A stretch of 64,000 nt of DNA from Tubiluchus corallicola (taxonomy: Eukaryota; Priapulida; Priapulimorpha; Priapulimorphida; Tubiluchidae): NCBI GenBank assembly GCA_030141605.1, contig JAQGDQ010000862.1, positions 1-64,000 of the forward strand. Direction: 5' to 3'. A program made the position numbers and the translations under genes. This document shows, piece by piece, positions 1 through 64,000 of the stretch (position 1 is its first letter; the number at the start of each line of letters is the position of its first letter). Under the pieces are notes generated by a model that saw nothing but the letters and a program-made list of their open reading frames with translations, searched no databases and was not told where the DNA came from.

Positions 1-560
1 TCAGCTGAACTCCTGGGAACGATGCCAGGGAAAGAGTTAAGTAAGAAAAATTGAATAAACCGAATGCCTTATAATGGAGAAAGATTTTGGAACATTTTTG
101 TTTTTACAGTGAAAAATTATCAGTTTGTCAAATCTGCTGATACTGTTACATATGAAACTGTGTTAACCAGGTAATATTGAAAATGCTGGGGGGAGAAAAT
201 TTTTGTAAATTATTTCAACGTCATTTCAAATCCTATCTTCAATAGATTAAAGGATTCAAAGTATCCTGTAAACTTGCAGTGAACAAAAACATTTTTCCAT
301 GTTATTACATTTTTTAGCAAATTAGCCACCCAACAACTGCTACCCCTGTGAAAACAAAGAGCTTTTGAATCCGAGGCCCATAAATATTTTTTGTTTTGTT
401 TGTTTTGCGATGTCAGAAATTTCTTAAATTTACTTAAAAATATCTTGTGTCAATAAATCAGCTTAGGAGCCTAGAGAAAGATGCCACTGAAAAAGTTAAG
501 AAAATAAAGCAGATTTTAAAGACTGCAGTACACACTTGGGAAAGATTTAAGTTAGGTTTG
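1..560 (+). repeat. Family B copy, downstream part
   Basis: This stretch matches 12,725-13,340 and 31,850-32,380 in the same order. Shared blocks include CAGGGAAAGAGTTAAGTAAG, the AT-rich block after it, and GAGCAAATTAGCCACCCAA-like text near 320. The upstream part of the copy lies outside the window. No reading frame of note is present. The right boundary is approximate. Confidence 0.75.
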
Positions 561-1363
561 GAAGATTAGTTGTTATTTTGCAAAAAGCGATATACTTTAT
601 CTTTTCAGCATGAAACCTATTTATAGAACGAGTTTGACATTACGACATTTCGATTACCTTATAATTATTAAGCACATACATCATGCCGCCACGTTCTACT
701 GCTACCACGTTTATGAGTATGACAGAGAATCTACTTTTTCAGGCAGGCAGAAAAATTTTAATGAATAATTACATTGTAACTTCGATGAGTTTTGAAATGC
801 GAAAGTTTTTACTAATAAAGTAATGAATTGTCTAAAACCTTTTTTTATAAAATTTGTTGCGGTAGAGTAACAATTGTTTTTTCTACATTATTTAATTAAT
901 TACAAATGATTTACAAAAAAATAAAATTTGTTTCCTATAATTAAAAAAAATGTACATACTCCAATAGGTATTAGCAGGTATCATCAAAACCTTAAAGTCT
1001 TTTAAAAAATGTGAATACCTAGGACTTTTTTTAAGATCCCTTTATGTGAGTAGAAGTTACGGTGCGAATGCAAATGCTTTACACACAAATGGCTTAATAT
1101 GAAATTAATTGCTGAATCATTGCTGTAGAATCTTAACAAAAGAAACGACGCCAGCAACTAAAAATAAGTTACATTTTCTAGATGTTTTCCTTCTTTCATT
1201 TTCCTTTATTTTTTCATATTTTGGTGCCTTACATTTGTGCAAGGGAAAAATTGCCCATCGCTTATCTGGTCACAATGTCACTGTTGTTTTTAATCGAACT
1301 CTAAATTATTAAGCAAACTACCAGACTTCTACTAACTGACCAATTAATTAATTAAAGGAACAT
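561..1363. other. AT-rich stretch, nothing assigned
   Basis: No gene, structured repeat or match to other parts of the window was seen. It holds only short, unconvincing open frames and homopolymer A/T runs. Confidence 0.5.
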
Positions 1364-1657
1364 TCATATAAACTTTGGAGTTTGGCTGTGAATGCATCTG
1401 TTTTTATCCACTGGTACAGGGCTGATGCATTTTAATTCACGGATCTCAAATGTTTTTCTCGGTTTTACTACACAGTATGGTACAAGTACATATGTATTTG
1501 TATAAAAATGGAAGCTTGGAAGCTGATAATAGGTCCCTCCATGTCTGTGAGTTTCTACTGAACGGTTTATGTTAAATCTGACCATTTGGTTGGTTGCATC
1601 ACAGACTTGTTTCCCAGACCAGCAAAGTAAATTGCAACAATAGCGAAAGTTATGCAT
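1364..1657 (-). CDS. Unassigned small ORF, possible terminal exon
   Basis: An open frame of 97 codons runs from an ATG at 1657 to TAA at 1364, and stays open upstream to about 1681. The product is rich in Cys, His and Tyr (for example CNLLCWSGKQVC and TYYQLPSFHFYTNTY). No family is recognised. Just upstream on this strand, TTGTTCTGTAG could act as a splice acceptor, so it could be a 3' exon of a gene lying to the right. No donor or partner exon was found. It may equally be chance or a transposon remnant. Confidence 0.2.
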   Translation of the reverse strand: MHNFRYCCNLLCWSGKQVCDATNQMVRFNINRSVETHRHGGTYYQLPSFHFYTNTYVLVPYCVVKPRKTFEIRELKCISPVPVDKNRCIHSQTPKFI

Positions 1658-1681
1658 GCTCTTCAAACAACTACAGAACAA

Positions 1682-2460
1682 CTTACGTTAATTAAATCTT
1701 ACGCCTGATAATTATTACACGACTGTTTCAATGTTGACCACAAAATCAAACTCGTGTCTGTTTTGAAAATGAGGCAATATTATAAATTACAAAACAACTA
1801 AAAATACATTAAACATATTTAGCACCAACTCTATTATCATTGAAACGAAACATCAAAAGCAACATATTGTCTGCTCTATAGTATTGCTTTCACTGATTTG
1901 AGAGTGTCATGTTGTTATTAATGAATGTTGTGAATAAATTGTCTCTTAACCTCAATTGAGTATACACTGACAAATATCAGAATGATTTTAAATTTTCTAA
2001 ATTTCCATTTGGCAGACTTTGCCATTAGTAGTGTAGAAGGAATTCAAAAAAATGCAAAGAATTTGTTTTGTTGTGCGTTCATGCGTTCTGATCAGCTGTT
2101 TACATATACCACAACAGCATGCGCCCATGTCAAGTCAAGATGACGAATTTCTTACAATAAGTTGATAACAAATAAATTAAACTGAATTCGTACTATAGTT
2201 TAGAATCCCTTTAAAAAATAAAAAACTTTTTATAAAAATAAAAAACAGTCGCCGCAGGTTTATTATGTACTTACAAATGCCGCTTCATTGCTATTTTATT
2301 GAAATATGTTACAATTCATCCTTAGAAAAGAGGCTATAGCAGACTGCATGATTGGCAGAAATGTAATAACTCTGTGGATAACAAGGTTTTTTGGTGATTA
2401 GGAACCTATTGGACATTTTATCTTCACCTGTTATTTCGTGAGAAAAGAATTGCTTTTAAA
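1682..2460. other. AT-rich stretch, nothing assigned
   Basis: No recognisable gene, repeat copy or structured element was seen here. It forms the left flank of the retrotransposon that follows. Confidence 0.45.
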
Positions 2461-2467
2461 CACTATG

Positions 2468-2529
2468 GGAGAGAGAGAGAAAGAGAGAGATAGGCAGGGA
2501 GAGACAGAGAGAAAGAAAGAGAGAAAGAC
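2468..2529 (+). repeat. (GA)n-rich microsatellite
   Basis: An imperfect purine tract of GA and GAAA units, about 60 bp long. It lies 80 bp from the 3' end of the LOA-like element. Confidence 0.9.
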
Positions 2530-2732
2530 ATTTGATTCCATTTACTTGACTGTGAAATAACTCTTTATTTCAAACATAAATTCACACTGTAATTTGCATA
2601 TACAACATACAACATCAAATAGGTTAGGGGGGCAGTGGTGTCGGGGAGATTGTATAGGATGGTAAAATCCCACCCCCCGACACTTTGCTGAGGCCTTCGA
2701 CAGGCCCATTGCAATTATTCACTGCTATACGT

Positions 2733-5615
2733 CTATTGGTCGTACTCGGCAAGCCTTCCCGCTTGCTTCAGATATGCCGCTAGTTTTTTCAGGTTTAAGT
2801 TCTCTACAACTGCTCTAAGTGTTGTATTTTTATTTCCCAGACATTTGATACGAGCACCCTGGTAGGCGGTGCATCGTCCCACGTGATGGTCCGGTGTTTC
2901 GTCTTCCTGACCACATTTCGGGCAAATCGCGGATTGTGCTCGAGAAGTGGTTTTTTTATGTTTTTGGAGATTACAGTGTCCGGTTAGGACCTGTATAACC
3001 ATGTTGAGTTGAGATCTACTGAGACTCAGGAGCCTATTGCAGACTCGGGCCGAGGCCCAGCCCACATGTTCCTTTGTTCTCTTGCAGTCCTCACGATTAT
3101 TCCACGACGTTTCCCATCGTTTTAGACTCCATCCCTTAATCGCGTAAACACAGCTAGCGTAAGGGACGGGCAGATAGGGTTCTGGTCCCTCCGGAGAGAG
3201 CTCAGATCCCTTTTTAGCAAGTTTGTCCGCCTCTTCGTTACCATGTACTCCTTCATGTCCAGGAATCCATGTAACCAAGACTCGGTTTCTTTTTCCAAGT
3301 ATGTTCAAGTTTTCAACACAACGTAAAACCGAGATAGATTTTACTGTATTGTTTTCAGTAGCTTTAATAGCCGCCTGGCTGTCTGACAGGATGACTATTG
3401 ATTGATTCTGGAGTCCTTCCGAAGACATTATCTCCGCCGCTTGTGAGATGGCGAAAACTTCTGCCTGGAAAACAGTACTCAATTTCCCAAGATAGAAGAA
3501 CTCCTCCAATACTCTGGACTCAGTCGGATACTCGATACGTATACCTTCACCGATCCTTCCGCCTAGTTTGGAACCATCGGTATAACACCTGACACAGTTC
3601 CTATCCATTTCGCCTTCCGATTTGATAGCGATTTCTCTTTCCTGAATCTGGCATTCGAAATATCTTTCGAACACGCGTGTTCTTTTTCTTAAATCACCCG
3701 GCATATGCAACAGTTGGAGGTCGCGCCTATAGCTATTGCACACATCGATATGACTTTTAGACTTACCAAAAGTTCCCACGGTCTTCGCTGTCCAGAGCCC
3801 CGCCGTATCTATACGGTACGACCCTCGGACCGCCTCCGACCGAATGAACTCGTCTATTGGTGTCATATTCAACAACATCTCCAATGCACCGGTAGGAATA
3901 CTTGGGAACGCTGAAGAAATCATTAAGCATGCTAATCTCTGTACTTTCTGGAGCATTTTCCTGAGGTACATTTTTTCCAACCCGCTGACCCAGGACACAC
4001 ACGCATACGTCATGAAAGGACGCACCATTGCCGTGTATATCCATTTCATGATCCGCGGTTGGATACCCCACATTTTATCAACAATTTGTCTGCATTGCAT
4101 AAGTGCCGCCGTCGCCTTGTTGGTGACCCGTGTTATATGGCTCTTCCAAGTCAGTTTACTGTCTAGGGTTACCCCTAGCAGTTTTGCTTCATTGGAGAGT
4201 TGAAGCTTCTGTCCATTCATCCAGAGATCCCCAATATTTGGATTTCTCTTGTTTGTGAACATGATTACTTCGGTCTTACTACTGCTGAATTCTAGTTCAG
4301 TTTTCCTGGACCATTCAGCAGCAATGTTAATTACATTTTGCGCCCTCCTTCTGACTGTCGATACGTTCGCACTAGCTATTAGTACTGCCAGGTCGTCGGC
4401 ATAGGCTTGTGCATAAATTCCATTTTCTTCAAATTCCCTAAGCAGAGAGTTCAATACACAGTTCCATAGCAAGGGAGACAGTATTCCGCCTTGGGGGTTT
4501 CCCTTTACTACTTCCCTCTTTATCGTGGCATCACACAGCTCTACTTGGACCGTACGGCACCTTACCATGTTCTCAATCCAGCGGATAAGAACTGGCGATA
4601 CCTCAAGTTCAAGCAATGCGGCGGATATGCTATTAAAAGAAACGTTATCGAATGCCCCAACAATATCCAAAAAGACACCTAGTGAGAGCTTCTTTTTAGC
4701 AAGACTACGTTCAATACGCTGCACATACTCGTGCAGAGCAGTTTCCGTGGAAACGCCTGCGCGGAAGCCATACTGCACATTGGATAGTCTTGCTTGTAAT
4801 TCAGTATCCTCGTTCAATTGATAGAGGACTATTCTCTCCAACCATTTCAGTTGAAATGACGTTAATGTTATCATCCGGAAAGACTTGACTTCTAAATAGC
4901 TATTCTTTCTGGGTTTCGGCAAAAATACTCCTTTCCCTTCCTTCCAGGATCTCGGTACATAACCATACCTGAGACATGTCTGGAAAAGCATGAGGTAGTG
5001 TTTTTTAATGTATTTCCATCCTTTCTGCAACAGGACTGGATATATACCATCCGGTCCCGGAGCCTTGAAAGGTTTGAATTCAAACAGTGCCGCTTTCACT
5101 CGTTCTTCCGAGCAAATGGAAGCGATGAATTCCTCATCCACGGTCGTGCAAACAGGCAAATCCGTGGATGTGTCTGGTTCCGTTACTCGACTCCCTGGTG
5201 ATAGGGTGTCGAGGAGCCGGTTTAAAGTTTCCTCCGGTGAACTGGTTAATTTACCGTCTTCTTTATACACACAGCTTAACTGCGCTGCTTTATTTCAGCG
5301 GAGGACCTTTACCAACCTAGCAGTTGGTGCCTGACCTTCCATCTTTTCCGTGAAACTCCGCCAGGATTGGCGTTTCGCCTTCCGGACGGCATTTTTGAAT
5401 ATAGACTGGGTTAGCTTTCTTGTTTCCCAGTCTCGTTGATTTTTAGTCTTAGTGGCTCTCCTGCAAGCCCTGCACGCCTCCTTGCGGAGACGGCTTAGCT
5501 CCGGATTCCACCATTTGTTCCCATCCTTCTTCCTCTGAATGTAATGGGCAAGCAGTTTCATAAGAATGAATAACAACAGCCTGAACTTCATCAGCCAAAT
5601 CCTCAATATCCTCAT
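2733..5615 (-). pseudogene. LOA-like ORF2, RT and RNase H part
   Basis: The main open part (5270 to 2733) is 845 residues. The fingers region holds KAPGPDG near residue 69. YGFRAG is at about 167, motif A FLDIVGAFDN at about 200, GNPQGGILSPLLW at about 258 and the catalytic YADD at about 290. RNase H follows with acidic residues in YTDGS (about 565), AEVFAI (604), SDSQAAI (630) and EEADKLA (682). The end has C-x2-C-x8-H-x4-C near 783-800. The same frame continues upstream to 5615 except for a TGA at 5295-5297. The catalytic residues of both enzymes are intact; the lesions are the TGA and the frameshift that separates this part from the endonuclease. Confidence 0.85.
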
Positions 5616-6528
5616 TGGAGGACACCTTGTATTCCCGGTTCAGTTCTGGAAGTTTATGCTCAAGTTCTTCCGCATACTTTTCCCAGCAAGTACGGCGGAT
5701 GTTCCTGATGAGTGGGTTTTCTTTTGAAATACTGCTTTTCACCAGGAATCTTATATACATGTGGTCCGACAGCGATGGCACGTCACTGACATACCAATCG
5801 CATACTATGTCCCCTGCATGCAGATTCCTCAGTGTCAAGTCTAGCACCTCTTCTCTTGTTTTTGTTAGGAACGATTGTTTACGGCCAACATTACAGAACT
5901 CAAGATTAGCGCTTGCACAATACTCCAAGAGTTCCTCACCCCTGTCGTTGACATCGGTGGAACCCCATAACGTATGATGCGCATTAGCATCAGTCCCCAC
6001 AATAATTGGAGTTTTATCGCCGTCCCCGAATGATATCAGTTCCCTGAGTAACATAGGGGGAGCCGGTTCATCATGCACCATGTATGCCGAGGCGAAAATG
6101 AACTCATCTCCATCCCGGCACACATTTTTTGCTTTAACCACCACAATGTCTGTATTCGAGAACACTGGAAGTAAAAAGCATTTTAGGTTAGGAGTGGCAT
6201 AAACGCACGCCCAAGGCCTTTCTCCATTCCGGTTTCCCTGGAACAGATCCCATCCTCGGAGTTTACCCCTAACTTCCCCACCGTGCGTCCAGGGTTCCTG
6301 TACAAAGACTAACCCGGTACGTATGTGTTTTACAACATCCTGCAAGTTGTAACTCGCAGCTTTGCTTTTGTGAAGATTGATTTGCCAGCACTCAATACCA
6401 GAGACACTTTGTGCTGGCTTCTCACCTATTTTATCCTAATTGTCCCGGGAAATAACATTCAATCTACCGTGGGTATTTCCACCGAAGACTGTCTGCGGCC
6501 GGGATTTTACTTTAGCCCCTGTTCCCAT
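5449..6528 (-). pseudogene. LOA-like ORF2, endonuclease part
   Basis: This part reads as an APE-like endonuclease that would nick target DNA to prime reverse transcription. It begins at ATG 6528, only 12 bp after the ORF1 stop. It keeps INLHKSKAAS near the start, the catalytic Glu in VFVQEPWT, VGTDANAHHTLWG, and SLSDHMYIRF at the end of the domain. A TAG at 6438-6436 (codon 31) interrupts it. The frame is lost at about 5530, where translation passes to the RT frame. The segment from 6435 to 5449 is otherwise open. Confidence 0.8.
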
Positions 6529-6540
6529 ACTTTTCTGTAT

Positions 6541-6633
6541 TTACGTTTCCATACTTGACTCGGGTGCCTTCATCTGCGATTGCTCGACAGACGGCAGCTC
6601 CTTTGTTCCAGTGGCAACGTCGGGGGTTTTTCC
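6541..6633 (-). pseudogene. LOA-like ORF1, last 30 codons
   Basis: An open frame ends with TAA at 6543-6541, twelve bases before the ORF2 ATG. Only the tail remains because the element is truncated at about 6633. The sequence is GC-rich like ORF2 and unlike the flank. No Gag motif is left. Its placement and spacing fit a two-ORF non-LTR element; this is inference from position. Confidence 0.5.
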
Positions 6634-6641
6634 ACATCAAA

Positions 6642-6959
6642 CAAGCCAATACAAACAATCGCACATAACATAAATATAAAAATTGCAATAATAGTGTTTG
6701 CCATTACTGTCTTATGTAAATTTAGCATCGCTTGCTGAAATTCTCTGGTGCATTCAATTTTCGCTGAAATCAAATCTTTTCATTAAATTTAATACAGGTT
6801 TTGTACATAATACATCAAATACACTCATCTCACGAGCACTACAGTCATATGCATACCCAAAAGTGACTCATATGCATACCCAATCCGACTCTTTGTGTGC
6901 AGTTTTGAGTTTTAATATATTAAAATTATTAAAATGTCTCCAGGTTGACACACAACAGA
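6642..6959. other. AT-rich stretch, nothing assigned
   Basis: It contains a short duplication of CATATGCATACCCAA near 6848-6880, but no gene or repeat copy was recognised. Confidence 0.4.
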
Positions 6960-7200
6960 ATGAATTACAATAAACATTAAATAAATATTTTTATCACCAA
7001 TAAAACAATAGCTCTGATTTTTTTTTTGATAAGTTTGTTTGTACGACAGTAGTATAATAATCTTTGATTATGAATGTGAAGGTCATCTGGGTTATCATTT
7101 GAAATAATATGTTCTAAATAATTTTCATTATTGCAGGTGCATAGAACATTATTATCTAGTTTCATATTTGAATTAGCCAGGTCTTTGAAAGCTTTTCACT
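6960..7200 (-). pseudogene. Reverse transcriptase relic (non-LTR)
   Basis: The minus-strand frame reads LEHIISNDNPDDLHI followed by a Tyr/Cys/Arg-rich stretch. This corresponds to the region just after the RT palm in the element relic at 35.2-36.7 kb, which has LVTSFLGTTETI and then RDNRDDLDVIRQADIYY. Only about 80 codons remain and the start and end are decayed. It appears to be an older element of the same clade as that relic, lying beside the younger LOA-like insertion. Confidence 0.5.
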
Positions 7201-7569
7201 GCGTTCAACTTTGTTAACTTTTGTAAATAAGCTTATTGACTTTTGTGTTTTATGAATTTAATAGTTTTTATTTTAACAAATTTTTCTTAGTGCCTTATTC
7301 TTGCTTTAAAAGCAATACTGAAAAAAGTCACAGCTGCTATAAATCGCCATGGACAGATGTAGGCCTCACAGGCTTTGCTTATTGCACAAAATATTCGATT
7401 TGTAGCAAAAGTTATGGAACTGTGTTAAAATTAACGTTTTGATTTAATTACATAGCTGCACTCTCAAGAAATTAAACAAAGATATGTTTATTTGTGTTCT
7501 TACAATTCACGGCTGGGCTGTAATTCTATGGAACGGCCTGAACGAGCAATCTCAGCAGTCTGAGATTAT
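7201..7569. other. Nothing assigned
   Basis: AT-rich, with a slightly GC-richer segment at 7500-7570. No gene or repeat match was recognised. Confidence 0.4.
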
Positions 7570-9220
7570 TCTGAGCAGTAACACACAACCGTGCAGACAG
7601 CTTATGCCATTGTGCGCCACATTCTCTAATGCTCAGCCGCCAGGGCTATAATGACTGTTCAAACTTTTTTCTACTTTCTGCGTTTTGGGTATGCGAAGCA
7701 AGTCGATTACTTCTTAAATTATAATGGCGAAGGCGAGGTTCTTGAGCGAGCTGATTCAAAATGTAAACAAAGTGGAATCTTTCTTAAGGAGAGTTTTTGT
7801 GTCTACATGATTGATGCCAATTGATATAAATTTTCAATACGTGTTTTATATAACGTATTTGAACGTGACGTGTTCTAGTTCACTATATTTACTCCTTCTT
7901 GACCATAACTAAGCAGCGATTACATTACACTTGATAATTTTTGTACGTTTCTATTTCACACACAAAGACTTTCATGCAAAATTATATGTGGAATGCACCT
8001 TCTTACCATAAACAAAAAAGGTTTTTAAAATTTTTTTACAAACAAATAAAAAAAGATTTCAATAACTATTTGCACTTTAAAAAAGAATAGTTTTTGGTGG
8101 CATGAAATTGGGTAAGCCAGAACGATCCTCACACCCAACTCTGATTCCACTTTGACCTTAAGTCTGCTCCACTAAAGGAAAAATTCCTGTTAAAAGATGG
8201 AAAAATTTCAATTTGTTCTTTCCTAATGGAATGTTTTTTCCTGGAACAGCAGCAGAACCCTGCTAATCAATTTAGTGGTGTAAACGCGTCCACCACTTTA
8301 CGATGGGATTAGTTTCTGAGGTTTCTGAATTTCAAAACAATTGTGACACTTGATAATCAAACAAATGCTGCCAAAAAATAACTAAACAAACAAAATGACT
8401 AAGTTATGTTGGCGTCATCTAACAAGGAAAATCAATTTTCAGACTTTATTCGAAAGTGGCATCTTAAAATTCTCTTATGTGAACCACTAATAAAACATTA
8501 ACAATATCGACCATAGATATTTATATTGCAATGTAATACCTAGATAGGCTGCATCAATTTAATCAATTTAGTGATGCAACGCTCCCCCACTTTATGATGG
8601 GATTAGTTGAGCTTTATTCTTATAGAGTGAACATGTTTGCTTACGAAAAGCTTATATTTCGTAATTTCTTATATTTTCCTGAACTTTTAAAATTTTTCAT
8701 ATGAATATGTTAATATTGTCAATTGAATCTTTCAATTGTAATCGTCTTATCTCACTAATTATTACTGTTAGTCCTTGAACATTAAAAATTTTAATATTGT
8801 AATAGATTACATAATATTATGTAACTGTACTTGCCTGACATTATCTAATGTTACTGAGAAATTCCTTTAAATATGGCTAGATTTACTGTGCATGCCTGTT
8901 TTAATTATTATAAAAAAATATTGGAGTTGTGCTGCTTTTCGTGTAAATGTAGCAAATTTGCCTGAAAGCTTTAAAGACAGACTCAATGGAAACTTTTGCA
9001 CAAGATCGCTCAGCATGGCAGAGTGCCATCACCACAGGGGCTAAGACAGCAGAGGCGAAAAGAATTGAGGAGGCAGAGGAGAAGCGCAGGAGACACAAGG
9101 CATGTGACACTGCCAAACAACAGGTCCAAGCACACAGCGTCACCTGTGCCAAATGCCATCGAAATTTCCAGGCCAGAATTGGCCTAGTCAGTCACCTTCG
9201 AGCTCATCAGAGAATGTAAG
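7570..9220 (+). repeat. Family R2 copy R2a
   Basis: It is collinear with 22,566-24,555 and 27,285-28,350. Shared blocks include GCCGCCAGGGC at the start, GGGTATGCGAAGCAAGTCGA, TTCAAAACAATTGTGACACT, and the poly-AT region before the zinc-finger ORF. Relative to the 24.2-kb copy it lacks about 75 bp after CATTAACAATATC. The right end carries a retrotransposon protein tail (see 8986-9219). Confidence 0.85.
8986..9219 (+). CDS. C2H2 finger tail of a non-LTR RT protein
   Basis: This 77-codon frame from ATG has a basic, charged helix (QDRSAWQSAITTGAKTAEAK then EEKRRRHK) followed by CAKCHRNFQARIGLVSHLRA, a classical C-x2-C-x12-H-x3-H finger. The same arrangement is known at the C-terminus of some non-LTR retrotransposon polyproteins, where it follows the RT. 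No RT sequence lies upstream; the preceding 1.4 kb is non-coding family R2. It is therefore a captured 3' fragment. The frame is intact here, unlike the copy at 28,110, so it may be younger or simply lucky. Expression is unproven. Confidence 0.45.
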   Translation: METFAQDRSAWQSAITTGAKTAEAKRIEEAEEKRRRHKACDTAKQQVQAHSVTCAKCHRNFQARIGLVSHLRAHQRM

Positions 9221-9230
9221 TGATTTGTTT

Positions 9231-10515
9231 TGGTTTTTCGTTTTGTCTTCAGAATGTAAGGACGCTATTGGAGAAAAAAATAAAGAGAAAATAGTCATCA
9301 TTTAGTTTGTAATCACTTTGAGTAGTCTTGTGACTCATACAGGCGTAATTTTGGAATTCAGCAAAGAATTTTTAGTTCAAGAAGAAAATTTTACAAGCGA
9401 GGGTGACATTGCAATAAACTTGTAGTCAATAAAGTTTTTTACAAGTTTCTGTTTACGAAGGTGAATTTATAAAAAATCTAACAAGGAACATTAGTGTGGC
9501 AAAGCAGGTATTAAATAATAAAGCCTGTGTACAATAGACAAAAGTGTAATGCAACTTTGACAATAATGGAGGTTTTAACCACTTATGCACATCATTAATT
9601 ATGGTTAAGTATAATCACACAAAACAACCATTTTATAGAGATTTTGCAATAAAACCAATATAAGTTTATTGATGAAATTTAGAAAACCAGTGACAATAAA
9701 TGTCACTTAATATAATTGCAATTGCATAATAACGAAAAGTATAAATCTTGCATTGATTTTACTGATACGACATGCAGCAAAATTTATTCACAGGAAAAAT
9801 AACCAGCACACTCATTCACAAAATAGACTAAAATTTACTACTCACGGAGAAAAGCAGAAACTGAGGGTTTTCACACTTTTGGGAGAACATCACGAATTTT
9901 ACGCTCAAAATCGAAATTGGCAGAAATTAAATTTCACATCAGAAACTTAGAATTTCTTAAAAATTGCACAAAGTTCTTAAAAACACTGGAGCACACATCA
10001 ACACATTCCGTTATTCATATTTGCAATTAGCAATGATTGCATGACAAATGATATGCTTCGTACGCAAGATGCAAATGACTTGAAAAATGTCACGCCTAGA
10101 TACTTACATCGCCAATTAAAACATTTAGCGCTAGTTATTTCACTTCGTTTTATGCACTGCAGATAGAAATAATTGATTGACATATTTCATATTTGTTATT
10201 AATATTCATGTTTGTTTATGTAACGCATCTGTTTCTCTGTTTCATTTCTTTTCCTTTTGGGAAGCATGGTACATCTTGAAAAACCTGCTGTTTTACGTTT
10301 CTCTTTGATTTTGCTAAAAGTTACCAATTTTTTTAGCCGATAGACCCATTTAAAAGAGCAGAGTAACAACAGAAAAATATAAATTTTTGGATCTGTTTGG
10401 AAGTCAAAAACAAAAATTTGGTAAAAAAAACAGTGCGGGTAAAAAATTGGCTGTACTGGAGAGCTGAAAAGAAAAGCTTCAGCAGGATTTCCCGAAAAAT
10501 TATTCGATATAGCTA
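9231..10515 (+). repeat. Family R1 copy R1a (1.3 kb)
   Basis: It is a direct repeat of 37,812-39,075. Matching begins at GGTTTTTCGTTTTGTCTTC and GCTATTGGAGAAAAAAATAA and continues through TATTCACAGGAAAAATAACC and GCATGGTMCATCTTGAAAAA. Identity is high but broken by small indels. It abuts the R2a end. No conserved reading frame runs across both copies. Confidence 0.85.
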
Positions 10516-11179
10516 GTGTGTGCAATCAAAACAATGGGAGACCTGCCTATTTAACATTTCATATGTCAACACTCACAACCCTATGCAGCAGCAACGATTC
10601 TGCTGCACACCACATCATGGATCCGCCTACCGAGTTTTTACCTAAGGGCTCACTTTTCACACATAAAAGACATTCTAAAGAAATCTACAATTAGGTCTAT
10701 ATTAAAAAGCTAGTCCATATATGCAGCCTTTAATGAAAAAAATAAAGCTTAGAATTTATAACGAAAAGCTCCTATTGTAATCTGATAGTGTGGCCTTTAG
10801 CCGACAAAGGTTGGGTAAATAATTACCTCAGCTGTATTAACTCACATTTGCTAACATACTGACGCATGCAACAAAAAATCATTAAACTAGTCGTGATTAA
10901 ATATCTTTCAATATGTTATGTAGCAATACCTGTTGTGCCCTTCCTGCCTCATAGAGGAAACAACTTGACCCGGAACTTAGTTTTGCACCTCACTTTCCAG
11001 CTGGCCATTCTATCCACTCAGTAATAAATATTAAAAAAATTATGGGGTAACTTATTAACCTGCTTGGTCTTTAGTGTAATATAATTACCCCTTTGTCAGC
11101 TAAGTTATCATCATCATAGCTGGAGTTTATCATTATTTGTCCTCAAAGAGCAGAAACAGGTCACATCTTGGTAATTGTG
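10516..11179 (+). repeat. Mosaic with family J copy at 10,650-10,870
   Basis: 10,650-10,870 matches 49,010-49,205 (AAAGACATTCTAAAGAAATC, then CTAGTCCATATATGCAGCCT). The stretch from 10,920 to 11,170, including AGCTGGAGTTTATCATTATT, resembles 49,740-49,990. The rest is unassigned. Confidence 0.65.
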
Positions 11180-11940
11180 CAGCTATTATTTGGTTCTTAT
11201 CGTGCGATTTTTGTACTTTATAAAGTAAATTTGTTTCAGGATTATAGTTTATAGAATAAATTTAATAAATTTATTTCAGGATTATCGCACCATCTTCTTA
11301 ATATTGGTTTCTTAGTGCATCCTCAGTAAGGTTTTGCTTCATATATTCTTAACTAAATTTAACTTAGGTATAAAGCCACACTGTACCAACTGCATGACAG
11401 TTTGCATTCTACAATTTTTTTTAGCATAGTATTAACATTTTACTTTAAGTTTTGTGATGCACAAAGTCACTAAAGTAAAAATTTGTTGAGTCATTAAACA
11501 TAAAAAAAATTACTCTGCACCAGTTCTGATTCACTTGGATTACTTGTTGTCTTGTAATGAATTTTCTATATTTACATATTGTAGCTGTTGCTTTATTTGT
11601 GATTTTGTACACTAGATGGGTGACAGACATTACCCGAACCTATTCAGTCAATTGGAGCAGCCGCCATTACTAGACATGCATGCTGCACTCCTGCGCTGTC
11701 AATCACTCTTACCTATATGCTCTCGTGTTGCTTCCATGCATGCATTACTACACACACTGCTCTAGCATGTATGAGAGTGCACCATGTCTCTGTCACGTTC
11801 TACACAGGCCCACATGTTTTGATAAAATATTTTCTACATCTATGTACACTAGCCAAAAATGAATGCGGAGAATTATCCGTTTTCAAGCTAATGTTTGCTG
11901 TTTTGGTACAAAGGTATTACCGAAAACCCAAATGATGTGA
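11180..11940 (+). repeat. Family A copy A1 with leader
   Basis: The leader (11,180-11,440) matches 29,170-29,520 and 51,160-51,490. The core has the recurring blocks CTTGTTGTCTTGTAATG, ATTTTGTACACTAGATGG, AATTGGAGCAGCCGCCATT, GCTGTCAATCACTCTTACC and GAGAGTGCACCATGTCTCTG. Copies of the core also occur at 18.8-19.1, 24.8-25.2 (-), 26.5-26.9 (-), 30.7-31.0, 33.3-33.8, 41.9-42.5, 50.6-51.06 and 59.5-59.86 kb. No terminal repeat, tRNA-like promoter or poly-A tail was seen, so its class is unknown. Confidence 0.8.
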
Positions 11941-13370
11941 ATAAAATTTTGCAGACGTTTTCATAGAAACCAGAGCTGGTAGAACTGCCTTATTCTCTGT
12001 TTCCATGTTTCTATGTACTGTGAAAAATAACATAATAGATGAAATTGTCACAGCAGCCACCCATCCATTTAGCTGCAAGTATCTGTAGTGCATTAATTCC
12101 TCCATTGCTACTTATCAAGTAAACCTCTCAACTTCTCCATTATTGTCATTTAGCGACAGAAGATCAAAAGCAGTTTCGCTTGAGAGCTGGAAATAAAGCT
12201 TTGTTATCAAAGCACAGGTGTGTTCTGTTATTTCTGTTGGAAGTTTATGCTTGTCATAATATATCGCCCTGGGAAACGTGTTTTGTTAAGATTGAAAGGA
12301 ATGTCTTTTTAGATTTGAAAGCTTTTTAAACTGTTTGTATAGCAAATATTGGGCTAAAAGCTTTTCTTGTGATAATAAAGGGTGAAACCGCCTAACATTA
12401 ATTGCTGTTTGGATAAGATGGAGAAAGTCTTAAGTGCTCAGCCACCTGAACAAAAGACTCTTTGTAAGACGAAGAAAGTTTTAAATGCTCAGCCACCTGA
12501 ACAAAAGGCTCTTTATATGACGGAGAAAGTTTTAAGTGCTCAGCCACCTGAACAAAGGGCTCTTTATATGACGGAGAAAGTTTTAAGTGCTCAGCCACCT
12601 GAACAAAAGGCTCTTTATGTGGAATTCTAAGATTCAAGTTCTGTTGTTGATTTTGAGCTGGGATAATTGCAGAGAGTGGTTCTGAAGCAAAGAAAGATAT
12701 TTTCCCACATTTTAACATCTTGTGTAAACTAACCCGAACACCTGGAACAGACGTCAGGGAAAGAGTTATGTAAGAAAAATTGAATGAACCGAATGCCCCA
12801 TAACTACGAAAGATTTTGGGACATTTTCGATTTTTAGTGAAAAATTAAAATTTTGCCAAATCTGCTGATACCGTTAACCAAATATTACTGAAAATGCTAG
12901 GGAATTTTTTTTTAAATTATTGCAACGTCATTTCAAACCCTATCTGCCATTGTTTTAAAAGGATTAATAGTTTCCTGTAAACTAGCAGTGAACAAAAGTT
13001 TTTTTCCATGTTATTACATTTTTGAGCAAATTAGCCACCCAAGAACTGCTACCCCTGTGAAAAGAAAGAGCTTTCAAATCCGAGGCCCATAGATATTGTG
13101 TTGTTTTGTTTGTGTTGGGATGTGAGAAATTTCTGAAATTTACTTGTGTCAATAAATCAGCCTAGGAGTCTTGAGAAAGATGCCACTCAAAGAGTTAAGA
13201 AAATAAAGCAGATAGTATTCAAAGACAGCATTACGCACATGGGAAAGATTTAAGAAAATAAAGCAGAACAATCACACACCTAAATTTCAGAGCCTGCATT
13301 CCACACCTGAAAGGATTTAAGCAAAAATAGCAGAGTGTTTACACACTTGAATTTCAAAGCTTGAATTCCT
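11940..13370 (+). repeat. Family B copy B1 (fullest copy)
   Basis: It follows A1 directly, through a junction block (CAGCAGCCACCCATCCATTT) also present at 42.58 and 63.96 kb. It holds the TATCGCCCTGGGAAACGTG block, a four-unit 51-bp minisatellite, and the long AT-rich tail that is also found at 1-560 and 31.85-32.38 kb. Compared with 42.5-43.2 kb it is nearly identical up to the CAGGGAAAGAGTTA block. Confidence 0.8.
12417..12620 (+). repeat. 51-bp minisatellite, 4 units, in frame
   Basis: Four head-to-tail units of 51 bp each encode a 17-residue repeat, best seen as MTEKVLSAQPPEQKALY, within an 82-codon open frame (12,382-12,630). The opposite strand is also open through the array. The copy at 42.9 kb has three units; the copies at 16.8, 25.75 and 31.7 kb have one. 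No function is known. Confidence 0.9.
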
Positions 13371-14170
13371 CGGCAGTGTGCAGTAAGCCTGACATGCAAA
13401 AACTATCTAACACATTTCTAAGATTCTACGTGAATAAGGGTGGATGGAGAAGGCCAAAATTCGAGTTTTTTAGCTTGTTATTTTTTCGCAAAAATTGGCG
13501 TGTATGAAAACACCCCTGAAGTACTTCGTCAAGGTCTCTGGGGTAATGTTTAGCACACAAATTTCGATATTCCATTTCCGGATTTGCTCGCCTGTAAAAC
13601 TGTGTAATGCTGATTATGATCTTTGTTGTATATTTCTCAGTCTATTACCGTCGCCAAAATGAATAAATAAAAGGTAGATAAACTATTAATAACATTTATG
13701 CATTATTGATTATATATCTATTATTTAACAAATATTTTGTGAGTCTTTTTTCTAGCCTATATCATACCAATACAGATAAATTTTTACACGTTTGCTTGCT
13801 TATCTTTGGTAATTTGTTTAGCAATCAGACGAATAAGTTTAGAATTGCTCGGCTTTGGCAGAGATCTGCATCCTATATATTCTAGTTTTACTATAGAAAT
13901 TAATTGTATGTAACACTATGTGCCATTTTTTCCTGTGCCATTTTATCATACAAAGCACCTGATATTGTGGTTGTCATTGTCGTTGTTATTGCTGTTGCTG
14001 TTGTTATTGTAAAACAAAAACAAAGTCCATTTAACATGACTGTGTAGTAGACATAATCCAAGTACTCATAACTTGTGACAGAAGTTTCTTACACAAGTGC
14101 AAGCATATCTTTGTTACGTGGTGGTTATTGATAGTAATAAATAAATAATGAGAGTTTTGTTTTATCCTTC
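13370..14170 (+). repeat. Family C copy C1
   Basis: It matches 45,368-46,110 over about 750 bp, beginning CAGTAAGCCTGACATGCAAA. It contains TATTACCGTCGCCAAAATGA, TTTGGCAGAGAT, TTATGTGCCATTTTT and a degenerate (GTT/ATT) trinucleotide tract. Other copies are at 18.1-18.8 and 32.9-33.3 kb. It follows family B directly. Confidence 0.85.
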
Positions 14171-14524
14171 AGTCATTAACTCCTTCAGGACCGATTGTAG
14201 TTGCTTCATTTTGCCTGGGTGAAGGAAAAGCTGCTCTTACTAACCATTCTATTTTATAATTTTTACTCCTTTCTCCTTCTACTCCTTCTCCTTCTACTCC
14301 TCCTACAATGGATCTTCATGCAAATATTATATATGAAATGCATTTGCTTACACTAGACAAATCGAAAATCATTTCTTGATTAAAAAAAAATAAAAAAGTT
14401 TTCAGTAACTGCAATGTTTGCACTGTAAACATTGTACAGCTTTGCTTGTGTGAAAATGGCTAATACAGAAGATTTCAGCACTCCAGACACAAAACACTGA
14501 TACACTGTGGCCTCAAGCCAAATA
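14171..14524. other. Nothing firmly assigned
   Basis: It has a pyrimidine-rich CTCCTTCTACTCC tract near 14,270-14,305. No gene was recognised. Confidence 0.4.
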
Positions 14525-14885
14525 ACAATATATACACAATAACAATGTAGTTTTAAACAACATGTGAATCTAAAAAAAACTTAATGGATAGCATGTATAA
14601 GAGCTATAATCAGCTTACATGTACAGAACAGTACCGAAAACATAACAGCACAAAAGGTTACAAATAAAAAAGGAAGTGGTCACCCACCCAATATAGATGT
14701 TGTCACAGTTTTGTTTAACTTTCACAAGAAATTAAAAAAAAACAAATAATAATAATAATAATAATAATGCAAAACTAATAGTAATGCTGCTTACAAAACA
14801 TACGCAAATCTTGAGCTAACACATGACTTTTCATGAAAACAAACTGATCTAAAACTGTCAAGCAAATCAAAAAGTGGAAAATCAT
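14525..14885 (+). repeat. Direct repeat K, first copy
   Basis: It is repeated at 15,235-15,470. Shared blocks are ATAACAATGTAGTTTTAAAC, GGATAGCATGTATAA, AAAAGGTTACAAATAAAAAA and GTCACCCACCCA. It contains a short (AAT)n run at about 14,745-14,768. This copy is longer than the second. Confidence 0.85.
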
Positions 14886-15234
14886 CGTAAGAAATGCGCT
14901 AGAATACGACCAGAAAAACTTCATCACAAAATCTAACAAACTCATTGCAACAGTAAAATTGGTTTAAAAGTAAAAGCTAAAGAGCTTTATATTGAACTAG
15001 TCGTATAAATTGTTTTGATAGTTTTGAGGAACGGATTTTGTTAGAAACTTTTAAAAGATGACTATGTTGTTTTGATGCCAAAGTTTTGTTTTCATGTTTT
15101 CATGTTTTCATGTTTGAAGTCAAGATTTGGTGAAAATAAAGTGTAACGGACACAAGAAAGTGTCACAGTGATGTGTGTATGCGTAGACTCATGCATAAAG
15201 CTGCTTAAAATTTTCTTAGTTACAGAGTTTTATT

Positions 15235-15470
15235 GTTACCCAATAACAATGTAGTTTTAAACCACAATTAAATCTGGAAAAACTTAACGGATAGCATGTA
15301 TAACAGTTACATGTACAGATCAATACCGAAAATATAACAGTACAAAAGGTTACAAATAAAAAAGCAAGTAGTCACCCACCCATTATAGATGTTACCACAG
15401 TGTTGTTTAACTGTCACAAAAACAAATAATAATAATGCAAAACTAACTGTCAAACAAATCAAATAATTCT
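15235..15470 (+). repeat. Direct repeat K, second copy
   Basis: Same blocks and order as 14,525-14,885 with internal deletions, including a shorter AAT run. The spacer between the two copies (14,886-15,234) has no recognised feature. Confidence 0.85.
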
Positions 15471-15589
15471 AAAACTGATGACTGCACACAGGGCGTCAAA
15501 CCTCAGTCTAACAATTATTCAACAAGTGGGGGGTCATTCTACTAGAACATTATTGTGACAACATCTAGTTACATTGTTTAATGTTGTTT

Positions 15590-15870
15590 TAGTGGTTTTT
15601 GTAAACAAAATCATACAGTGCAATATTATTTGTCAGTATTACATAAGAATGTTGAAATGCAGCTGTATTTTTGAACCATGTACTACGTACCAGGGCCTTA
15701 ACCATTGTAGTAAACTGCTGTTTGCTATATTACAGATTACATCCTGCAGCTGCTGAATGAAATACGGGTTTAGACGGCAGGTGAACTTTGACAGAGTGTA
15801 GCATGACAACAACAAAATACAGTTGATCCAATGCCACGGTCTGATAGCACTGTTTCTATCTTTTCTTTTA
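15590..15870 (+). repeat. Family E copy E1
   Basis: It matches 33,840-34,085 and 59,911-60,105. Shared are GAATGTTGAAATGCAGC-like text, TTTGACAGAGTGTAGCATGA and ATACAGTTGAYCCA. In the other two copies E follows family A. Confidence 0.65.
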
Positions 15871-16439
15871 GCTTTTCCTTTACATATGATTAGTCTAACA
15901 CTTTTGTATCACTTTTGTTATTTCAAAAACATAACATCACTCCATATTAGGGAATAACATTACACACAAAATTTGGGGAATTATTATTATTATCATTTTC
16001 TTAGGGGAAATAACACCAAAATAAAGTTAAGCTTGAATAACTCTTAATTATATTGCTAATACAAATGCGAACCTCGTTATTCATGCAAATTTAACACACC
16101 TACAACAATATACTATAATGGAACTATAACTTATGACGGTAGTAAAATATCATCAGCAGAGCTGTGCTAGTTTAACGTTTTCACTCGGGAGAAGGGTACG
16201 TGCAGTACATTAGCGTTTCTCGTGAGATATGAGAAACAAAACTGTTACTTGGCTAAAAAAAGTTTAGGCAACCCTAAAATATGTTTAACTTGATTTTCAT
16301 GATATTTCCCCTTTAAGTGGTTTTGCAAGATCATTAACTACAAGAGGTGTTTTACCATATTCTCCCTATCAGGATAAAAACCAGCTAACATCGGAGAAAC
16401 AGCAATAACATTTTCTGCACACACCAATCCATTTAGTTG
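15871..16439. other. Nothing assigned
   Basis: AT-rich sequence without a recognisable gene or a copy of the named families. Confidence 0.4.
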
Positions 16440-16960
16440 CAAGTTTCGGTAGTGCATAACTGTTATTGCTATCTATTCTTTATGTCATGGCGTTCTCAAG
16501 CTATTCCATTATTTTCAAAAAGTGAAATGCGTGTTTGCCTGTGTGCAAAATTTCCTTTGTCTGTGTGGGTTTAGAATTTTCTTTAGGAAGCAGTGGTGTG
16601 TTCGATTATTTCTGCTGCTTGTTGATGCTTGAAATAATATAACTGGGAGATACACAATAAGATGTTTTGTTAACTTTGAAAGGAATATAATGGCCTTTTC
16701 AGATTTGAAAGCTTTTGAAAGTATGTTTAATACAAACGCTGGGGTAGAAACTGGTTTTCCTTTTCACGAAATTAAAGGGCGAGACACTGTAAAAGTAATT
16801 GCTGTTTGGATAAGACAGAGAAAGTTTTTTAAAAGTTCTTAGCGACACGAACAAAAGACCTTTTAATGTGGATTCAAGTTCTGTTATTGATCTTGAGCAT
16901 GGATAAATTGTTGAGAGCAAAGAAAAATACTTTCCAATGTTTTAAATTCTTGTGTAAATT
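16440..16960 (+). repeat. Family B copy B2, diverged
   Basis: It aligns to 12,070-12,720 through the TTTAGTTGCAAGT junction, ACTGGGAGATACACAATAAG and a single 51-bp unit at about 16,815. It is more diverged than the copies at 12 and 42 kb. Confidence 0.65.
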
Positions 16961-18119
16961 GAGGGAAAAAGTTATCATATAACATTAAAAATATAGGACG
17001 CCAAAGAACAAACTAAAATAGTGAATGTCTTGTGATTGGGAAAGATTTTGCATAAAAGAAAATTAGCCAATGTGAAACTACAGATACATAGCTCAAACAT
17101 TCACTAGATGTCATTGAAAAATTTTTTTGGCACAATTCACCAAACCTGTTATCAAAAATTGAAATTTATTTGAAAGGCATTTGCTAGGAAAAGATTTTAG
17201 ACATTTGTGTGAAATCAAATAACCAGATCTGTTATGGAAGCAAAAAGTGATGATCTGACAGTAAATATAATTGAAAATTTGGGTATTTTGAAGTAAAGAA
17301 ATATAATTCCCTGATTATAATTTTTTTATAATATATAGATAACATGAGCTGAGCCGTCAAATGAACAAAAACGCTGTCTTTCCCAAAAAATGCTTTTCTA
17401 GGTTTTCATTAAAGCTTTCGTGCTGTCACCATAGATTGCCAAATGCTACTATTGCATTAATGTTTATTAAGGTATCAAGCTATCATTAAATATTATTAAA
17501 AAAATTGCAAATTCTTTGAAGGTTATTCCTCAGGCACTTCAATGGATTTAAAGATGAAATAATGGTCTACTGATTGTTGTAAATTGTTGAAAATCTTTGA
17601 AAATACAAGAAATGTTGTAATGAGGTGGCTACAAAAATGCAACAGGAAAATGGCTCAGAAAAAATGGCATAGAAAAAATAACTGAAATTGCAAAAGTAGG
17701 TAAAAAATGAAACACAGTATGTGGTTCGGGTTAGGGTTACAGTGGGCGATTATAATTTTAGTTTTTAACTCTGTCTTGGAAGTTGTGCTTCAACACAGTT
17801 TGTTAGTTTTGTTTGTTTTTTGTCTATTATGTAAATCTTTTTGAAGAAATGTGGGTAGAGGAGAGCATATTTGGAATACTTTTGCTATTCACAAAACTTG
17901 ACGTGTGCAGTAAAAAACGAGAAACACTTTGCCAAAATCTGTGAGTGTATGTGTACTATGGGTGACCATTGAACGTTCGAATTCAAATGAACAGTCCCAA
18001 ATTCGGTTGGATTTGAATTCGCTTTCTGGTAGAGAATGCTCACCCCTAGTGTGTGCTACACACCTCTTGTTTGTTATCTCCACCTAAACAGATAATTACG
18101 AGTTAATACGAGGTTCATT
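16961..18119. other. Mostly unassigned; upstream edge of family C
   Basis: 17,600-17,840 aligns weakly to 45,150-45,370, both reading towards family C (TAATTTTAGTTTTT, CTTCAACACAGT). 16,961-17,600 and 17,850-18,119 show no gene or known repeat. Confidence 0.45.
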
Positions 18120-18770
18120 TCGAGAAATTCTCGCTCATAAAGCTGTGTGTAATGCAGATTATGATCTATGCTTGCATATTTGTCAGTCATTTTAAATTCC
18201 CAAAATGAAATAGTAAAAGGTAAATAAACACTGTGTGGAGCAGCAGCACATTACTGTTTATAAAATTGTTTGACAAACAAATATTTTGCTAGCCTGTATC
18301 ATACTAATACAGATACATTTTTGTGTGTTTGCTTGTTTATCTTTGTGTTAAATTTTTTAGCCAAAAGATGCAGAAGAATAAGTTTTTAGAATTGTCCTGC
18401 TCTGGCAGAGATTTGTTTCCTATGAGCGCATTCTAGTTTTATTGTAGAAATCAATTGCATCCATGTAACATTATGTGCCATTTTTCCCTGTTCCCTTTTT
18501 TATCTGCACCGTTTTAGTTGTGCACAGCTGCTGCTATTGTGGTTGTTATTGTCGTTGTCACTGCTACCTGTTGTCATTGCTGCTGCTGTTGCTGTTGTTG
18601 TTATTATTGAAAAAAAAACAAAAGCAAGGACAGGCTAAGTGTGAATATGCAGTAGATACAATCCATTTACTAAAATTTGTGACACAATTTCCTACATATG
18701 TTCTCTGCAATTCTTTGTTGGTTATTGATAGTAACAAATAACCAATGAGAGTGCACGAAAAATTGCTCTC
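18120..18770 (+). repeat. Family C copy C2
   Basis: It matches 45,570-46,110. It includes the TTATGTGCCATTTTTCCC block and the best developed (TTG/CTG) trinucleotide tract (18,525-18,610), followed by GGCTAAGTGTGA. Confidence 0.8.
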
Positions 18771-18779
18771 ACTAAGCAG

Positions 18780-19150
18780 TGATCATGTTGTATTGTAGCT
18801 GTTACATAAGTTGCAATTTTGTACAGTGGATGGCTGTCTCGCTTTGCCCAATAATATTCAGCTAATTGGAGCAGTTATATTATTACAAATCTTATTTCAA
18901 GACTGCATATTAATTTTGATTTCAAATGCGTAATACTAAACCTACCTACTATCATTTATGTAATTGTTAGTAACTACTGTTTGTTAATTATTATTGTTTT
19001 AGTTGTTGTATTGTACAATAGATGGCTCACTGATATTACCCAAAACTATTCAGCCAATTGGAGCATCTGCCATTGCTAGACACGCATACTGATAGTAACT
19101 CTTACACACGAGCTCTCATGTGCATCGGAACTACAGGAATAGCTATCAAA
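18780..19150 (+). repeat. Family A subtype plus partial A copy
   Basis: 18,780-18,900 is a variant with GTACAGTGGATGGCTGTCT and AGCTAATTGGAGCAG, also seen at 41,870-41,980. 19,010-19,130 is the standard A core, which breaks off after CACGAGCTCTCATGTGCATC. Confidence 0.7.
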
Positions 19151-20949
19151 AATACAGGTTATCATAGTTATTCTTCTTTAAATTTCTAAAGGGTAAGAAG
19201 AAGTGAATAAATGCAGAGCATAACTAATAAATCCAATACGGATTATAAATGGACTAATGAGACTACTGAGTCAGTTGTAAGTGAAAACACCTAAAGCTTA
19301 AATAATCTGAATTTATTGTAAACAGAAAAGCCTGACTAGACTCTCACACAATTTTTACAATTTTTGCTATGGATTTTAAACAAGAATGGACAATTCCCAA
19401 TCATTTTAAAGTACAAAAGGTTTCTCCCAGTTGTACTGCACATTTTCTTGTATTGTAACTGTAGATATAAGTTAAGATGTGTATAAATGCAATAAAATAC
19501 AACCCGTAAATCAGAAGTGGTAGATATACTACTTGTACTAGAAGTAGTTTTTCTGTTTTTGGGAAATCGGTTTGGAGCAGTTATTTATTCAAAACTCCAG
19601 CATTAATGCTATGTAACTTAAAATAATAATACTTTTTACACCAAACAGTCACTTTTTCTTTTTACAATCAATATAAAATATAAATAATTATAAAAACACG
19701 TTACATTATAATTTTATACGAAAAAACTCAAAATAATATTTATAATAATGATGATCATTTCCACCACAACAGCAGCCCATACAAATCTCACTACAGTACA
19801 CATCACTACATGGTAAATCACATTTACAAAATTATTATAAATTTCCCAGCAAAGTTATTATAAATTTTCATTCTCATAAATTGACGCATTGAATTATGAA
19901 AAAATCATGTGCATGTTCTCTTGGTATCCCGGCGATTTTGTTGGATTATAAAGAACAGATTTTACTACTTTTAAAAGTGCTACACCACACAACTACAACC
20001 AAGAAAAGAGCAGTGTAAATACTTCTCAAGTTAATTTTACAGATTTTTGTTAATTTATATGTAGTTATAGTGCTGTAGAATAAATGTGTTGTCTCTATTT
20101 AAACTCATTATGCTAAATACATGTTAGTCATAATTTTTGATTTTCCCATTTTTCTACTATTCCATGACCACTTACTGGACCTAGTTCTCACTGAACTAAA
20201 GGATTTATTGTCAACAATGGTCAAATAGAAAATGTTGTTAACACTGGACAGATAATAAAGTGATTATCATTTTTCTGAAGATTTTTAAAAACTACTTTTT
20301 TACTATCAAAACAATAGCGTGAGCATTAAATAAAAATACTATTGAATTCATTCAGTTGATTTTTCATCTGTTGTTTTTCATTCACTTATTTTGGTTTCTC
20401 AACCATCTTCCTGATGTCTCTTCCCTGTTGTGGCAGCCTCTTGTGTGACGTATTTGCAAAAGTAACTTTAAATTTGAGAAATAATTAAATATGAATGGAA
20501 AACTCTTTATCCTAATTAAATGAACCAAAAATAAACTTTGCAGTAAATTCGCTAGACTCTAAAGGGTTATTGTGTTCAACATTTGCAGTAACATTAAATT
20601 TTGTTCAAACCTCCCTAGCTGTCAATCACGAATTGAATTGGTTGGGTGCAATTCGTAGAAAAACACTGATCGTTTCAATTCTTGATCACGAATCAGTATT
20701 TACAAATCGTATTTGCGAAATTCATTTCACACAAAGTTTCATGCTCGTAAGAAAGCGTTAGTGTGGCTGTTTTACTCAGATTGCAGGTCAGATTCTTGGA
20801 TTTTATTGATTTTGTAATAATGTGCTAAAGAAACGAGTCACTGTTTCAGTCAATTTAGTTTGCTCAATGCAAAATGTGATATCTTTATGCAAAGTTACCA
20901 GCACAGTAAAAAACGTTGGGTGAAATTTTTGACACTCTGCTGCAATGGA
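19151..20949. other. AT-rich stretch, nothing assigned
   Basis: No gene was recognised. 20,625-20,740 resembles 45,030-45,130 (TTGGGTGCAA, TTTACAAATCGTATTTG), so part of it is an old repeat. 20,300-20,400 shares ATTCAGTTGATTTTT with 44,245. Confidence 0.4.
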
Positions 20950-21604
20950 GAAGATAATCCACCAATGTAATTTTCAGTGAGTTATTAGCCTGTACATCAA
21001 CCTCAGCTTAGAAATAGCATAGAGCAACGAGATTAGTATCTGAATGGTCCTCATGGAATGAAGATTCAGAATGTGAATAGCTAGAAAAGCTTCATTGCTG
21101 TCTTGTGGACAATTTTTCTACGCAAGCACACATTGTGATTTTACTGATTGGGGCATTTCCACTGTGTGCAACAAACACATTTATGTTTATAAAACATATA
21201 CAATTCAAAGATATAAGTAGATACACAATTACAAGTACAATCAATTAGCAAAACGTTTAGCAGACTTATGCAGTTCTGCAAAAATTTGAGGAAAATGCCA
21301 CTAGATTGACCTTGTGCCGGATTCCCTAACAAACGATTTTCTTGGTAAGTTTGTGTGTTCGACCATTTTAGCACCGCGTGCAGATTCGCTAAGCCAGTCT
21401 TTGTAAAAATCTTCTTAAATTAGTTGGAAACTTTGCACAAGGATTATGGATTATTTAGTTGTAAATTTGCATGCAGTGGACAGTTTAAATGGCAGGTCTT
21501 CTTGTGGAAAAGGAAAAGGCTGACAAAAGAAATTTTTTTTGCAAATAGATTTAGACTTCTCGTATGAAAGTGTTAATTATAGTCCACAAGTCTAGTTTCG
21601 CCCC

Positions 21605-21654
<50 letters not shown>

Positions 21655-21785
21655 GCTTCTATAGATTTGTCTATTTTGTATATTCATCTGTCTATGTACT
21701 TATCCGCGAGCAACACGACAGCAATCATGAAAATAGAAAATCTAAATAAAGTTAATAATGGAGTCCTTGAGATGTATTCTTGAAG
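20950..21785 (+). repeat. Family P copy P1
   Basis: It is collinear with 34,662-35,080 and 36,700-36,870, where an RT relic interrupts it. Shared are TCCTCATGGAATG, CAATTTTTCTACGCAAG, TTCTTGTGGAAAAG, then (TC)n and GAGCAACACGACAGC. The (TC)n tract here is 21,604-21,650. Confidence 0.85.
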
Positions 21786-22565
21786 GCAAGTGTAACATTC
21801 GGATCACGAAATTCTTTGCTAGCCCAACTGGGCCTCAAACTTGGGTCGGGCAACTTAAGTCAAGACGGATTGCTGAATGGGTCGGTGACTCCAAATGTTA
21901 AAGAGCAGCAATATTTGTTTTAATTCTAAGGCATATACAAGCACAGGAGGGGTCGGTCCATCCTAAAGTACAAAGAATGGGCCAATAGCAATAGCGTGTG
22001 AACACAACAAAGAATAAATAAACAAACTGCCATATTTTTAACATTTTATTCGGCAAAATTAATTATTTAATCAAAAACAATAAACAAAAAAAAACTCACA
22101 ACTTGCACAAGAACAGCGGGGTACCCCTCATTTAATATCAGTCGGGTAGCATTTAACATAAGCGGGACGCCTCCCGAAAAGTTCCGAAGTTCATGCACTT
22201 TGGTTGCTAGAATCACTTTGCTATCAAATCAATGTCCCCTCGCCTGACTGGCTTAACGAGATTAGCGGACGATGACAGACCATTGGGATTCTCCTGACAT
22301 CCTCTCCACCTAATGAGTCAGGTACCAGGCTTTCAGAAGGTATAGAAGTCTACTTTTTGTGCCGTTTTGCTTGAAATCTCCACCAATCATGGAAGCATGC
22401 ACATCACAGGAAAATGTCATTTGCCAAATATAAGACGTATGGCTCCGTCTACTCAAGATAAATGACTGGTAGTGTGAGCAATTCAATCCATGTAGCTATT
22501 GCAAGTCATGAAGAGGATTACAAAAGTATCCGAAGCAACGTCTTGTCAGCCAACACCCTGACAAT
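21786..22565. other. GC-richer unassigned insertion
   Basis: The match to the second P copy stops at 21,785 and family R2 starts at about 22,566. Between them is sequence of higher GC with no copy elsewhere in the window. It begins TGTAACATTCGG and ends near CACCCTGACA, so the TG...CA ends of an LTR are possible. No target duplication was found, so it is left unassigned. Confidence 0.35.
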
Positions 22566-24555
22566 GCTCTGCCGCCAGGGCAACACTAACTGCACATAGA
22601 AGTTTTTCTTCTTTCTGCATTTTGGGTATGCGAAGCAAGTCGATTACTTCTTGAATTATAATGGCGAAGGCGAGGTTCTTCAGCGAGCTGATTCAAAATG
22701 TAAACAAAGTGGAATCTTTCTTAAGGAGAGTTTTGTGTCTACACGATTGATGCTAATTGATATATAAATTTTTAATACGAGTTTTATACAAAGGATTTGA
22801 ACATGGATTTACTTGTTCACTAATTTTATTAACTCCTTCTTGACCATAAATGACTAAGCAGCGATTACGTTACATTTAATAGTTACATTTGATAGTTTTT
22901 GTCAGGGGCGTCTTGCACCCAAAAAAATTGGGGGGGGGGCGACTATAATGGCGGATTTTAACTGTTTAAATTTGAATTTTAAATTTTGAAAATTTAATTT
23001 TGAAAAAAAAATAAGCAGCATTTTGCATGCAAGAAAAACGATTTATTTAACATGGCATTTAACTTAAAGCTATAGCAATGGAAACTTAATTAAAATTAAA
23101 TATTTAATTAAGTATTTATCAGCTGTCAGGAATCCGACACAGAACATCACTCCAGAAGAGCTCAACCACAGACTTCAAGTCCATATAGAATCACGTGAAA
23201 ATTCGCAGCGAAAACTAGCAGATATTCTCCTAACAGGCCAAAAATGATGAAATGTGCTCAAAATCACGCCCTTTTATGCAGCAAACTCGTGGGAAAGAGT
23301 CACTAAGGAGTAGCAAAGAGTCGGCAATGTCCAATCAGGAGGTGGCTGAGCCATGGCTCATCAATTGGTATCTCCCAAACTGACTCTCTGGTACTAGGCT
23401 AGCTCCACAAACTGACTCTCTGGTACCAGGCTAGCTCAACATGACTTCAATGTTTACATTGTTTTTGCTCTATTATTTCACTTATTCTCTATTATAACAC
23501 ACTGCTGAAGGAAGCTCGAGTGCTAACTGAGCCGTTTTGTTAACTAACAGTCTTTTGTACAAAGACACTAATGCTGCTCAACGAGCTGCTTTGTTAATTG
23601 TTCCTGCCTGCCTCCTGAATAGATTACATGCAAACAAATTAACTACATCCTGACTTTCAGGTAAACCCATACTCATGCTCATACTGTTCGCATTTATGGA
23701 GCGCTGGCGGCGCGTCAAAAAGTCGGAAATATATTTGCTTACCGGTCTCATTACGAGCCGCTGACGCCCTTCAAATTTTTGAAATTTTCTAAAATAATTG
23801 GGGGGGACCGCCCCCCCCCCGGGCCCCTATGGCACGACGCCACTGGTTTTTGTAAGTTTCTATTTCACACTTCATGCAAAATTATATGTGGAATGTACCG
23901 TCTTACAGTAGGCAAAATATGTTTTTAAAGATTTTTTTACGAATAAAATGAAAAAAGTTTTCAATAACTGCAGTATATGCACTTTAAAAAAGGATAGTTG
24001 GTGTAAACTTTGTTAGCAGCAGCTTCTCTGGATATCATGTCGTTTCTGTGATTCTGAATTTCAAAACAATTGTGACACTTGATAATCAAACAAATGCTGC
24101 CAAACCATAACTCAACAAACAAACTGACTAAGTTATGTTATCAATTTTCAGACTTTATTCGAAAGTGGCACCTTAAAATTCTCTTATGTGAACCACTAAT
24201 AAAACATTAACAATATCGGGAAATCTAGTTAGAGCATTTTATATTTGCTTATGTGCAAAAGTGAAACTTCACAATGTATGTGTCATTCGACCATAGATAT
24301 TTATATTGCAATGTAATACCTAGATAGGCTGCATCAATTTACTCAATTTAGTGATGCAACACTCCCCCACTTTACGATGGGATTAGTTGTGCTTTATTCT
24401 TATAGAGTGAAACTGTTTGCTTACAAAAAGCAACAAGATTAGGTTTAAAACATCTTCCTTATATTTTCCTGAACTTTTACCGTTTTTCATATAAATTTGT
24501 TAATATTGTCAGTTCAATACATGTGCGTCTTTCAATTGTAATCTTAATATATTGT
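22566..24555 (+). repeat. Family R2 copy R2b, split by a hAT element
   Basis: It matches R2a from GCCGCCAGGGC to about CTTTCAATTGTAATC, without the zinc-finger end. The 943-bp hAT element at 22,903-23,845 interrupts it; on both sides the sequence rejoins exactly as in R2a. Confidence 0.85.
22903..23845. mobile_element. Non-autonomous hAT element, 943 bp
   Basis: The ends are inverted: CAGGGGCGTCTTGC on the left and, on the reverse strand at the right, CAGTGGCGTCGTGC. A perfect 8-bp target duplication GTTTTTGT lies at 22,895-22,902 and 23,846-23,853. CAGNGGCG ends and 8-bp duplications are diagnostic of the hAT superfamily. G/C homopolymers flank the inner edges of both ends. No transposase frame is present. 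A 30-bp segment (ACTGACTCTCTGGTAC) is duplicated near 23,378-23,440. The empty site is preserved in R2a. Confidence 0.9.
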
Positions 24556-24779
24556 AAATTTTAAAATTATTTGTTTAAAAATGATTTGTTTTGCAATCTT
24601 GCTAATGGCAATATGAATAGCGAATTACATTGGTGTGTGCGCTAGTGTTTTTCAGAACATTGTTCATTGTTGTAAGATTCTGAAGTGAAATTTAATTTGA
24701 ATTTGAGAGTAAAATGCACTCGAAAATGTTTTAATTATTTCTCCACATTCATTATTGGTTAGTACACATACACTAGAAG

Positions 24780-25195
24780 GTAAAACTATTTCATCCAAAT
24801 GTGTGGGTCACTGTAGAGCTTGGCAGAGATATGGTGCACTCGCATACGTGCTGGAGTAGTGAGTGTAGCGATGCATGCAAGAAAGCAATGATGCACATGA
24901 GAGCTCAATGGGTTAGAGTGATTGACAGCACGTGAGTGCAGCATGCATGTCTACTAATGACGGACGCTCCAATTAGGTGGATAGCATATGGTAGAGTATA
25001 TCAGCCCTCTAGTGCACAAAATCACAACTAACGCAACAGCTACAATATGTCACAATAAAAGGTCCATTACAAATCAACAAGTTAGCCAAGTTAATCAGAA
25101 CTGGTACACAGTAAATTTTTATACAATTAATGACCCAACAAATTATTACATTAAAGATTTTGGAACAACACAAAATTTGCCAAAAATTTTAACAC
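24780..25195 (-). repeat. Family A copy A3, inverted
   Basis: The reverse complement reads like A1: leader with GGGTCATTAATTGTATAAAA, TGTAGCTGTTGCG, CACTAG...GGCTGA, and GAGAGTGCACCATATC-like text. On the minus strand it follows B and D, the order seen on the plus strand at 31.5-33.8 kb. Confidence 0.8.
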
Positions 25196-25199
25196 TATT

Positions 25200-25610
25200 T
25201 TAAAAAAAATGTAGAAAGCAAACTGGAACACAGTCGTTACAGCGATGATCTACTGGTTCAGACTCAGACTTAGATTTAGTATTATGTATTTTAAATCAAA
25301 ATTAAAATGCAGTCTTTCAAGAAATGTTCTAATAGTAAAGGTTTGTCCTCATATAAAATGTCCTCAAATAAATGCAATAATCAGAAGTGCTTATTGTTCC
25401 TCACTTCTTTGCAGGAAAGCTTGTGTAAATTTAGAGGAATGTCGTACATTACTATTAACCTTGTCTGTGTTTGCTGTTCTTTATTTTACCTTTCCTAGGA
25501 GCGCAATTGAAGCTTTGAAATTCACCTGTGTAAATACTCTGCTATGTTTTCTTAAATCTTTCCCAGGTGTGTAATGCAGTCTTCGAAAATTTTCTGTTTT
25601 ATTTTCTTAA
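25200..25610 (-). repeat. Family D, inverted copy
   Basis: It is the reverse complement of 32,386-32,690: TTATTTGAGGACAT, CACTTCTGATTATTGCATTT, CTAAATTTACACAA. The inverted pair D/D is about 7 kb apart. Confidence 0.85.
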
Positions 25611-26110
25611 CTCTTTCAATGGCATCATTCCCAGGTGTTCAGGCGTGGTTAATTTACACAAGATGTTAAAATGTGGGAAAATATTATTCTTTACTTCAGA
25701 GCCACTTTAACCCAGCTCAAAATCAATAAGAGAATTTGAATAAAACAGAATGTAAAGATTTTTTTGTTAACGTCTCTGAACACTTAAAGCTTTTTCCATT
25801 TTGTCCAAACAACAATTACTATAAAGCAGTCTCACCCTTTATTACCACAAGAAAAGCCAATGTTTGCTATACAAACACTTTGAAAAGCTTTTAGCCCAAT
25901 GTTTGCTATACAAACGCTTTGAAAAGCTTTTAGCCCAATGTTTGCTACACAAACAGTTTGAAAAGCTTTCAAATCTAAAAAGACATTCCTTTCAATCTTA
26001 ACAAAACATCTTACTGCCTGTTTCCCAGGGGGATATATTATTGCAAGCATAAACTTCCAACAAAAATAATAGAACACATCTGCGCTTTGACAACAAAGGT
26101 TTATTTCAAA
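25611..26110 (-). repeat. Family B copy B3, inverted
   Basis: The reverse complement aligns to 12,200-12,720. It contains one 51-bp unit (25,760-25,800) and a local triplication of a different 39-bp part (25,858-25,974). It ends in the TTGATCTTCTGT block. Confidence 0.8.
25858..25974 (-). repeat. 39-bp tandem repeat, 3 units, in frame
   Basis: Three exact-length 39-bp units encode LKAFQSVCIANIG on the minus strand in an 81-codon open frame (26,077-25,832). In B1 and B5 this part occurs once. Like the 51-bp array it is a multiple of three. Confidence 0.9.
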
Positions 26111-26459
26111 CGAAACTGCTTTTGATCTTCTGTAACTTATTGAAAATAATGGAAAATGAAAGGTTTACTTGAAAAGTAGCAAGGGAGAAAGTTATGCACT
26201 TTGTAAAAAGGTACCAACAAATTCTCACGCCTCTTCATTCTTACAACAAATTCTGGTGATTTTTCGTACTGAGAAAATAAATATGTGCGAAATAAAGGAA
26301 AATACAAGCCAACATCAGTTATATTTGCCAGTGTATCAAGAAAATACAAATTAATTTAAAAATCAGGTTTTTTGCCTGATTAAAATCATTAATTTTCTTC
26401 CCAGCAATTTAATAAAACATTTTGTCAAATAGCCTTTGCTATTATTTCTCCACTGTTAT
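26111..26459. other. Nothing assigned
   Basis: AT-rich sequence between two inverted repeat copies; no gene recognised. Confidence 0.4.
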
Positions 26460-26910
26460 TTTTGTTTAGCGTACATACACTGGAAGGTGTAAATATTTTA
26501 CCTAAACATGTAGGTCTGTGTAGAGTATGATAGAGACATGGTGCACTCTCATACTCTCAAGGAAGGATTGATGCACATGAGCGGTCATGAGTAAGAGTGA
26601 TTGACAGTGCTTGAGTGCAGCATGCGTGTCTGGTAATGGCGGACATTCGAACTGGATGAATAGCTTTGATTAATGGTCAGTGGGCCATCTAGTGTGCAAA
26701 AGCACAACTAACGCAACAGCAGCAATATGTTACACAACAGCATAAAAAATTCATAGCAAGACAACAAGTTATCCAAATGAATCAGAACTAGTTTACAGTA
26801 AATTTTTAGATGATTAATGGCAAATTATTACTTCAAAGAATTTTGTGCACAGCAAAAAATTACCAAAAATGTTAACACTACATTAGGAAAATTGTATAAT
26901 ACAAACTGGT
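26460..26910 (-). repeat. Family A copy A4, inverted
   Basis: The reverse complement has the A core: GCTGTCAATCACTCTTACTC, GAGAGTGCACCATGTCTC and the leader with GTAAACTAGTTCTGATTCAT. It is about 1.2 kb from A3 and in the same orientation. Confidence 0.8.
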
Positions 26911-27284
26911 ACAAAGTCGGTACAGCATGACTCTAACCTGTGGGTTAAACTGAGCAAGTGACATAACACATAAGTGTCAAAAAATATTAGTGTACATTTT
27001 TGTGTAATACGTTGTCTTGTACAAATTTTATTTGTGTGCTCACGCAAGTGTAAGCTAGACTAAGCTATGTAATAGGCTAATCTGGCAAGATTGAATAGCC
27101 AATTTTCTCCTGAAAAAAATATTACCTAATTTTAATCTTTAGGTACAGTAGCGGAAAAGTCATAGGTATTATGTCACCTATTTTGAATGGTGCATTCGGG
27201 AACGAGATAAAGTTCACGGCTTCCTTTCTAATGAAATCCATGTCTGAAGTTTCATTTCCTTAGAGCATTTTATTCGGTTTTGTT
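26911..27284. other. Nothing assigned
   Basis: No gene or named repeat recognised. Confidence 0.4.
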
Positions 27285-28350
27285 CCTCAAGCTTTGGAAA
27301 AAAACAACTTTGTTAGCAGCAGCTTCTCTGAATATCATGTCGTTTCTGTGACTCTGAATTTCAAAACAATTGTGGCACGTGAAAAGCAAACAAATGCTGC
27401 CAAACAATAACTAAACAAACAAAAGGACAAAATTATGTTGGAAAACATGCCAAATCAATTTTCAGACTTTATCCAAAAATGGCATCTTCAAATTCCTCTT
27501 ACATGAACCACTAATAAAACATTAACAATATCGGGAAATCTAGTTACAGCGTTTTATTTTTGCTTATGTGCAAACATGAAATCTTACAAAGTATGTGTCA
27601 TTTGACCATAGATATTTATTTTGCAATGTAATACTTACATAGGCTGCGTCCATTTAATCAATTTAGTGATGCAAGTGTACAATACTCCGTCACGATGGCA
27701 TTAGTTGTGCTTTATTCTTTTAGAGTGAACATGTTTGCTTACGAAAAGCAACAAGATTAGGTTTAAAATATTTTCTTTTTATTTTCCTGAACTTTTACCG
27801 TTTTTCATATGAATATGTTAATTTTGTCAATTGAATACATGTGTGTCTTTCCATTGTAATCGTCTTTCTTACCTCACAAATTATTACTGTTGGTTCTTGA
27901 ACATTAAAAATTTTAATATTGTAATAGATTACATAATATTACTGTACTTGTCTGACATTATCTAATGTTGCTATTAAGAAATTCCTTTAAATATGGCTAG
28001 ATTTACTGTGCATGCCTGTTTTAATTATTATAAAAAAATTATTGGAGCTGTGCTGCTGCTTGTGTAAATGTAGTAAATTTACCTGAAGGCCTCACTCAAG
28101 GAGCCCAGAATGGATATCCGCTCAATGGAAACCCTTGGACAAGATCGCTCAGCATGGCGGAGTGCCATCACCACAGGGGCTAAGACAGCAGAGGCGAAAA
28201 GAATTGAGGAAGCAGAGGAGAAACGCAGGAGACGCAAGGCACTGCCCAACAACAGGTCCAAACACCCAGCCTCACCTGTGCCAAATGCCAAAGAAGTTTC
28301 CAGGCCAGAATAAGCCTAGTCAGTTACTTTCGAGCTCATCAAAGAAACCC
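27285..28350 (+). repeat. Family R2 copy R2c
   Basis: It matches R2a and R2b from TTTGTTAGCAGCAGCTTCTC to the zinc-finger end. It lacks the upstream half (GCCGCCAGGGC to the AT-rich block). It keeps the CATTTTATATTTGC-type segment missing in R2a. Confidence 0.85.
28110..28345 (+). pseudogene. Frameshifted copy of the C2H2 tail ORF
   Basis: It corresponds to 8986-9219. The helix part is intact (QDRSAWRSAITTGAKTAEAK), but a 7-bp deletion after the AAGGCA codons shifts the frame before the finger. The Cys and His codons are still visible in another frame. It starts slightly further upstream than copy one (MDIRSME). Confidence 0.6.
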
Positions 28351-28779
28351 CTCAAACTGACCTTTTATTAATGTCACTATTGTTATCTTCGATTCTAAGG
28401 ACGAACATCATCAGTAAAATTGCACGTGCAGCAAACTATTATTATACTTGTATAGTGGTAAAATTAATAGAACAGTATTTTACAAAATGCGAATTGCAAA
28501 AAAATACTTTTCAGCTGTTAAGTAATGTCAGTTTGAGATGTAGTGCGCATGTGCTGAGGCGTGGGAGTTTAACATTTTTGTGATTTAGTTTCAAATAAAT
28601 TTTTCATTAAACTTAATGAACCAGCAATCTAGTTCTATGTGTGAAAATTTTGTGTTAAAATGTGCAACTGAAAATAAAAATCCCGCCAATATCTATGTAG
28701 TGGCGAATGAGTTTAGATTTGCATGAAAGAAGTAGTTTAAAGTAAAGACAGTTAGCGGTAAAAGCATTTAATCAATACT
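28351..28779. other. Nothing assigned
   Basis: No gene or repeat copy recognised. Confidence 0.4.
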
Positions 28780-29165
28780 GATATTGTAATTGAGTTTTAA
28801 TGACAACAGGCTTGGTGCCTGGGGATTAATATTAGAAGGACAATCTCTGTCTTCAAGAAAGAAATCACTTAGAGTATGACCTTTTCATATGGATCCTCGT
28901 TTGGCTATGTGATTGAACATTTAAAATTGCCTGTGTCTTGTTCATACAGTTATTATTATTATGCAGCCTCGTCAGTATTAAGATGGTAAAAGAAATTGGT
29001 TTTTCACTCTTTGTTTCCAATACAAAGATTTTTAAAAGCTTTGAAGTAAAAAAAAAACTCAAGCTCAGTTATTGTGCTTATGAATCATTTTAATCTTATC
29101 AAAACGTGGCTTTACCCAAGCAGTTATTACAAACCTTATTTCAACGATTGCATATTAATTATATT
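28780..29165 (+). repeat. Family G copy G1
   Basis: It matches 50,048-50,460 (ACAACAGGCTTGG, GTGATTGAACA, AATCTTATCAAAACGTGGC). Divergence is considerable. Confidence 0.75.
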
Positions 29166-29169
29166 TTAA

Positions 29170-30960
29170 ATGAATAATACTATATCTACCTAGAACCATT
29201 TTTCTCAACTCTTTTGCGTACTCTTTAATTACTGCTGTTCATTAATTATTATTTTTTCATTTAATTCTGCAGTTACAACTTTCTTCTTCTTGTTTGATCT
29301 TTGTACTTTATTTCAGATTTTTCACACAAGTCGAACATGCACTGCCGCTTTTCCTAATATTGGTTTGGGCGCATCCCCTGTAAGGTTTTGTTTTATTTAA
29401 TCTTAATTCGGACTGACAAGTGGTTTAAATTTAACCCGTGGAATAGCGCTGGCACTGTGCTGACTGATCAGTTTGCATTCTGCATTTTTTATTGCACAAA
29501 AGTCTTTAAAGCAATAATTTATTGAATCATTAATCGTATAAAAATCTACTTTGTATCAATTCTGACTCACATGGGTAACCTGTTGTCTTGTAATAGAATT
29601 TCTACAGTGACTGTAACACATCGTAGGTCTGAGGACTAATTTGATTAGTTGTTCTCTAAATTTTTGTATGAAAACAGAGGGATGCAGAGGGGTTCGAATA
29701 TTATTATCATGTTTATTTAGTCAGAACGCCAAATATATCAAACAATCAAGTGATTAATTATACAACAAATGTAGATAGTATTATTGCAAAAATCAATACG
29801 ACAAGGTATTAAATCGTTGCAATCATAGTATCGTTAAACAGAATAATAGATGCTATTATCATTAAGAAACTTAAGAAAATCACTTCCACTGGAAAACTCT
29901 ATATTCACTGGGTTAAACGAATCATTTACTTACAACATTATAATCATTATAATCATGTCATGGGTATTAGAAAGAAATGTTAGTGGGGCATATCTAAACT
30001 TGTGTACACAGGGGCGGCGCCACTAGCTCGGAGACGTCTCACAGCATAATATGCACGTTTCTACAAGCACCGTGCGGGAAAACATTCCAGATAAGACATT
30101 CTACCATACCAAACATACAGAGGATCAGTAAGTTTTAGTTTCACAAGATAGTGTTCGATTATATGTAACCTGCTTCACGAACCTCAAGACCACCCACAGA
30201 CTGGTTCCGCCACATTACGCTAGATGATAACGCTCTAGTACGCACTGTCAGACAGTTCTTTCACTCTGTGTTTCTCAATTATCACTTTTAACGCCATATT
30301 GTGTTACTAGTCTATAAGTCGGCTCATACCTTTGTGCTTTTGTGCTGACGCTAGCTCACCTCCGAACTTTCAGATCAGCAGCTATTAACAATCGTTAGCC
30401 TCCCAAACCTATCCGCAACAGTTGAATGTGGATTCGCAATGATAAAACCTCCATTTGATCCAACTGATCACCACTGTGTTCTACTACTTTAACTTTACTA
30501 GTTCTGCCATGTCTAATGTTAACGTCTTCAAAGAACAATCTGTCATTATCTTAGTAAACAGGAAAGTCAGAAACCAACAGAAATATCAGCCGTATATCTA
30601 AAACAAAATATTCATACCTCGACTGGCAGCAATATCTATTTAACTATGGCGTGAGAAAGTGACTCTTACAGTAACAAATTGCAGTTGTTGCATTAATTTA
30701 CGATTTTGTACACCAGGTGGCTGACTGATGTTACATGATTGGAACGTCCGCCATTACTAGACACGCATGCTGTCAATCACTCTTACCCATGAGCTCTCAT
30801 GTGTATCGTTGCTACCATGCACGCATCGCTACACTCACTGCTCCAGCACGTGTGAGAGTGCACCTCGTCTCTGCCATACTTTGCCATACACAGACCCACA
30901 TGAACATGTTTGGGTAAAATATTTTCACCATCCAGTGTACGTACATTACTAATGATAAAG
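29170..30960 (+). repeat. Family A copy A5 with leader, split by an insertion
   Basis: The leader (29,170-29,520) and the start of the core (to 29,611) continue at 30,671 with AAATTGCAGTTGTTGC and the rest of the core to 30,960. The 1,059 bp in between are foreign to all other A copies. Confidence 0.8.
29612..30670. mobile_element. Candidate solo LTR, 1,059 bp
   Basis: It begins TGTAACACATCG and ends GACTCTTACA, the TG...CA inverted ends of an LTR. The flanks GTGAC (29,607-29,611) and GTAAC (30,671-30,675) form a 5-bp target duplication with one mismatch. The other family A copies show the uninterrupted site. It holds a TATAAG box near 30,314. No coding sequence is present. A DNA transposon with short ends is the alternative. 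Confidence 0.5.
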
Positions 30961-31499
30961 TCTGCCTAATGAAAACTTAAATGAATTCCAATCTTTGTCA
31001 AAGTATCATGTACTTAAATAACGCTAAGATTCAATGTATTTGCAACATTTATTGAAAACAACAAGTCAAATTCAAATCAACGAAAGCAATGCAGACGAAA
31101 ATTATTTACACAAAGGTATCTTGCATAGACTTATTTGCCTCTGATGTCGAGTGACCATAACCACATGAATCAAATTGAAACATACAATCTTACTAGTTTT
31201 GCTACTATTGACTTTCTACCAGATAATTTTTTCTGATTTTCCGTTATACATAGGATGCTTGCGTGTAATAACTACAGCTATTACGAAAAAAAACAACAAA
31301 ATCAGCACAGCACCATTCAAAACAGGTCACGTAAGAGCTATTAGCTATACCTTTTCTGCATGTGTGTTTCTGTATGCTACACAGCTATATTTGATATATT
31401 GTTTGATAATAACAAAAACCGCCATTATTAGACGAACAATAATTGTTCAGTTAATCACAAATAGTGCTGCATGGTTGTTATGAACCTTATTTTTTTCAG
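30961..31499. other. Nothing assigned
   Basis: It contains a 102-codon hydrophobic open frame (31,175-31,483) starting at TTG, with no recognisable family; it is judged to be chance. Confidence 0.35.
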
Positions 31500-32385
31500 A
31501 CTTCACCAATTTGTCTGCTTGAAATAATTTAGCTCCCTGGGAGACACGCAACAAGTTGTTTTGTTAAGACTGAAAGGAATGTCTTTTAAGATTTGAAAGC
31601 TTTTCAAAGTGTTTGTATAGCAATCATTGGGGTAGAAGCTTTTCATGTGATAGTAAAGGGTGAGACTGCTTAATAATAATTGTTGTTTGGATAAAATGGA
31701 GAAAGCTTTAAGTGCTCATGAACGTTAACAAAAAGCTCTTTACATTCTGTTTTATTCAAGTTTCCTTATTGATTAAGAGCAGGGTTATAGTGGCTTTGAA
31801 GTGAAGAATAATATTTTCTCACATTTTAACGTCTTGTGTAAATTAACCACACCTGAATACCTGGGAATGACGCCAGGGAAAGAGTTAAGTAAAAAAAATT
31901 GAATGAACCGAATGTCCTATAACTGAGAAAGATTTTGGGACATTTTTGTTTTTCCAGTGAAAAATTAACATTTTGCCAAATGCAGCTGATACTGTTACAT
32001 ACGAAACTGTGTTAACCAGACATTATTTAAAATGCTGGGGGGAAAAATGTTTGTATATTATTTCAACGTCATTTCAAATCCTCAATTACATTCTTCAGCA
32101 AATTAGCCACCCAAGAACTGCTACCCCCTGTGAAAAGAAAAGAGCTTTAAAGTCTGACGCCCATAAATTTTCGTCTTGGAACTTGTTTTGTTTGAATTGG
32201 GTATGTGAAAAATTTATGAAATTTACTCTAAATCAGCCTAGGAGCCTAGGAAAGATGACACTGAAATAGCTCAGAAAATAAAGCAGAACAATGACACACT
32301 TAACCTTCAAAGCCTGCATTCCATACCTGGGAAAGATTTAAAAAACATAGCAGAGTATTTACACACGTGAATATCAAAGCTTGAA
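31500..32385 (+). repeat. Family B copy B4
   Basis: It contains the CCTGGGAGACACGCAAC block, one 51-bp unit (about 31,695-31,745) and the full tail (CAGGGAAAGAGTTAAGTAAA onwards), as in B1 and at 1-560. Confidence 0.8.
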
Positions 32386-32690
32386 TTGCGCTCCTAGGAA
32401 AGGTAAAATAAAGAACAGCAAACACAGACGAGGTTAATAGTAATGTACCACATTCCTCTAAATTTACACAAACTTTATTGCAAAGAAGTGAGTAACAATA
32501 ACCACTTCTGATTATTGCATTTATTTGAGGACATGTTATATGAGGACAAACCTTTACTGTTAGAACATTACTTTAAAGACCGCGCTCTAATTTGGATTTA
32601 AAATACATAATACTTAATCTAGGTCTGAGTCTGAACCATGAGATCATCGCTGTAACGACTGTGTTCCAGTTTGCTTTCTACATTTTTTTT
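32386..32690 (+). repeat. Family D copy
   Basis: Reverse-complement partner of 25,200-25,610. It follows B here, as it does on the minus strand there. Confidence 0.85.
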
Positions 32691-32699
32691 AAAATAGAA

Positions 32700-32935
32700 A
32701 AGGAAATTTTCAGAAGCAAACCCAACAGTTTAAACATGTCGACTCAGGTGTGTGCTGGCAAACTGGCATAGTCATCATCACACCTGGAGTTTGTCATTAT
32801 TTGCCATTAAACAGTACCTAGCCAGGAACAGAGCCTAGAAACTAGTGGTGAAGACACTAGAAAACTGGTTACACCTTGCCTCTTGAGCCACATTACGCAG
32901 GCGAAAGTAAAAAACTGAATTTACGTCTAAATAAA
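32700..32935 (+). repeat. Repeat M copy
   Basis: It matches 41,120-41,310: AGTTTAAACATGTCGACTCA versus AGTTTAAACATATCAGCTTA, then CATCATCACACCTGGAG and GCCATTAAACAG. Shorter matches lie at 11,105 and 49,910. Confidence 0.7.
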
Positions 32936-32939
32936 AAAT

Positions 32940-33340
32940 CAGGTGCTTTTATTGTTATTTTTCTGCCAAAAGAATCAGACGTATTACTTTAGAATTGTTC
33001 GACTTTGGCAGAGATTTGCATCCCATATGTTTTACTTTTATTATGGAAATCATTAGCGTTTATGTAACATTATGTGCCATTTTTTCCTGCGCCATTTTTA
33101 TCTTCCAAAGCTGCTGGTATTGTGATTGTCATTGCGGTTGTTATTGCTGTTTCTGTTGTTGTTGTTATTTAAAACAAATACAAGGTCAGGCTAAGTGTGA
33201 TTATGTTGTAGAGATAATCCATGTACTCAAATTTGTGACATAACTTTCTTACATATGTTCACGTATTTCTTTGCTACATGGTGGCTTTTGATAGTAACAA
33301 ATAAACAATGAGAGTGCAGGAAAAACTGCTCTCTAAGCAG
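32940..33340 (+). repeat. Family C copy C3
   Basis: It contains TTGGCAGAGATTTGCATCCC, TTATGTGCCATTTTTTCCTG, the GTT-rich tract and GGCTAAGTGTGATTATG. The upstream third of the family is missing. Confidence 0.8.
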
Positions 33341-34090
33341 CGATTACATGATTACATGATTACGCGATTACAGGAGCAGTTATATGATTACTAATCTTAC
33401 TTCAAGACTGCACACAAATTTTGATTTTAAATGCGTAATACTAAATCTACCTACTATCATTTACGTAATTGTTAGTGACGACTATTTGTTAATTATAATT
33501 TTTTACCATGCTACCATATTGTATGTGTTGTTTTAGTTGTGGTTTTGTACAATAGATGGCTCGCTGATATTACCCAAAGCTATTCAGCCAATTGGAGCAT
33601 CTGACATTGTTAGACATGCATGCTGTCAATCAATCTTACCCATAAGCTCTCATGTGGATCATTGCTTCCATGAACCATCACTGCACTCACTGCTCTCACA
33701 TGCGTGAGAGTGCACCATGTCTCTGCCACGCTCTACACAAGCTGCCTTTTTACATGTTCACAATCCTTGTGCACTAGCCAAACATGAATGTCGAGAAATT
33801 AACAATAATAATAACGATGAAAATCACTATGAAAATGACAATGATACCAATAAATAACATTTTAAAGTGAAAATGTTGGAATTTAGCCTGCATTTTTTAA
33901 CAATGTAATAGGGCTTTAGACTGCTGTATGCCACCGCATTTTGTCGTGGTCAAGGCAATCCAAAGTCATGATAATATTATACTACAAACCATAATAATAT
34001 ACCTATTGAATAAAGTGCAGGTTTAGGTGGCAAGTGACTTTTGACAGAGTATAGCATGACAATAAAAGATACAGTTGACCCAAAAGAGCG
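33341..34090 (+). repeat. Family A copy A6 followed by family E copy E2
   Basis: The A core runs to about 33,800. It is preceded by four direct repeats of GATTACATGATTAC-like text at 33,345-33,375. E2 (33,840-34,085) has AAAGTGAAAATGTTGGAAT and GACAGAGTATAGCATGACAA. Confidence 0.75.
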
Positions 34091-34661
34091 TAAACAGATT
34101 TTTTCAAGTTGTGCACTAGTTGAGCAGCTACAGCTGGTGTTGTCACAGAAGAATTGAATAATAGAAATCTTAAGTTCAATGACCAAATTTTTGGAAAAAG
34201 ATCAAAATTTGACTTCTCATGAAAGCAATTTACAAATTATAGCCACCATAGCAGGGCATAAGGCATACATATGTGTCCGCTCACTTATCCATCTACCTTT
34301 TAATCTATCTATCTATCTATAAACACAATTTATTTTAAGTGCAGTAGCATATGTGTGCTTGCAAATAAAAACCGTCCGTAAGTCGGCATAGCTAAAACTG
34401 CGTTACGATGCTTCAAAGTAGAAAGGTGTTATGTTTTTAGTAAAAGCAAATGCTATATTTCATGAACTTATATATTCGAGCATCATATTATCAGGAAAAT
34501 GTCCAAAAGATACTAAAAAGTTAATTTTGTAACCCTGTGCCCAATTCTCTGAATAGAAACTTGTACTGCAGTTGTAAAAAAACTCCTATTTTTTTAACTT
34601 TCATTGTACCTCGTGCATGCAAACATTTTGCTTCGAATTCTTTTTATTGACAAAATTATCC
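34091..34661. other. Nothing assigned; short (ATCT)n
   Basis: It has a short ATCT run at about 34,302-34,320. 34,190-34,260 resembles 21,550-21,590. No gene recognised. Confidence 0.4.
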
Positions 34662-36692
34662 TCATGGAATGGAATTTCAGAATGTAAAAGCTGTAAAAGC
34701 TTCGTTGCCGACTTGTGGGCAATTTTTCTACGCAAGTACACATGGTAATTTTACTAATTTGGTTATTTCCAACACAAAATGTGCAGCAGACACATTTCTG
34801 TTTACAAAACGTGTGTACAATTCAAAAATATAAAGTAAGTAAAGTAATAAGTAAGATACAAAGATATAAGTAAATACAAAATAACAAGTAAAATCTATTA
34901 ACAAGATGTTTAGCAGACTCTATTGCAAAAATTTCAAGAAAATTCAGCTGGATTGATCACCTGGGTCATTGTAAAAAATTTTACATGAGGATTATGATTT
35001 GCGTAATTGCAATTTTTCCATGCTGTGCACCAGGTTAGATGACTATGGTAGGTCGTCTTGTGGAAAAGAAAAAAGCTAATAATAGAAAATAGCCCCAAGA
35101 ACAAAGCATTATTGCCGATAAAATTGCATATAAGCTTATGAACTGCAGGTCATATCAGTTCTGTGCTCAGATCGAAAAAGAAAGTAATTAAAAAATGACA
35201 CTTCCACCAATTTGTGACATGTAGGGTGATCTTTATCAGAATCTTCTTAACTCTGTTGATAACAGCAATCTTGCCAATGAATTACATGAAGTACTATCTG
35301 GAAACATTAATGAAATTAACAAATTTATGGGAGTTGAGGTACAGCAAGCCATTAAAAAGCTAGCATTGAATAGGTCAGCTGGGCCAGACAGTCTCAAGTC
35401 AGACATGCCTCTCACGTGTTACCAGTTTTATTCGCATTGTTTTATAACTCTTGTATCACTCATTATTTCTTACCAGACTAACTAATGTTATCAGTAATTG
35501 TGCCATTTAATAAAGACAAAAATAGAGATATAGCAGAAAGGAATAACTTTTGACTCATCACTATATCCTTGGCCTCTAGTAAACTTTTAGAAATCGTTGT
35601 ATTGACTCGTTATGCTGATGACTCGTTATGCTGATTGTCTCCCTGCCAACCAAAACAAGTTTGGCCCTGAATTTGGGTACTGATTTATGTATTAACATGT
35701 TAAAAGAAGTAGTAGACTATTATATAGACCGACAGAGTACTGCACATATGTTTTTAGACGGCACCAATGCCTTCGATAGAATTAATTATTTTAATCTGGT
35801 TTTAAAACTCATTGAAACTGAGATGCCAAATGTTGTTGTTTGTTTATTTGTTTTTTATTACACCCATCAAGACATGCTGGTGAGATGAGGCAATTATAAC
35901 TCTGAGATTTTTAAAATTGGCAATGGTTTATGGCAGGGAGGAAAGATGTCCCCTCTTCTGTTTAACTTCAACTTTATAGAACTTAGTGGAAATCTAGCCT
36001 CTAGTAATCTTGGATGTCAAATTGCAGATATTTATTACAATCATTTGACATACACTGACGATATTTGCCTATTAAGTACCATGACAAGTGCTCTGATAAA
36101 ATTATGTAATATGAATGTTGGTTATGCAACAAAATTTGATATTTTAATTAATGTTGACAAAACTAAGCTTGTGACTATAATGTCTTCTATTAAGAGCAAC
36201 TTTGAGTTCGGAACAGTTAAGTTTGCTGGATCTGTTATTGAGACTTGTGATAATATCTTGGTCACATCATTTCTAGGGACAACAGAGACGATCTAGATGT
36301 CATACGACAAGCAGACATTTATTACTCTCGAGCAAATAAGCTATGCCGTGAAGTTTACTATTGCACCAATGCTGTAAAAACACGTCTGTTTAATACTTAT
36401 TGTAATAGCGTCTACTGTGCAACCACCTGGCGGCATTTTCATAATTATAATCTGAACAAAATTAAGGTTGCTCATAATAAAGCAATGCAAAATTTTTTCA
36501 ATTATCAGTTTGACCACAGTGCCATGGACGTTTCTGTGACGCGTGAATTTCTGTGATATTCATTGATATAATGATTGAAGCCAATGCTGTTTACTTTGTT
36601 TGCTTTTATGTTTATTCACTTGTATTTTCGTTGTATCTATTTTTAATGTTGTACTTATATGATATGAACGAAAGTTAGAAATAAGGAAGTAA

Positions 36693-36732
<40 letters not shown>

Positions 36733-36870
36733 CTCTTTCTTGCTTCTATATATTCGTCTATTTTATATTTTGTTTATCCATCTATGACTTATCCATGAGC
36801 AACACGACAGCATTCATGAAAATAGAAAATCTAAATAAACTTAACAATGTAGGCTTGAGATGTTTTCTTG
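34662..36870 (+). repeat. Family P copy P2, split by a retroelement
   Basis: 34,662-35,080 and 36,700-36,870 together match P1 (20,950-21,785). The (TC)n tract is 36,695-36,740 and is followed by GAGCAACACGACAGC. The retroelement relic occupies the gap. Confidence 0.85.
35200..36690 (+). pseudogene. Non-LTR reverse transcriptase relic
   Basis: The pieces read in order but in several frames. KKLALNRSAGPDSLKS is near 35,360, ISLASSKLLEIVVLTRY near 35,565, and motif A FLDGTNAFDRINYF near 35,750. A frame-broken GNGLWQGG region follows, then MSPLLFNFNF near 35,946 and HLTYTDDICLL near 36,045, where the usual YADD reads YTDD. Next come INVDKTKLVTIMSS, a thumb region with RQADIYYSRANKLC near 36,310, and FNTYCNSVYCATTWRHF. 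The end is just before (TC)n. No endonuclease is left. The clade is uncertain (jockey/CR1-like); the relic at 7.0 kb is a relative. Confidence 0.75.
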
Positions 36871-36935
36871 AACGGAAGCATGATGCATCTAGTACAAATT
36901 GATCTACTAACTAGTGTTTATATTATGTACATAAT

Positions 36936-37000
36936 TCTTAAATAGTACAACATGCACATGGGGGCAGTAGATCAGTTTCACATGTTGATGACTTTCTATG
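36936..37000 (+). pseudogene. piggyBac transposase fragment
   Basis: The frame reads MHMGAVDQFHMLMTFYE and matches YNMHMGAVDLCDMLMSFYR of the 46-48 kb element at both protein and DNA level. It covers the third catalytic Asp region of piggyBac transposases. No other transposase part or inverted repeat was found around it. Confidence 0.55.
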
Positions 37001-37200
37001 AAGTTATTCTATTTATCTATACAAGCATACATGATGTATACAGATTAATGATGATGACGCTGATGACACACCGACAGCACAGTTGCATAGCAAAACAATT
37101 TTGTCCAGAGTTGAAACTGTATGCTGTATCAGTGCCAATAGAGCCAATCCTCCAATGAACGATATAATGCAAACATATTTTATACATTAAACTGCGTTTG

Positions 37201-37540
37201 CAAACTGTTCCTTTTGAACTTAAAGGACTGATATAAATGATAATAAAGGATTCCTATTGCTGAAGCAAAATTATAGGCGGAGTGAAGTAAAATGACGTCA
37301 CGACAATGGCTTTCAATCAACTAATCTCAGCTCTTACTGGTTGAGGATAGTATAAAAGAGGGGTCGCATCATCATGTAGCCCATTCCATTTATCTCGAGA
37401 GATCTATATATCTCCTTACAAGAATCCCACCAGATGCCACTAGAATGTCTTTACTACACTTTATTTATCAAAAATCAGAAGTTGTGCACCTGAAAAAGCC
37501 CGCAAAAGGGTTGCTCTGGCATTCCCTTCCAATTTTATGA
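37201..37540 (+). promoter_or_regulatory. Promoter-like module with CRE and TATA box
   Basis: A perfect cAMP-response-type palindrome TGACGTCA (37,293-37,300) is followed 50 bp later by TATAAAAG (37,351-37,358), and an ATG-initiated ORF begins at 37,541. The module recurs in diverged form at 40,395-40,660 with the same palindrome and an ATG followed by a similar start, but without the TATA box. It could belong to an LTR or other transposon or to a decayed gene. Activity is inference from motifs only. Confidence 0.4.
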
Positions 37541-37822
37541 ATGCGAATATCACCCACCGTTGAACAGCCTAAATGGGGTGAAAAGGTTTTCCCGCCAGCT
37601 GAGCCCGATGGGAAAAATAAACCATTAATGAGGCCATACAGGATCGAGACCTTTACACATTATAATAAATCCAGAAGCAACATTAAATTAATGGTAGACA
37701 AATCAATCACAAAATTTGCACATGACAAAAAACCCACAATGCCAAATCACACCGCACCACACTACCCTCATCAAGTCTACCACACAACACACTACGCCAC
37801 TCCATATAATATTGGTTTTTGA
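37541..37822 (+). CDS. Unassigned ORF downstream of a TATA box
   Basis: This 93-codon frame starts MRISPTVEQPKWGEK. The paralogous module has an ORF at 40,627 starting MPITPTAGRAIN, so the first ten residues are related. The C-terminal part is translated CCACAC-rich low-complexity DNA (His, Pro, Tyr, Thr). No domain is recognised. A shared start after a shared regulatory block gives it slight support; it may be the stub of an old transposon gene. Confidence 0.25.
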   Translation: MRISPTVEQPKWGEKVFPPAEPDGKNKPLMRPYRIETFTHYNKSRSNIKLMVDKSITKFAHDKKPTMPNHTAPHYPHQVYHTTHYATPYNIGF

Positions 37823-39080
37823 TTTTGTCTTTAGAGTGCAAGCGAGAGGGCGCTATTGGAGAAAAAAATAAAGAGAAAATAGTTATCATTTAGTTTGTAA
37901 TCACTTTTTATAGTCTTGTGATTCGTACAGGCATAATTTTGGAATTCAGCAAATAATTTTTAGTTCAAGCAGAAAATTCCGCAAGCGAGCGTGACACAAT
38001 GCTATAATATTTTTTTACAAGTTTCTCTCTACAAAAGTGAATTGATGAAAAGTCTAATGAGAAACATTGGTGTGGCAAAGCAGGTATTAAATATTAAAGC
38101 CTCTTTGTACAATTGACAAAAAATGCAATAGAACTTTGACAATAATTGAGATGACTTTTAACCACTTAAACTCATCAGTAATAACGGTTAAGTACAATCA
38201 CACGCAGCAACAATTTTATTGGGATTTTGCAATAAAACCAATATTAAAAATTGACAATATTAAGTGACAATAAATGTCATTTAAAATAATTGTAATTGCA
38301 CAATAAAGAAAAATATAAACAAGCGAACAGCAGAAAAAATCTTGCATTGATTTTACTGATACGAGATGCAGCCCAATTTATTCACAGGAAAAATAACCAG
38401 CGCACTCATTCACAAAATAGACTAAAATTGGCTACTCACGATGAAAAGCAGAAACTGCGGTTTTCACATTTTCGAGAAAACATCATGAATTTGGCACTTA
38501 AAATCGATAGCAGAAATTAAATTTCACGCCAAAATCTCACAGTAATGCACAAAGTTCTGAAAAATGCTAGAGCACACATCAACGGATTCCGTTATTCTTA
38601 TTTGCCATTAGCAAGATTGCAAGACAAATGATATGCTTCGTAAGTGAGATGCAAATGACATGAACAATGTCACGCTTAGATACTGACTTCTCGAATTAAA
38701 ACATTTAGCGCCAGTTATTTCACTTCGTTTTATGCAGATGGATTTAATTGATTAATAGATCTTCAAGTTTCATGTTTCTTATTAATATTCATGTTTGTTT
38801 ATGTAACGCATCTGTTTCTCAGTTTCATTTCTTTCTCTTTTGGGAAGCATGGTCCATCTTGAAAAACCTGCTGTGGTACGTTTCTCTTCGATTTTGCTAA
38901 AATTTACTAATTATTTTAGCCGATAAACCCAGATAAAAGAGCAGAGTAATATCAAAAAAATGTAAATTTTTTATTTTGTGAAATTCAAAAACCAAAATTT
39001 GGTACAACGCCTGTAAAAAATTGGCTGCAGTGGATATTTGAAAAGGGAAGCTTTAGCAGGATTTCCCCAAAATTAAAAGC
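37812..39080 (+). repeat. Family R1 copy R1b
   Basis: Direct repeat of 9,231-10,515 (GCTATTGGAGAAAAAAATAA to the AGCAGGATTTCC block). Copies differ by scattered substitutions and indels. Confidence 0.85.
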
Positions 39081-39175
39081 TTCTGAGCAGACAAAGTCTT
39101 ATGGGGGCGGCGCCAGGAGAGCAGTAAGTAGGTGGTTTTTTCACCTGACACTTTGACAAGCTAATAATGACTAAT
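38960..39175 (+). repeat. Repeat L copy
   Basis: It matches 48,650-48,960: AAATTGGCTG, AGCAGGATTT, GAGCAGACAAAGTC, GGCGCCAGRAGAGCAGTAAG and GTAGGTGGTTTTTTCACCT. It overlaps the end of R1b. Confidence 0.8.
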
Positions 39176-39889
39176 TGTTGCAAAATGAATACAATAAATG
39201 AAAGTTTTTCTGTAGTTTTTCACAAAATTTGGGTCCAAGTGAAAAAATGAACCAGCTGTTTGTTAAATCACAAAATCATGTACTTCACACTTGTTTCTGC
39301 TTTAATTAAGTTTAGTTAATAAAATTACACTAAAACTTTAGGTAACCAGTCAGTTCTCTTAGAAGAACGTTGTAACGTCCTGGATGTACAGGCTAGTTTC
39401 CCAGTGCATTCAGTTCTCGATTGGTTCTCATCAAGTCGAGCAAAACAGAAATTAACAATGTACTCATTAAGACCATAAGCCTGGCACTAAAAAGTACTAG
39501 TCACTTTCAAGATGTGGCAGTGGCGCCACTAACTACAGATGTGAAAAATTTGAGGTCTAAAATGGTTCAGATGTGTTTGACTGAATGGTATCATTCATTT
39601 TGAGCAAATTAAAAAAAACGAGAAACTTTTTTATACAATATTTATAAGGAATAAGTTCAGCTTTAACGAGTCTGAAATTAGTCATTCGCAAAATCAAATT
39701 CGAAAAGATTATTATCCCATCTTTAAACAATTAACATGCTCAAAGTAATTAAATCAGATAATCGTAGCATTCACAAAATGGACATTCTCAAGAGAAACAC
39801 TGAAAAATGCGTAAAGTTTTAAGCAGTGTGGGCAGGCTACAATGCAATAATCACAATTACAGTTACTAGCCAAACCCTGCAAAAATTAA
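39176..39889. other. Nothing assigned
   Basis: No gene or named repeat recognised; a 60-codon open frame at 39,421-39,603 is not convincing. Confidence 0.4.
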
Positions 39890-40245
39890 CATAAATCCAC
39901 AAAGACACAACATTACACTGTATCACACCACACATAACATATATACCCAACACACTATCCACATCACAGCACCTGCACCATACCACACTGTCTGCAGCAC
40001 CATGCTGAACCCATCACACTGCATGCGTCATGCCATTCAACATTCAACACACATTACGATGTCTTACCCACCACACAACCCAGCATGCTATAACACACCC
40101 ACAACACCACCTGCCACACAGCATGCCACCCACCCACAATTCACAACTTAACACCGAACACGCCACACCTTCCACAGCGTGCTCAGTACATACTACGTCA
40201 TAAGGCACCACGCCAAACCAACCACACCACATGGTGGCCATGATG
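39890..40245 (+). repeat. CAC-rich, G-poor degenerate tract
   Basis: Irregular CACACC, CCACAC and ACACAAC units make up about 350 bp with very little G on this strand. A shorter tract of the same kind lies at 37,735-37,805. The 126-codon minus-strand frame here is a by-product of this composition. Confidence 0.75.
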
Positions 40246-40394
40246 ACGACAATGGTGATTTTGGTTGTAACAATTACCATGGTGACACCTACAATACCAA
40301 TGCTGGCAGCACAGCAGTACCGCGAAGGTTGATACTGTTTGACATGGCAAATGCTATTAGATCCAATTAGATCAATATAATGAAAGGGTGTTCC

Positions 40395-40660
40395 ACGTTT
40401 TTGCAAATTGTTCCTTTTGATCATAATGGAGTACCATTGTAATGCTTCATTATAAGAGCCAGGAGCAGCTTCTATTGAAGTAAAATTATACGCAGAGTGC
40501 CATGGGAATGACGTCAGAACGCCGGCTTTTTCAGTCGAAGCCCGTTTCCTGTTCTTTCCAAAGAGCTATTGATCTTATTTCCAATGCTGGGTCCAAGAAA
40601 AACGGTCACATGGCACTCGCAGGAAAATGCCTATAACACCCACCGCTGGAAGGGCTATCA
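40395..40660 (+). repeat. Second copy of the CRE module
   Basis: It shares CAAATTGTTCCTTTTGA, AAGTAAAATTATACGCAGAG and TGACGTCA (40,509-40,516) with 37,201-37,560, and ends in an ATG (40,627) with ACACCCACCGCTG after it. It lacks the TATA box. Confidence 0.6.
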
Positions 40661-41310
40661 ATCCGTTACCAGCACCGTTTCAAGACCGTTTCCGTTCTCT
40701 AGAAATAAGAGATATGAATTTCGCAAAAAATGGAGCTAAAAGGCTATTCTCGAGGTTTTTGCTCCTGTTCCTCCAGCTGTGCACGCGTAATTATAAGACT
40801 TATCAAACACCACCAAAAAGTTTAAAGAGTCAGAGAACGTATATATCTTGTCAAACATGCTGCAGTACGATTCTCTTTGTTTTTGCCAAAAGTTTGCGAT
40901 TATTTTAGCCGATCCAGTTAAAAGAGCAGAATATCATCAGGAAAACGTAGATTTTGGAAATCGTGTGGAAACGAAAAACGAAAATTTTGAGAAAAAGCAG
41001 CATGAAACGTTTATGTACAAAAGTAGCTGCAGTAGAGAACTGAAAGGAAATCTGTGGCAAAAATTAATAGCTGAAGTGTCACATGACTTTTTAAAGCAAA
41101 TTGTAAGATGTTAACCCATTAGTTTAAACATATCAGCTTAGGTGTGCAGGCAAAATGGCATAGCCATCATCACAGCTGGAGGTTTGCATTTTTTGCCATC
41201 AAACAGCATAACTGAATACAATACTGACGCCACCTATCTTCTTGAACCACGTGACGTGGCCTATGTAAAAAACTGGTTTTACATCTATTTAAAAAGCCAG
41301 GTGCTGTCAG
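40661..41310 (+). repeat. Diverged R1 end and repeat M copy
   Basis: 40,870-41,100 is a diverged relative of 10,300-10,500 (TTTTGCCAAAAGTT, GAAAACGTAGATTTTGG, TGCAGTAGAGAACTGAAAGG). 41,120-41,310 is repeat M (see 32,700). Confidence 0.55.
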
Positions 41311-41829
41311 CTACCAGGTAAAACTAGCAAATAAGTTTGATCAATAGTTATAATTTATAATAGTTGACGTGATTTAAAACGTGATATGAAAACGTTTCTG
41401 ACGTGATTTAAAACTTAAGATTTTGCATACAATATATTCAAGATTTACAGAATTGGACACAGAAAAAAACGCCATATTTTTCTTTGAAAGTTCTAATTTT
41501 TTGCTCTATTGATTTGACTTTGCTTTGAATGCACAGCGACTGCAATTCATAAAGAAATTGCTATTTGTAAATTTCAACCTGTGATCCAGTTAAAGGCCAC
41601 TCAACCTCGGCGCAACTCTGTCGTGTTTCTTTCTCTCGCACAGCTCGTAGAGAAAACAAGAAAAATTGGCAATAAATAAATAAATTAATAATTTTTTTCG
41701 ATCCTCATTTTTCAGTCAGAGATCAGCCAGTGTCAGCATGACTTGTGCTACTTGATTTGTCTCATCAATACTTTTCATTTGATAAATTAGTACCTAGTTT
41801 CACCTGGTTGACTCCTTCAAGACAGTGTG
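41311..41829. other. Nothing assigned
   Basis: No gene or named repeat recognised. Confidence 0.4.
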
Positions 41830-42480
41830 CATTTTCTGCACCTTGCGTGGGTTCAGGAGAAACTGCTCTCACTAAGCAGCGATCACGATATATTGTAGCT
41901 GTTACAATAGTTGCAATTTTGTACAGTAGATGGCTGTCTGGTATTGCCCGATACTATTCGGCTAATTGGAGCAGTTATATTATTACAAATCTTACAAGAT
42001 TGCATATTAATTTTGATTTTAAATGCGTAATACTAAATCTACCTACTGTCATTTACGTAATTGTTAGTGACTACTGTTTGTTAATTATTGGTTTTTCTAT
42101 GGTAACACATTGTAGGTGTTGTATTAGTTTCGATTTTGTACAATAGATGGCTCACTGATATTACCCAAAGCTATTCAGCCAATTGGAGCATCTGCCATTG
42201 CTGGTCATGCATGCTGTCAATCACTCTTACCCATGAGCTATCATGTGCGACGTTGCTTTCATGCACGCATCGCTACACTCACTCCTCTAGCATGTATGCG
42301 AGTGCACCATGTCTTTACCACACTCTACGCAGACCCACATGTTTTGGTAAATTATATTCTCCATCCATGTACACTAGCCAAAAATGAATGCGGAGAAATG
42401 TCCGTTTTCATGCTAATGTTCGCTGTTTTGGTACAAAAGTATTACTGAAAACCCCAATGGTGCGAATAAATTTTGCAGAC
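41830..42480 (+). repeat. Family A subtype plus A copy A7
   Basis: Starts with the end of family C (GAGAAACTGCTCTCACTAAG), then the A subtype (GTACAGTAGATGGCTGTCTG) and the full A core (42,120-42,390). It is nearly identical to A1 from 42,330 on. Confidence 0.8.
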
Positions 42481-43230
42481 ATTTTCATAGAAACCTGAGC
42501 TGGTAGAACTGCCTTATTCTCTGTTTCCATTTTTCTATGTACTGTAAAAAATAACATAATATATGAAATTGTCACAGCAGCCACCCATCCATTTAGCTGC
42601 GAGTATCTGTAGTGCATAACTTCCTCCTTTGCTACTTATCAAGTAAACCTCTCAACTTCTCCATTATTGTCAATTAGCGACAGAAAATCAAAAGCAGTTT
42701 TGTTTGAGAGCTGGAAATAAAGTTTTGTTATCAAAGCGCAGGTGTGTTCTATTATTTCTGTTGGAAGTAATGCTTGTCATAATATATCGCCCTGGGAAAC
42801 GTGTTTTGTTAAGATTGAAAGGAGCTTTTCAAACTGTTTGTATAGCAAATATTGGGCTAAAAGCTTTTCTTGTGATAATAAAGGGTGAAACCGCCTAACA
42901 TTAATTGCTGTTTGGATAAGATGGAGAAAGTCTTAAGTGCTCAGCCACCTGAACAAAAGACTCTTTGTAAGACGAAGAAAGTTTTAAATGCTCAGCCACC
43001 TGAACAAAGGGTTCTTTATATGACGGAGAAAGTTTTAAGTGCTCAGCCACCTAAACAAAAGGCTCTTTACAAGTGGAATTCTAAGATTCAAGTTCTGTTG
43101 TTGACTTTGAGCTGAGATAATTGCTGAGAGTGGTTCTGAAGCAAAGAAAATATTTTCCCACATTTTAACATCTTTTGTAAATTACACTCCCCCGAATACC
43201 TGGGAATGACGCCAGGGAAAGAGTTAATGG
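42480..43230 (+). repeat. Family B copy B5
   Basis: It is collinear and nearly identical with 11,950-12,770, including the junction, the CGCCCTGGGAAACGTGTTTT block and the minisatellite. It ends at CAGGGAAAGAGTTA; the long tail is missing. Confidence 0.85.
42920..43072 (+). repeat. 51-bp minisatellite, 3 units, in frame
   Basis: Same 17-residue unit as at 12,417, with one unit fewer, within a 76-codon open frame (42,885-43,115). Confidence 0.9.
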
Positions 43231-43307
43231 CTAGCGGCTTGAAAAACTCCGATTCGTCCTTGAACACATACGCATTATCGATCGTTGTGTTAAATTAAGT
43301 GAACTAC

Positions 43308-43338
<31 letters not shown>

Positions 43339-43499
43339 CGTGTGTGCGAGTGTATGAATATTGAATTCATGATGAAATCATGATCCAACATTACCCTTTA
43401 GCTATTACATTGTTACATTGTTTATAATACATACAATTTACATGTTTTATTTTTATTTTCCGTAAGTTCTTCTAATTTCAGAAAAGTTTTCCTCCGTAG
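43231..43499. repeat. (TG)n microsatellite and flanks
   Basis: The (TG)n tract spans about 43,314-43,350. The flanks have no recognised feature. Confidence 0.85.
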
Positions 43500-43736
43500 T
43501 CATGCAGCCAAGTCATTCGGTATCAAGGATAGTATCTGTTTAATTGCGTCAATTTGACAAACCCTCTCATAGGTAGAAACACCGAGAGCTTTGTGATAAT
43601 CTCGTAGGCTATTATCCAGCCTGCGACCGAGTTGAGTGTAGCTTTCATTTTTCTGTTTGCCAATACTTCGGAATCTTTCCAAGTACATATCAGGACTGAG
43701 AATGTAAGCACCATTTCGCAAACTGTCTGTTGGCAT
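43500..43736 (-). CDS. Gag/SCAN-like fragment
   Basis: A 78-codon frame from ATG reads AYILSPDMYLERFRSIGKQK, then ESYTQLGRRLDNSLRDYHKA, then a segment ending LSLIPNDLAA. The pattern of a YxL-P-x-x-Y-x-x-x-FR start, a Tyr-rich helix and a closing LPxD-like motif is that of Gag capsid C-terminal/SCAN-type domains found in LTR retrotransposons and proteins derived from them. No protease, RT or LTR was seen nearby, so it is a fragment or a domesticated exon. The frame is undamaged within this stretch. Assignment is by pattern only. Confidence 0.5.
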   Translation of the reverse strand: MPTDSLRNGAYILSPDMYLERFRSIGKQKNESYTQLGRRLDNSLRDYHKALGVSTYERVCQIDAIKQILSLIPNDLAA

Positions 43737-44570
43737 TGTTTATTTACATTGTTTTAATTGTATGTCTCTATCACTTTAGCTATTTTAGGACCGTTTTTAA
43801 TGTAAATGTTTACTGTTTTGGTGCTAACGTATTACTAAGATCCAGGTCTGATGGGAGAGGGGCGTCGGGGGTCAGTGACCCATGGACCAGCAGTTTTGGG
43901 GAGAGTCGAGAAGATTAAGGACCAGGGTTTTATTTAAGCCAGGTCTGTTAAAAGTTTTTTTTATTCATAAAATCTACGTGGATTAACCATTTCTTCATAT
44001 CTTTTCCTAGTAGTTGAAATAACGGAAAATTGCCGAAATAATTACAAAAGTTGTTGATGATATGAGCCTTCATATTCTACGTCCACTGGTGAGTGACAGC
44101 TTCATGTAGTTTTGCCACTTGAAGTGGGGTCCTTAATGCTTGCTGTCCTGGGGCATTTTTTGCAGACATTTTCATAGTGACATTTGCAGTTTCTCTGTAA
44201 CAAAGGCGAGCCCTTTTACTGGCACCACAGAAATCGATGAAATCATTCAGTTGATTTTTTATCTGTTGTTTTTCTTGTCCTACAACTGTTTCAACTATAT
44301 ACATCATACGAAACAATCCTGAGAATTTTGATTTTTTGTGAAACCCCGTGAATTTGGACAATAAAAAATATTAAATCTCTGACAAAGGAGAATTACAAAA
44401 TGTCAGTAAGTTGCAGATGTGCTAATACCGTGTAGCACAATTTAGTTAAAATGACCTTCAAATGGGAATGTTTAAAGTAGCTCTAATTTTCAATATTTTG
44501 CATGGGAAACGTAGTCCTACTCCAAATCATTGGTGATTATTATATGCCTTTCTTAACAGCAGCAAAGTGT
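43737..44570. other. Unassigned, with a 94-codon minus ORF
   Basis: The minus-strand frame 44,361-44,077 has no recognised family and opens at TTG. It overlaps short matches to the A/B junction (TTTTGCAGACATTTTCATAG, also at 42,472) and to 20,340, so it is probably a repeat. 43,840-43,920 is slightly GC-richer. Confidence 0.35.
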
Positions 44571-44860
44571 TTGCTTTCCATCTTTTGTTAACTTTTTCCC
44601 TGGAGTTCCAGGTAGGCAGCTTAACCAAACAAAAAGCTTCTACATTCCATTGACATTCGTGTCTGTATTTGCTCTAAAGCTTTTGTTAACTCTTCCCCAG
44701 GGTGTTCCAGCTTAAGCAAACAAAAAACTTTCTGCATTCTATAGAAATTCCTGTCTGTATTTGCCCTCCATCTTTTGTTAACTCTTTCACGGGGAGTTCC
44801 AGTTTGGCAGCTTAATTAAACAAAAAAGCTTCTACCGTCTATTCATAATATTGTCTGTCT
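44571..44860 (+). repeat. Tandem repeat, 3 units of about 95 bp
   Basis: Units begin at 44,571, 44,669 and 44,761. Each has TTTTGTTAACTCTTTCCC-like text, a GGAGTTCCAG-like box, a TTAANCAAACAAAAA box and a CTGTCTGTATTTGC-like end. Divergence between units is about one in six, so the array is old. Confidence 0.85.
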
Positions 44861-45367
44861 TTTAACCCATTCTTTCCAGTATTTAAACAGGGCGCAACTA
44901 GTTTACTTAAGATTTCTGAAGTATGTGAAAAGATTTTCTGAGTTTAACACAAAGAAGTAAAACTGTTCGACTTTCTTTAAAAACACATATAGACGTATAG
45001 AGTATAAAGGGTATTTGAAAGATGTAATGAATTTGTTGGGTGCAACTACTAGAAAAATATAGATCTTTTCCACTTCTTAATTACGAATTACGTTTACAAA
45101 TCGTATTTGAGAAATTCAATTCACCCAAAGTTTAAACTTCTTTAAAAATGGCAAACGAGAGAATGACATGAGAAAATTGGCATTGGAACACTGCTAAGGT
45201 AAAAAATGGCAAATGAAAGAATGGCAATGGCAAAATGGTATACTTAGTAAACTATGTGTTTGAATAAAGGTTATTGTGGGGATAGTAATTTTAGTTTTTT
45301 TACTCTGCCTTGGAAATTTTGCTTCAACACAGTCTGTTTGTATAGTTTGTTTTTCGCCAATTACGGC
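44861..45367. other. Mostly unassigned
   Basis: 45,030-45,130 resembles 20,625-20,740. 45,150-45,367 is the segment that precedes family C and aligns weakly to 17,600-17,840. No gene recognised. Confidence 0.4.
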
Positions 45368-46110
45368 AGTAAGCCTGACATGCAAAAACTATCTAATATA
45401 TTTCTAAGAATCTACCTGAATAAACGTGGATGGAGAAGGCCAAAATTCAAGTTTTTTAGCTTGTTATTTTTTCGCAAAGCTTGGCGTTTATGAAAACATC
45501 CCTGAAGTACTTCGTCAAGGTCTCTGAGGTAAAGTTTAGCACACATATTTCGAGATTCCATTTTGAGATTTTCTCTCCTGTAAAACTGTGTAACGCTGAT
45601 TATGATCTTTTCTTAGTCTATTACCGTCGCCAAAATGAATAAATAAAAGGTAGATAAAGTATTAAGTATTATTTGTGCATTACTGTTTTTAAATCTATTT
45701 AACAAACAAATATTTTGCTAACCTGTATCATACTAATACAGCTACATTTTTGTATATTTGTTTGTTCATTTTGTGTTAAATTTTTTTAGCCAAAATAAGC
45801 AGATGAATAAGTTTAGAATTGTTCAGCTCTGGCAGAGATTTGTTTCCTATGAGTGCATTCTAGTTTTATTATAGAAATCAATTGCATCCATGTAACATTA
45901 TGTGCCATTTTTCCCATGCCATTTTTATCTGCACCGTTTTTCTTGTGCAGAGCTGCTGCTATTATGGTTGTTATTGTCATGGTCATTACTGCTGTTGTTG
46001 TTTCTGCTGTTGTTATTATTGTAAAATAAATACAACGCCAGGCTAAGTGTGACGATGTTGTAGATATAATCCATGTACTCAAATTTGTGACACAAGTTTC
46101 TTACATACGT
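45368..46110 (+). repeat. Family C copy C4
   Basis: Direct match to 13,370-14,120 from CAGTAAGCCTGACATGCAAA through CACTTCGTCAAGGTCTCTG-like text, TATTACCGTCGCCAAAATGA and the GTT-rich tract. It is one of the two full-length copies of the family. Confidence 0.85.
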
Positions 46111-46427
46111 TCAGGCATTTTTTGCCTTTAAAATTATTAAAAATGACAGTCATTTGATCTATTAATAGTTATTTTGATTTAAGCCAATAACAATAGACTA
46201 AAAATGGTGATAAAATGGCAAGCTATAAAATCTACGTAGCATAAAAAACTGCGCAAAAGGTACAGTACTTTAGAGACGGCTTTGTACAGATCAGCATAGC
46301 ATGCATACTAAATGTCCTAAATACTTTAAAAAATTATCAGCAGTTAAAGAATGAAGCACATTTTTTGCTTTTGTTGTGTTTTTAAAAAAGTCGGACTTTG
46401 TTTTTTTGCACATGACAAAGAATGTTG
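46111..46427. other. Nothing assigned
   Basis: Left flank of the piggyBac element. A TTTTTTGCACATG block at about 46,403 resembles the reverse complement of the right flank near 48,608, so the element may reach a little further out. Confidence 0.4.
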
Positions 46428-46462
46428 TGTATCCCACAGGATACATTGGGAACAAACGGTTG
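46428..46462 (+). repeat. piggyBac left inverted repeat
   Basis: TGTATCCCACAGGATACA carries the palindrome and is followed by TTGGGAACAAACGGTTG. It pairs with the reverse complement of the right end. Confidence 0.75.
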
Positions 46463-46973
46463 TAATTCACTTTCATAATAATAGACCCAGGAATGCAATG
46501 ATGTGCAATAACCTCTTTGCAAGTCCAGTAATTAGCTTTTTAATTAGTAAAGTATGTTTATACTACTATGTTAATGTGTAAACAATTCCACTCGAGTCCC
46601 TTTCCAATTTATTCATTATACTACTTCACTACATATTAGTATCTAACAAGGTGGTTCAAGACACTATAAAGGTGCTACACTAAGGACAGTAAATCCTAAG
46701 TGGCAATTGCAGTGATATAAAGAAGGCATGATACCGTATTATACCCTATGGTGAGTACAAACTTTCTTTTTATTTTTTATATTTCTGTTTCACTTTACAT
46801 TTTCACTGTTCATAGGTTTCATCAATTCATGAATTTCTATGCACCAAGATTATTACAATAAACATATGTCGCTTTACATTCCACTGTTCATTGCAATAAT
46901 ATTGGATTATTGTCTTAGGTAACAAAATGGATTCCATTTCAACATCAAAATTTTATGAAAAGCCAGTGGATGT

Positions 46974-48370
46974 ATGGACTCGGATGTTGTTGTAAGACAT
47001 GGCAGAAGAGAATTAATTTTGTTACTGGATGCTGACGTGTCTGAACCTGAGAATGAATCTAATGATGATGATGGAGAAAGTGATTACTCAGAGTCTTCAT
47101 GCTCAGAAGTTAGTGACTCAGAAATCGACAGTAATCAGCCAACAACATCAACAGCTCTGCAGAACAAAGGCTCTGGTTTTAAATGGAAGACACCCAAAAA
47201 GAATGCACAGCCTACTGCCATAGAATTCTCGGGGAGGTGGAGGACTACAGAGACAGCATCCAACCAGCTTCTTGGTATTTTAATCAATTTTGACCAGTTG
47301 AATTGATAGACTTTATAGTGGAGCAGACAAATTTGTATGCAGCGGAAGATGGAGGCAACTTTGTGACCTCAACTGAAGAAATCGAAATTCATTTAGGAAT
47401 TCTCATCAGAATGGGTTTGACGGGTGTGCCTCAATATAGAGTATTGGTCAAAAAAAATTTCGAGTGTCTGCCATTGCAGATCATATTAGCAGAAATCGAT
47501 TTTTTGAGATAAATCGATATCTACACTTTGCTGATAATGCTCACATAGTAAAAGACCGTGATGATCCAGCTTATGACAGATTGTTCATGGTTAGACCACT
47601 GCTGAACATAGTTAGAAATATGTGTCTTGAAGCAAAACCCCTTCAACGGCAAAGCATAGATGAGCAAGTGATTCAAGGGGAGAAGTTACCTTCGCCAGTA
47701 TCTTCCAAAAAATCCTAAAAAATGGGGGTGTAAAGTTTTTGAGACATGAAAAAGAAGGGCCGCGGTAAATATGACAGTAAAGTGGTCATAATTTCTGCAA
47801 TAAACGCTGTTCCCTCGTAACACAAGAAATCTGTTACATTGACTGCGACAGATGTTGGTGTAAATCCCGTCCAGAAGGTGAAACGACATGACAGAAAGCA
47901 AAAAATGATGTATATTATTGCCCTGCAATTGTAAAAGAGTACAACATGCATATGGGGGCAGTAGATCTGTGTGACATGTTGATGAGTTTCTACAGAATTG
48001 ATCATAAGAGTACAAAGTGGTACAGAGGAGTATTCTTTTGGTGCCTTAGTGTTGCAGTTGTAAATGGTTGGCTACAATACCGTCATCACTGTACACATCT
48101 TATACTTCCAAAATAATCACAAATGGATTTCATGGAATTTGCTTCAGAATTGAGTACTTCTTTACTAACAGAAGACAAAAAGATCGAAACGAGCCGTAAA
48201 CGACGCCTCCCACCACCTGCTGAAGAGTCAGATGAAGATAATGTGCAACCTAAGCACTACAATATTTACAGCGTTTACAATCCTAGAAAGCCAGAAAGAC
48301 ACTTTCCAAAAATAGAGAATAAAGGCAGAGATGCAAGTGCTGCTGCAAGCTCAGCCAAACAAAATGTATA
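46974..48370 (+). pseudogene. piggyBac transposase relic
   Basis: The N-terminal part is acidic (DVSEPENESNDDDGESDYSE), then GFKWKTPKKNAQPTAIEFSG. After a short break come FVTSTEEIEIHLGILIRMG, HISRNRFFEINRYLHFADN and QRQSIDEQVI with the first catalytic Asp. A frameshift follows, then QYLPKNPKKWGCKVF. The sequence then jumps to a KKKGRGKYDSKV segment. The central block with the DNxFTS motif and the second catalytic Asp is missing. HMGAVDLCDMLMSFYRIDHK holds the third Asp. The C-terminus is STKWYRGVFFWCLSVAVVNG and a last open part ending at 48,370. At least three frame breaks and the internal deletion make it inactive. Confidence 0.85.
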
Positions 48371-48553
48371 AAATGCAACGTGTTCTTATGCTTGCAACAA
48401 GATCATAATTGCTTCTTGAGATTCCACATGCAAATTCCATGTGGAGATTCCACATAAGTCAGAATTTTGTAATAAAATTCCACGACTTTATTAAATGTAT
48501 TGAATAAACTTCAGATTTCCAAATATACAGCATTTGCTTATTGTCATGTTTAG

Positions 48554-48586
48554 CAACCATTGAATCCCAATGTATCCAGGGATACA
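48554..48586 (-). repeat. piggyBac right inverted repeat
   Basis: The reverse complement reads TGTATCCCTGGATACATTGG and continues ATTCAATGGTTG, matching the left end except for small indels. Confidence 0.75.
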
Positions 48587-48649
48587 GGTGATATTTAGCA
48601 TACGGGCACATGCAAAAAAGAATTATTATGTGTAAACAAGATGGATTGG

Positions 48650-48975
48650 TGAAAAATTGGCTGTAGTGGAGAACTGAAAGGGGAAACTTCAGCAGGATTT
48701 TTCCAAAATTAAAAGCTTAAATGTCACATGACATTTCCAACCAAATTGGAAATTGTCACTGTGACGAACCAAAGATAGAGGGAGCTGATTAAATCGGCTC
48801 ACGTACCTAGATTCGTAATTCAACTAAGTGACGTCATGAGCAGACAAAGTCATTCATTATGAGAGCGGCGCCAGAAGAGCAGTAAGTAGGTGGTTTTTTC
48901 ACCTAGAACAGTGTCATGGATACCAATTAGGCTAACTGATGCAAAATGAATACAATAATTGCCTTTATTTTTCAA
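48650..48975 (+). repeat. Repeat L copy, second
   Basis: It matches 38,960-39,175, with about 110 extra bases between AATTAAAAGCTT and GAGCAGACAAAGTC. It holds a TGACGTCA palindrome at 48,829-48,836, inside the extra part. Confidence 0.75.
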
Positions 48976-49009
48976 GTCTTGTTCATTCAATTAAATAAAT
49001 AAAAAATAA

Positions 49010-49205
49010 CCAGAAATAAAAGACATTCTAAAGAAATCTGTAATTGGATCTATATTAAAAAGCTAGTCCATATATGCAGCCTTTAATGAAAAAAAATCAA
49101 TTTATAACTAAAAGCTCCTATGGTAATCTAATAGTGAAACCTTTACCGACAAAGGTTTTGTAAAAAATTACCTCAACTGTATTTGCTCACATTTGCTCAC
49201 ATACA
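49010..49205 (+). repeat. Family J copy, second
   Basis: It matches 10,650-10,870, including CTAGTCCATATATGCAGCCT. An ACATTTGCTC unit is tandemly repeated at its right edge. Confidence 0.8.
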
Positions 49206-50047
49206 TTTGCTCATTACCTTGGTTTTGTTAAAAACTATTGTTCGTGCTTTTTTACAAAGCCCGTGTGCCAGGTATTACCTGATAAAGTGTAATTAATTAC
49301 CTGCAAGGTCTTTTATATAGTGAAAATTATTGAGATAACATAGCAGTGTTTTTCTTTCTGGCAGCACCATATGTTTACCTTACCTGAGAAGTGGTCCAAG
49401 CAACAAAATTAATTGCAGCTGGCAGCTCTGTAAAGTGATTTTTGAAACCATTTGCTAAAGAAATTTCGTATTAAAGTTTGTGGACATTCTGGGTGGCAGG
49501 AACATGAGCTGTACACGTGGTTAAAGTTAAAATTGATGAAAATGAAAGTTTACAAGATCGAGCAAATGAAGATGAAGAGAATGCTTCAGAATTACACAGT
49601 GAACATCATTAGTCTATTATGTCAGAATTTTGATAAGCTATTAAAAAACAGTATAGCATAAAAACAATAGTACGGTGGTGAAACGTCTATTTGCAATCTT
49701 CACACATCATTCATATAGTTACAACAACTTGACCTGTATCTTGGTTTTGACCTACCAGGGGCACCACGATTGGCAGTTGGTCATTCTACTCAGTTAGTAG
49801 AATGTCATATTTGGTTAATATATTATTACCCAGTAACACATATTTGGTTAATTCATAAACCCGCTAGGTCTTTAGTGTAATATAAATTTAGCGCAGTAAA
49901 ACTGGCAGAGTTGCCATCATCACAGCTGGAGTTTCTCATTATTTGCACGAAAAGAGCAGAAAGAGGTAACATCTTAGTTCTTGAGCCACCTGACATAGGC
50001 CAATAGAAAAGAACAAATTTTACACATAAAATAAAAAGCCTATTTAC
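49206..50047. other. Mostly unassigned
   Basis: 49,740-49,990 resembles 10,920-11,170. No gene recognised; a 69-codon open frame at 49,452-49,661 is lysine- and methionine-rich and unconvincing. Confidence 0.4.
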
Positions 50048-50460
50048 TGAGATTTGATAATAACAGGATTGGCGCTTGGAGTTTGATATTAGAGAGACAA
50101 TTTTTGTCTTCAGCAAACAAATCAATTTAGAGAATTACCCTTTCATATTGTGCCATGTTTGCCCGTGTGATTGAACACTTAAAGTTGCCTTGTTCAAACA
50201 GTAATTATTGTACGTAATCTCGTACAAACGATATTGGGTAGCCTCGTAAAGTACAGAAACATTTCTTCTCTGTGTTTTAAATAGAAATATTTTAACATTT
50301 CTTTGAAATGCTTTTAAAATGCTTTGAAAAAAATCTAATTCAATTATTCTGATCATAAATCCTTTTAATCTTATCAAAACGTGGCATTTCCCAATCAGTT
50401 ATATCTTTACAAATCTTACTTCAAAGAGTGTTTTAATTTTCATTTTAAATGCGTAATACT
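50048..50460 (+). repeat. Family G copy G2
   Basis: It matches 28,780-29,165 and runs into TTTTAAATGCGTAATACTAA, a block shared with several C-to-A junctions. Confidence 0.75.
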
Positions 50461-50464
50461 AAAT

Positions 50465-51060
50465 CAAAGCTGTAATACCGTTTTTGTTAACATTGGTTTG
50501 AGCTTACACACAGAAAGAGTTTGTTTCATTTACTCTTTATTCAGTCTGACCTAGGGCTAGAACCATGCTGTGTTGATTGTGTACCAGATTGCGTTCTACA
50601 ATTTTCTTATTGTATGTAAGTGATTGTGGACAAAACTCCTTAAAATAAAAATTTGTTGTGTCATTAATTGTATAAAAATTTATTTTGTACCATTTGTAAG
50701 ACAATTGGCTAACGTGTTGTCTTGTAATGGTAACATGTTGACTTTTTACGGCAACATATTGTAGCTGCTGCGTTAGTTATGATTTTGCACACTAGATGTT
50801 GACTGATATTAATCAAAGCTATTCACCCAGTTGGAACGTCCGCCATTGCTAGACATGCTTCCTTTACTCCAGCGCTGTCAATCCCTCTTACCTATAAGCT
50901 CTCATGTGTAATATTGTTTCCATACATGCATCACTACACTCACTGCTCTAGAATGTATATCTCTGCTACGCTCTACACAGACTCACATGTTTAGATAAAA
51001 TATTTTAACCTTCCAGTGTATGTACACTAACCAAAAATGAAAGTGGAGAAATAATAGCAA
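50465..51060 (+). repeat. Family A copy A8 with leader
   Basis: 50,465-50,640 is almost identical to 59,275-59,440 (TGTGTTGATTGTGTACCAGA). The A core follows, with TGTCAATCCCTCTTACC and a deletion near GAATGTATATCTCTG. Confidence 0.85.
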
Positions 51061-52855
51061 AGGCTGCATAACTGTTTTAGTAAATTGCTGGGATGAAAAT
51101 AAATGCCAACAAAACCCATTTTTATTTTTATATATGTTTTATATAAATCTTTTTATTCTTATCAAAACGTGTCCTTACCCCAGCAGATGTATTATTACAA
51201 CCTTACTTCAGTGATTATTGCGTATTAATTTTTATTTATAACGTAACACTTAATCTAACCACAATCGTTTTTCACTCAATGTGTTCTTCTTAATCTTTAC
51301 TGTTTGTGTTAAAATTATTGTTTTTTTTTGCTAAAAATTTTTGCTGTTACTATTTTTCTTCCTGCTATTCGATTTTTGTATTTTGTAAAATAAATTTATT
51401 TCGCTTACTCTTAATTCAGTTTGACTCATGGGTAGAACCATGCTGTCTATCAGTTTGCATTCAACAATTTTCTTATTATATGGTTAAAATTTTTATAGGA
51501 TTTTGCGTTGTACAACCATTTACAGTGTACCATTTCTGATTCACTTACTTTTGAAAGCAAAAACTCTCGCAGTTTTTGATGCAGTCGGAAACTAATAAGA
51601 AATTGTTCCACTTATCTGGAGGAGGACTCGAAAGCTCAATGCTCCTTCCTCCTCCACACAGTAACTCGTTTAGTTTATATATATTTTTTTCAATGTAATA
51701 ACATTTGTATATATGTTTAAGTGTTTCTGTGGAATAAATTCATAATTAAAAAATTCATAATTCAAATGTGACGTCTATCCAATTTATTATCTGTCACCAT
51801 GTATTAAGTGCAGTAAGTATCGTTTAGCATAAAGTTTAATCTTTGTGTTTGTTGTTTTATTCTTACAACTAGAAACGAAACTTAGATCTTACAAACACAC
51901 CAAAATGAATCATTTCTTTCTAATTACACTAACCGAACTTCGAGACATAACCTTTAGATAACGTATAAAATAAATAAAAAATATTTTCAGTCTAATAGCT
52001 TTAAAAACCGCAAAACAACAACTTATTATATCAGTGAAGGATCTCAAAAGGTCAACAGGAGTGTGGGTGGGAGTGGGATTTGTTCGTTCTTATTTTTTGT
52101 TTAGGTCATATCAACAGGATGTCAAGGTGCAGTTTATTACTTTGTAGATTCTAATAATTATTGACTTCAAGGCCAAGTTATGTAGTTTTGTTAATTGGGA
52201 TTATCATGATTATTACAAAAGGAAAAGAATGCAGGACGAGGAACAATTACTGCTGCATTGTGTTTAGGAAACTCCACAATAATTTTGTAACCCGCAATCA
52301 TTGGTATAATAGTCAGTTTCATTGTACATTCGGATCAACAAAAAACAAAGCATTTTGCTTATGAATGTTTTAGAATTATTTATAACTGTTGTGTATGTAC
52401 TGTAAATAATCAATAAATTTACTACTCTTTATAAAAAAACAAAAAAGAAAGAAACTACCCGAGTCAAGGTCTGTCACCCATAGCTTAAAAACTTGAGTAA
52501 AAGGTTGAATGCCTTTTATAGTATCAAAATATATTATTTCTTTCTTTTAAAAGTTTTCACCCTAACGGGTCTCAGGTTAGCAGCGGAAGTTTATTTGAAC
52601 AGTTAAGTGAAAGTTCCTGAAAGGAATAATAATCTATTGTTGAGACTTAAAAGAGCATTCAACGTATTATTCAAGCTAAAGCTGACAAGTCTCGGGAGCG
52701 CTCTCTCATAATTTAGGACTTAAAAACTTGGTTTGCATAAATTGTATTTCAAAATTAGTGCATGTGGATAGTACATAAGGGTCAAGGACATTCATTATAC
52801 TATTTAATTATAGGATAACACTCGTGTCCTGATTGACAGTAAACATACTCATAAT

Positions 52856-52860
<5 letters not shown>
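51061..52860. other. Mostly unassigned
   Basis: 51,160-51,490 is a copy of the family A leader. The rest (51,500-52,860) is AT-rich with no gene, no match elsewhere in the window and no exon that fits the fringe-like gene. Confidence 0.45.
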
Positions 52861-52916
<56 letters not shown>

Positions 52917-52936
52917 ACACACACACACACACACTA
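52861..52936 (+). repeat. (CA)n microsatellite
   Basis: A long, almost pure CA tract with one GA interruption, presumably in a downstream intron of the fringe-like gene. Confidence 0.95.
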
Positions 52937-53203
52937 AAATTATTATTTACACACGATGTCACGCATGGTAGATAAAGGGAAATATCAAAATCTCTCCAGG
53001 GTGCAAGTCTGCAAGGGGAAGTGAAAATTTTAGATTAGTACAACATGCCATTACTGCATGTATTACTGTCACGCGATAAAAACCCTCCTCACCCACCTGT
53101 GAGCTGAAGTACTAGTTCAAAATCAAGAGTTTCCAATCATGCGCAGTTTGTCAGGAAGGTGCAAAAAGTTAGAACAAACCTTTAAATTCCTGGTTGTTCT
53201 TAC

Positions 53204-53306
53204 CTATTTGGTTGACGAAAAAAACCAAGAAGTTCTGCCTCCAACTTGCAGCATAGATGCCAGTGCAGATGACTAGGTGGACAGTTTGTGTTGATAACAT
53301 GTTCTC
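53204..53306 (-). CDS. fng: Fringe-like glycosyltransferase, third recognised exon
   Basis: This 103-nt exon sits between the acceptor TGTTATTTTAG and the donor AG|GTAAGA. With the last base of the previous exon it reads GEHVINTNCPPSHLHWHLCC, then KLEAELLGFFRQPN. It matches the part of fringe proteins where an INTxC motif and a CCKM-like motif precede the catalytic DxD. Positions expected to be Ser-Arg after the His are changed here, so this may be a divergent paralog. It ends two bases into a codon. The exon that should follow, with the metal-binding DxD, was not found downstream. Confidence 0.75.
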
Positions 53307-53922
53307 CTAAAATAACATGAACTGTGTCAAATAAAACAGGTGCTAATATTTCTGCGTTGTCTAATATAGTCATTAGAGGATTAAACGGAGGATTAAACGA
53401 ACAAACAAACAAGTAAACAAAAGAATAAACAAGAAGGCAACACGTAATAATTAAACAAACAAATGAATGAATGAATGAACGAATGAATGAATGAATGAAT
53501 GAACGACTAGAACAAGCGAACGAATGAATGAGTAGATAAATGTGACACAAGGATAAAAACAAATACATGTAAGTGACGAATAACACTAGTAAAATGTTAT
53601 TCAAACTAGATTTTATCCATGTTTTCTAAATTTTGACAAGAAAAATGATAAAAAAATAAGCGATTCTTGGACAAAAATTTTGCAAAAACTAATAAACAAA
53701 AACGTCTATAAAGAATAACAACCTGTTATTTTAAGCTCATACCTGGTCAGAGATGCGCCTAAAAGAATTGGACTAAGATAGTATGTGCAATGGAAGACAG
53801 TAAATCTAAGTATTGAGGGAAATGGTGACTGTAGATTGAACTTTAGATTTTTGATTAGCATTACAAGAAACTCTGTATCTACGGCAGCCTAAAAAGTTTT
53901 TGTACTGATGCTGTATTATACT

Positions 53923-54009
<87 letters not shown>

Positions 54010-54183
54010 CTCTTTCTTTCGTAATTCGTAAGTGACTGTCGCTACTAATGCTATTTTAATGCAGCCTCCTTCCAGTAACCTCCTAAAAAATCGCCCCACT
54101 CATATGGCATGTTGTCTTTTTCTTCTGTTACCTGTGCTGAGGAAGCTGAACAATTGCAATTGTGCTAGAATATGAAAACTTAC
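53307..54183 (-). other. Intron of the fringe-like gene with microsatellites
   Basis: It is an 877-bp intron. It holds an (AATG)n tract (53,461-53,505), an A/C-rich AAACAAAC stretch before it, and a long (TC)n tract (53,923-54,005). The open frame that seems to run through part of it is an artefact of these tracts. Confidence 0.65.
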
Positions 54184-54232
54184 CTGCTAATTCTTGAACT
54201 TCCTCATCATCTGCATCCGAGAAGAAAAATGT
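54184..54232 (-). CDS. fng: Fringe-like glycosyltransferase, second recognised exon
   Basis: This 49-nt exon has the acceptor GGAATTTACAG and the donor GCAG|GTAAGT. It reads TFFFSDADDEEVQELA plus one base, and corresponds to the conserved T-x-F-F-[ST]-D strand with the acidic residues that follow it in fringe proteins. The preceding exon ends on a codon boundary and the next one supplies two bases, so phases agree on both sides. It is too short to be found by ORF length alone. Confidence 0.8.
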
Positions 54233-54549
54233 CTGTAAATTCCAATAACAATGAGTCGACAATAAATTAATAATGAAGAAGAATTGCAATTATTGAAACA
54301 TAATATCTTTCTTAAACATTTTAGTTTGTACATTTTAAGCCCCTTTAATAAGCTTACCTACGTATGAACAGCAAAAAGTAGTCTTGTGTAAGTAGACTAA
54401 ATCTGAGTAGTCATGGATTTAGTGATCACAGTGAAACTACGCCAAAACTGGTCGGTAAATGCACGGATGACTGCTTGTAGAAAACTGCTTCTGGGTGGTT
54501 TTATGTGTCATACGGTATTGCTTCGTCAAGGGACTGAACGTTGCCAAAT

Positions 54550-55035
54550 CACCTCTCTTGATCAATGTCTTATCTCTTCTGCTGATCAGTATCTTGTCTC
54601 CGCTACTGCTCAACATTTATCTCTTATGCTGGCCATTACCTTATCTCCTCTGATGTTCAGTGTCCATTTTCCTCTGCTGGTCAATGTTTTAGCTCCTCTG
54701 CTGGTCAATATTTATCTCCTCTACTAGTCAATAACTTATCTTCTGTGCATTGTCAATGCCTTACCTCCTCTGCTGGTCAGTGTCTTACCTCCTCTACTAG
54801 TCAATATCTTATCGCCTATGCTGGTCAATGCCTTACATTCTCTGCTGGTCAATGCCTTATCTCCTCTGATGGTCAGTGCCTATTTTCCTCTGATGTTCAA
54901 TATCCAATCTCCTCTGCTGATCAATGTCTTTTCTCATTTGATGGTCAATGTCTTACCTTCTCTGCTGGTCAATGTCTTTTCTCCTCTACTAGTCAATATC
55001 TTATCGCCTCTGTTGATCAATATCTTATTTCAGAA
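54550..55035. repeat. 24-bp minisatellite, about 20 units, intronic
   Basis: Units of the type CTCCTCTGCTGGTCAATGTC plus a TTAT/TTAC end repeat through about 480 bp with variants. The period is a multiple of three, so plus-strand frames stay open (54,413-54,727; 54,745-55,053; 54,818-55,102), giving eight-residue repeats such as QCLTSSAG or SPLLVNVL. It lies inside the 1,026-bp intron (54,233-55,258) of the fringe-like gene, on the opposite strand to its exons in reading sense. Confidence 0.85.
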
Positions 55036-55258
55036 AATTGTCCAGAACAATGAGGATGACACTACTGCCATAAATATTTACAAAAAGATGGCTTTCTATT
55101 AAGTGCATTAGTGCATTTATAAGTGCTGCTTACCAGCTTGCAGGGTACCGAGCTGCATAAAAATACCATATCATACCATACCATGATATACCACATCCAC
55201 ACTGCAACAATTTCATTCCTCAATAGAAAAACTTGCACAATAATTATGCTGGATTTAC

Positions 55259-55464
55259 CTGGCTTCTGGCAGTTTTGAACCAAGTATTGAGAATAACCTT
55301 TAACCTAGAGTGATGCAATGAAGCTGCTGTCTTTACACTGATGTACACATCGTTCAATTTTACAGGAAAGGAATTGAGTCTCGTCTGGGTTACGTCTGCA
55401 AGCGATTGAAATGATCTTTCGTTCTCCACCATTTTTGCCAGCAGATCTTGTCCTAAATTGTTGC
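55259..55464 (-). CDS. fng: Fringe-like glycosyltransferase, first recognised exon
   Basis: This exon of about 206 nt ends at a CAG|GTAAAT donor on a codon boundary. It reads NLGQDLLAKMVENERSFQSL..., then LNDVYISVKTAASLHHSRLK and VILNTWFKTARSQ. The D-V-[FY]-I-[SA]-V-K-T...H-x-x-R-L...TW pattern is the hallmark start of the fringe catalytic domain, which adds N-acetylglucosamine to O-fucose on Notch EGF repeats in the Golgi. The acceptor is taken as TTTTTCTAAATCGAG at 55,465; the frame stays open to 55,567, so the exon could be longer. The preceding residues would be the stem region. The exon with the signal anchor was not found. Confidence 0.8.
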
Positions 55465-55567
55465 CTCGATTTAGAAAAAGAGAACATTTAAACCGCTTTA
55501 AGAGAACTTTCTTGTGCGTTTGGTCATTCGTCTGGCAGAACCATTTTGCACGAAGTATAATTGTACA

Positions 55568-55919
55568 TTACAAAAACGCTACGATCAATAATGCGCGAAC
55601 ATAATAAGTTTCGCATCGTTTAAGGCTTCAAGGCCTTATATATTGTAATAGGCGTTTTATATTTTTTAGGTAAAATATCCTAAAGTTAGCATGGCGAATT
55701 ACACCATTCGCAACTCGTCCTATGCCCGTCTTTTCAAGTAATGTTTTACCATCTTAGAGACTATTCTCGTGAATTAAAGCCATTTGTGTAATTTTAGAGA
55801 AAATTCGAGTTGCGGAAGAGACATGTTTTACAGAAAACTATTCCATGCTTATTAAACTCTTTGCAACCTATAGGTTTCAAATAATATAATAATTTTTTGC
55901 CGATAATTTGAACACAAAT
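55568..55919. other. Nothing assigned
   Basis: It would hold the upstream intron of the fringe-like gene if the gene extends this way. No exon recognised. Confidence 0.4.
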
Positions 55920-56520
55920 CGATTTAGTGACATTTTACCCAGTTTATTAAAAATAATAATTTTAGTTTTCTTAACATTCACCGTTAATTACCACTTGGAA
56001 ATTATCAATAGAATAATATTGAGAACAATGTTGCGCTGATTACGCAGCCTTGTTTAAGGCCTACAATACTTTTGAAAGGAATAGGTGACCCATCTATAAT
56101 TTTTATAGAGTAATCATAATTACTTCTCATGTCAGTAATAATTGCTAACGTTTTACCTACAATTCCATACCACTGCATTTTACAATATAGAGCCTGATGG
56201 TAGACAGAGCCGAAATCCTTTTTTATAATCAACAAAACATTTTACAGTTGTCATTTATTACAAAAAATCTATTATCGATAATAGTGTTCAATGCTAGGAT
56301 GTAGTCAATTTCATGTGCTCCTTTCTAAAGCCAATTTTTGTTTGATGAATAACATTTCTGTTTTCTAGGTATTTACTCAAACACTCGAACAATTTGCAGA
56401 AAAAAGTCGAGATAGTTATTTGCAGATAATTAGCAGATTCGCTTTTAGAACCTGTTTTGTGCAAGGATACAGTAGTCTAAAACTTTCTGAACACCATGTA
56501 GGATATTTATTTCATGAGTA
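55920..56520 (-). pseudogene. Reverse transcriptase relic lacking the YADD block
   Basis: On the minus strand, KIGFRKEHMKLT (near 56,315) and FVDYKKDFGSVYHQALYCKM (near 56,225) are motif A and its flank, followed by IVGLKQGCVISATLFSIL. The sequence then jumps at about 56,005 to LTVNVKKTKIIIFNKLGKMS. The block with the catalytic YxDD between them is deleted. Several frame breaks are present. It is a non-LTR (jockey/CR1-like) element fragment within or upstream of the fringe-like gene. Confidence 0.65.
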
Positions 56521-57903
56521 AATTAGGTTAGTAACATAGTAGTAACTTAGTAATCAACTTAATAACATAAGGAGCCATAATTGTTATCGTAACTTTAATG
56601 CACACTTTAGAAATGACTATGTGTGTTAGTTATTTATTTATTTATTTAAAGCTTTGTCAAATCGTAGCTGGAATGAGAGGCTTCAAAATAAACGATTCGC
56701 TTGCCCTGTGAAGTAGTCGAAATTTATCAGATTCACATCACATCACCACATTCATCAGAGCCAGTTTATCCTATAGGCTAGCATATGCTGCAGCCTAGGG
56801 CTCCTCAAGCTTTGCTAATATTTTTAAATTCTTTGCTAATATATGTGCTAATTTGTTGGTATTTCTTATATAAATTATAAGATATATAAGTTATATAAAC
56901 GTTGCTGAAATTTCCACGTGTTAAAATATGCAAAGCGGGCGCGGGCGAGTCAGGCGGTGGCTCCCTCTTAGCCTACGGCCGGCAAAAGGTCATAATCCGG
57001 GCCCTGAATATAACAATTTTTGGTGGGAAATTGTTGCGGTTCTTCATTGTGATTACGGAACAGGATTCTTCCGCAACATGGTAAATTAATGGCTTTGGAT
57101 TATTCTGCTCAATTTTATAAGAGTCTGAAGATTTACTATAAACTTTGTATTTGGTTTTTGCTTTATGTGATGAGCAATTAATCTGCATTTAATCCTATAT
57201 TACTTGGATAAAACGTACACAATATCATATAACATACTTACGTATAATAGATAATCCTAAAAACAAAATTACAATTAAGACTAGAGTAACCTTCCGCCGA
57301 CCAGCATTCCGCTCTCCGAATTGAAATGACGTCATGTTAAGTTGTTAATCATCATTATAACCGTTTATCGCGAATACCTGCAGCACTGTGGGCAAATGTT
57401 AGCTCATTTGAAACTTCTCAGATACTGACACAACAAATCATCACAGATCAGGAAACAAAACTCCCCAAAACACTAATGCAAGTAGAGAATGTCTTTCTAA
57501 TCGATAATCAATAATATATATTTTGATCAATAATCGGTTATAGCTAAATGCTAGTCAACTCCTAGCCTTCTGTACTTTCACACGTCGATGTTTTTTCCAT
57601 TTCTCTCGCCAGCGATTTCCATGTTCTAGCTTCAACTCAACCAGAAACTGACCCTATGGTCAGCGGTCAAACCTCAAGCAGCTGAGCTCATCGTCCATAC
57701 AACCTATATGAATTATCACGCGCGAATGTAGTTACCCGCTACGAATATTTTAAGCTTGATGAGTTCCTGCAGTAGCAGCAACAACTATGCTTTAAAAACG
57801 TGCAATTTTACATGACTTAATGAAATCACTACGCAAACAAACGGCAAATCACACCAGCTATGATAAGAATAAATGGTCGAATATACCTACCTTCCTGCTA
57901 GGA
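56521..57903. other. Mostly unassigned; GC-richer patches and a CRE
   Basis: 56,935-57,005 is GC-rich and ends GGGCCCTG. 57,290-57,730 is GC-richer, with several CpG sites and a TGACGTCA palindrome at 57,327-57,334; it could be a promoter or first exon of the fringe-like gene, but no coding frame supports this. A short (TTTA)n lies at about 56,630-56,650. Confidence 0.4.
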
Positions 57904-58536
57904 CAGTGGTTCCCAAAGTAGGGGTAAATTACCCCTCGGGGTAATATGGTTTTTTTGAGGGGGTAACGGGCACCCCTCTGAAAATTTTTAAAACTTCGCT
58001 TGGAATGCATTTTACGTAGTTTTCTTCTTGAAGAGACTGCCTCCGGCAGGCAACATTGTGTCATGGGGTCCATCATTCGCACGTTCCCATGATCTCTGGT
58101 GCTATCCTGGGGAGAAGTCAAAGTTCATGATTGTTTCTTTGGTTTCTTCTCTATCGACATTTCTGCACAGAGTTTAGAGTTTAGAGAAAGCTAGGACCCA
58201 GGATTGAGAAACTGGCGTCCGAAAAACAGGCTCATCCGTCCCACTAACTGAGATTTTGTTGTTGTCATCAATTTCTTCTTGTTTTCGTTTGTTCGAGTAA
58301 TAATTACTCGAACGAACCTGCTCACTCAGTAATGAGCAGGTTCAGTAATTGTAATTCTTGTTTTGGCAACAATACAACAACACCTGGAAATTTATTTATG
58401 TCACGAGCAAACATAAATAATTTTTCTTGCTTGAGGCATATACGTGTGTTTCCTTTTTGAGTTGGAGAAGTAGTACTAGGTGGCGGGTAATGGACACGAC
58501 TGGGTTTCCCGAGTTGGGTAAGTTTGGGAACCACTG
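57904..58536. mobile_element. Non-autonomous hAT element, 633 bp
   Basis: The left end is CAGTGGTTCCCAAAGT and the right end, reverse complemented, is CAGTGGTTCCCAAACTT. The 8-bp target duplication TGCTAGGA is perfect (57,896-57,903 and 58,537-58,544). This is the pattern of Charlie/Tip100-like hAT elements. No transposase frame is recognised; two short minus-strand ORFs inside are not convincing. It carries two adjacent hairpins near its middle. Confidence 0.93.
58291..58343. repeat. Two adjacent perfect hairpins in the hAT element
   Basis: 58,291-58,313 is a palindrome with 11-bp arms around one base (GTTCGAGTAAT arm). 58,314-58,343 has 11-bp arms (GAACCTGCTCA) around an 8-base loop. They touch each other without a spacer. 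Confidence 0.9.
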
Positions 58537-58708
58537 TGCTAGGAGGACTTAATGTGGAATATGTGAAATCATTTTTAAAAAATCACTGTCACGTACTTTT
58601 AAACGCGTGAAAAACGTATTTCATAAACAAAGCAGATTCCCGGGGTGATGATATTCATACAAATAATGTATTTGTCGCTTATAAATAATTTTCTAGTAAA
58701 GCAGTTAA

Positions 58709-58918
58709 ATAGGTAACTAGGTAGGAAGGTAGGTAGGTACATAGATAAGTAGGTAGGTAGGCAGGCAGGTAGGTAGGTAGGCAGGTAGGTACATAGGTGA
58801 GTAGGTAGGTAGGCAGGCAGGAAGGCAGGCAGGCAGGTAGGTAGGTAGGTAGGTAGGTAGGTAGGTAGGTAGGTAGGTAGGTAGGTAGGTAGTTAGTTTT
58901 AGGTAGGTAGGGAGAGAG
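58709..58918 (+). repeat. (AGGT)n / (GTAG)n microsatellite
   Basis: About 210 bp of GTAG units with scattered GCAG, GAAG and GTAC variants. The purest part is 58,836-58,891. Confidence 0.95.
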
Positions 58919-59274
58919 ATACAGACAGACTTACAGATACATGAATAGTTCTTTTATTAAAATCAAATTATAATTTTGATGTTCTATAGATGTAGTACAT
59001 AGAACATCTGAGTACATAGATGTTCTATTTTTGGCAATTTTCGCTTGGAAAACTGCTGACGCAAAGCCATTGTTGAGATGCTCAAGCAGCTTTACTTACG
59101 CCGCTTCTTCTATGTTATGATGTTATAGATAAAGAAACGCTTTATTTTTTCTCTGTATTTTAAATAGAAATATTTTAAAATGTTTAATTATTTTTCCCTA
59201 AATTTTTGCAATTATTATTTTCTTCTTGTTACTTTTTTTGATTTTTATAAAATTCAGGTGTGTTTTCACCAAAT
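58919..59274. other. Nothing assigned
   Basis: A 12-bp ATAGATGTTCTA-type motif is repeated near 58,980-59,030. No gene recognised. Confidence 0.4.
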
Positions 59275-60190
59275 CAAAGCTGTAATACCGTTTTGTTAAC
59301 ATTTTTGAGCATATCCACAGAAAGAGTTTGTTTCATTTACTCTTTATTCAGTGTGACCTAAGGCTAGAACCATGCTGTGTTGATTGTGTACCAGATTGCG
59401 TTCTACAATTTTCTTATTGTATGTGAGTGTTGTGCATTGCATTGTATGGTGCACAAAAGAATTTAGAGTAATAATTTTTTGAGTCATTAATCATATAAAA
59501 ATTTATTGTGTACCACTTCTGATTAACTTGAATAACTTGTTGTCTTGCAATGATTATTCTATGTTAAAATTTTGCTGCTGTTGCGTGGTTGTGACTTTGC
59601 ACACCTGGTGGCTGACTAATATTAATCAAAGCTATTCATTCGAAGCATCCGCCATTAAACTCCAGAGCTGTCAATCACTCTTACCCATGAGCTCTCATGT
59701 GCATCGTTGCTTCCATGCACGCATCGCTACACTCACCACTCTAGAATGTGCGAGAGTGCACCTCGTCTCTGCCATATTCCACACAGACACACATGTTTTT
59801 TGTAAAATATTTTCAGCATCTATGTACACTAACCAAAAATTAATGTGGAGAAAGGATAATGATAACAACAACAAAAACATTTTGAAAATGACAATGATGC
59901 CAGAAACAAACAATAAATAACATTCTAAAGTGAAAATGTTGGAATGCAGCCTGAATTTCTGAACCATGTAACTAGTCTAGAAAATCCAAAATCATGATAT
60001 ACTACAGATTGCAATAATATATCTGGTGAATAAATTGCACGTTTAGATGGGAAGTGACTTTGACAGAGTTTAGCATGACAATAGAAAATACAGTTGACCC
60101 ACTATTGACATCCAAGCATTGTTTACAAAGCATAATAGAATTTAGTGTTTTCTTTCATTAAGATTAGTCAGCCACTTTGATGTGGTGGTG
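59275..60190 (+). repeat. Family A copy A9 with leader, then family E copy E3
   Basis: The leader is almost identical to 50,465-50,640. The A core has GCTGTCAATCACTCTTACCC and GAGAGTGCACCTCGTCTCTG. E3 (59,911-60,105) has AAAGTGAAAATGTTGGAATG and CAATAGAAAATACAGTTGAC. The last 120 bp recur at 60,546-60,645. Confidence 0.85.
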
Positions 60191-60545
60191 TGGTGTGGTT
60201 TGTCGTTGTGGTTTTTTTTGTCATGTTCAAATATTTGCCGGTGATTGATAAGTCTTATAATTAATTATTGTTTCTGGATTCATTATATATATTGCATAAA
60301 GATCTCTCATCGCATCCTCTCATTAATTTTTTATTTATCCAGTTGGGCCCAACAGGGGAAAGATCTTTTTGCAAAATATATACCACTCATTTCTGGAGAT
60401 TGGAAATGGCCCTGGCGCAGTGGTGGTAAAAGTTTGATAAGCCGTTCGGCGGTGGATGTTATAGTCATATAATAAATGCCTATAGGCAATCATTTGTGGG
60501 CGTTTTCATGGGCACAACTCCCGATGTTTTATGTCTGAAAAATTT
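60190..60545 (+). repeat. Segment between two 100-bp direct repeats
   Basis: The flanks 60,069-60,185 and 60,546-60,645 are diverged direct repeats (TAGCATGA, AGAAAATACAGTT, CATAATAGAATTTAGTG). The segment between has TGGCGCAGTGGTGG (60,412), which fits the A box of a Pol III promoter, and GTTCGGCGGT 32 bases later as a weak B box. A tRNA-derived SINE remnant is possible; no A-tail or tRNA body was confirmed. Confidence 0.35.
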
Positions 60546-60679
60546 TTAGCATGATAATAGAAAATACAGTTTACCCAGTATTTATAAGACATAATAGAAT
60601 TTAGTGCTTTCTTTCAATAAGATTAATCAGCCACTTTTAATATTTTTCTCTCTTTTCTCACCATCCTCCTGGTAGATTT

Positions 60680-61699
60680 TCATCTGTCAGCCGGCGAACA
60701 CTTGATAACGTCTCTCCAGGTGTCTCTGTCTTCATACGTCTTCTCCTCCTCCACATCCACCAGTCGGATTCCTCTCCTCGCAAGCGCCTCTCCAACTCCA
60801 TCAAGCCATCTCTTCCGGGGCCTTCCCACTGGTCTTTTGCCTTGCGGCTTCCATTCAAGATATTTCTTTGCCAATCTCGTGTCGTCCATCCGCTTAATAT
60901 GCCCATACCACCTCAACTTGCTCTCCTCAATCTCTCTCAAGAGTGGTTTCACTGAGAGGTCTGACCTTATCTGTTCACTTCTGAGTCTGTCTATCCTTGT
61001 TCCACCCCTTATAGTCCGAAGAAGTTTCATTTCCGCTGCCTGTAGTCTTGAGGATGTCTTCGTTGTAAGTGACCAACATTCAGCTCCATATGTTAGTATT
61101 GGTTTCAATATTGTGTTATATATAGTTGTCTTGACTTGCTTGGGTATGCACTTCTCTTTCAATAGGGGATACATCATCATAAAATTTCTTGTATATTTCT
61201 CAATCCTCGCACTCAACTCCGTTTCCTGAATATTTCCTTCATCTACAACCACCCCAAGGTATTTATAGGAATTTGCCTGGTGCAGCTTCCTGTCTTCCAT
61301 ATACACATCAAATTCCTCTCTTCTACGGCTTATGTGCATGAACTCAGTCTTTCCCTTTGCCGTGTTTATGCTCATTCCATTATTATTCATTGTTGATAAC
61401 CATGAACTGGCCACACCCTGCAGTTCTTGTATGGTGTCCAACATCACCGCCACGTCGTCTGCGTAGGCGAGGACTTGCTGGTTTGGTCGTGGGTTTGTAT
61501 CTCTGATGCACTTGTCCATGAATATGATATATAGGAGCGGGGACAACCCGTCTCCTTGTCTTACACCTGCTTCGATGTTAAACCAGTCAGTCTCCACGTC
61601 TCCTTTTCTTACCTTACTCACACTATTGCTATAGATGCTCTTGATAACTCTTATCAGCTTTTTGGAACAGAATACGGCTGCTCCGACATAATCTTCCAA
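60680..61699 (-). pseudogene. RTE-like protein, RT palm and C-terminus
   Basis: The open frame continues the RT after the frameshift: LIRVIKSIYSNSV, GVRQGDGLSPLLYIIFMD, LAYADDVAVML with the catalytic Asp pair, and YKYLGVVVDEG. The thumb reads LKPILTYGAECWSL. The end has KLRWYGHIKRMDD and GRPRKRWLDGVG, typical of CFDP2-like retroelement proteins. The last residues read RDTWRDVIKCSPADR. The frame is uninterrupted for 330 codons, so decay is recent. Confidence 0.8.
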
Positions 61700-63649
61700 A
61701 GCAGCTTTCTTGGGACACGGTCAAAAGCTTTCTCCATATCAATGAAGAGAGCAAATTTGTCCCTTCCCCACTCCCAGCTTTTCTCCATTATCATCTTCAT
61801 CACAAACACAAGATCTGATGTACTTCGTCCTGGTCGAAATCCGTACTGCCATTCTCCCAATCTAGCCTCGACATGTGTACGAAGCCTCCTCTCGATTATA
61901 CTACTGTATAGCTTTCCACAGTGGGACAATAGGGAAATGCCCCTAAAATTTTCACAAAGAGCTTTATCTCCCTTTTTAAATATCGGGCTAATGACTCCTC
62001 TCTGCCACTCTGGTGGTATAGTTTCTTGTCTGTACGCGTCCTGCATTATGGTTAGCAGGAGCTTCTGCGCCTCCTCCCCAGCTTCCTTCACAACTTCTAC
62101 AGGGAGGTCATCATCTCCTGTTGCTTTACCTCTCTTCATCCGTGTTATGGCCCTCGAGATCTCAGCTCCCGTGATGTCCTCGATGAGTTCATTCGGGTCG
62201 ATCTCTAGGTCCACATCCACTTCCAATTCTTCACTTCCTCGTACGTTGAGCAAATCATCAAAGTATTCTCTCCATCTGTTAGCGATGTCATCTGGTTGCA
62301 CAAGCAATTGTCCATTTTGATCTTTAATTGCGTAGGTTTGTTCTTTAGCACTACTTCTGTAATTCTTTGTCATTGAGTAAAGCAATTTCTTTGTTCCTGC
62401 ATGGTCAGCCTTCAAATCCTCTCCGATGTTTTCCCACACTCTATTCTTTTCTTCTTTCTTTACTTTTTCAGCTCGATTCCTGGCTAGTTCGTATTCTCGT
62501 CTATCTTCGGGTCTTCTTCTCTTCATCCACTTTCTAAACCATCCCATCTTCTCTTTAACTGCACTCTTTACTGCTTCCGTCCACCAAGGTGTAGTTTTCT
62601 TCCTTCCTTGATACGACTTTTTAGAGCCCAATGTATCTGCTGCGGCAGATGAAACGATTTCTTTATATGTTTCCCAGTCTCTATTTTCAGCTTCCACTAT
62701 TTTGTTGTTTATAACTTCTCTCATAGTGTCGGCAGTTTCTGAGTCTCTCAATTTTTCTATATTAAATCTCTGTTTCCCCTTCTTTTTCGGTAGCTTTTCT
62801 GTTTTCCATGTCAGTGTTGCTATCACCATTCTGTGCGTGGAGTCCATAGACAGCGATGGCACAGCACGCACATTCTGGAATATTCGCTTGTCTGGGGTCA
62901 AAAAGAGATCTATCAACGACTTGCTGACGTACTGCTGCGCTTCGCTGTTCCAACCGTAGTACGTCCATTTATGACTATCTCGGTGTTTATAGAAGGTATT
63001 CATTATAGCCAACCCGTTTAGTAGACCATAGTCAATTATCCTGCCTCCCTCCTCATTCCTGTCGCCAACACTAAATGCTCCGACCACTGTTTCAACGTGA
63101 TCTCTCACACATCCAATGTGTCCGTTGAAGTCTCCACAAACTATTAATTTTTCTTTGAATCTTGCTGTATCTGTGACATCTTGTAGGTCCTGGTAAAATT
63201 GATCTTTTTCCTGGGATGATCTTCCACTTTGCGGGGCATAAACCTGAATTAAGGAAAAGGCCACTGTCTTTGTCTTGATGGAAATACCAATGATTCTCTC
63301 TGAGACACTATCAACCTTCTCCACATAGGGAGCCAGATCCGGTGAAAGAACTACTCCAACACCGTGCCTCCCATCATCCTGTCCGCTGTAAATCAGTTTG
63401 TAGTTTTCATGCAGGATCTTTTCTCCACTACCCCTCATCCTGGTCTCACTGAGACCAACAATTGCGAGATTCCTGTCTTTCATTATATCCACCACCTCTT
63501 CCTCTCATCGTTGAAATGTTAATTATTGCAATTTTGAATTTAGTTGCCTTTCTACTCCTGGAATTCATGGCACCGGAGATTCTTAGCACCCCCTGCCCAT
63601 TTAAGGGCTGCCGGGGACTGGGGGCCGTTGTTTCAGTTGTGTTCGCCAT
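61654..63649 (-). pseudogene. RTE-like protein, endonuclease and RT fingers
   Basis: The start is taken at ATG 63,649 (MANTTETTAPSPRQP). It reads KIAIINISTMRGRG and then shifts frame at about 63,495, where VVDIMKDRNLAIVGLSETRM continues. Endonuclease motifs are SETRMRG, VCGDFNGHIG, KSLIDLFLT and DSTHRMV. A basic linker (RKWMKRRRPEDRREYELARN) and the RT follow with GVISPIFKKGD, GFRPGRSTSD and motif A FALFIDMEKAFDRVP. The frame is lost again at about 61,690, inside the RT palm. 613 residues are open without interruption. Confidence 0.8.
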
Positions 63650-63817
63650 GAGTTACTTGAGCAAAAAATACTTCAGTGACTTGCTAGGTCTATCCTGAAG
63701 GATTTGGTCCACAGCTCCTTATTTGAATATTCGGAGCACCCTGGCTCGTGAGCCAGGGGTCCCCCATCCGCCACCCGGGGGATGCGCCCGGTAGGGGTTT
63801 ACTCCCCCCCGAACTTT

Positions 63818-64000
63818 TAATATTTAAAGAACATAATATTGGTCCAAATGTTCACTGTTTATTAGTGTTTTCATTATCTGTTATCCATTTTCAAGAATAG
63901 GTGTTTTAGCTGTGTTCTTGCAATCCAGCAAAATCTAGTTAACATGAGAGATGAATTTTTTCAGCAGCCACCCAACCATTTAGCTGCAAGGACATGTAGT
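63818..64000 (+). repeat. Family A/B junction, truncated by the window end
   Basis: 63,935-64,000 carries CAGCAGCCACCCAACCATTT and AGCTGCAAG, the block that joins A to B at 12,050 and 42,575. 63,818-63,930 is AT-rich and unassigned. Confidence 0.65.

Follow-up and report, generated by a model that had tools for sequence, protein, structure and literature searches.

A probable rearranged 5′ partial duplicate of a divergent fringe gene, likely a pseudogene, in the priapulid Tubiluchus corallicola

The DNA analysed here, a 64,000-nucleotide stretch of the Tubiluchus corallicola contig JAQGDQ010000862.1 (C373, positions 1–64,000 of the forward strand; hereafter the window), carries four minus-strand exons which, judged by their sequence, are a genuine piece of an animal fringe gene. 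With good confidence we read them as a rearranged 5′ partial duplicate of a divergent fringe gene whose fuller sister lies on a second contig, C454, and whose catalytic half has been lost in the copy, making the latter a probable pseudogene. As the window begins at the start of the contig, the gene runs toward the contig end.

Four exons from the start of a fringe gene

The exons and the rearranged DNA around them are listed in Table 1. Exons 2–4 have AG acceptors, the donors GTAAAT, GTAAGT and GTAAGA and an open frame, and introns 1–3 measure 0.9–1.8 kb. An earlier note on this DNA had proposed these last three exons, and its junctions 55,259/54,232 and 54,184/53,306 prove exact by sequence, with consensus splice sites, phases of 0 and then 1, and no stop, whereas the first of its exons starts at 55,452 rather than at 55,464. 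Exon 1, absent from that note, is added here: its ATG is preceded by an in-frame TAA four codons upstream, its hydrophobic stretch, MTSFQFGERNAGRRKVTLVLIVILFLGLSII, has a mean hydropathy of 2.74 over 17 residues, and its phase-1 end fits the exon 2 acceptor. It is the sole match on either strand of the window to the combination of an ATG frame of at least 20 codons, a mean hydropathy of at least 2.4 over 17 residues and a consensus donor in phase 1. The copy is thus predicted to carry a type II signal anchor ahead of the fringe domain, as is expected in Golgi glycosyltransferases. Left unspliced, exon 4 meets a stop one codon past its end. Intron 2 houses a minisatellite (54548–55028) of 24-base units with a 96-base higher period, which yields long plus-strand open frames.

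Table 1. Coordinates of the fringe exons and of the duplicated and rearranged DNA in the window.
Feature	Position in window	Strand	Description
Exon 1	57,335–57,242	−	Start codon, short cytosolic tail, predicted signal anchor; phase 1 end at GTAAGTAT; 2/94 bases differ from C454 exon 1
Exon 2	55,452–55,259	−	Stem and start of glycosyltransferase domain, DVYISVKT...HHSRL...NTW; acceptor TTTAG; 13/194 bases differ from C454
Exon 3	54,232–54,184	−	Reads TFFFSDADDEEVQELA; 1/49 bases differ from C454
Exon 4	53,306–53,204	−	Reads GEHVINTNC...CCKLEAELLGFFRQPNR; phase 2 end; 1/103 bases differ from C454
Duplicated block	52,866–58,977	−	Collinear over ~6 kb with C454:353,688–359,331; exons 1–4, introns, upstream DNA
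TG microsatellite	52,857–52,934	−	Holds the breakpoint; collinearity with C454 ends
Inverted piece	51,601–52,857	−	1.26 kb of the next C454 intron (C454:349,961–351,219) in opposite orientation; 92% identical

The fringe identity and motif order claimed for these exons earlier are borne out by profile and structure-database comparisons, in which exons 2–4, once joined, match Pfam Fringe at E 1.6e-24 and mouse Manic fringe (PDB 2j0a) at E 5.5e-19. The window copy scores 86.4–87.1 bits against the Fringe family (GT31, PF02434; cut-off 21) and covers Pfam positions 3–79 of 250; the other two PDB matches are a designed repeat protein (E 0.0005, none of its stretches passing on its own) and a beta-1,3-glucosyltransferase (E 0.005). 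Taken separately, the 31-residue domain part of exon 2 matches Pfam Fringe at E 5e-08 and exon 4 falls under the Pfam cut-off (16.1 vs 21 bits). When the 2,870 six-frame open frames of the window (at least 15 aa) were ranked with a two-sequence fringe profile, exons 2, 3 and 4 took the first three ranks (22.1, 10.2 and 8.1 bits in order of rank), the next real frame scoring 4.0. The best reversed-letter control, at 6.8 bits, is a reversed frame of exon 3 itself, so that the shortest exon lies near noise when taken alone and convinces only through the join. Identity amounts to 35/79 residues with Manic fringe and 28/72 with a human Lunatic fringe sequence.

Overall, the window copy shares with the Fringe beta-1,3-N-acetylglucosaminyltransferases (GT31; Lunatic, Manic, Radical and fly Fringe) the signal anchor, the stem and the order DVxIxVKT / HxxRL / TW / TFxFxD / TxC...CK, but its domain breaks off once a third has been covered, without the DxD, G-loop and catalytic base exons. 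Matches to the related GT31 enzymes B3GLCT and C1GALT1 are far weaker than those to Manic fringe: the glucosyltransferase match is that of the window exons given above, and C1GALT1 is matched at E 0.004 by the composite of the sister gene.

The sister gene on C454 and the missing catalytic exons

The same four exons are found on C454, where 132 of 146 residues are identical to the window copy and the lengths (94/194/49/103), splice sites and phases are all equal; C454 alone continues into the catalytic part of the gene. Its DxD exon follows exon 4 after ~2.0 kb and reads ATWCCHFDDDVYVN (DDDVYVN), and beyond it come a G-loop exon (FAHGGSGFC), an LNDD exon, an FHSS exon and, farther on, a C-terminal exon, the joins up to FHSS being in phase by inspection. 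The composite of the first eight exons matches Pfam Fringe at E 7e-65 and Manic fringe at E 3.2e-43. A search for an exon between FHSS and the last exon found nothing convincing, and with one exon not located we call the C454 gene fuller rather than complete. We infer that it encodes a working O-fucose beta-1,3-GlcNAc transferase.

In Manic fringe, D232 serves as the catalytic base, and the DxD, the G-loop and a C-terminal His are described as well (PMC8233153). On both strands of the window, tblastn with Lunatic fringe, motif patterns and the fringe profile gave no convincing DxD exon. The same approaches gave no convincing G-loop, LPDD or C-terminal exon there either (the catalytic base, D232 of Manic fringe, presumably sits in the LPDD motif), and the best match in the window to the C454 catalytic exons was an unrelated stretch at 23.5 bits and E 0.14. 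The earlier observation that a DxD exon is not visible down to 49 kb can hence be extended to the whole window. In the copy neither the DxD metal-binding motif nor the G-loop, the catalytic base and the C-terminal His region of the Fringe family are recognisable, and its exons on their own do not suffice for a fringe enzyme.

As a positive control, the Lunatic fringe query detects two exons of C454, that with the DxD (E 1.7e-9) and that with the G-loop (E 0.002); comparable exons in the window would therefore have shown, although a very divergent one could escape. We also simulated detection with 45–48 residue pieces of Lunatic fringe from four regions, 200 each, a generous control because Lunatic fringe is one of the profile's two sequences: at 40% identity 193, 196, 188 and 194 of 200 pass 4.4 bits and 182, 186, 178 and 181 pass 8.1 bits, and at 35% identity 159, 156, 137 and 143 pass 8.1 bits. 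A candidate for the next exon at 53,008, with a good acceptor in phase 2, was set aside: it reads RLAPWRDFDISLYLP, enters the TG repeat and is not fringe-like, and related DNA occurs in C454 too.

Duplicated block, breakpoint and fate of the copy

Homology to the fuller gene ends at a breakpoint inside the gene. The duplicated block is firm to 57,903, after which 57,904–58,536 (0.63 kb) has no C454 counterpart and 58,537–58,977 includes a tetranucleotide array. At the other end, collinearity stops within the TG microsatellite, the C454 segment that bears the DxD exon (351,220–353,687) is missing from the window, and a piece of the following C454 intron stands next to the block in inverted orientation. 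Among the 40 of 402 candidates that were scored, no contigs other than C373 and C454 contain the whole of this inverted piece. We rejected a transposon as its origin, given that among the same scored candidates its first ~1.09 kb occurs only in these two contigs and just the last ~150 bp is dispersed; that distal part (51,601–51,764) is a repeat with at least 38 further places. Homology to C454 stops where this dispersed repeat stops, and only unrelated repeats lie beyond. The earlier implication of an intact gene with its DxD exon farther on is not supported, as the contig ends at window position 1 and the inverted piece and unrelated repeats occupy the place where the sister has that exon.

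In the sequence of events we favor, a duplication would have copied exons 1–4, their introns and ~0.6 to 1.6 kb of upstream DNA of a C454-type gene, and a rearrangement in intron 4 of the window copy would have removed the DxD segment and left behind the inverted piece of the following intron, past which repeats would run to the contig end. If the copy were transcribed, read-through past exon 4 would yield a stub of 147 residues, anchored in the membrane and lacking the DxD, the G-loop and the catalytic base.

The main rival, which we consider unlikely, is an assembly misjoin at the TG repeat, with the duplicate being a complete gene whose catalytic exons the assembly lost or merged into C454. 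Such an error would fit a breakpoint within a TG array, a typical misjoin site, as well as the inversion of the neighbouring piece and a contig end in transposon-rich DNA. The inverted piece, however, has diverged from C454 (92% identity) just as the introns of the block have (92–93%), and is therefore not C454 DNA joined by mistake, although it could be the duplicate's own DNA misoriented. Nor is there a second C454-like DxD exon among the Fringe matches of the assembly (32 of 32 candidates scored), a search that can miss short exons. We infer that the breakpoint junction exists in the genome and was not created during assembly.

It is very improbable that C373 carries a divergent haplotype of the C454 locus instead of a duplicate. 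Of the 40 candidates scored out of 192, C373 and C454 alone do hold exon 2, intron 1, exon 1 and the upstream DNA in full, leaving just two full-length copies of the block, as two alleles would. Besides these, C457 has a partial intron-1 match of ~0.5 kb at 75% together with two short segments at 88%; within intron 1, some 60 bases are part of a dispersed tandem repeat. Both flanks of the block nonetheless differ: comparison of 84 kb of C373 with 90 kb of C454 gave 32 alignments, 11 of them in the block and 21 short repeats (73–365 bases, 66–84% identity; 13/21 from one microsatellite). With only short repeats shared outside the block, C373 is not a simple haplotype contig of C454, and the noncoding divergence of 7.3% (over 4,253 aligned bases) would be high for alleles.

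That the gene is intact, with a very long intron 4 and its later exons on another contig, is the slimmest of these readings: in its favor are the open frame, a good donor at exon 4, the end of the contig at window position 1 and the spread over 28 kb of the exons of a conventional fringe gene on C968, but introns 1–3 are short, the sister's intron 4 takes up 2 kb, the 53 kb of the window past exon 4 hold no recognisable next exon, and the DxD stretches of C143, C387, C1089, C1124, C1349, C2208 and C2286 are only 29–43% identical to that of C454, far from a recent copy.

Under the partial-duplicate reading, the fate of the window copy can be approached through its divergence from C454. The exons differ at 17 of 440 bases, so few relative to the noncoding rate that lack of constraint on both copies is rejected (P 0.002), and one constrained plus one free copy, i.e. 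half the rate, fits (P 0.65). The differences are spread unevenly: the tail, anchor and stem carry 12 nonsynonymous and 0 synonymous differences, near the full noncoding rate (13.6 expected), and the glycosyltransferase part has 5 in 252 bases (3 nonsynonymous, 2 synonymous), where a window copy under no constraint at all would be expected to show 9 (P 0.098). The domain value lies below the half-rate expectation, albeit not significantly, so some constraint after duplication is possible; the overall dN/dS of 2.2 rests on only 2 synonymous changes. Against a loss of function, frame and splice sites are kept in all four exons. We nevertheless regard the window copy as probably a pseudogene. We give little credence to the idea that it is transcribed from the duplicated upstream DNA into a Golgi-anchored stub, bearing the start of the fringe domain but no active site, that would compete with the C454 or the conventional fringe or serve as their decoy; on that view, selection would have driven the changes in the tail, anchor and stem while the domain part was conserved.

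Fringe relatives and repeats

A Pfam Fringe search of the assembly (343.5 Mb in 2,344 contigs, C373 measuring 86,937 bases) gave 20 exon matches on 13 contigs, all 32 of its candidates having been scored; the matches do not include exons 3 and 4 of the window. By exon order, three contigs besides the window hold fringe genes: C968 (conventional), C941 and C454. Those on C968 and C941 follow the same exon order as the window copy, are 36–52% identical to it over the matched exons, and have the conventional motifs HFDDDNYVN and FATxGAGxC. The suggestion of a divergent paralog made in the earlier note agrees with this picture, in which the genome holds a conventional, a second and a divergent fringe gene and the window copy is a close duplicate of the last. 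The parent, C454, is the divergent one of the three. Outside the window, the 13 contigs with Fringe matches yielded no second DxD exon that closely resembles the one on C454; the closest stretch beyond C454 is that of C941, at 54% identity over 37 residues. Of the remaining matched contigs, C716 and C1826 had nothing that matched the catalytic exons of C454 at E 1, and C143 and C1124 are of a WFLKADDDTY type that we take to be C1GALT1-like.

Automated annotation would report a truncated fringe in the window, which should not enter the tally of Notch-modifying enzymes of this animal. The C454 parent is of more interest than its copy: its G-loop (FAHGGSG) is altered, as are LNDD (instead of LPDD) and FHSS, which points to the divergence of one fringe paralog in this lineage. 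Of the bilaterians covered by a published survey, Caenorhabditis and Helobdella lack Fringe; it is present in the sponge Amphimedon and not in Trichoplax (PMC2770060).

The window also holds mobile elements and other repeats. A non-LTR retrotransposon at 2733–6435 (minus strand) has an endonuclease frame, a reverse transcriptase and an RNase H (Pfam), split over more than one frame; a second, at 60680–63504 (minus strand), has an endonuclease and a reverse transcriptase with a frame split near 61,650–61,720; and a reverse transcriptase fragment lies at 35889–36296 on the plus strand (Pfam RVT_1, E 4.3e-10). In search of related animal DNA, the reverse transcriptases and fringe exons of the window were also compared with bacterial and viral contigs, where no relatives came up, and Rfam (gathering threshold) and tRNA searches of the window returned nothing. 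A dispersed repeat of ~0.2–0.6 kb occurs in both orientations at 11.3, 24.7, 26.4, 30.7, 33.5, 42.1, 50.5 and 59.3 kb and at loci L029 and L030; it is dense on C373, flanks the fringe block on both sides and has no match at E 1e-8 in the other loci compared. Finally, the segments 9230–10498, 11562–12768 and 13380–14106 recur in the same order, at 78–85% identity, as 37812–39072, 42093–43226 and 45366–46118, so that the regions 9230–14106 and 37812–46118 look like an old internal duplication or a repeat-rich domain.
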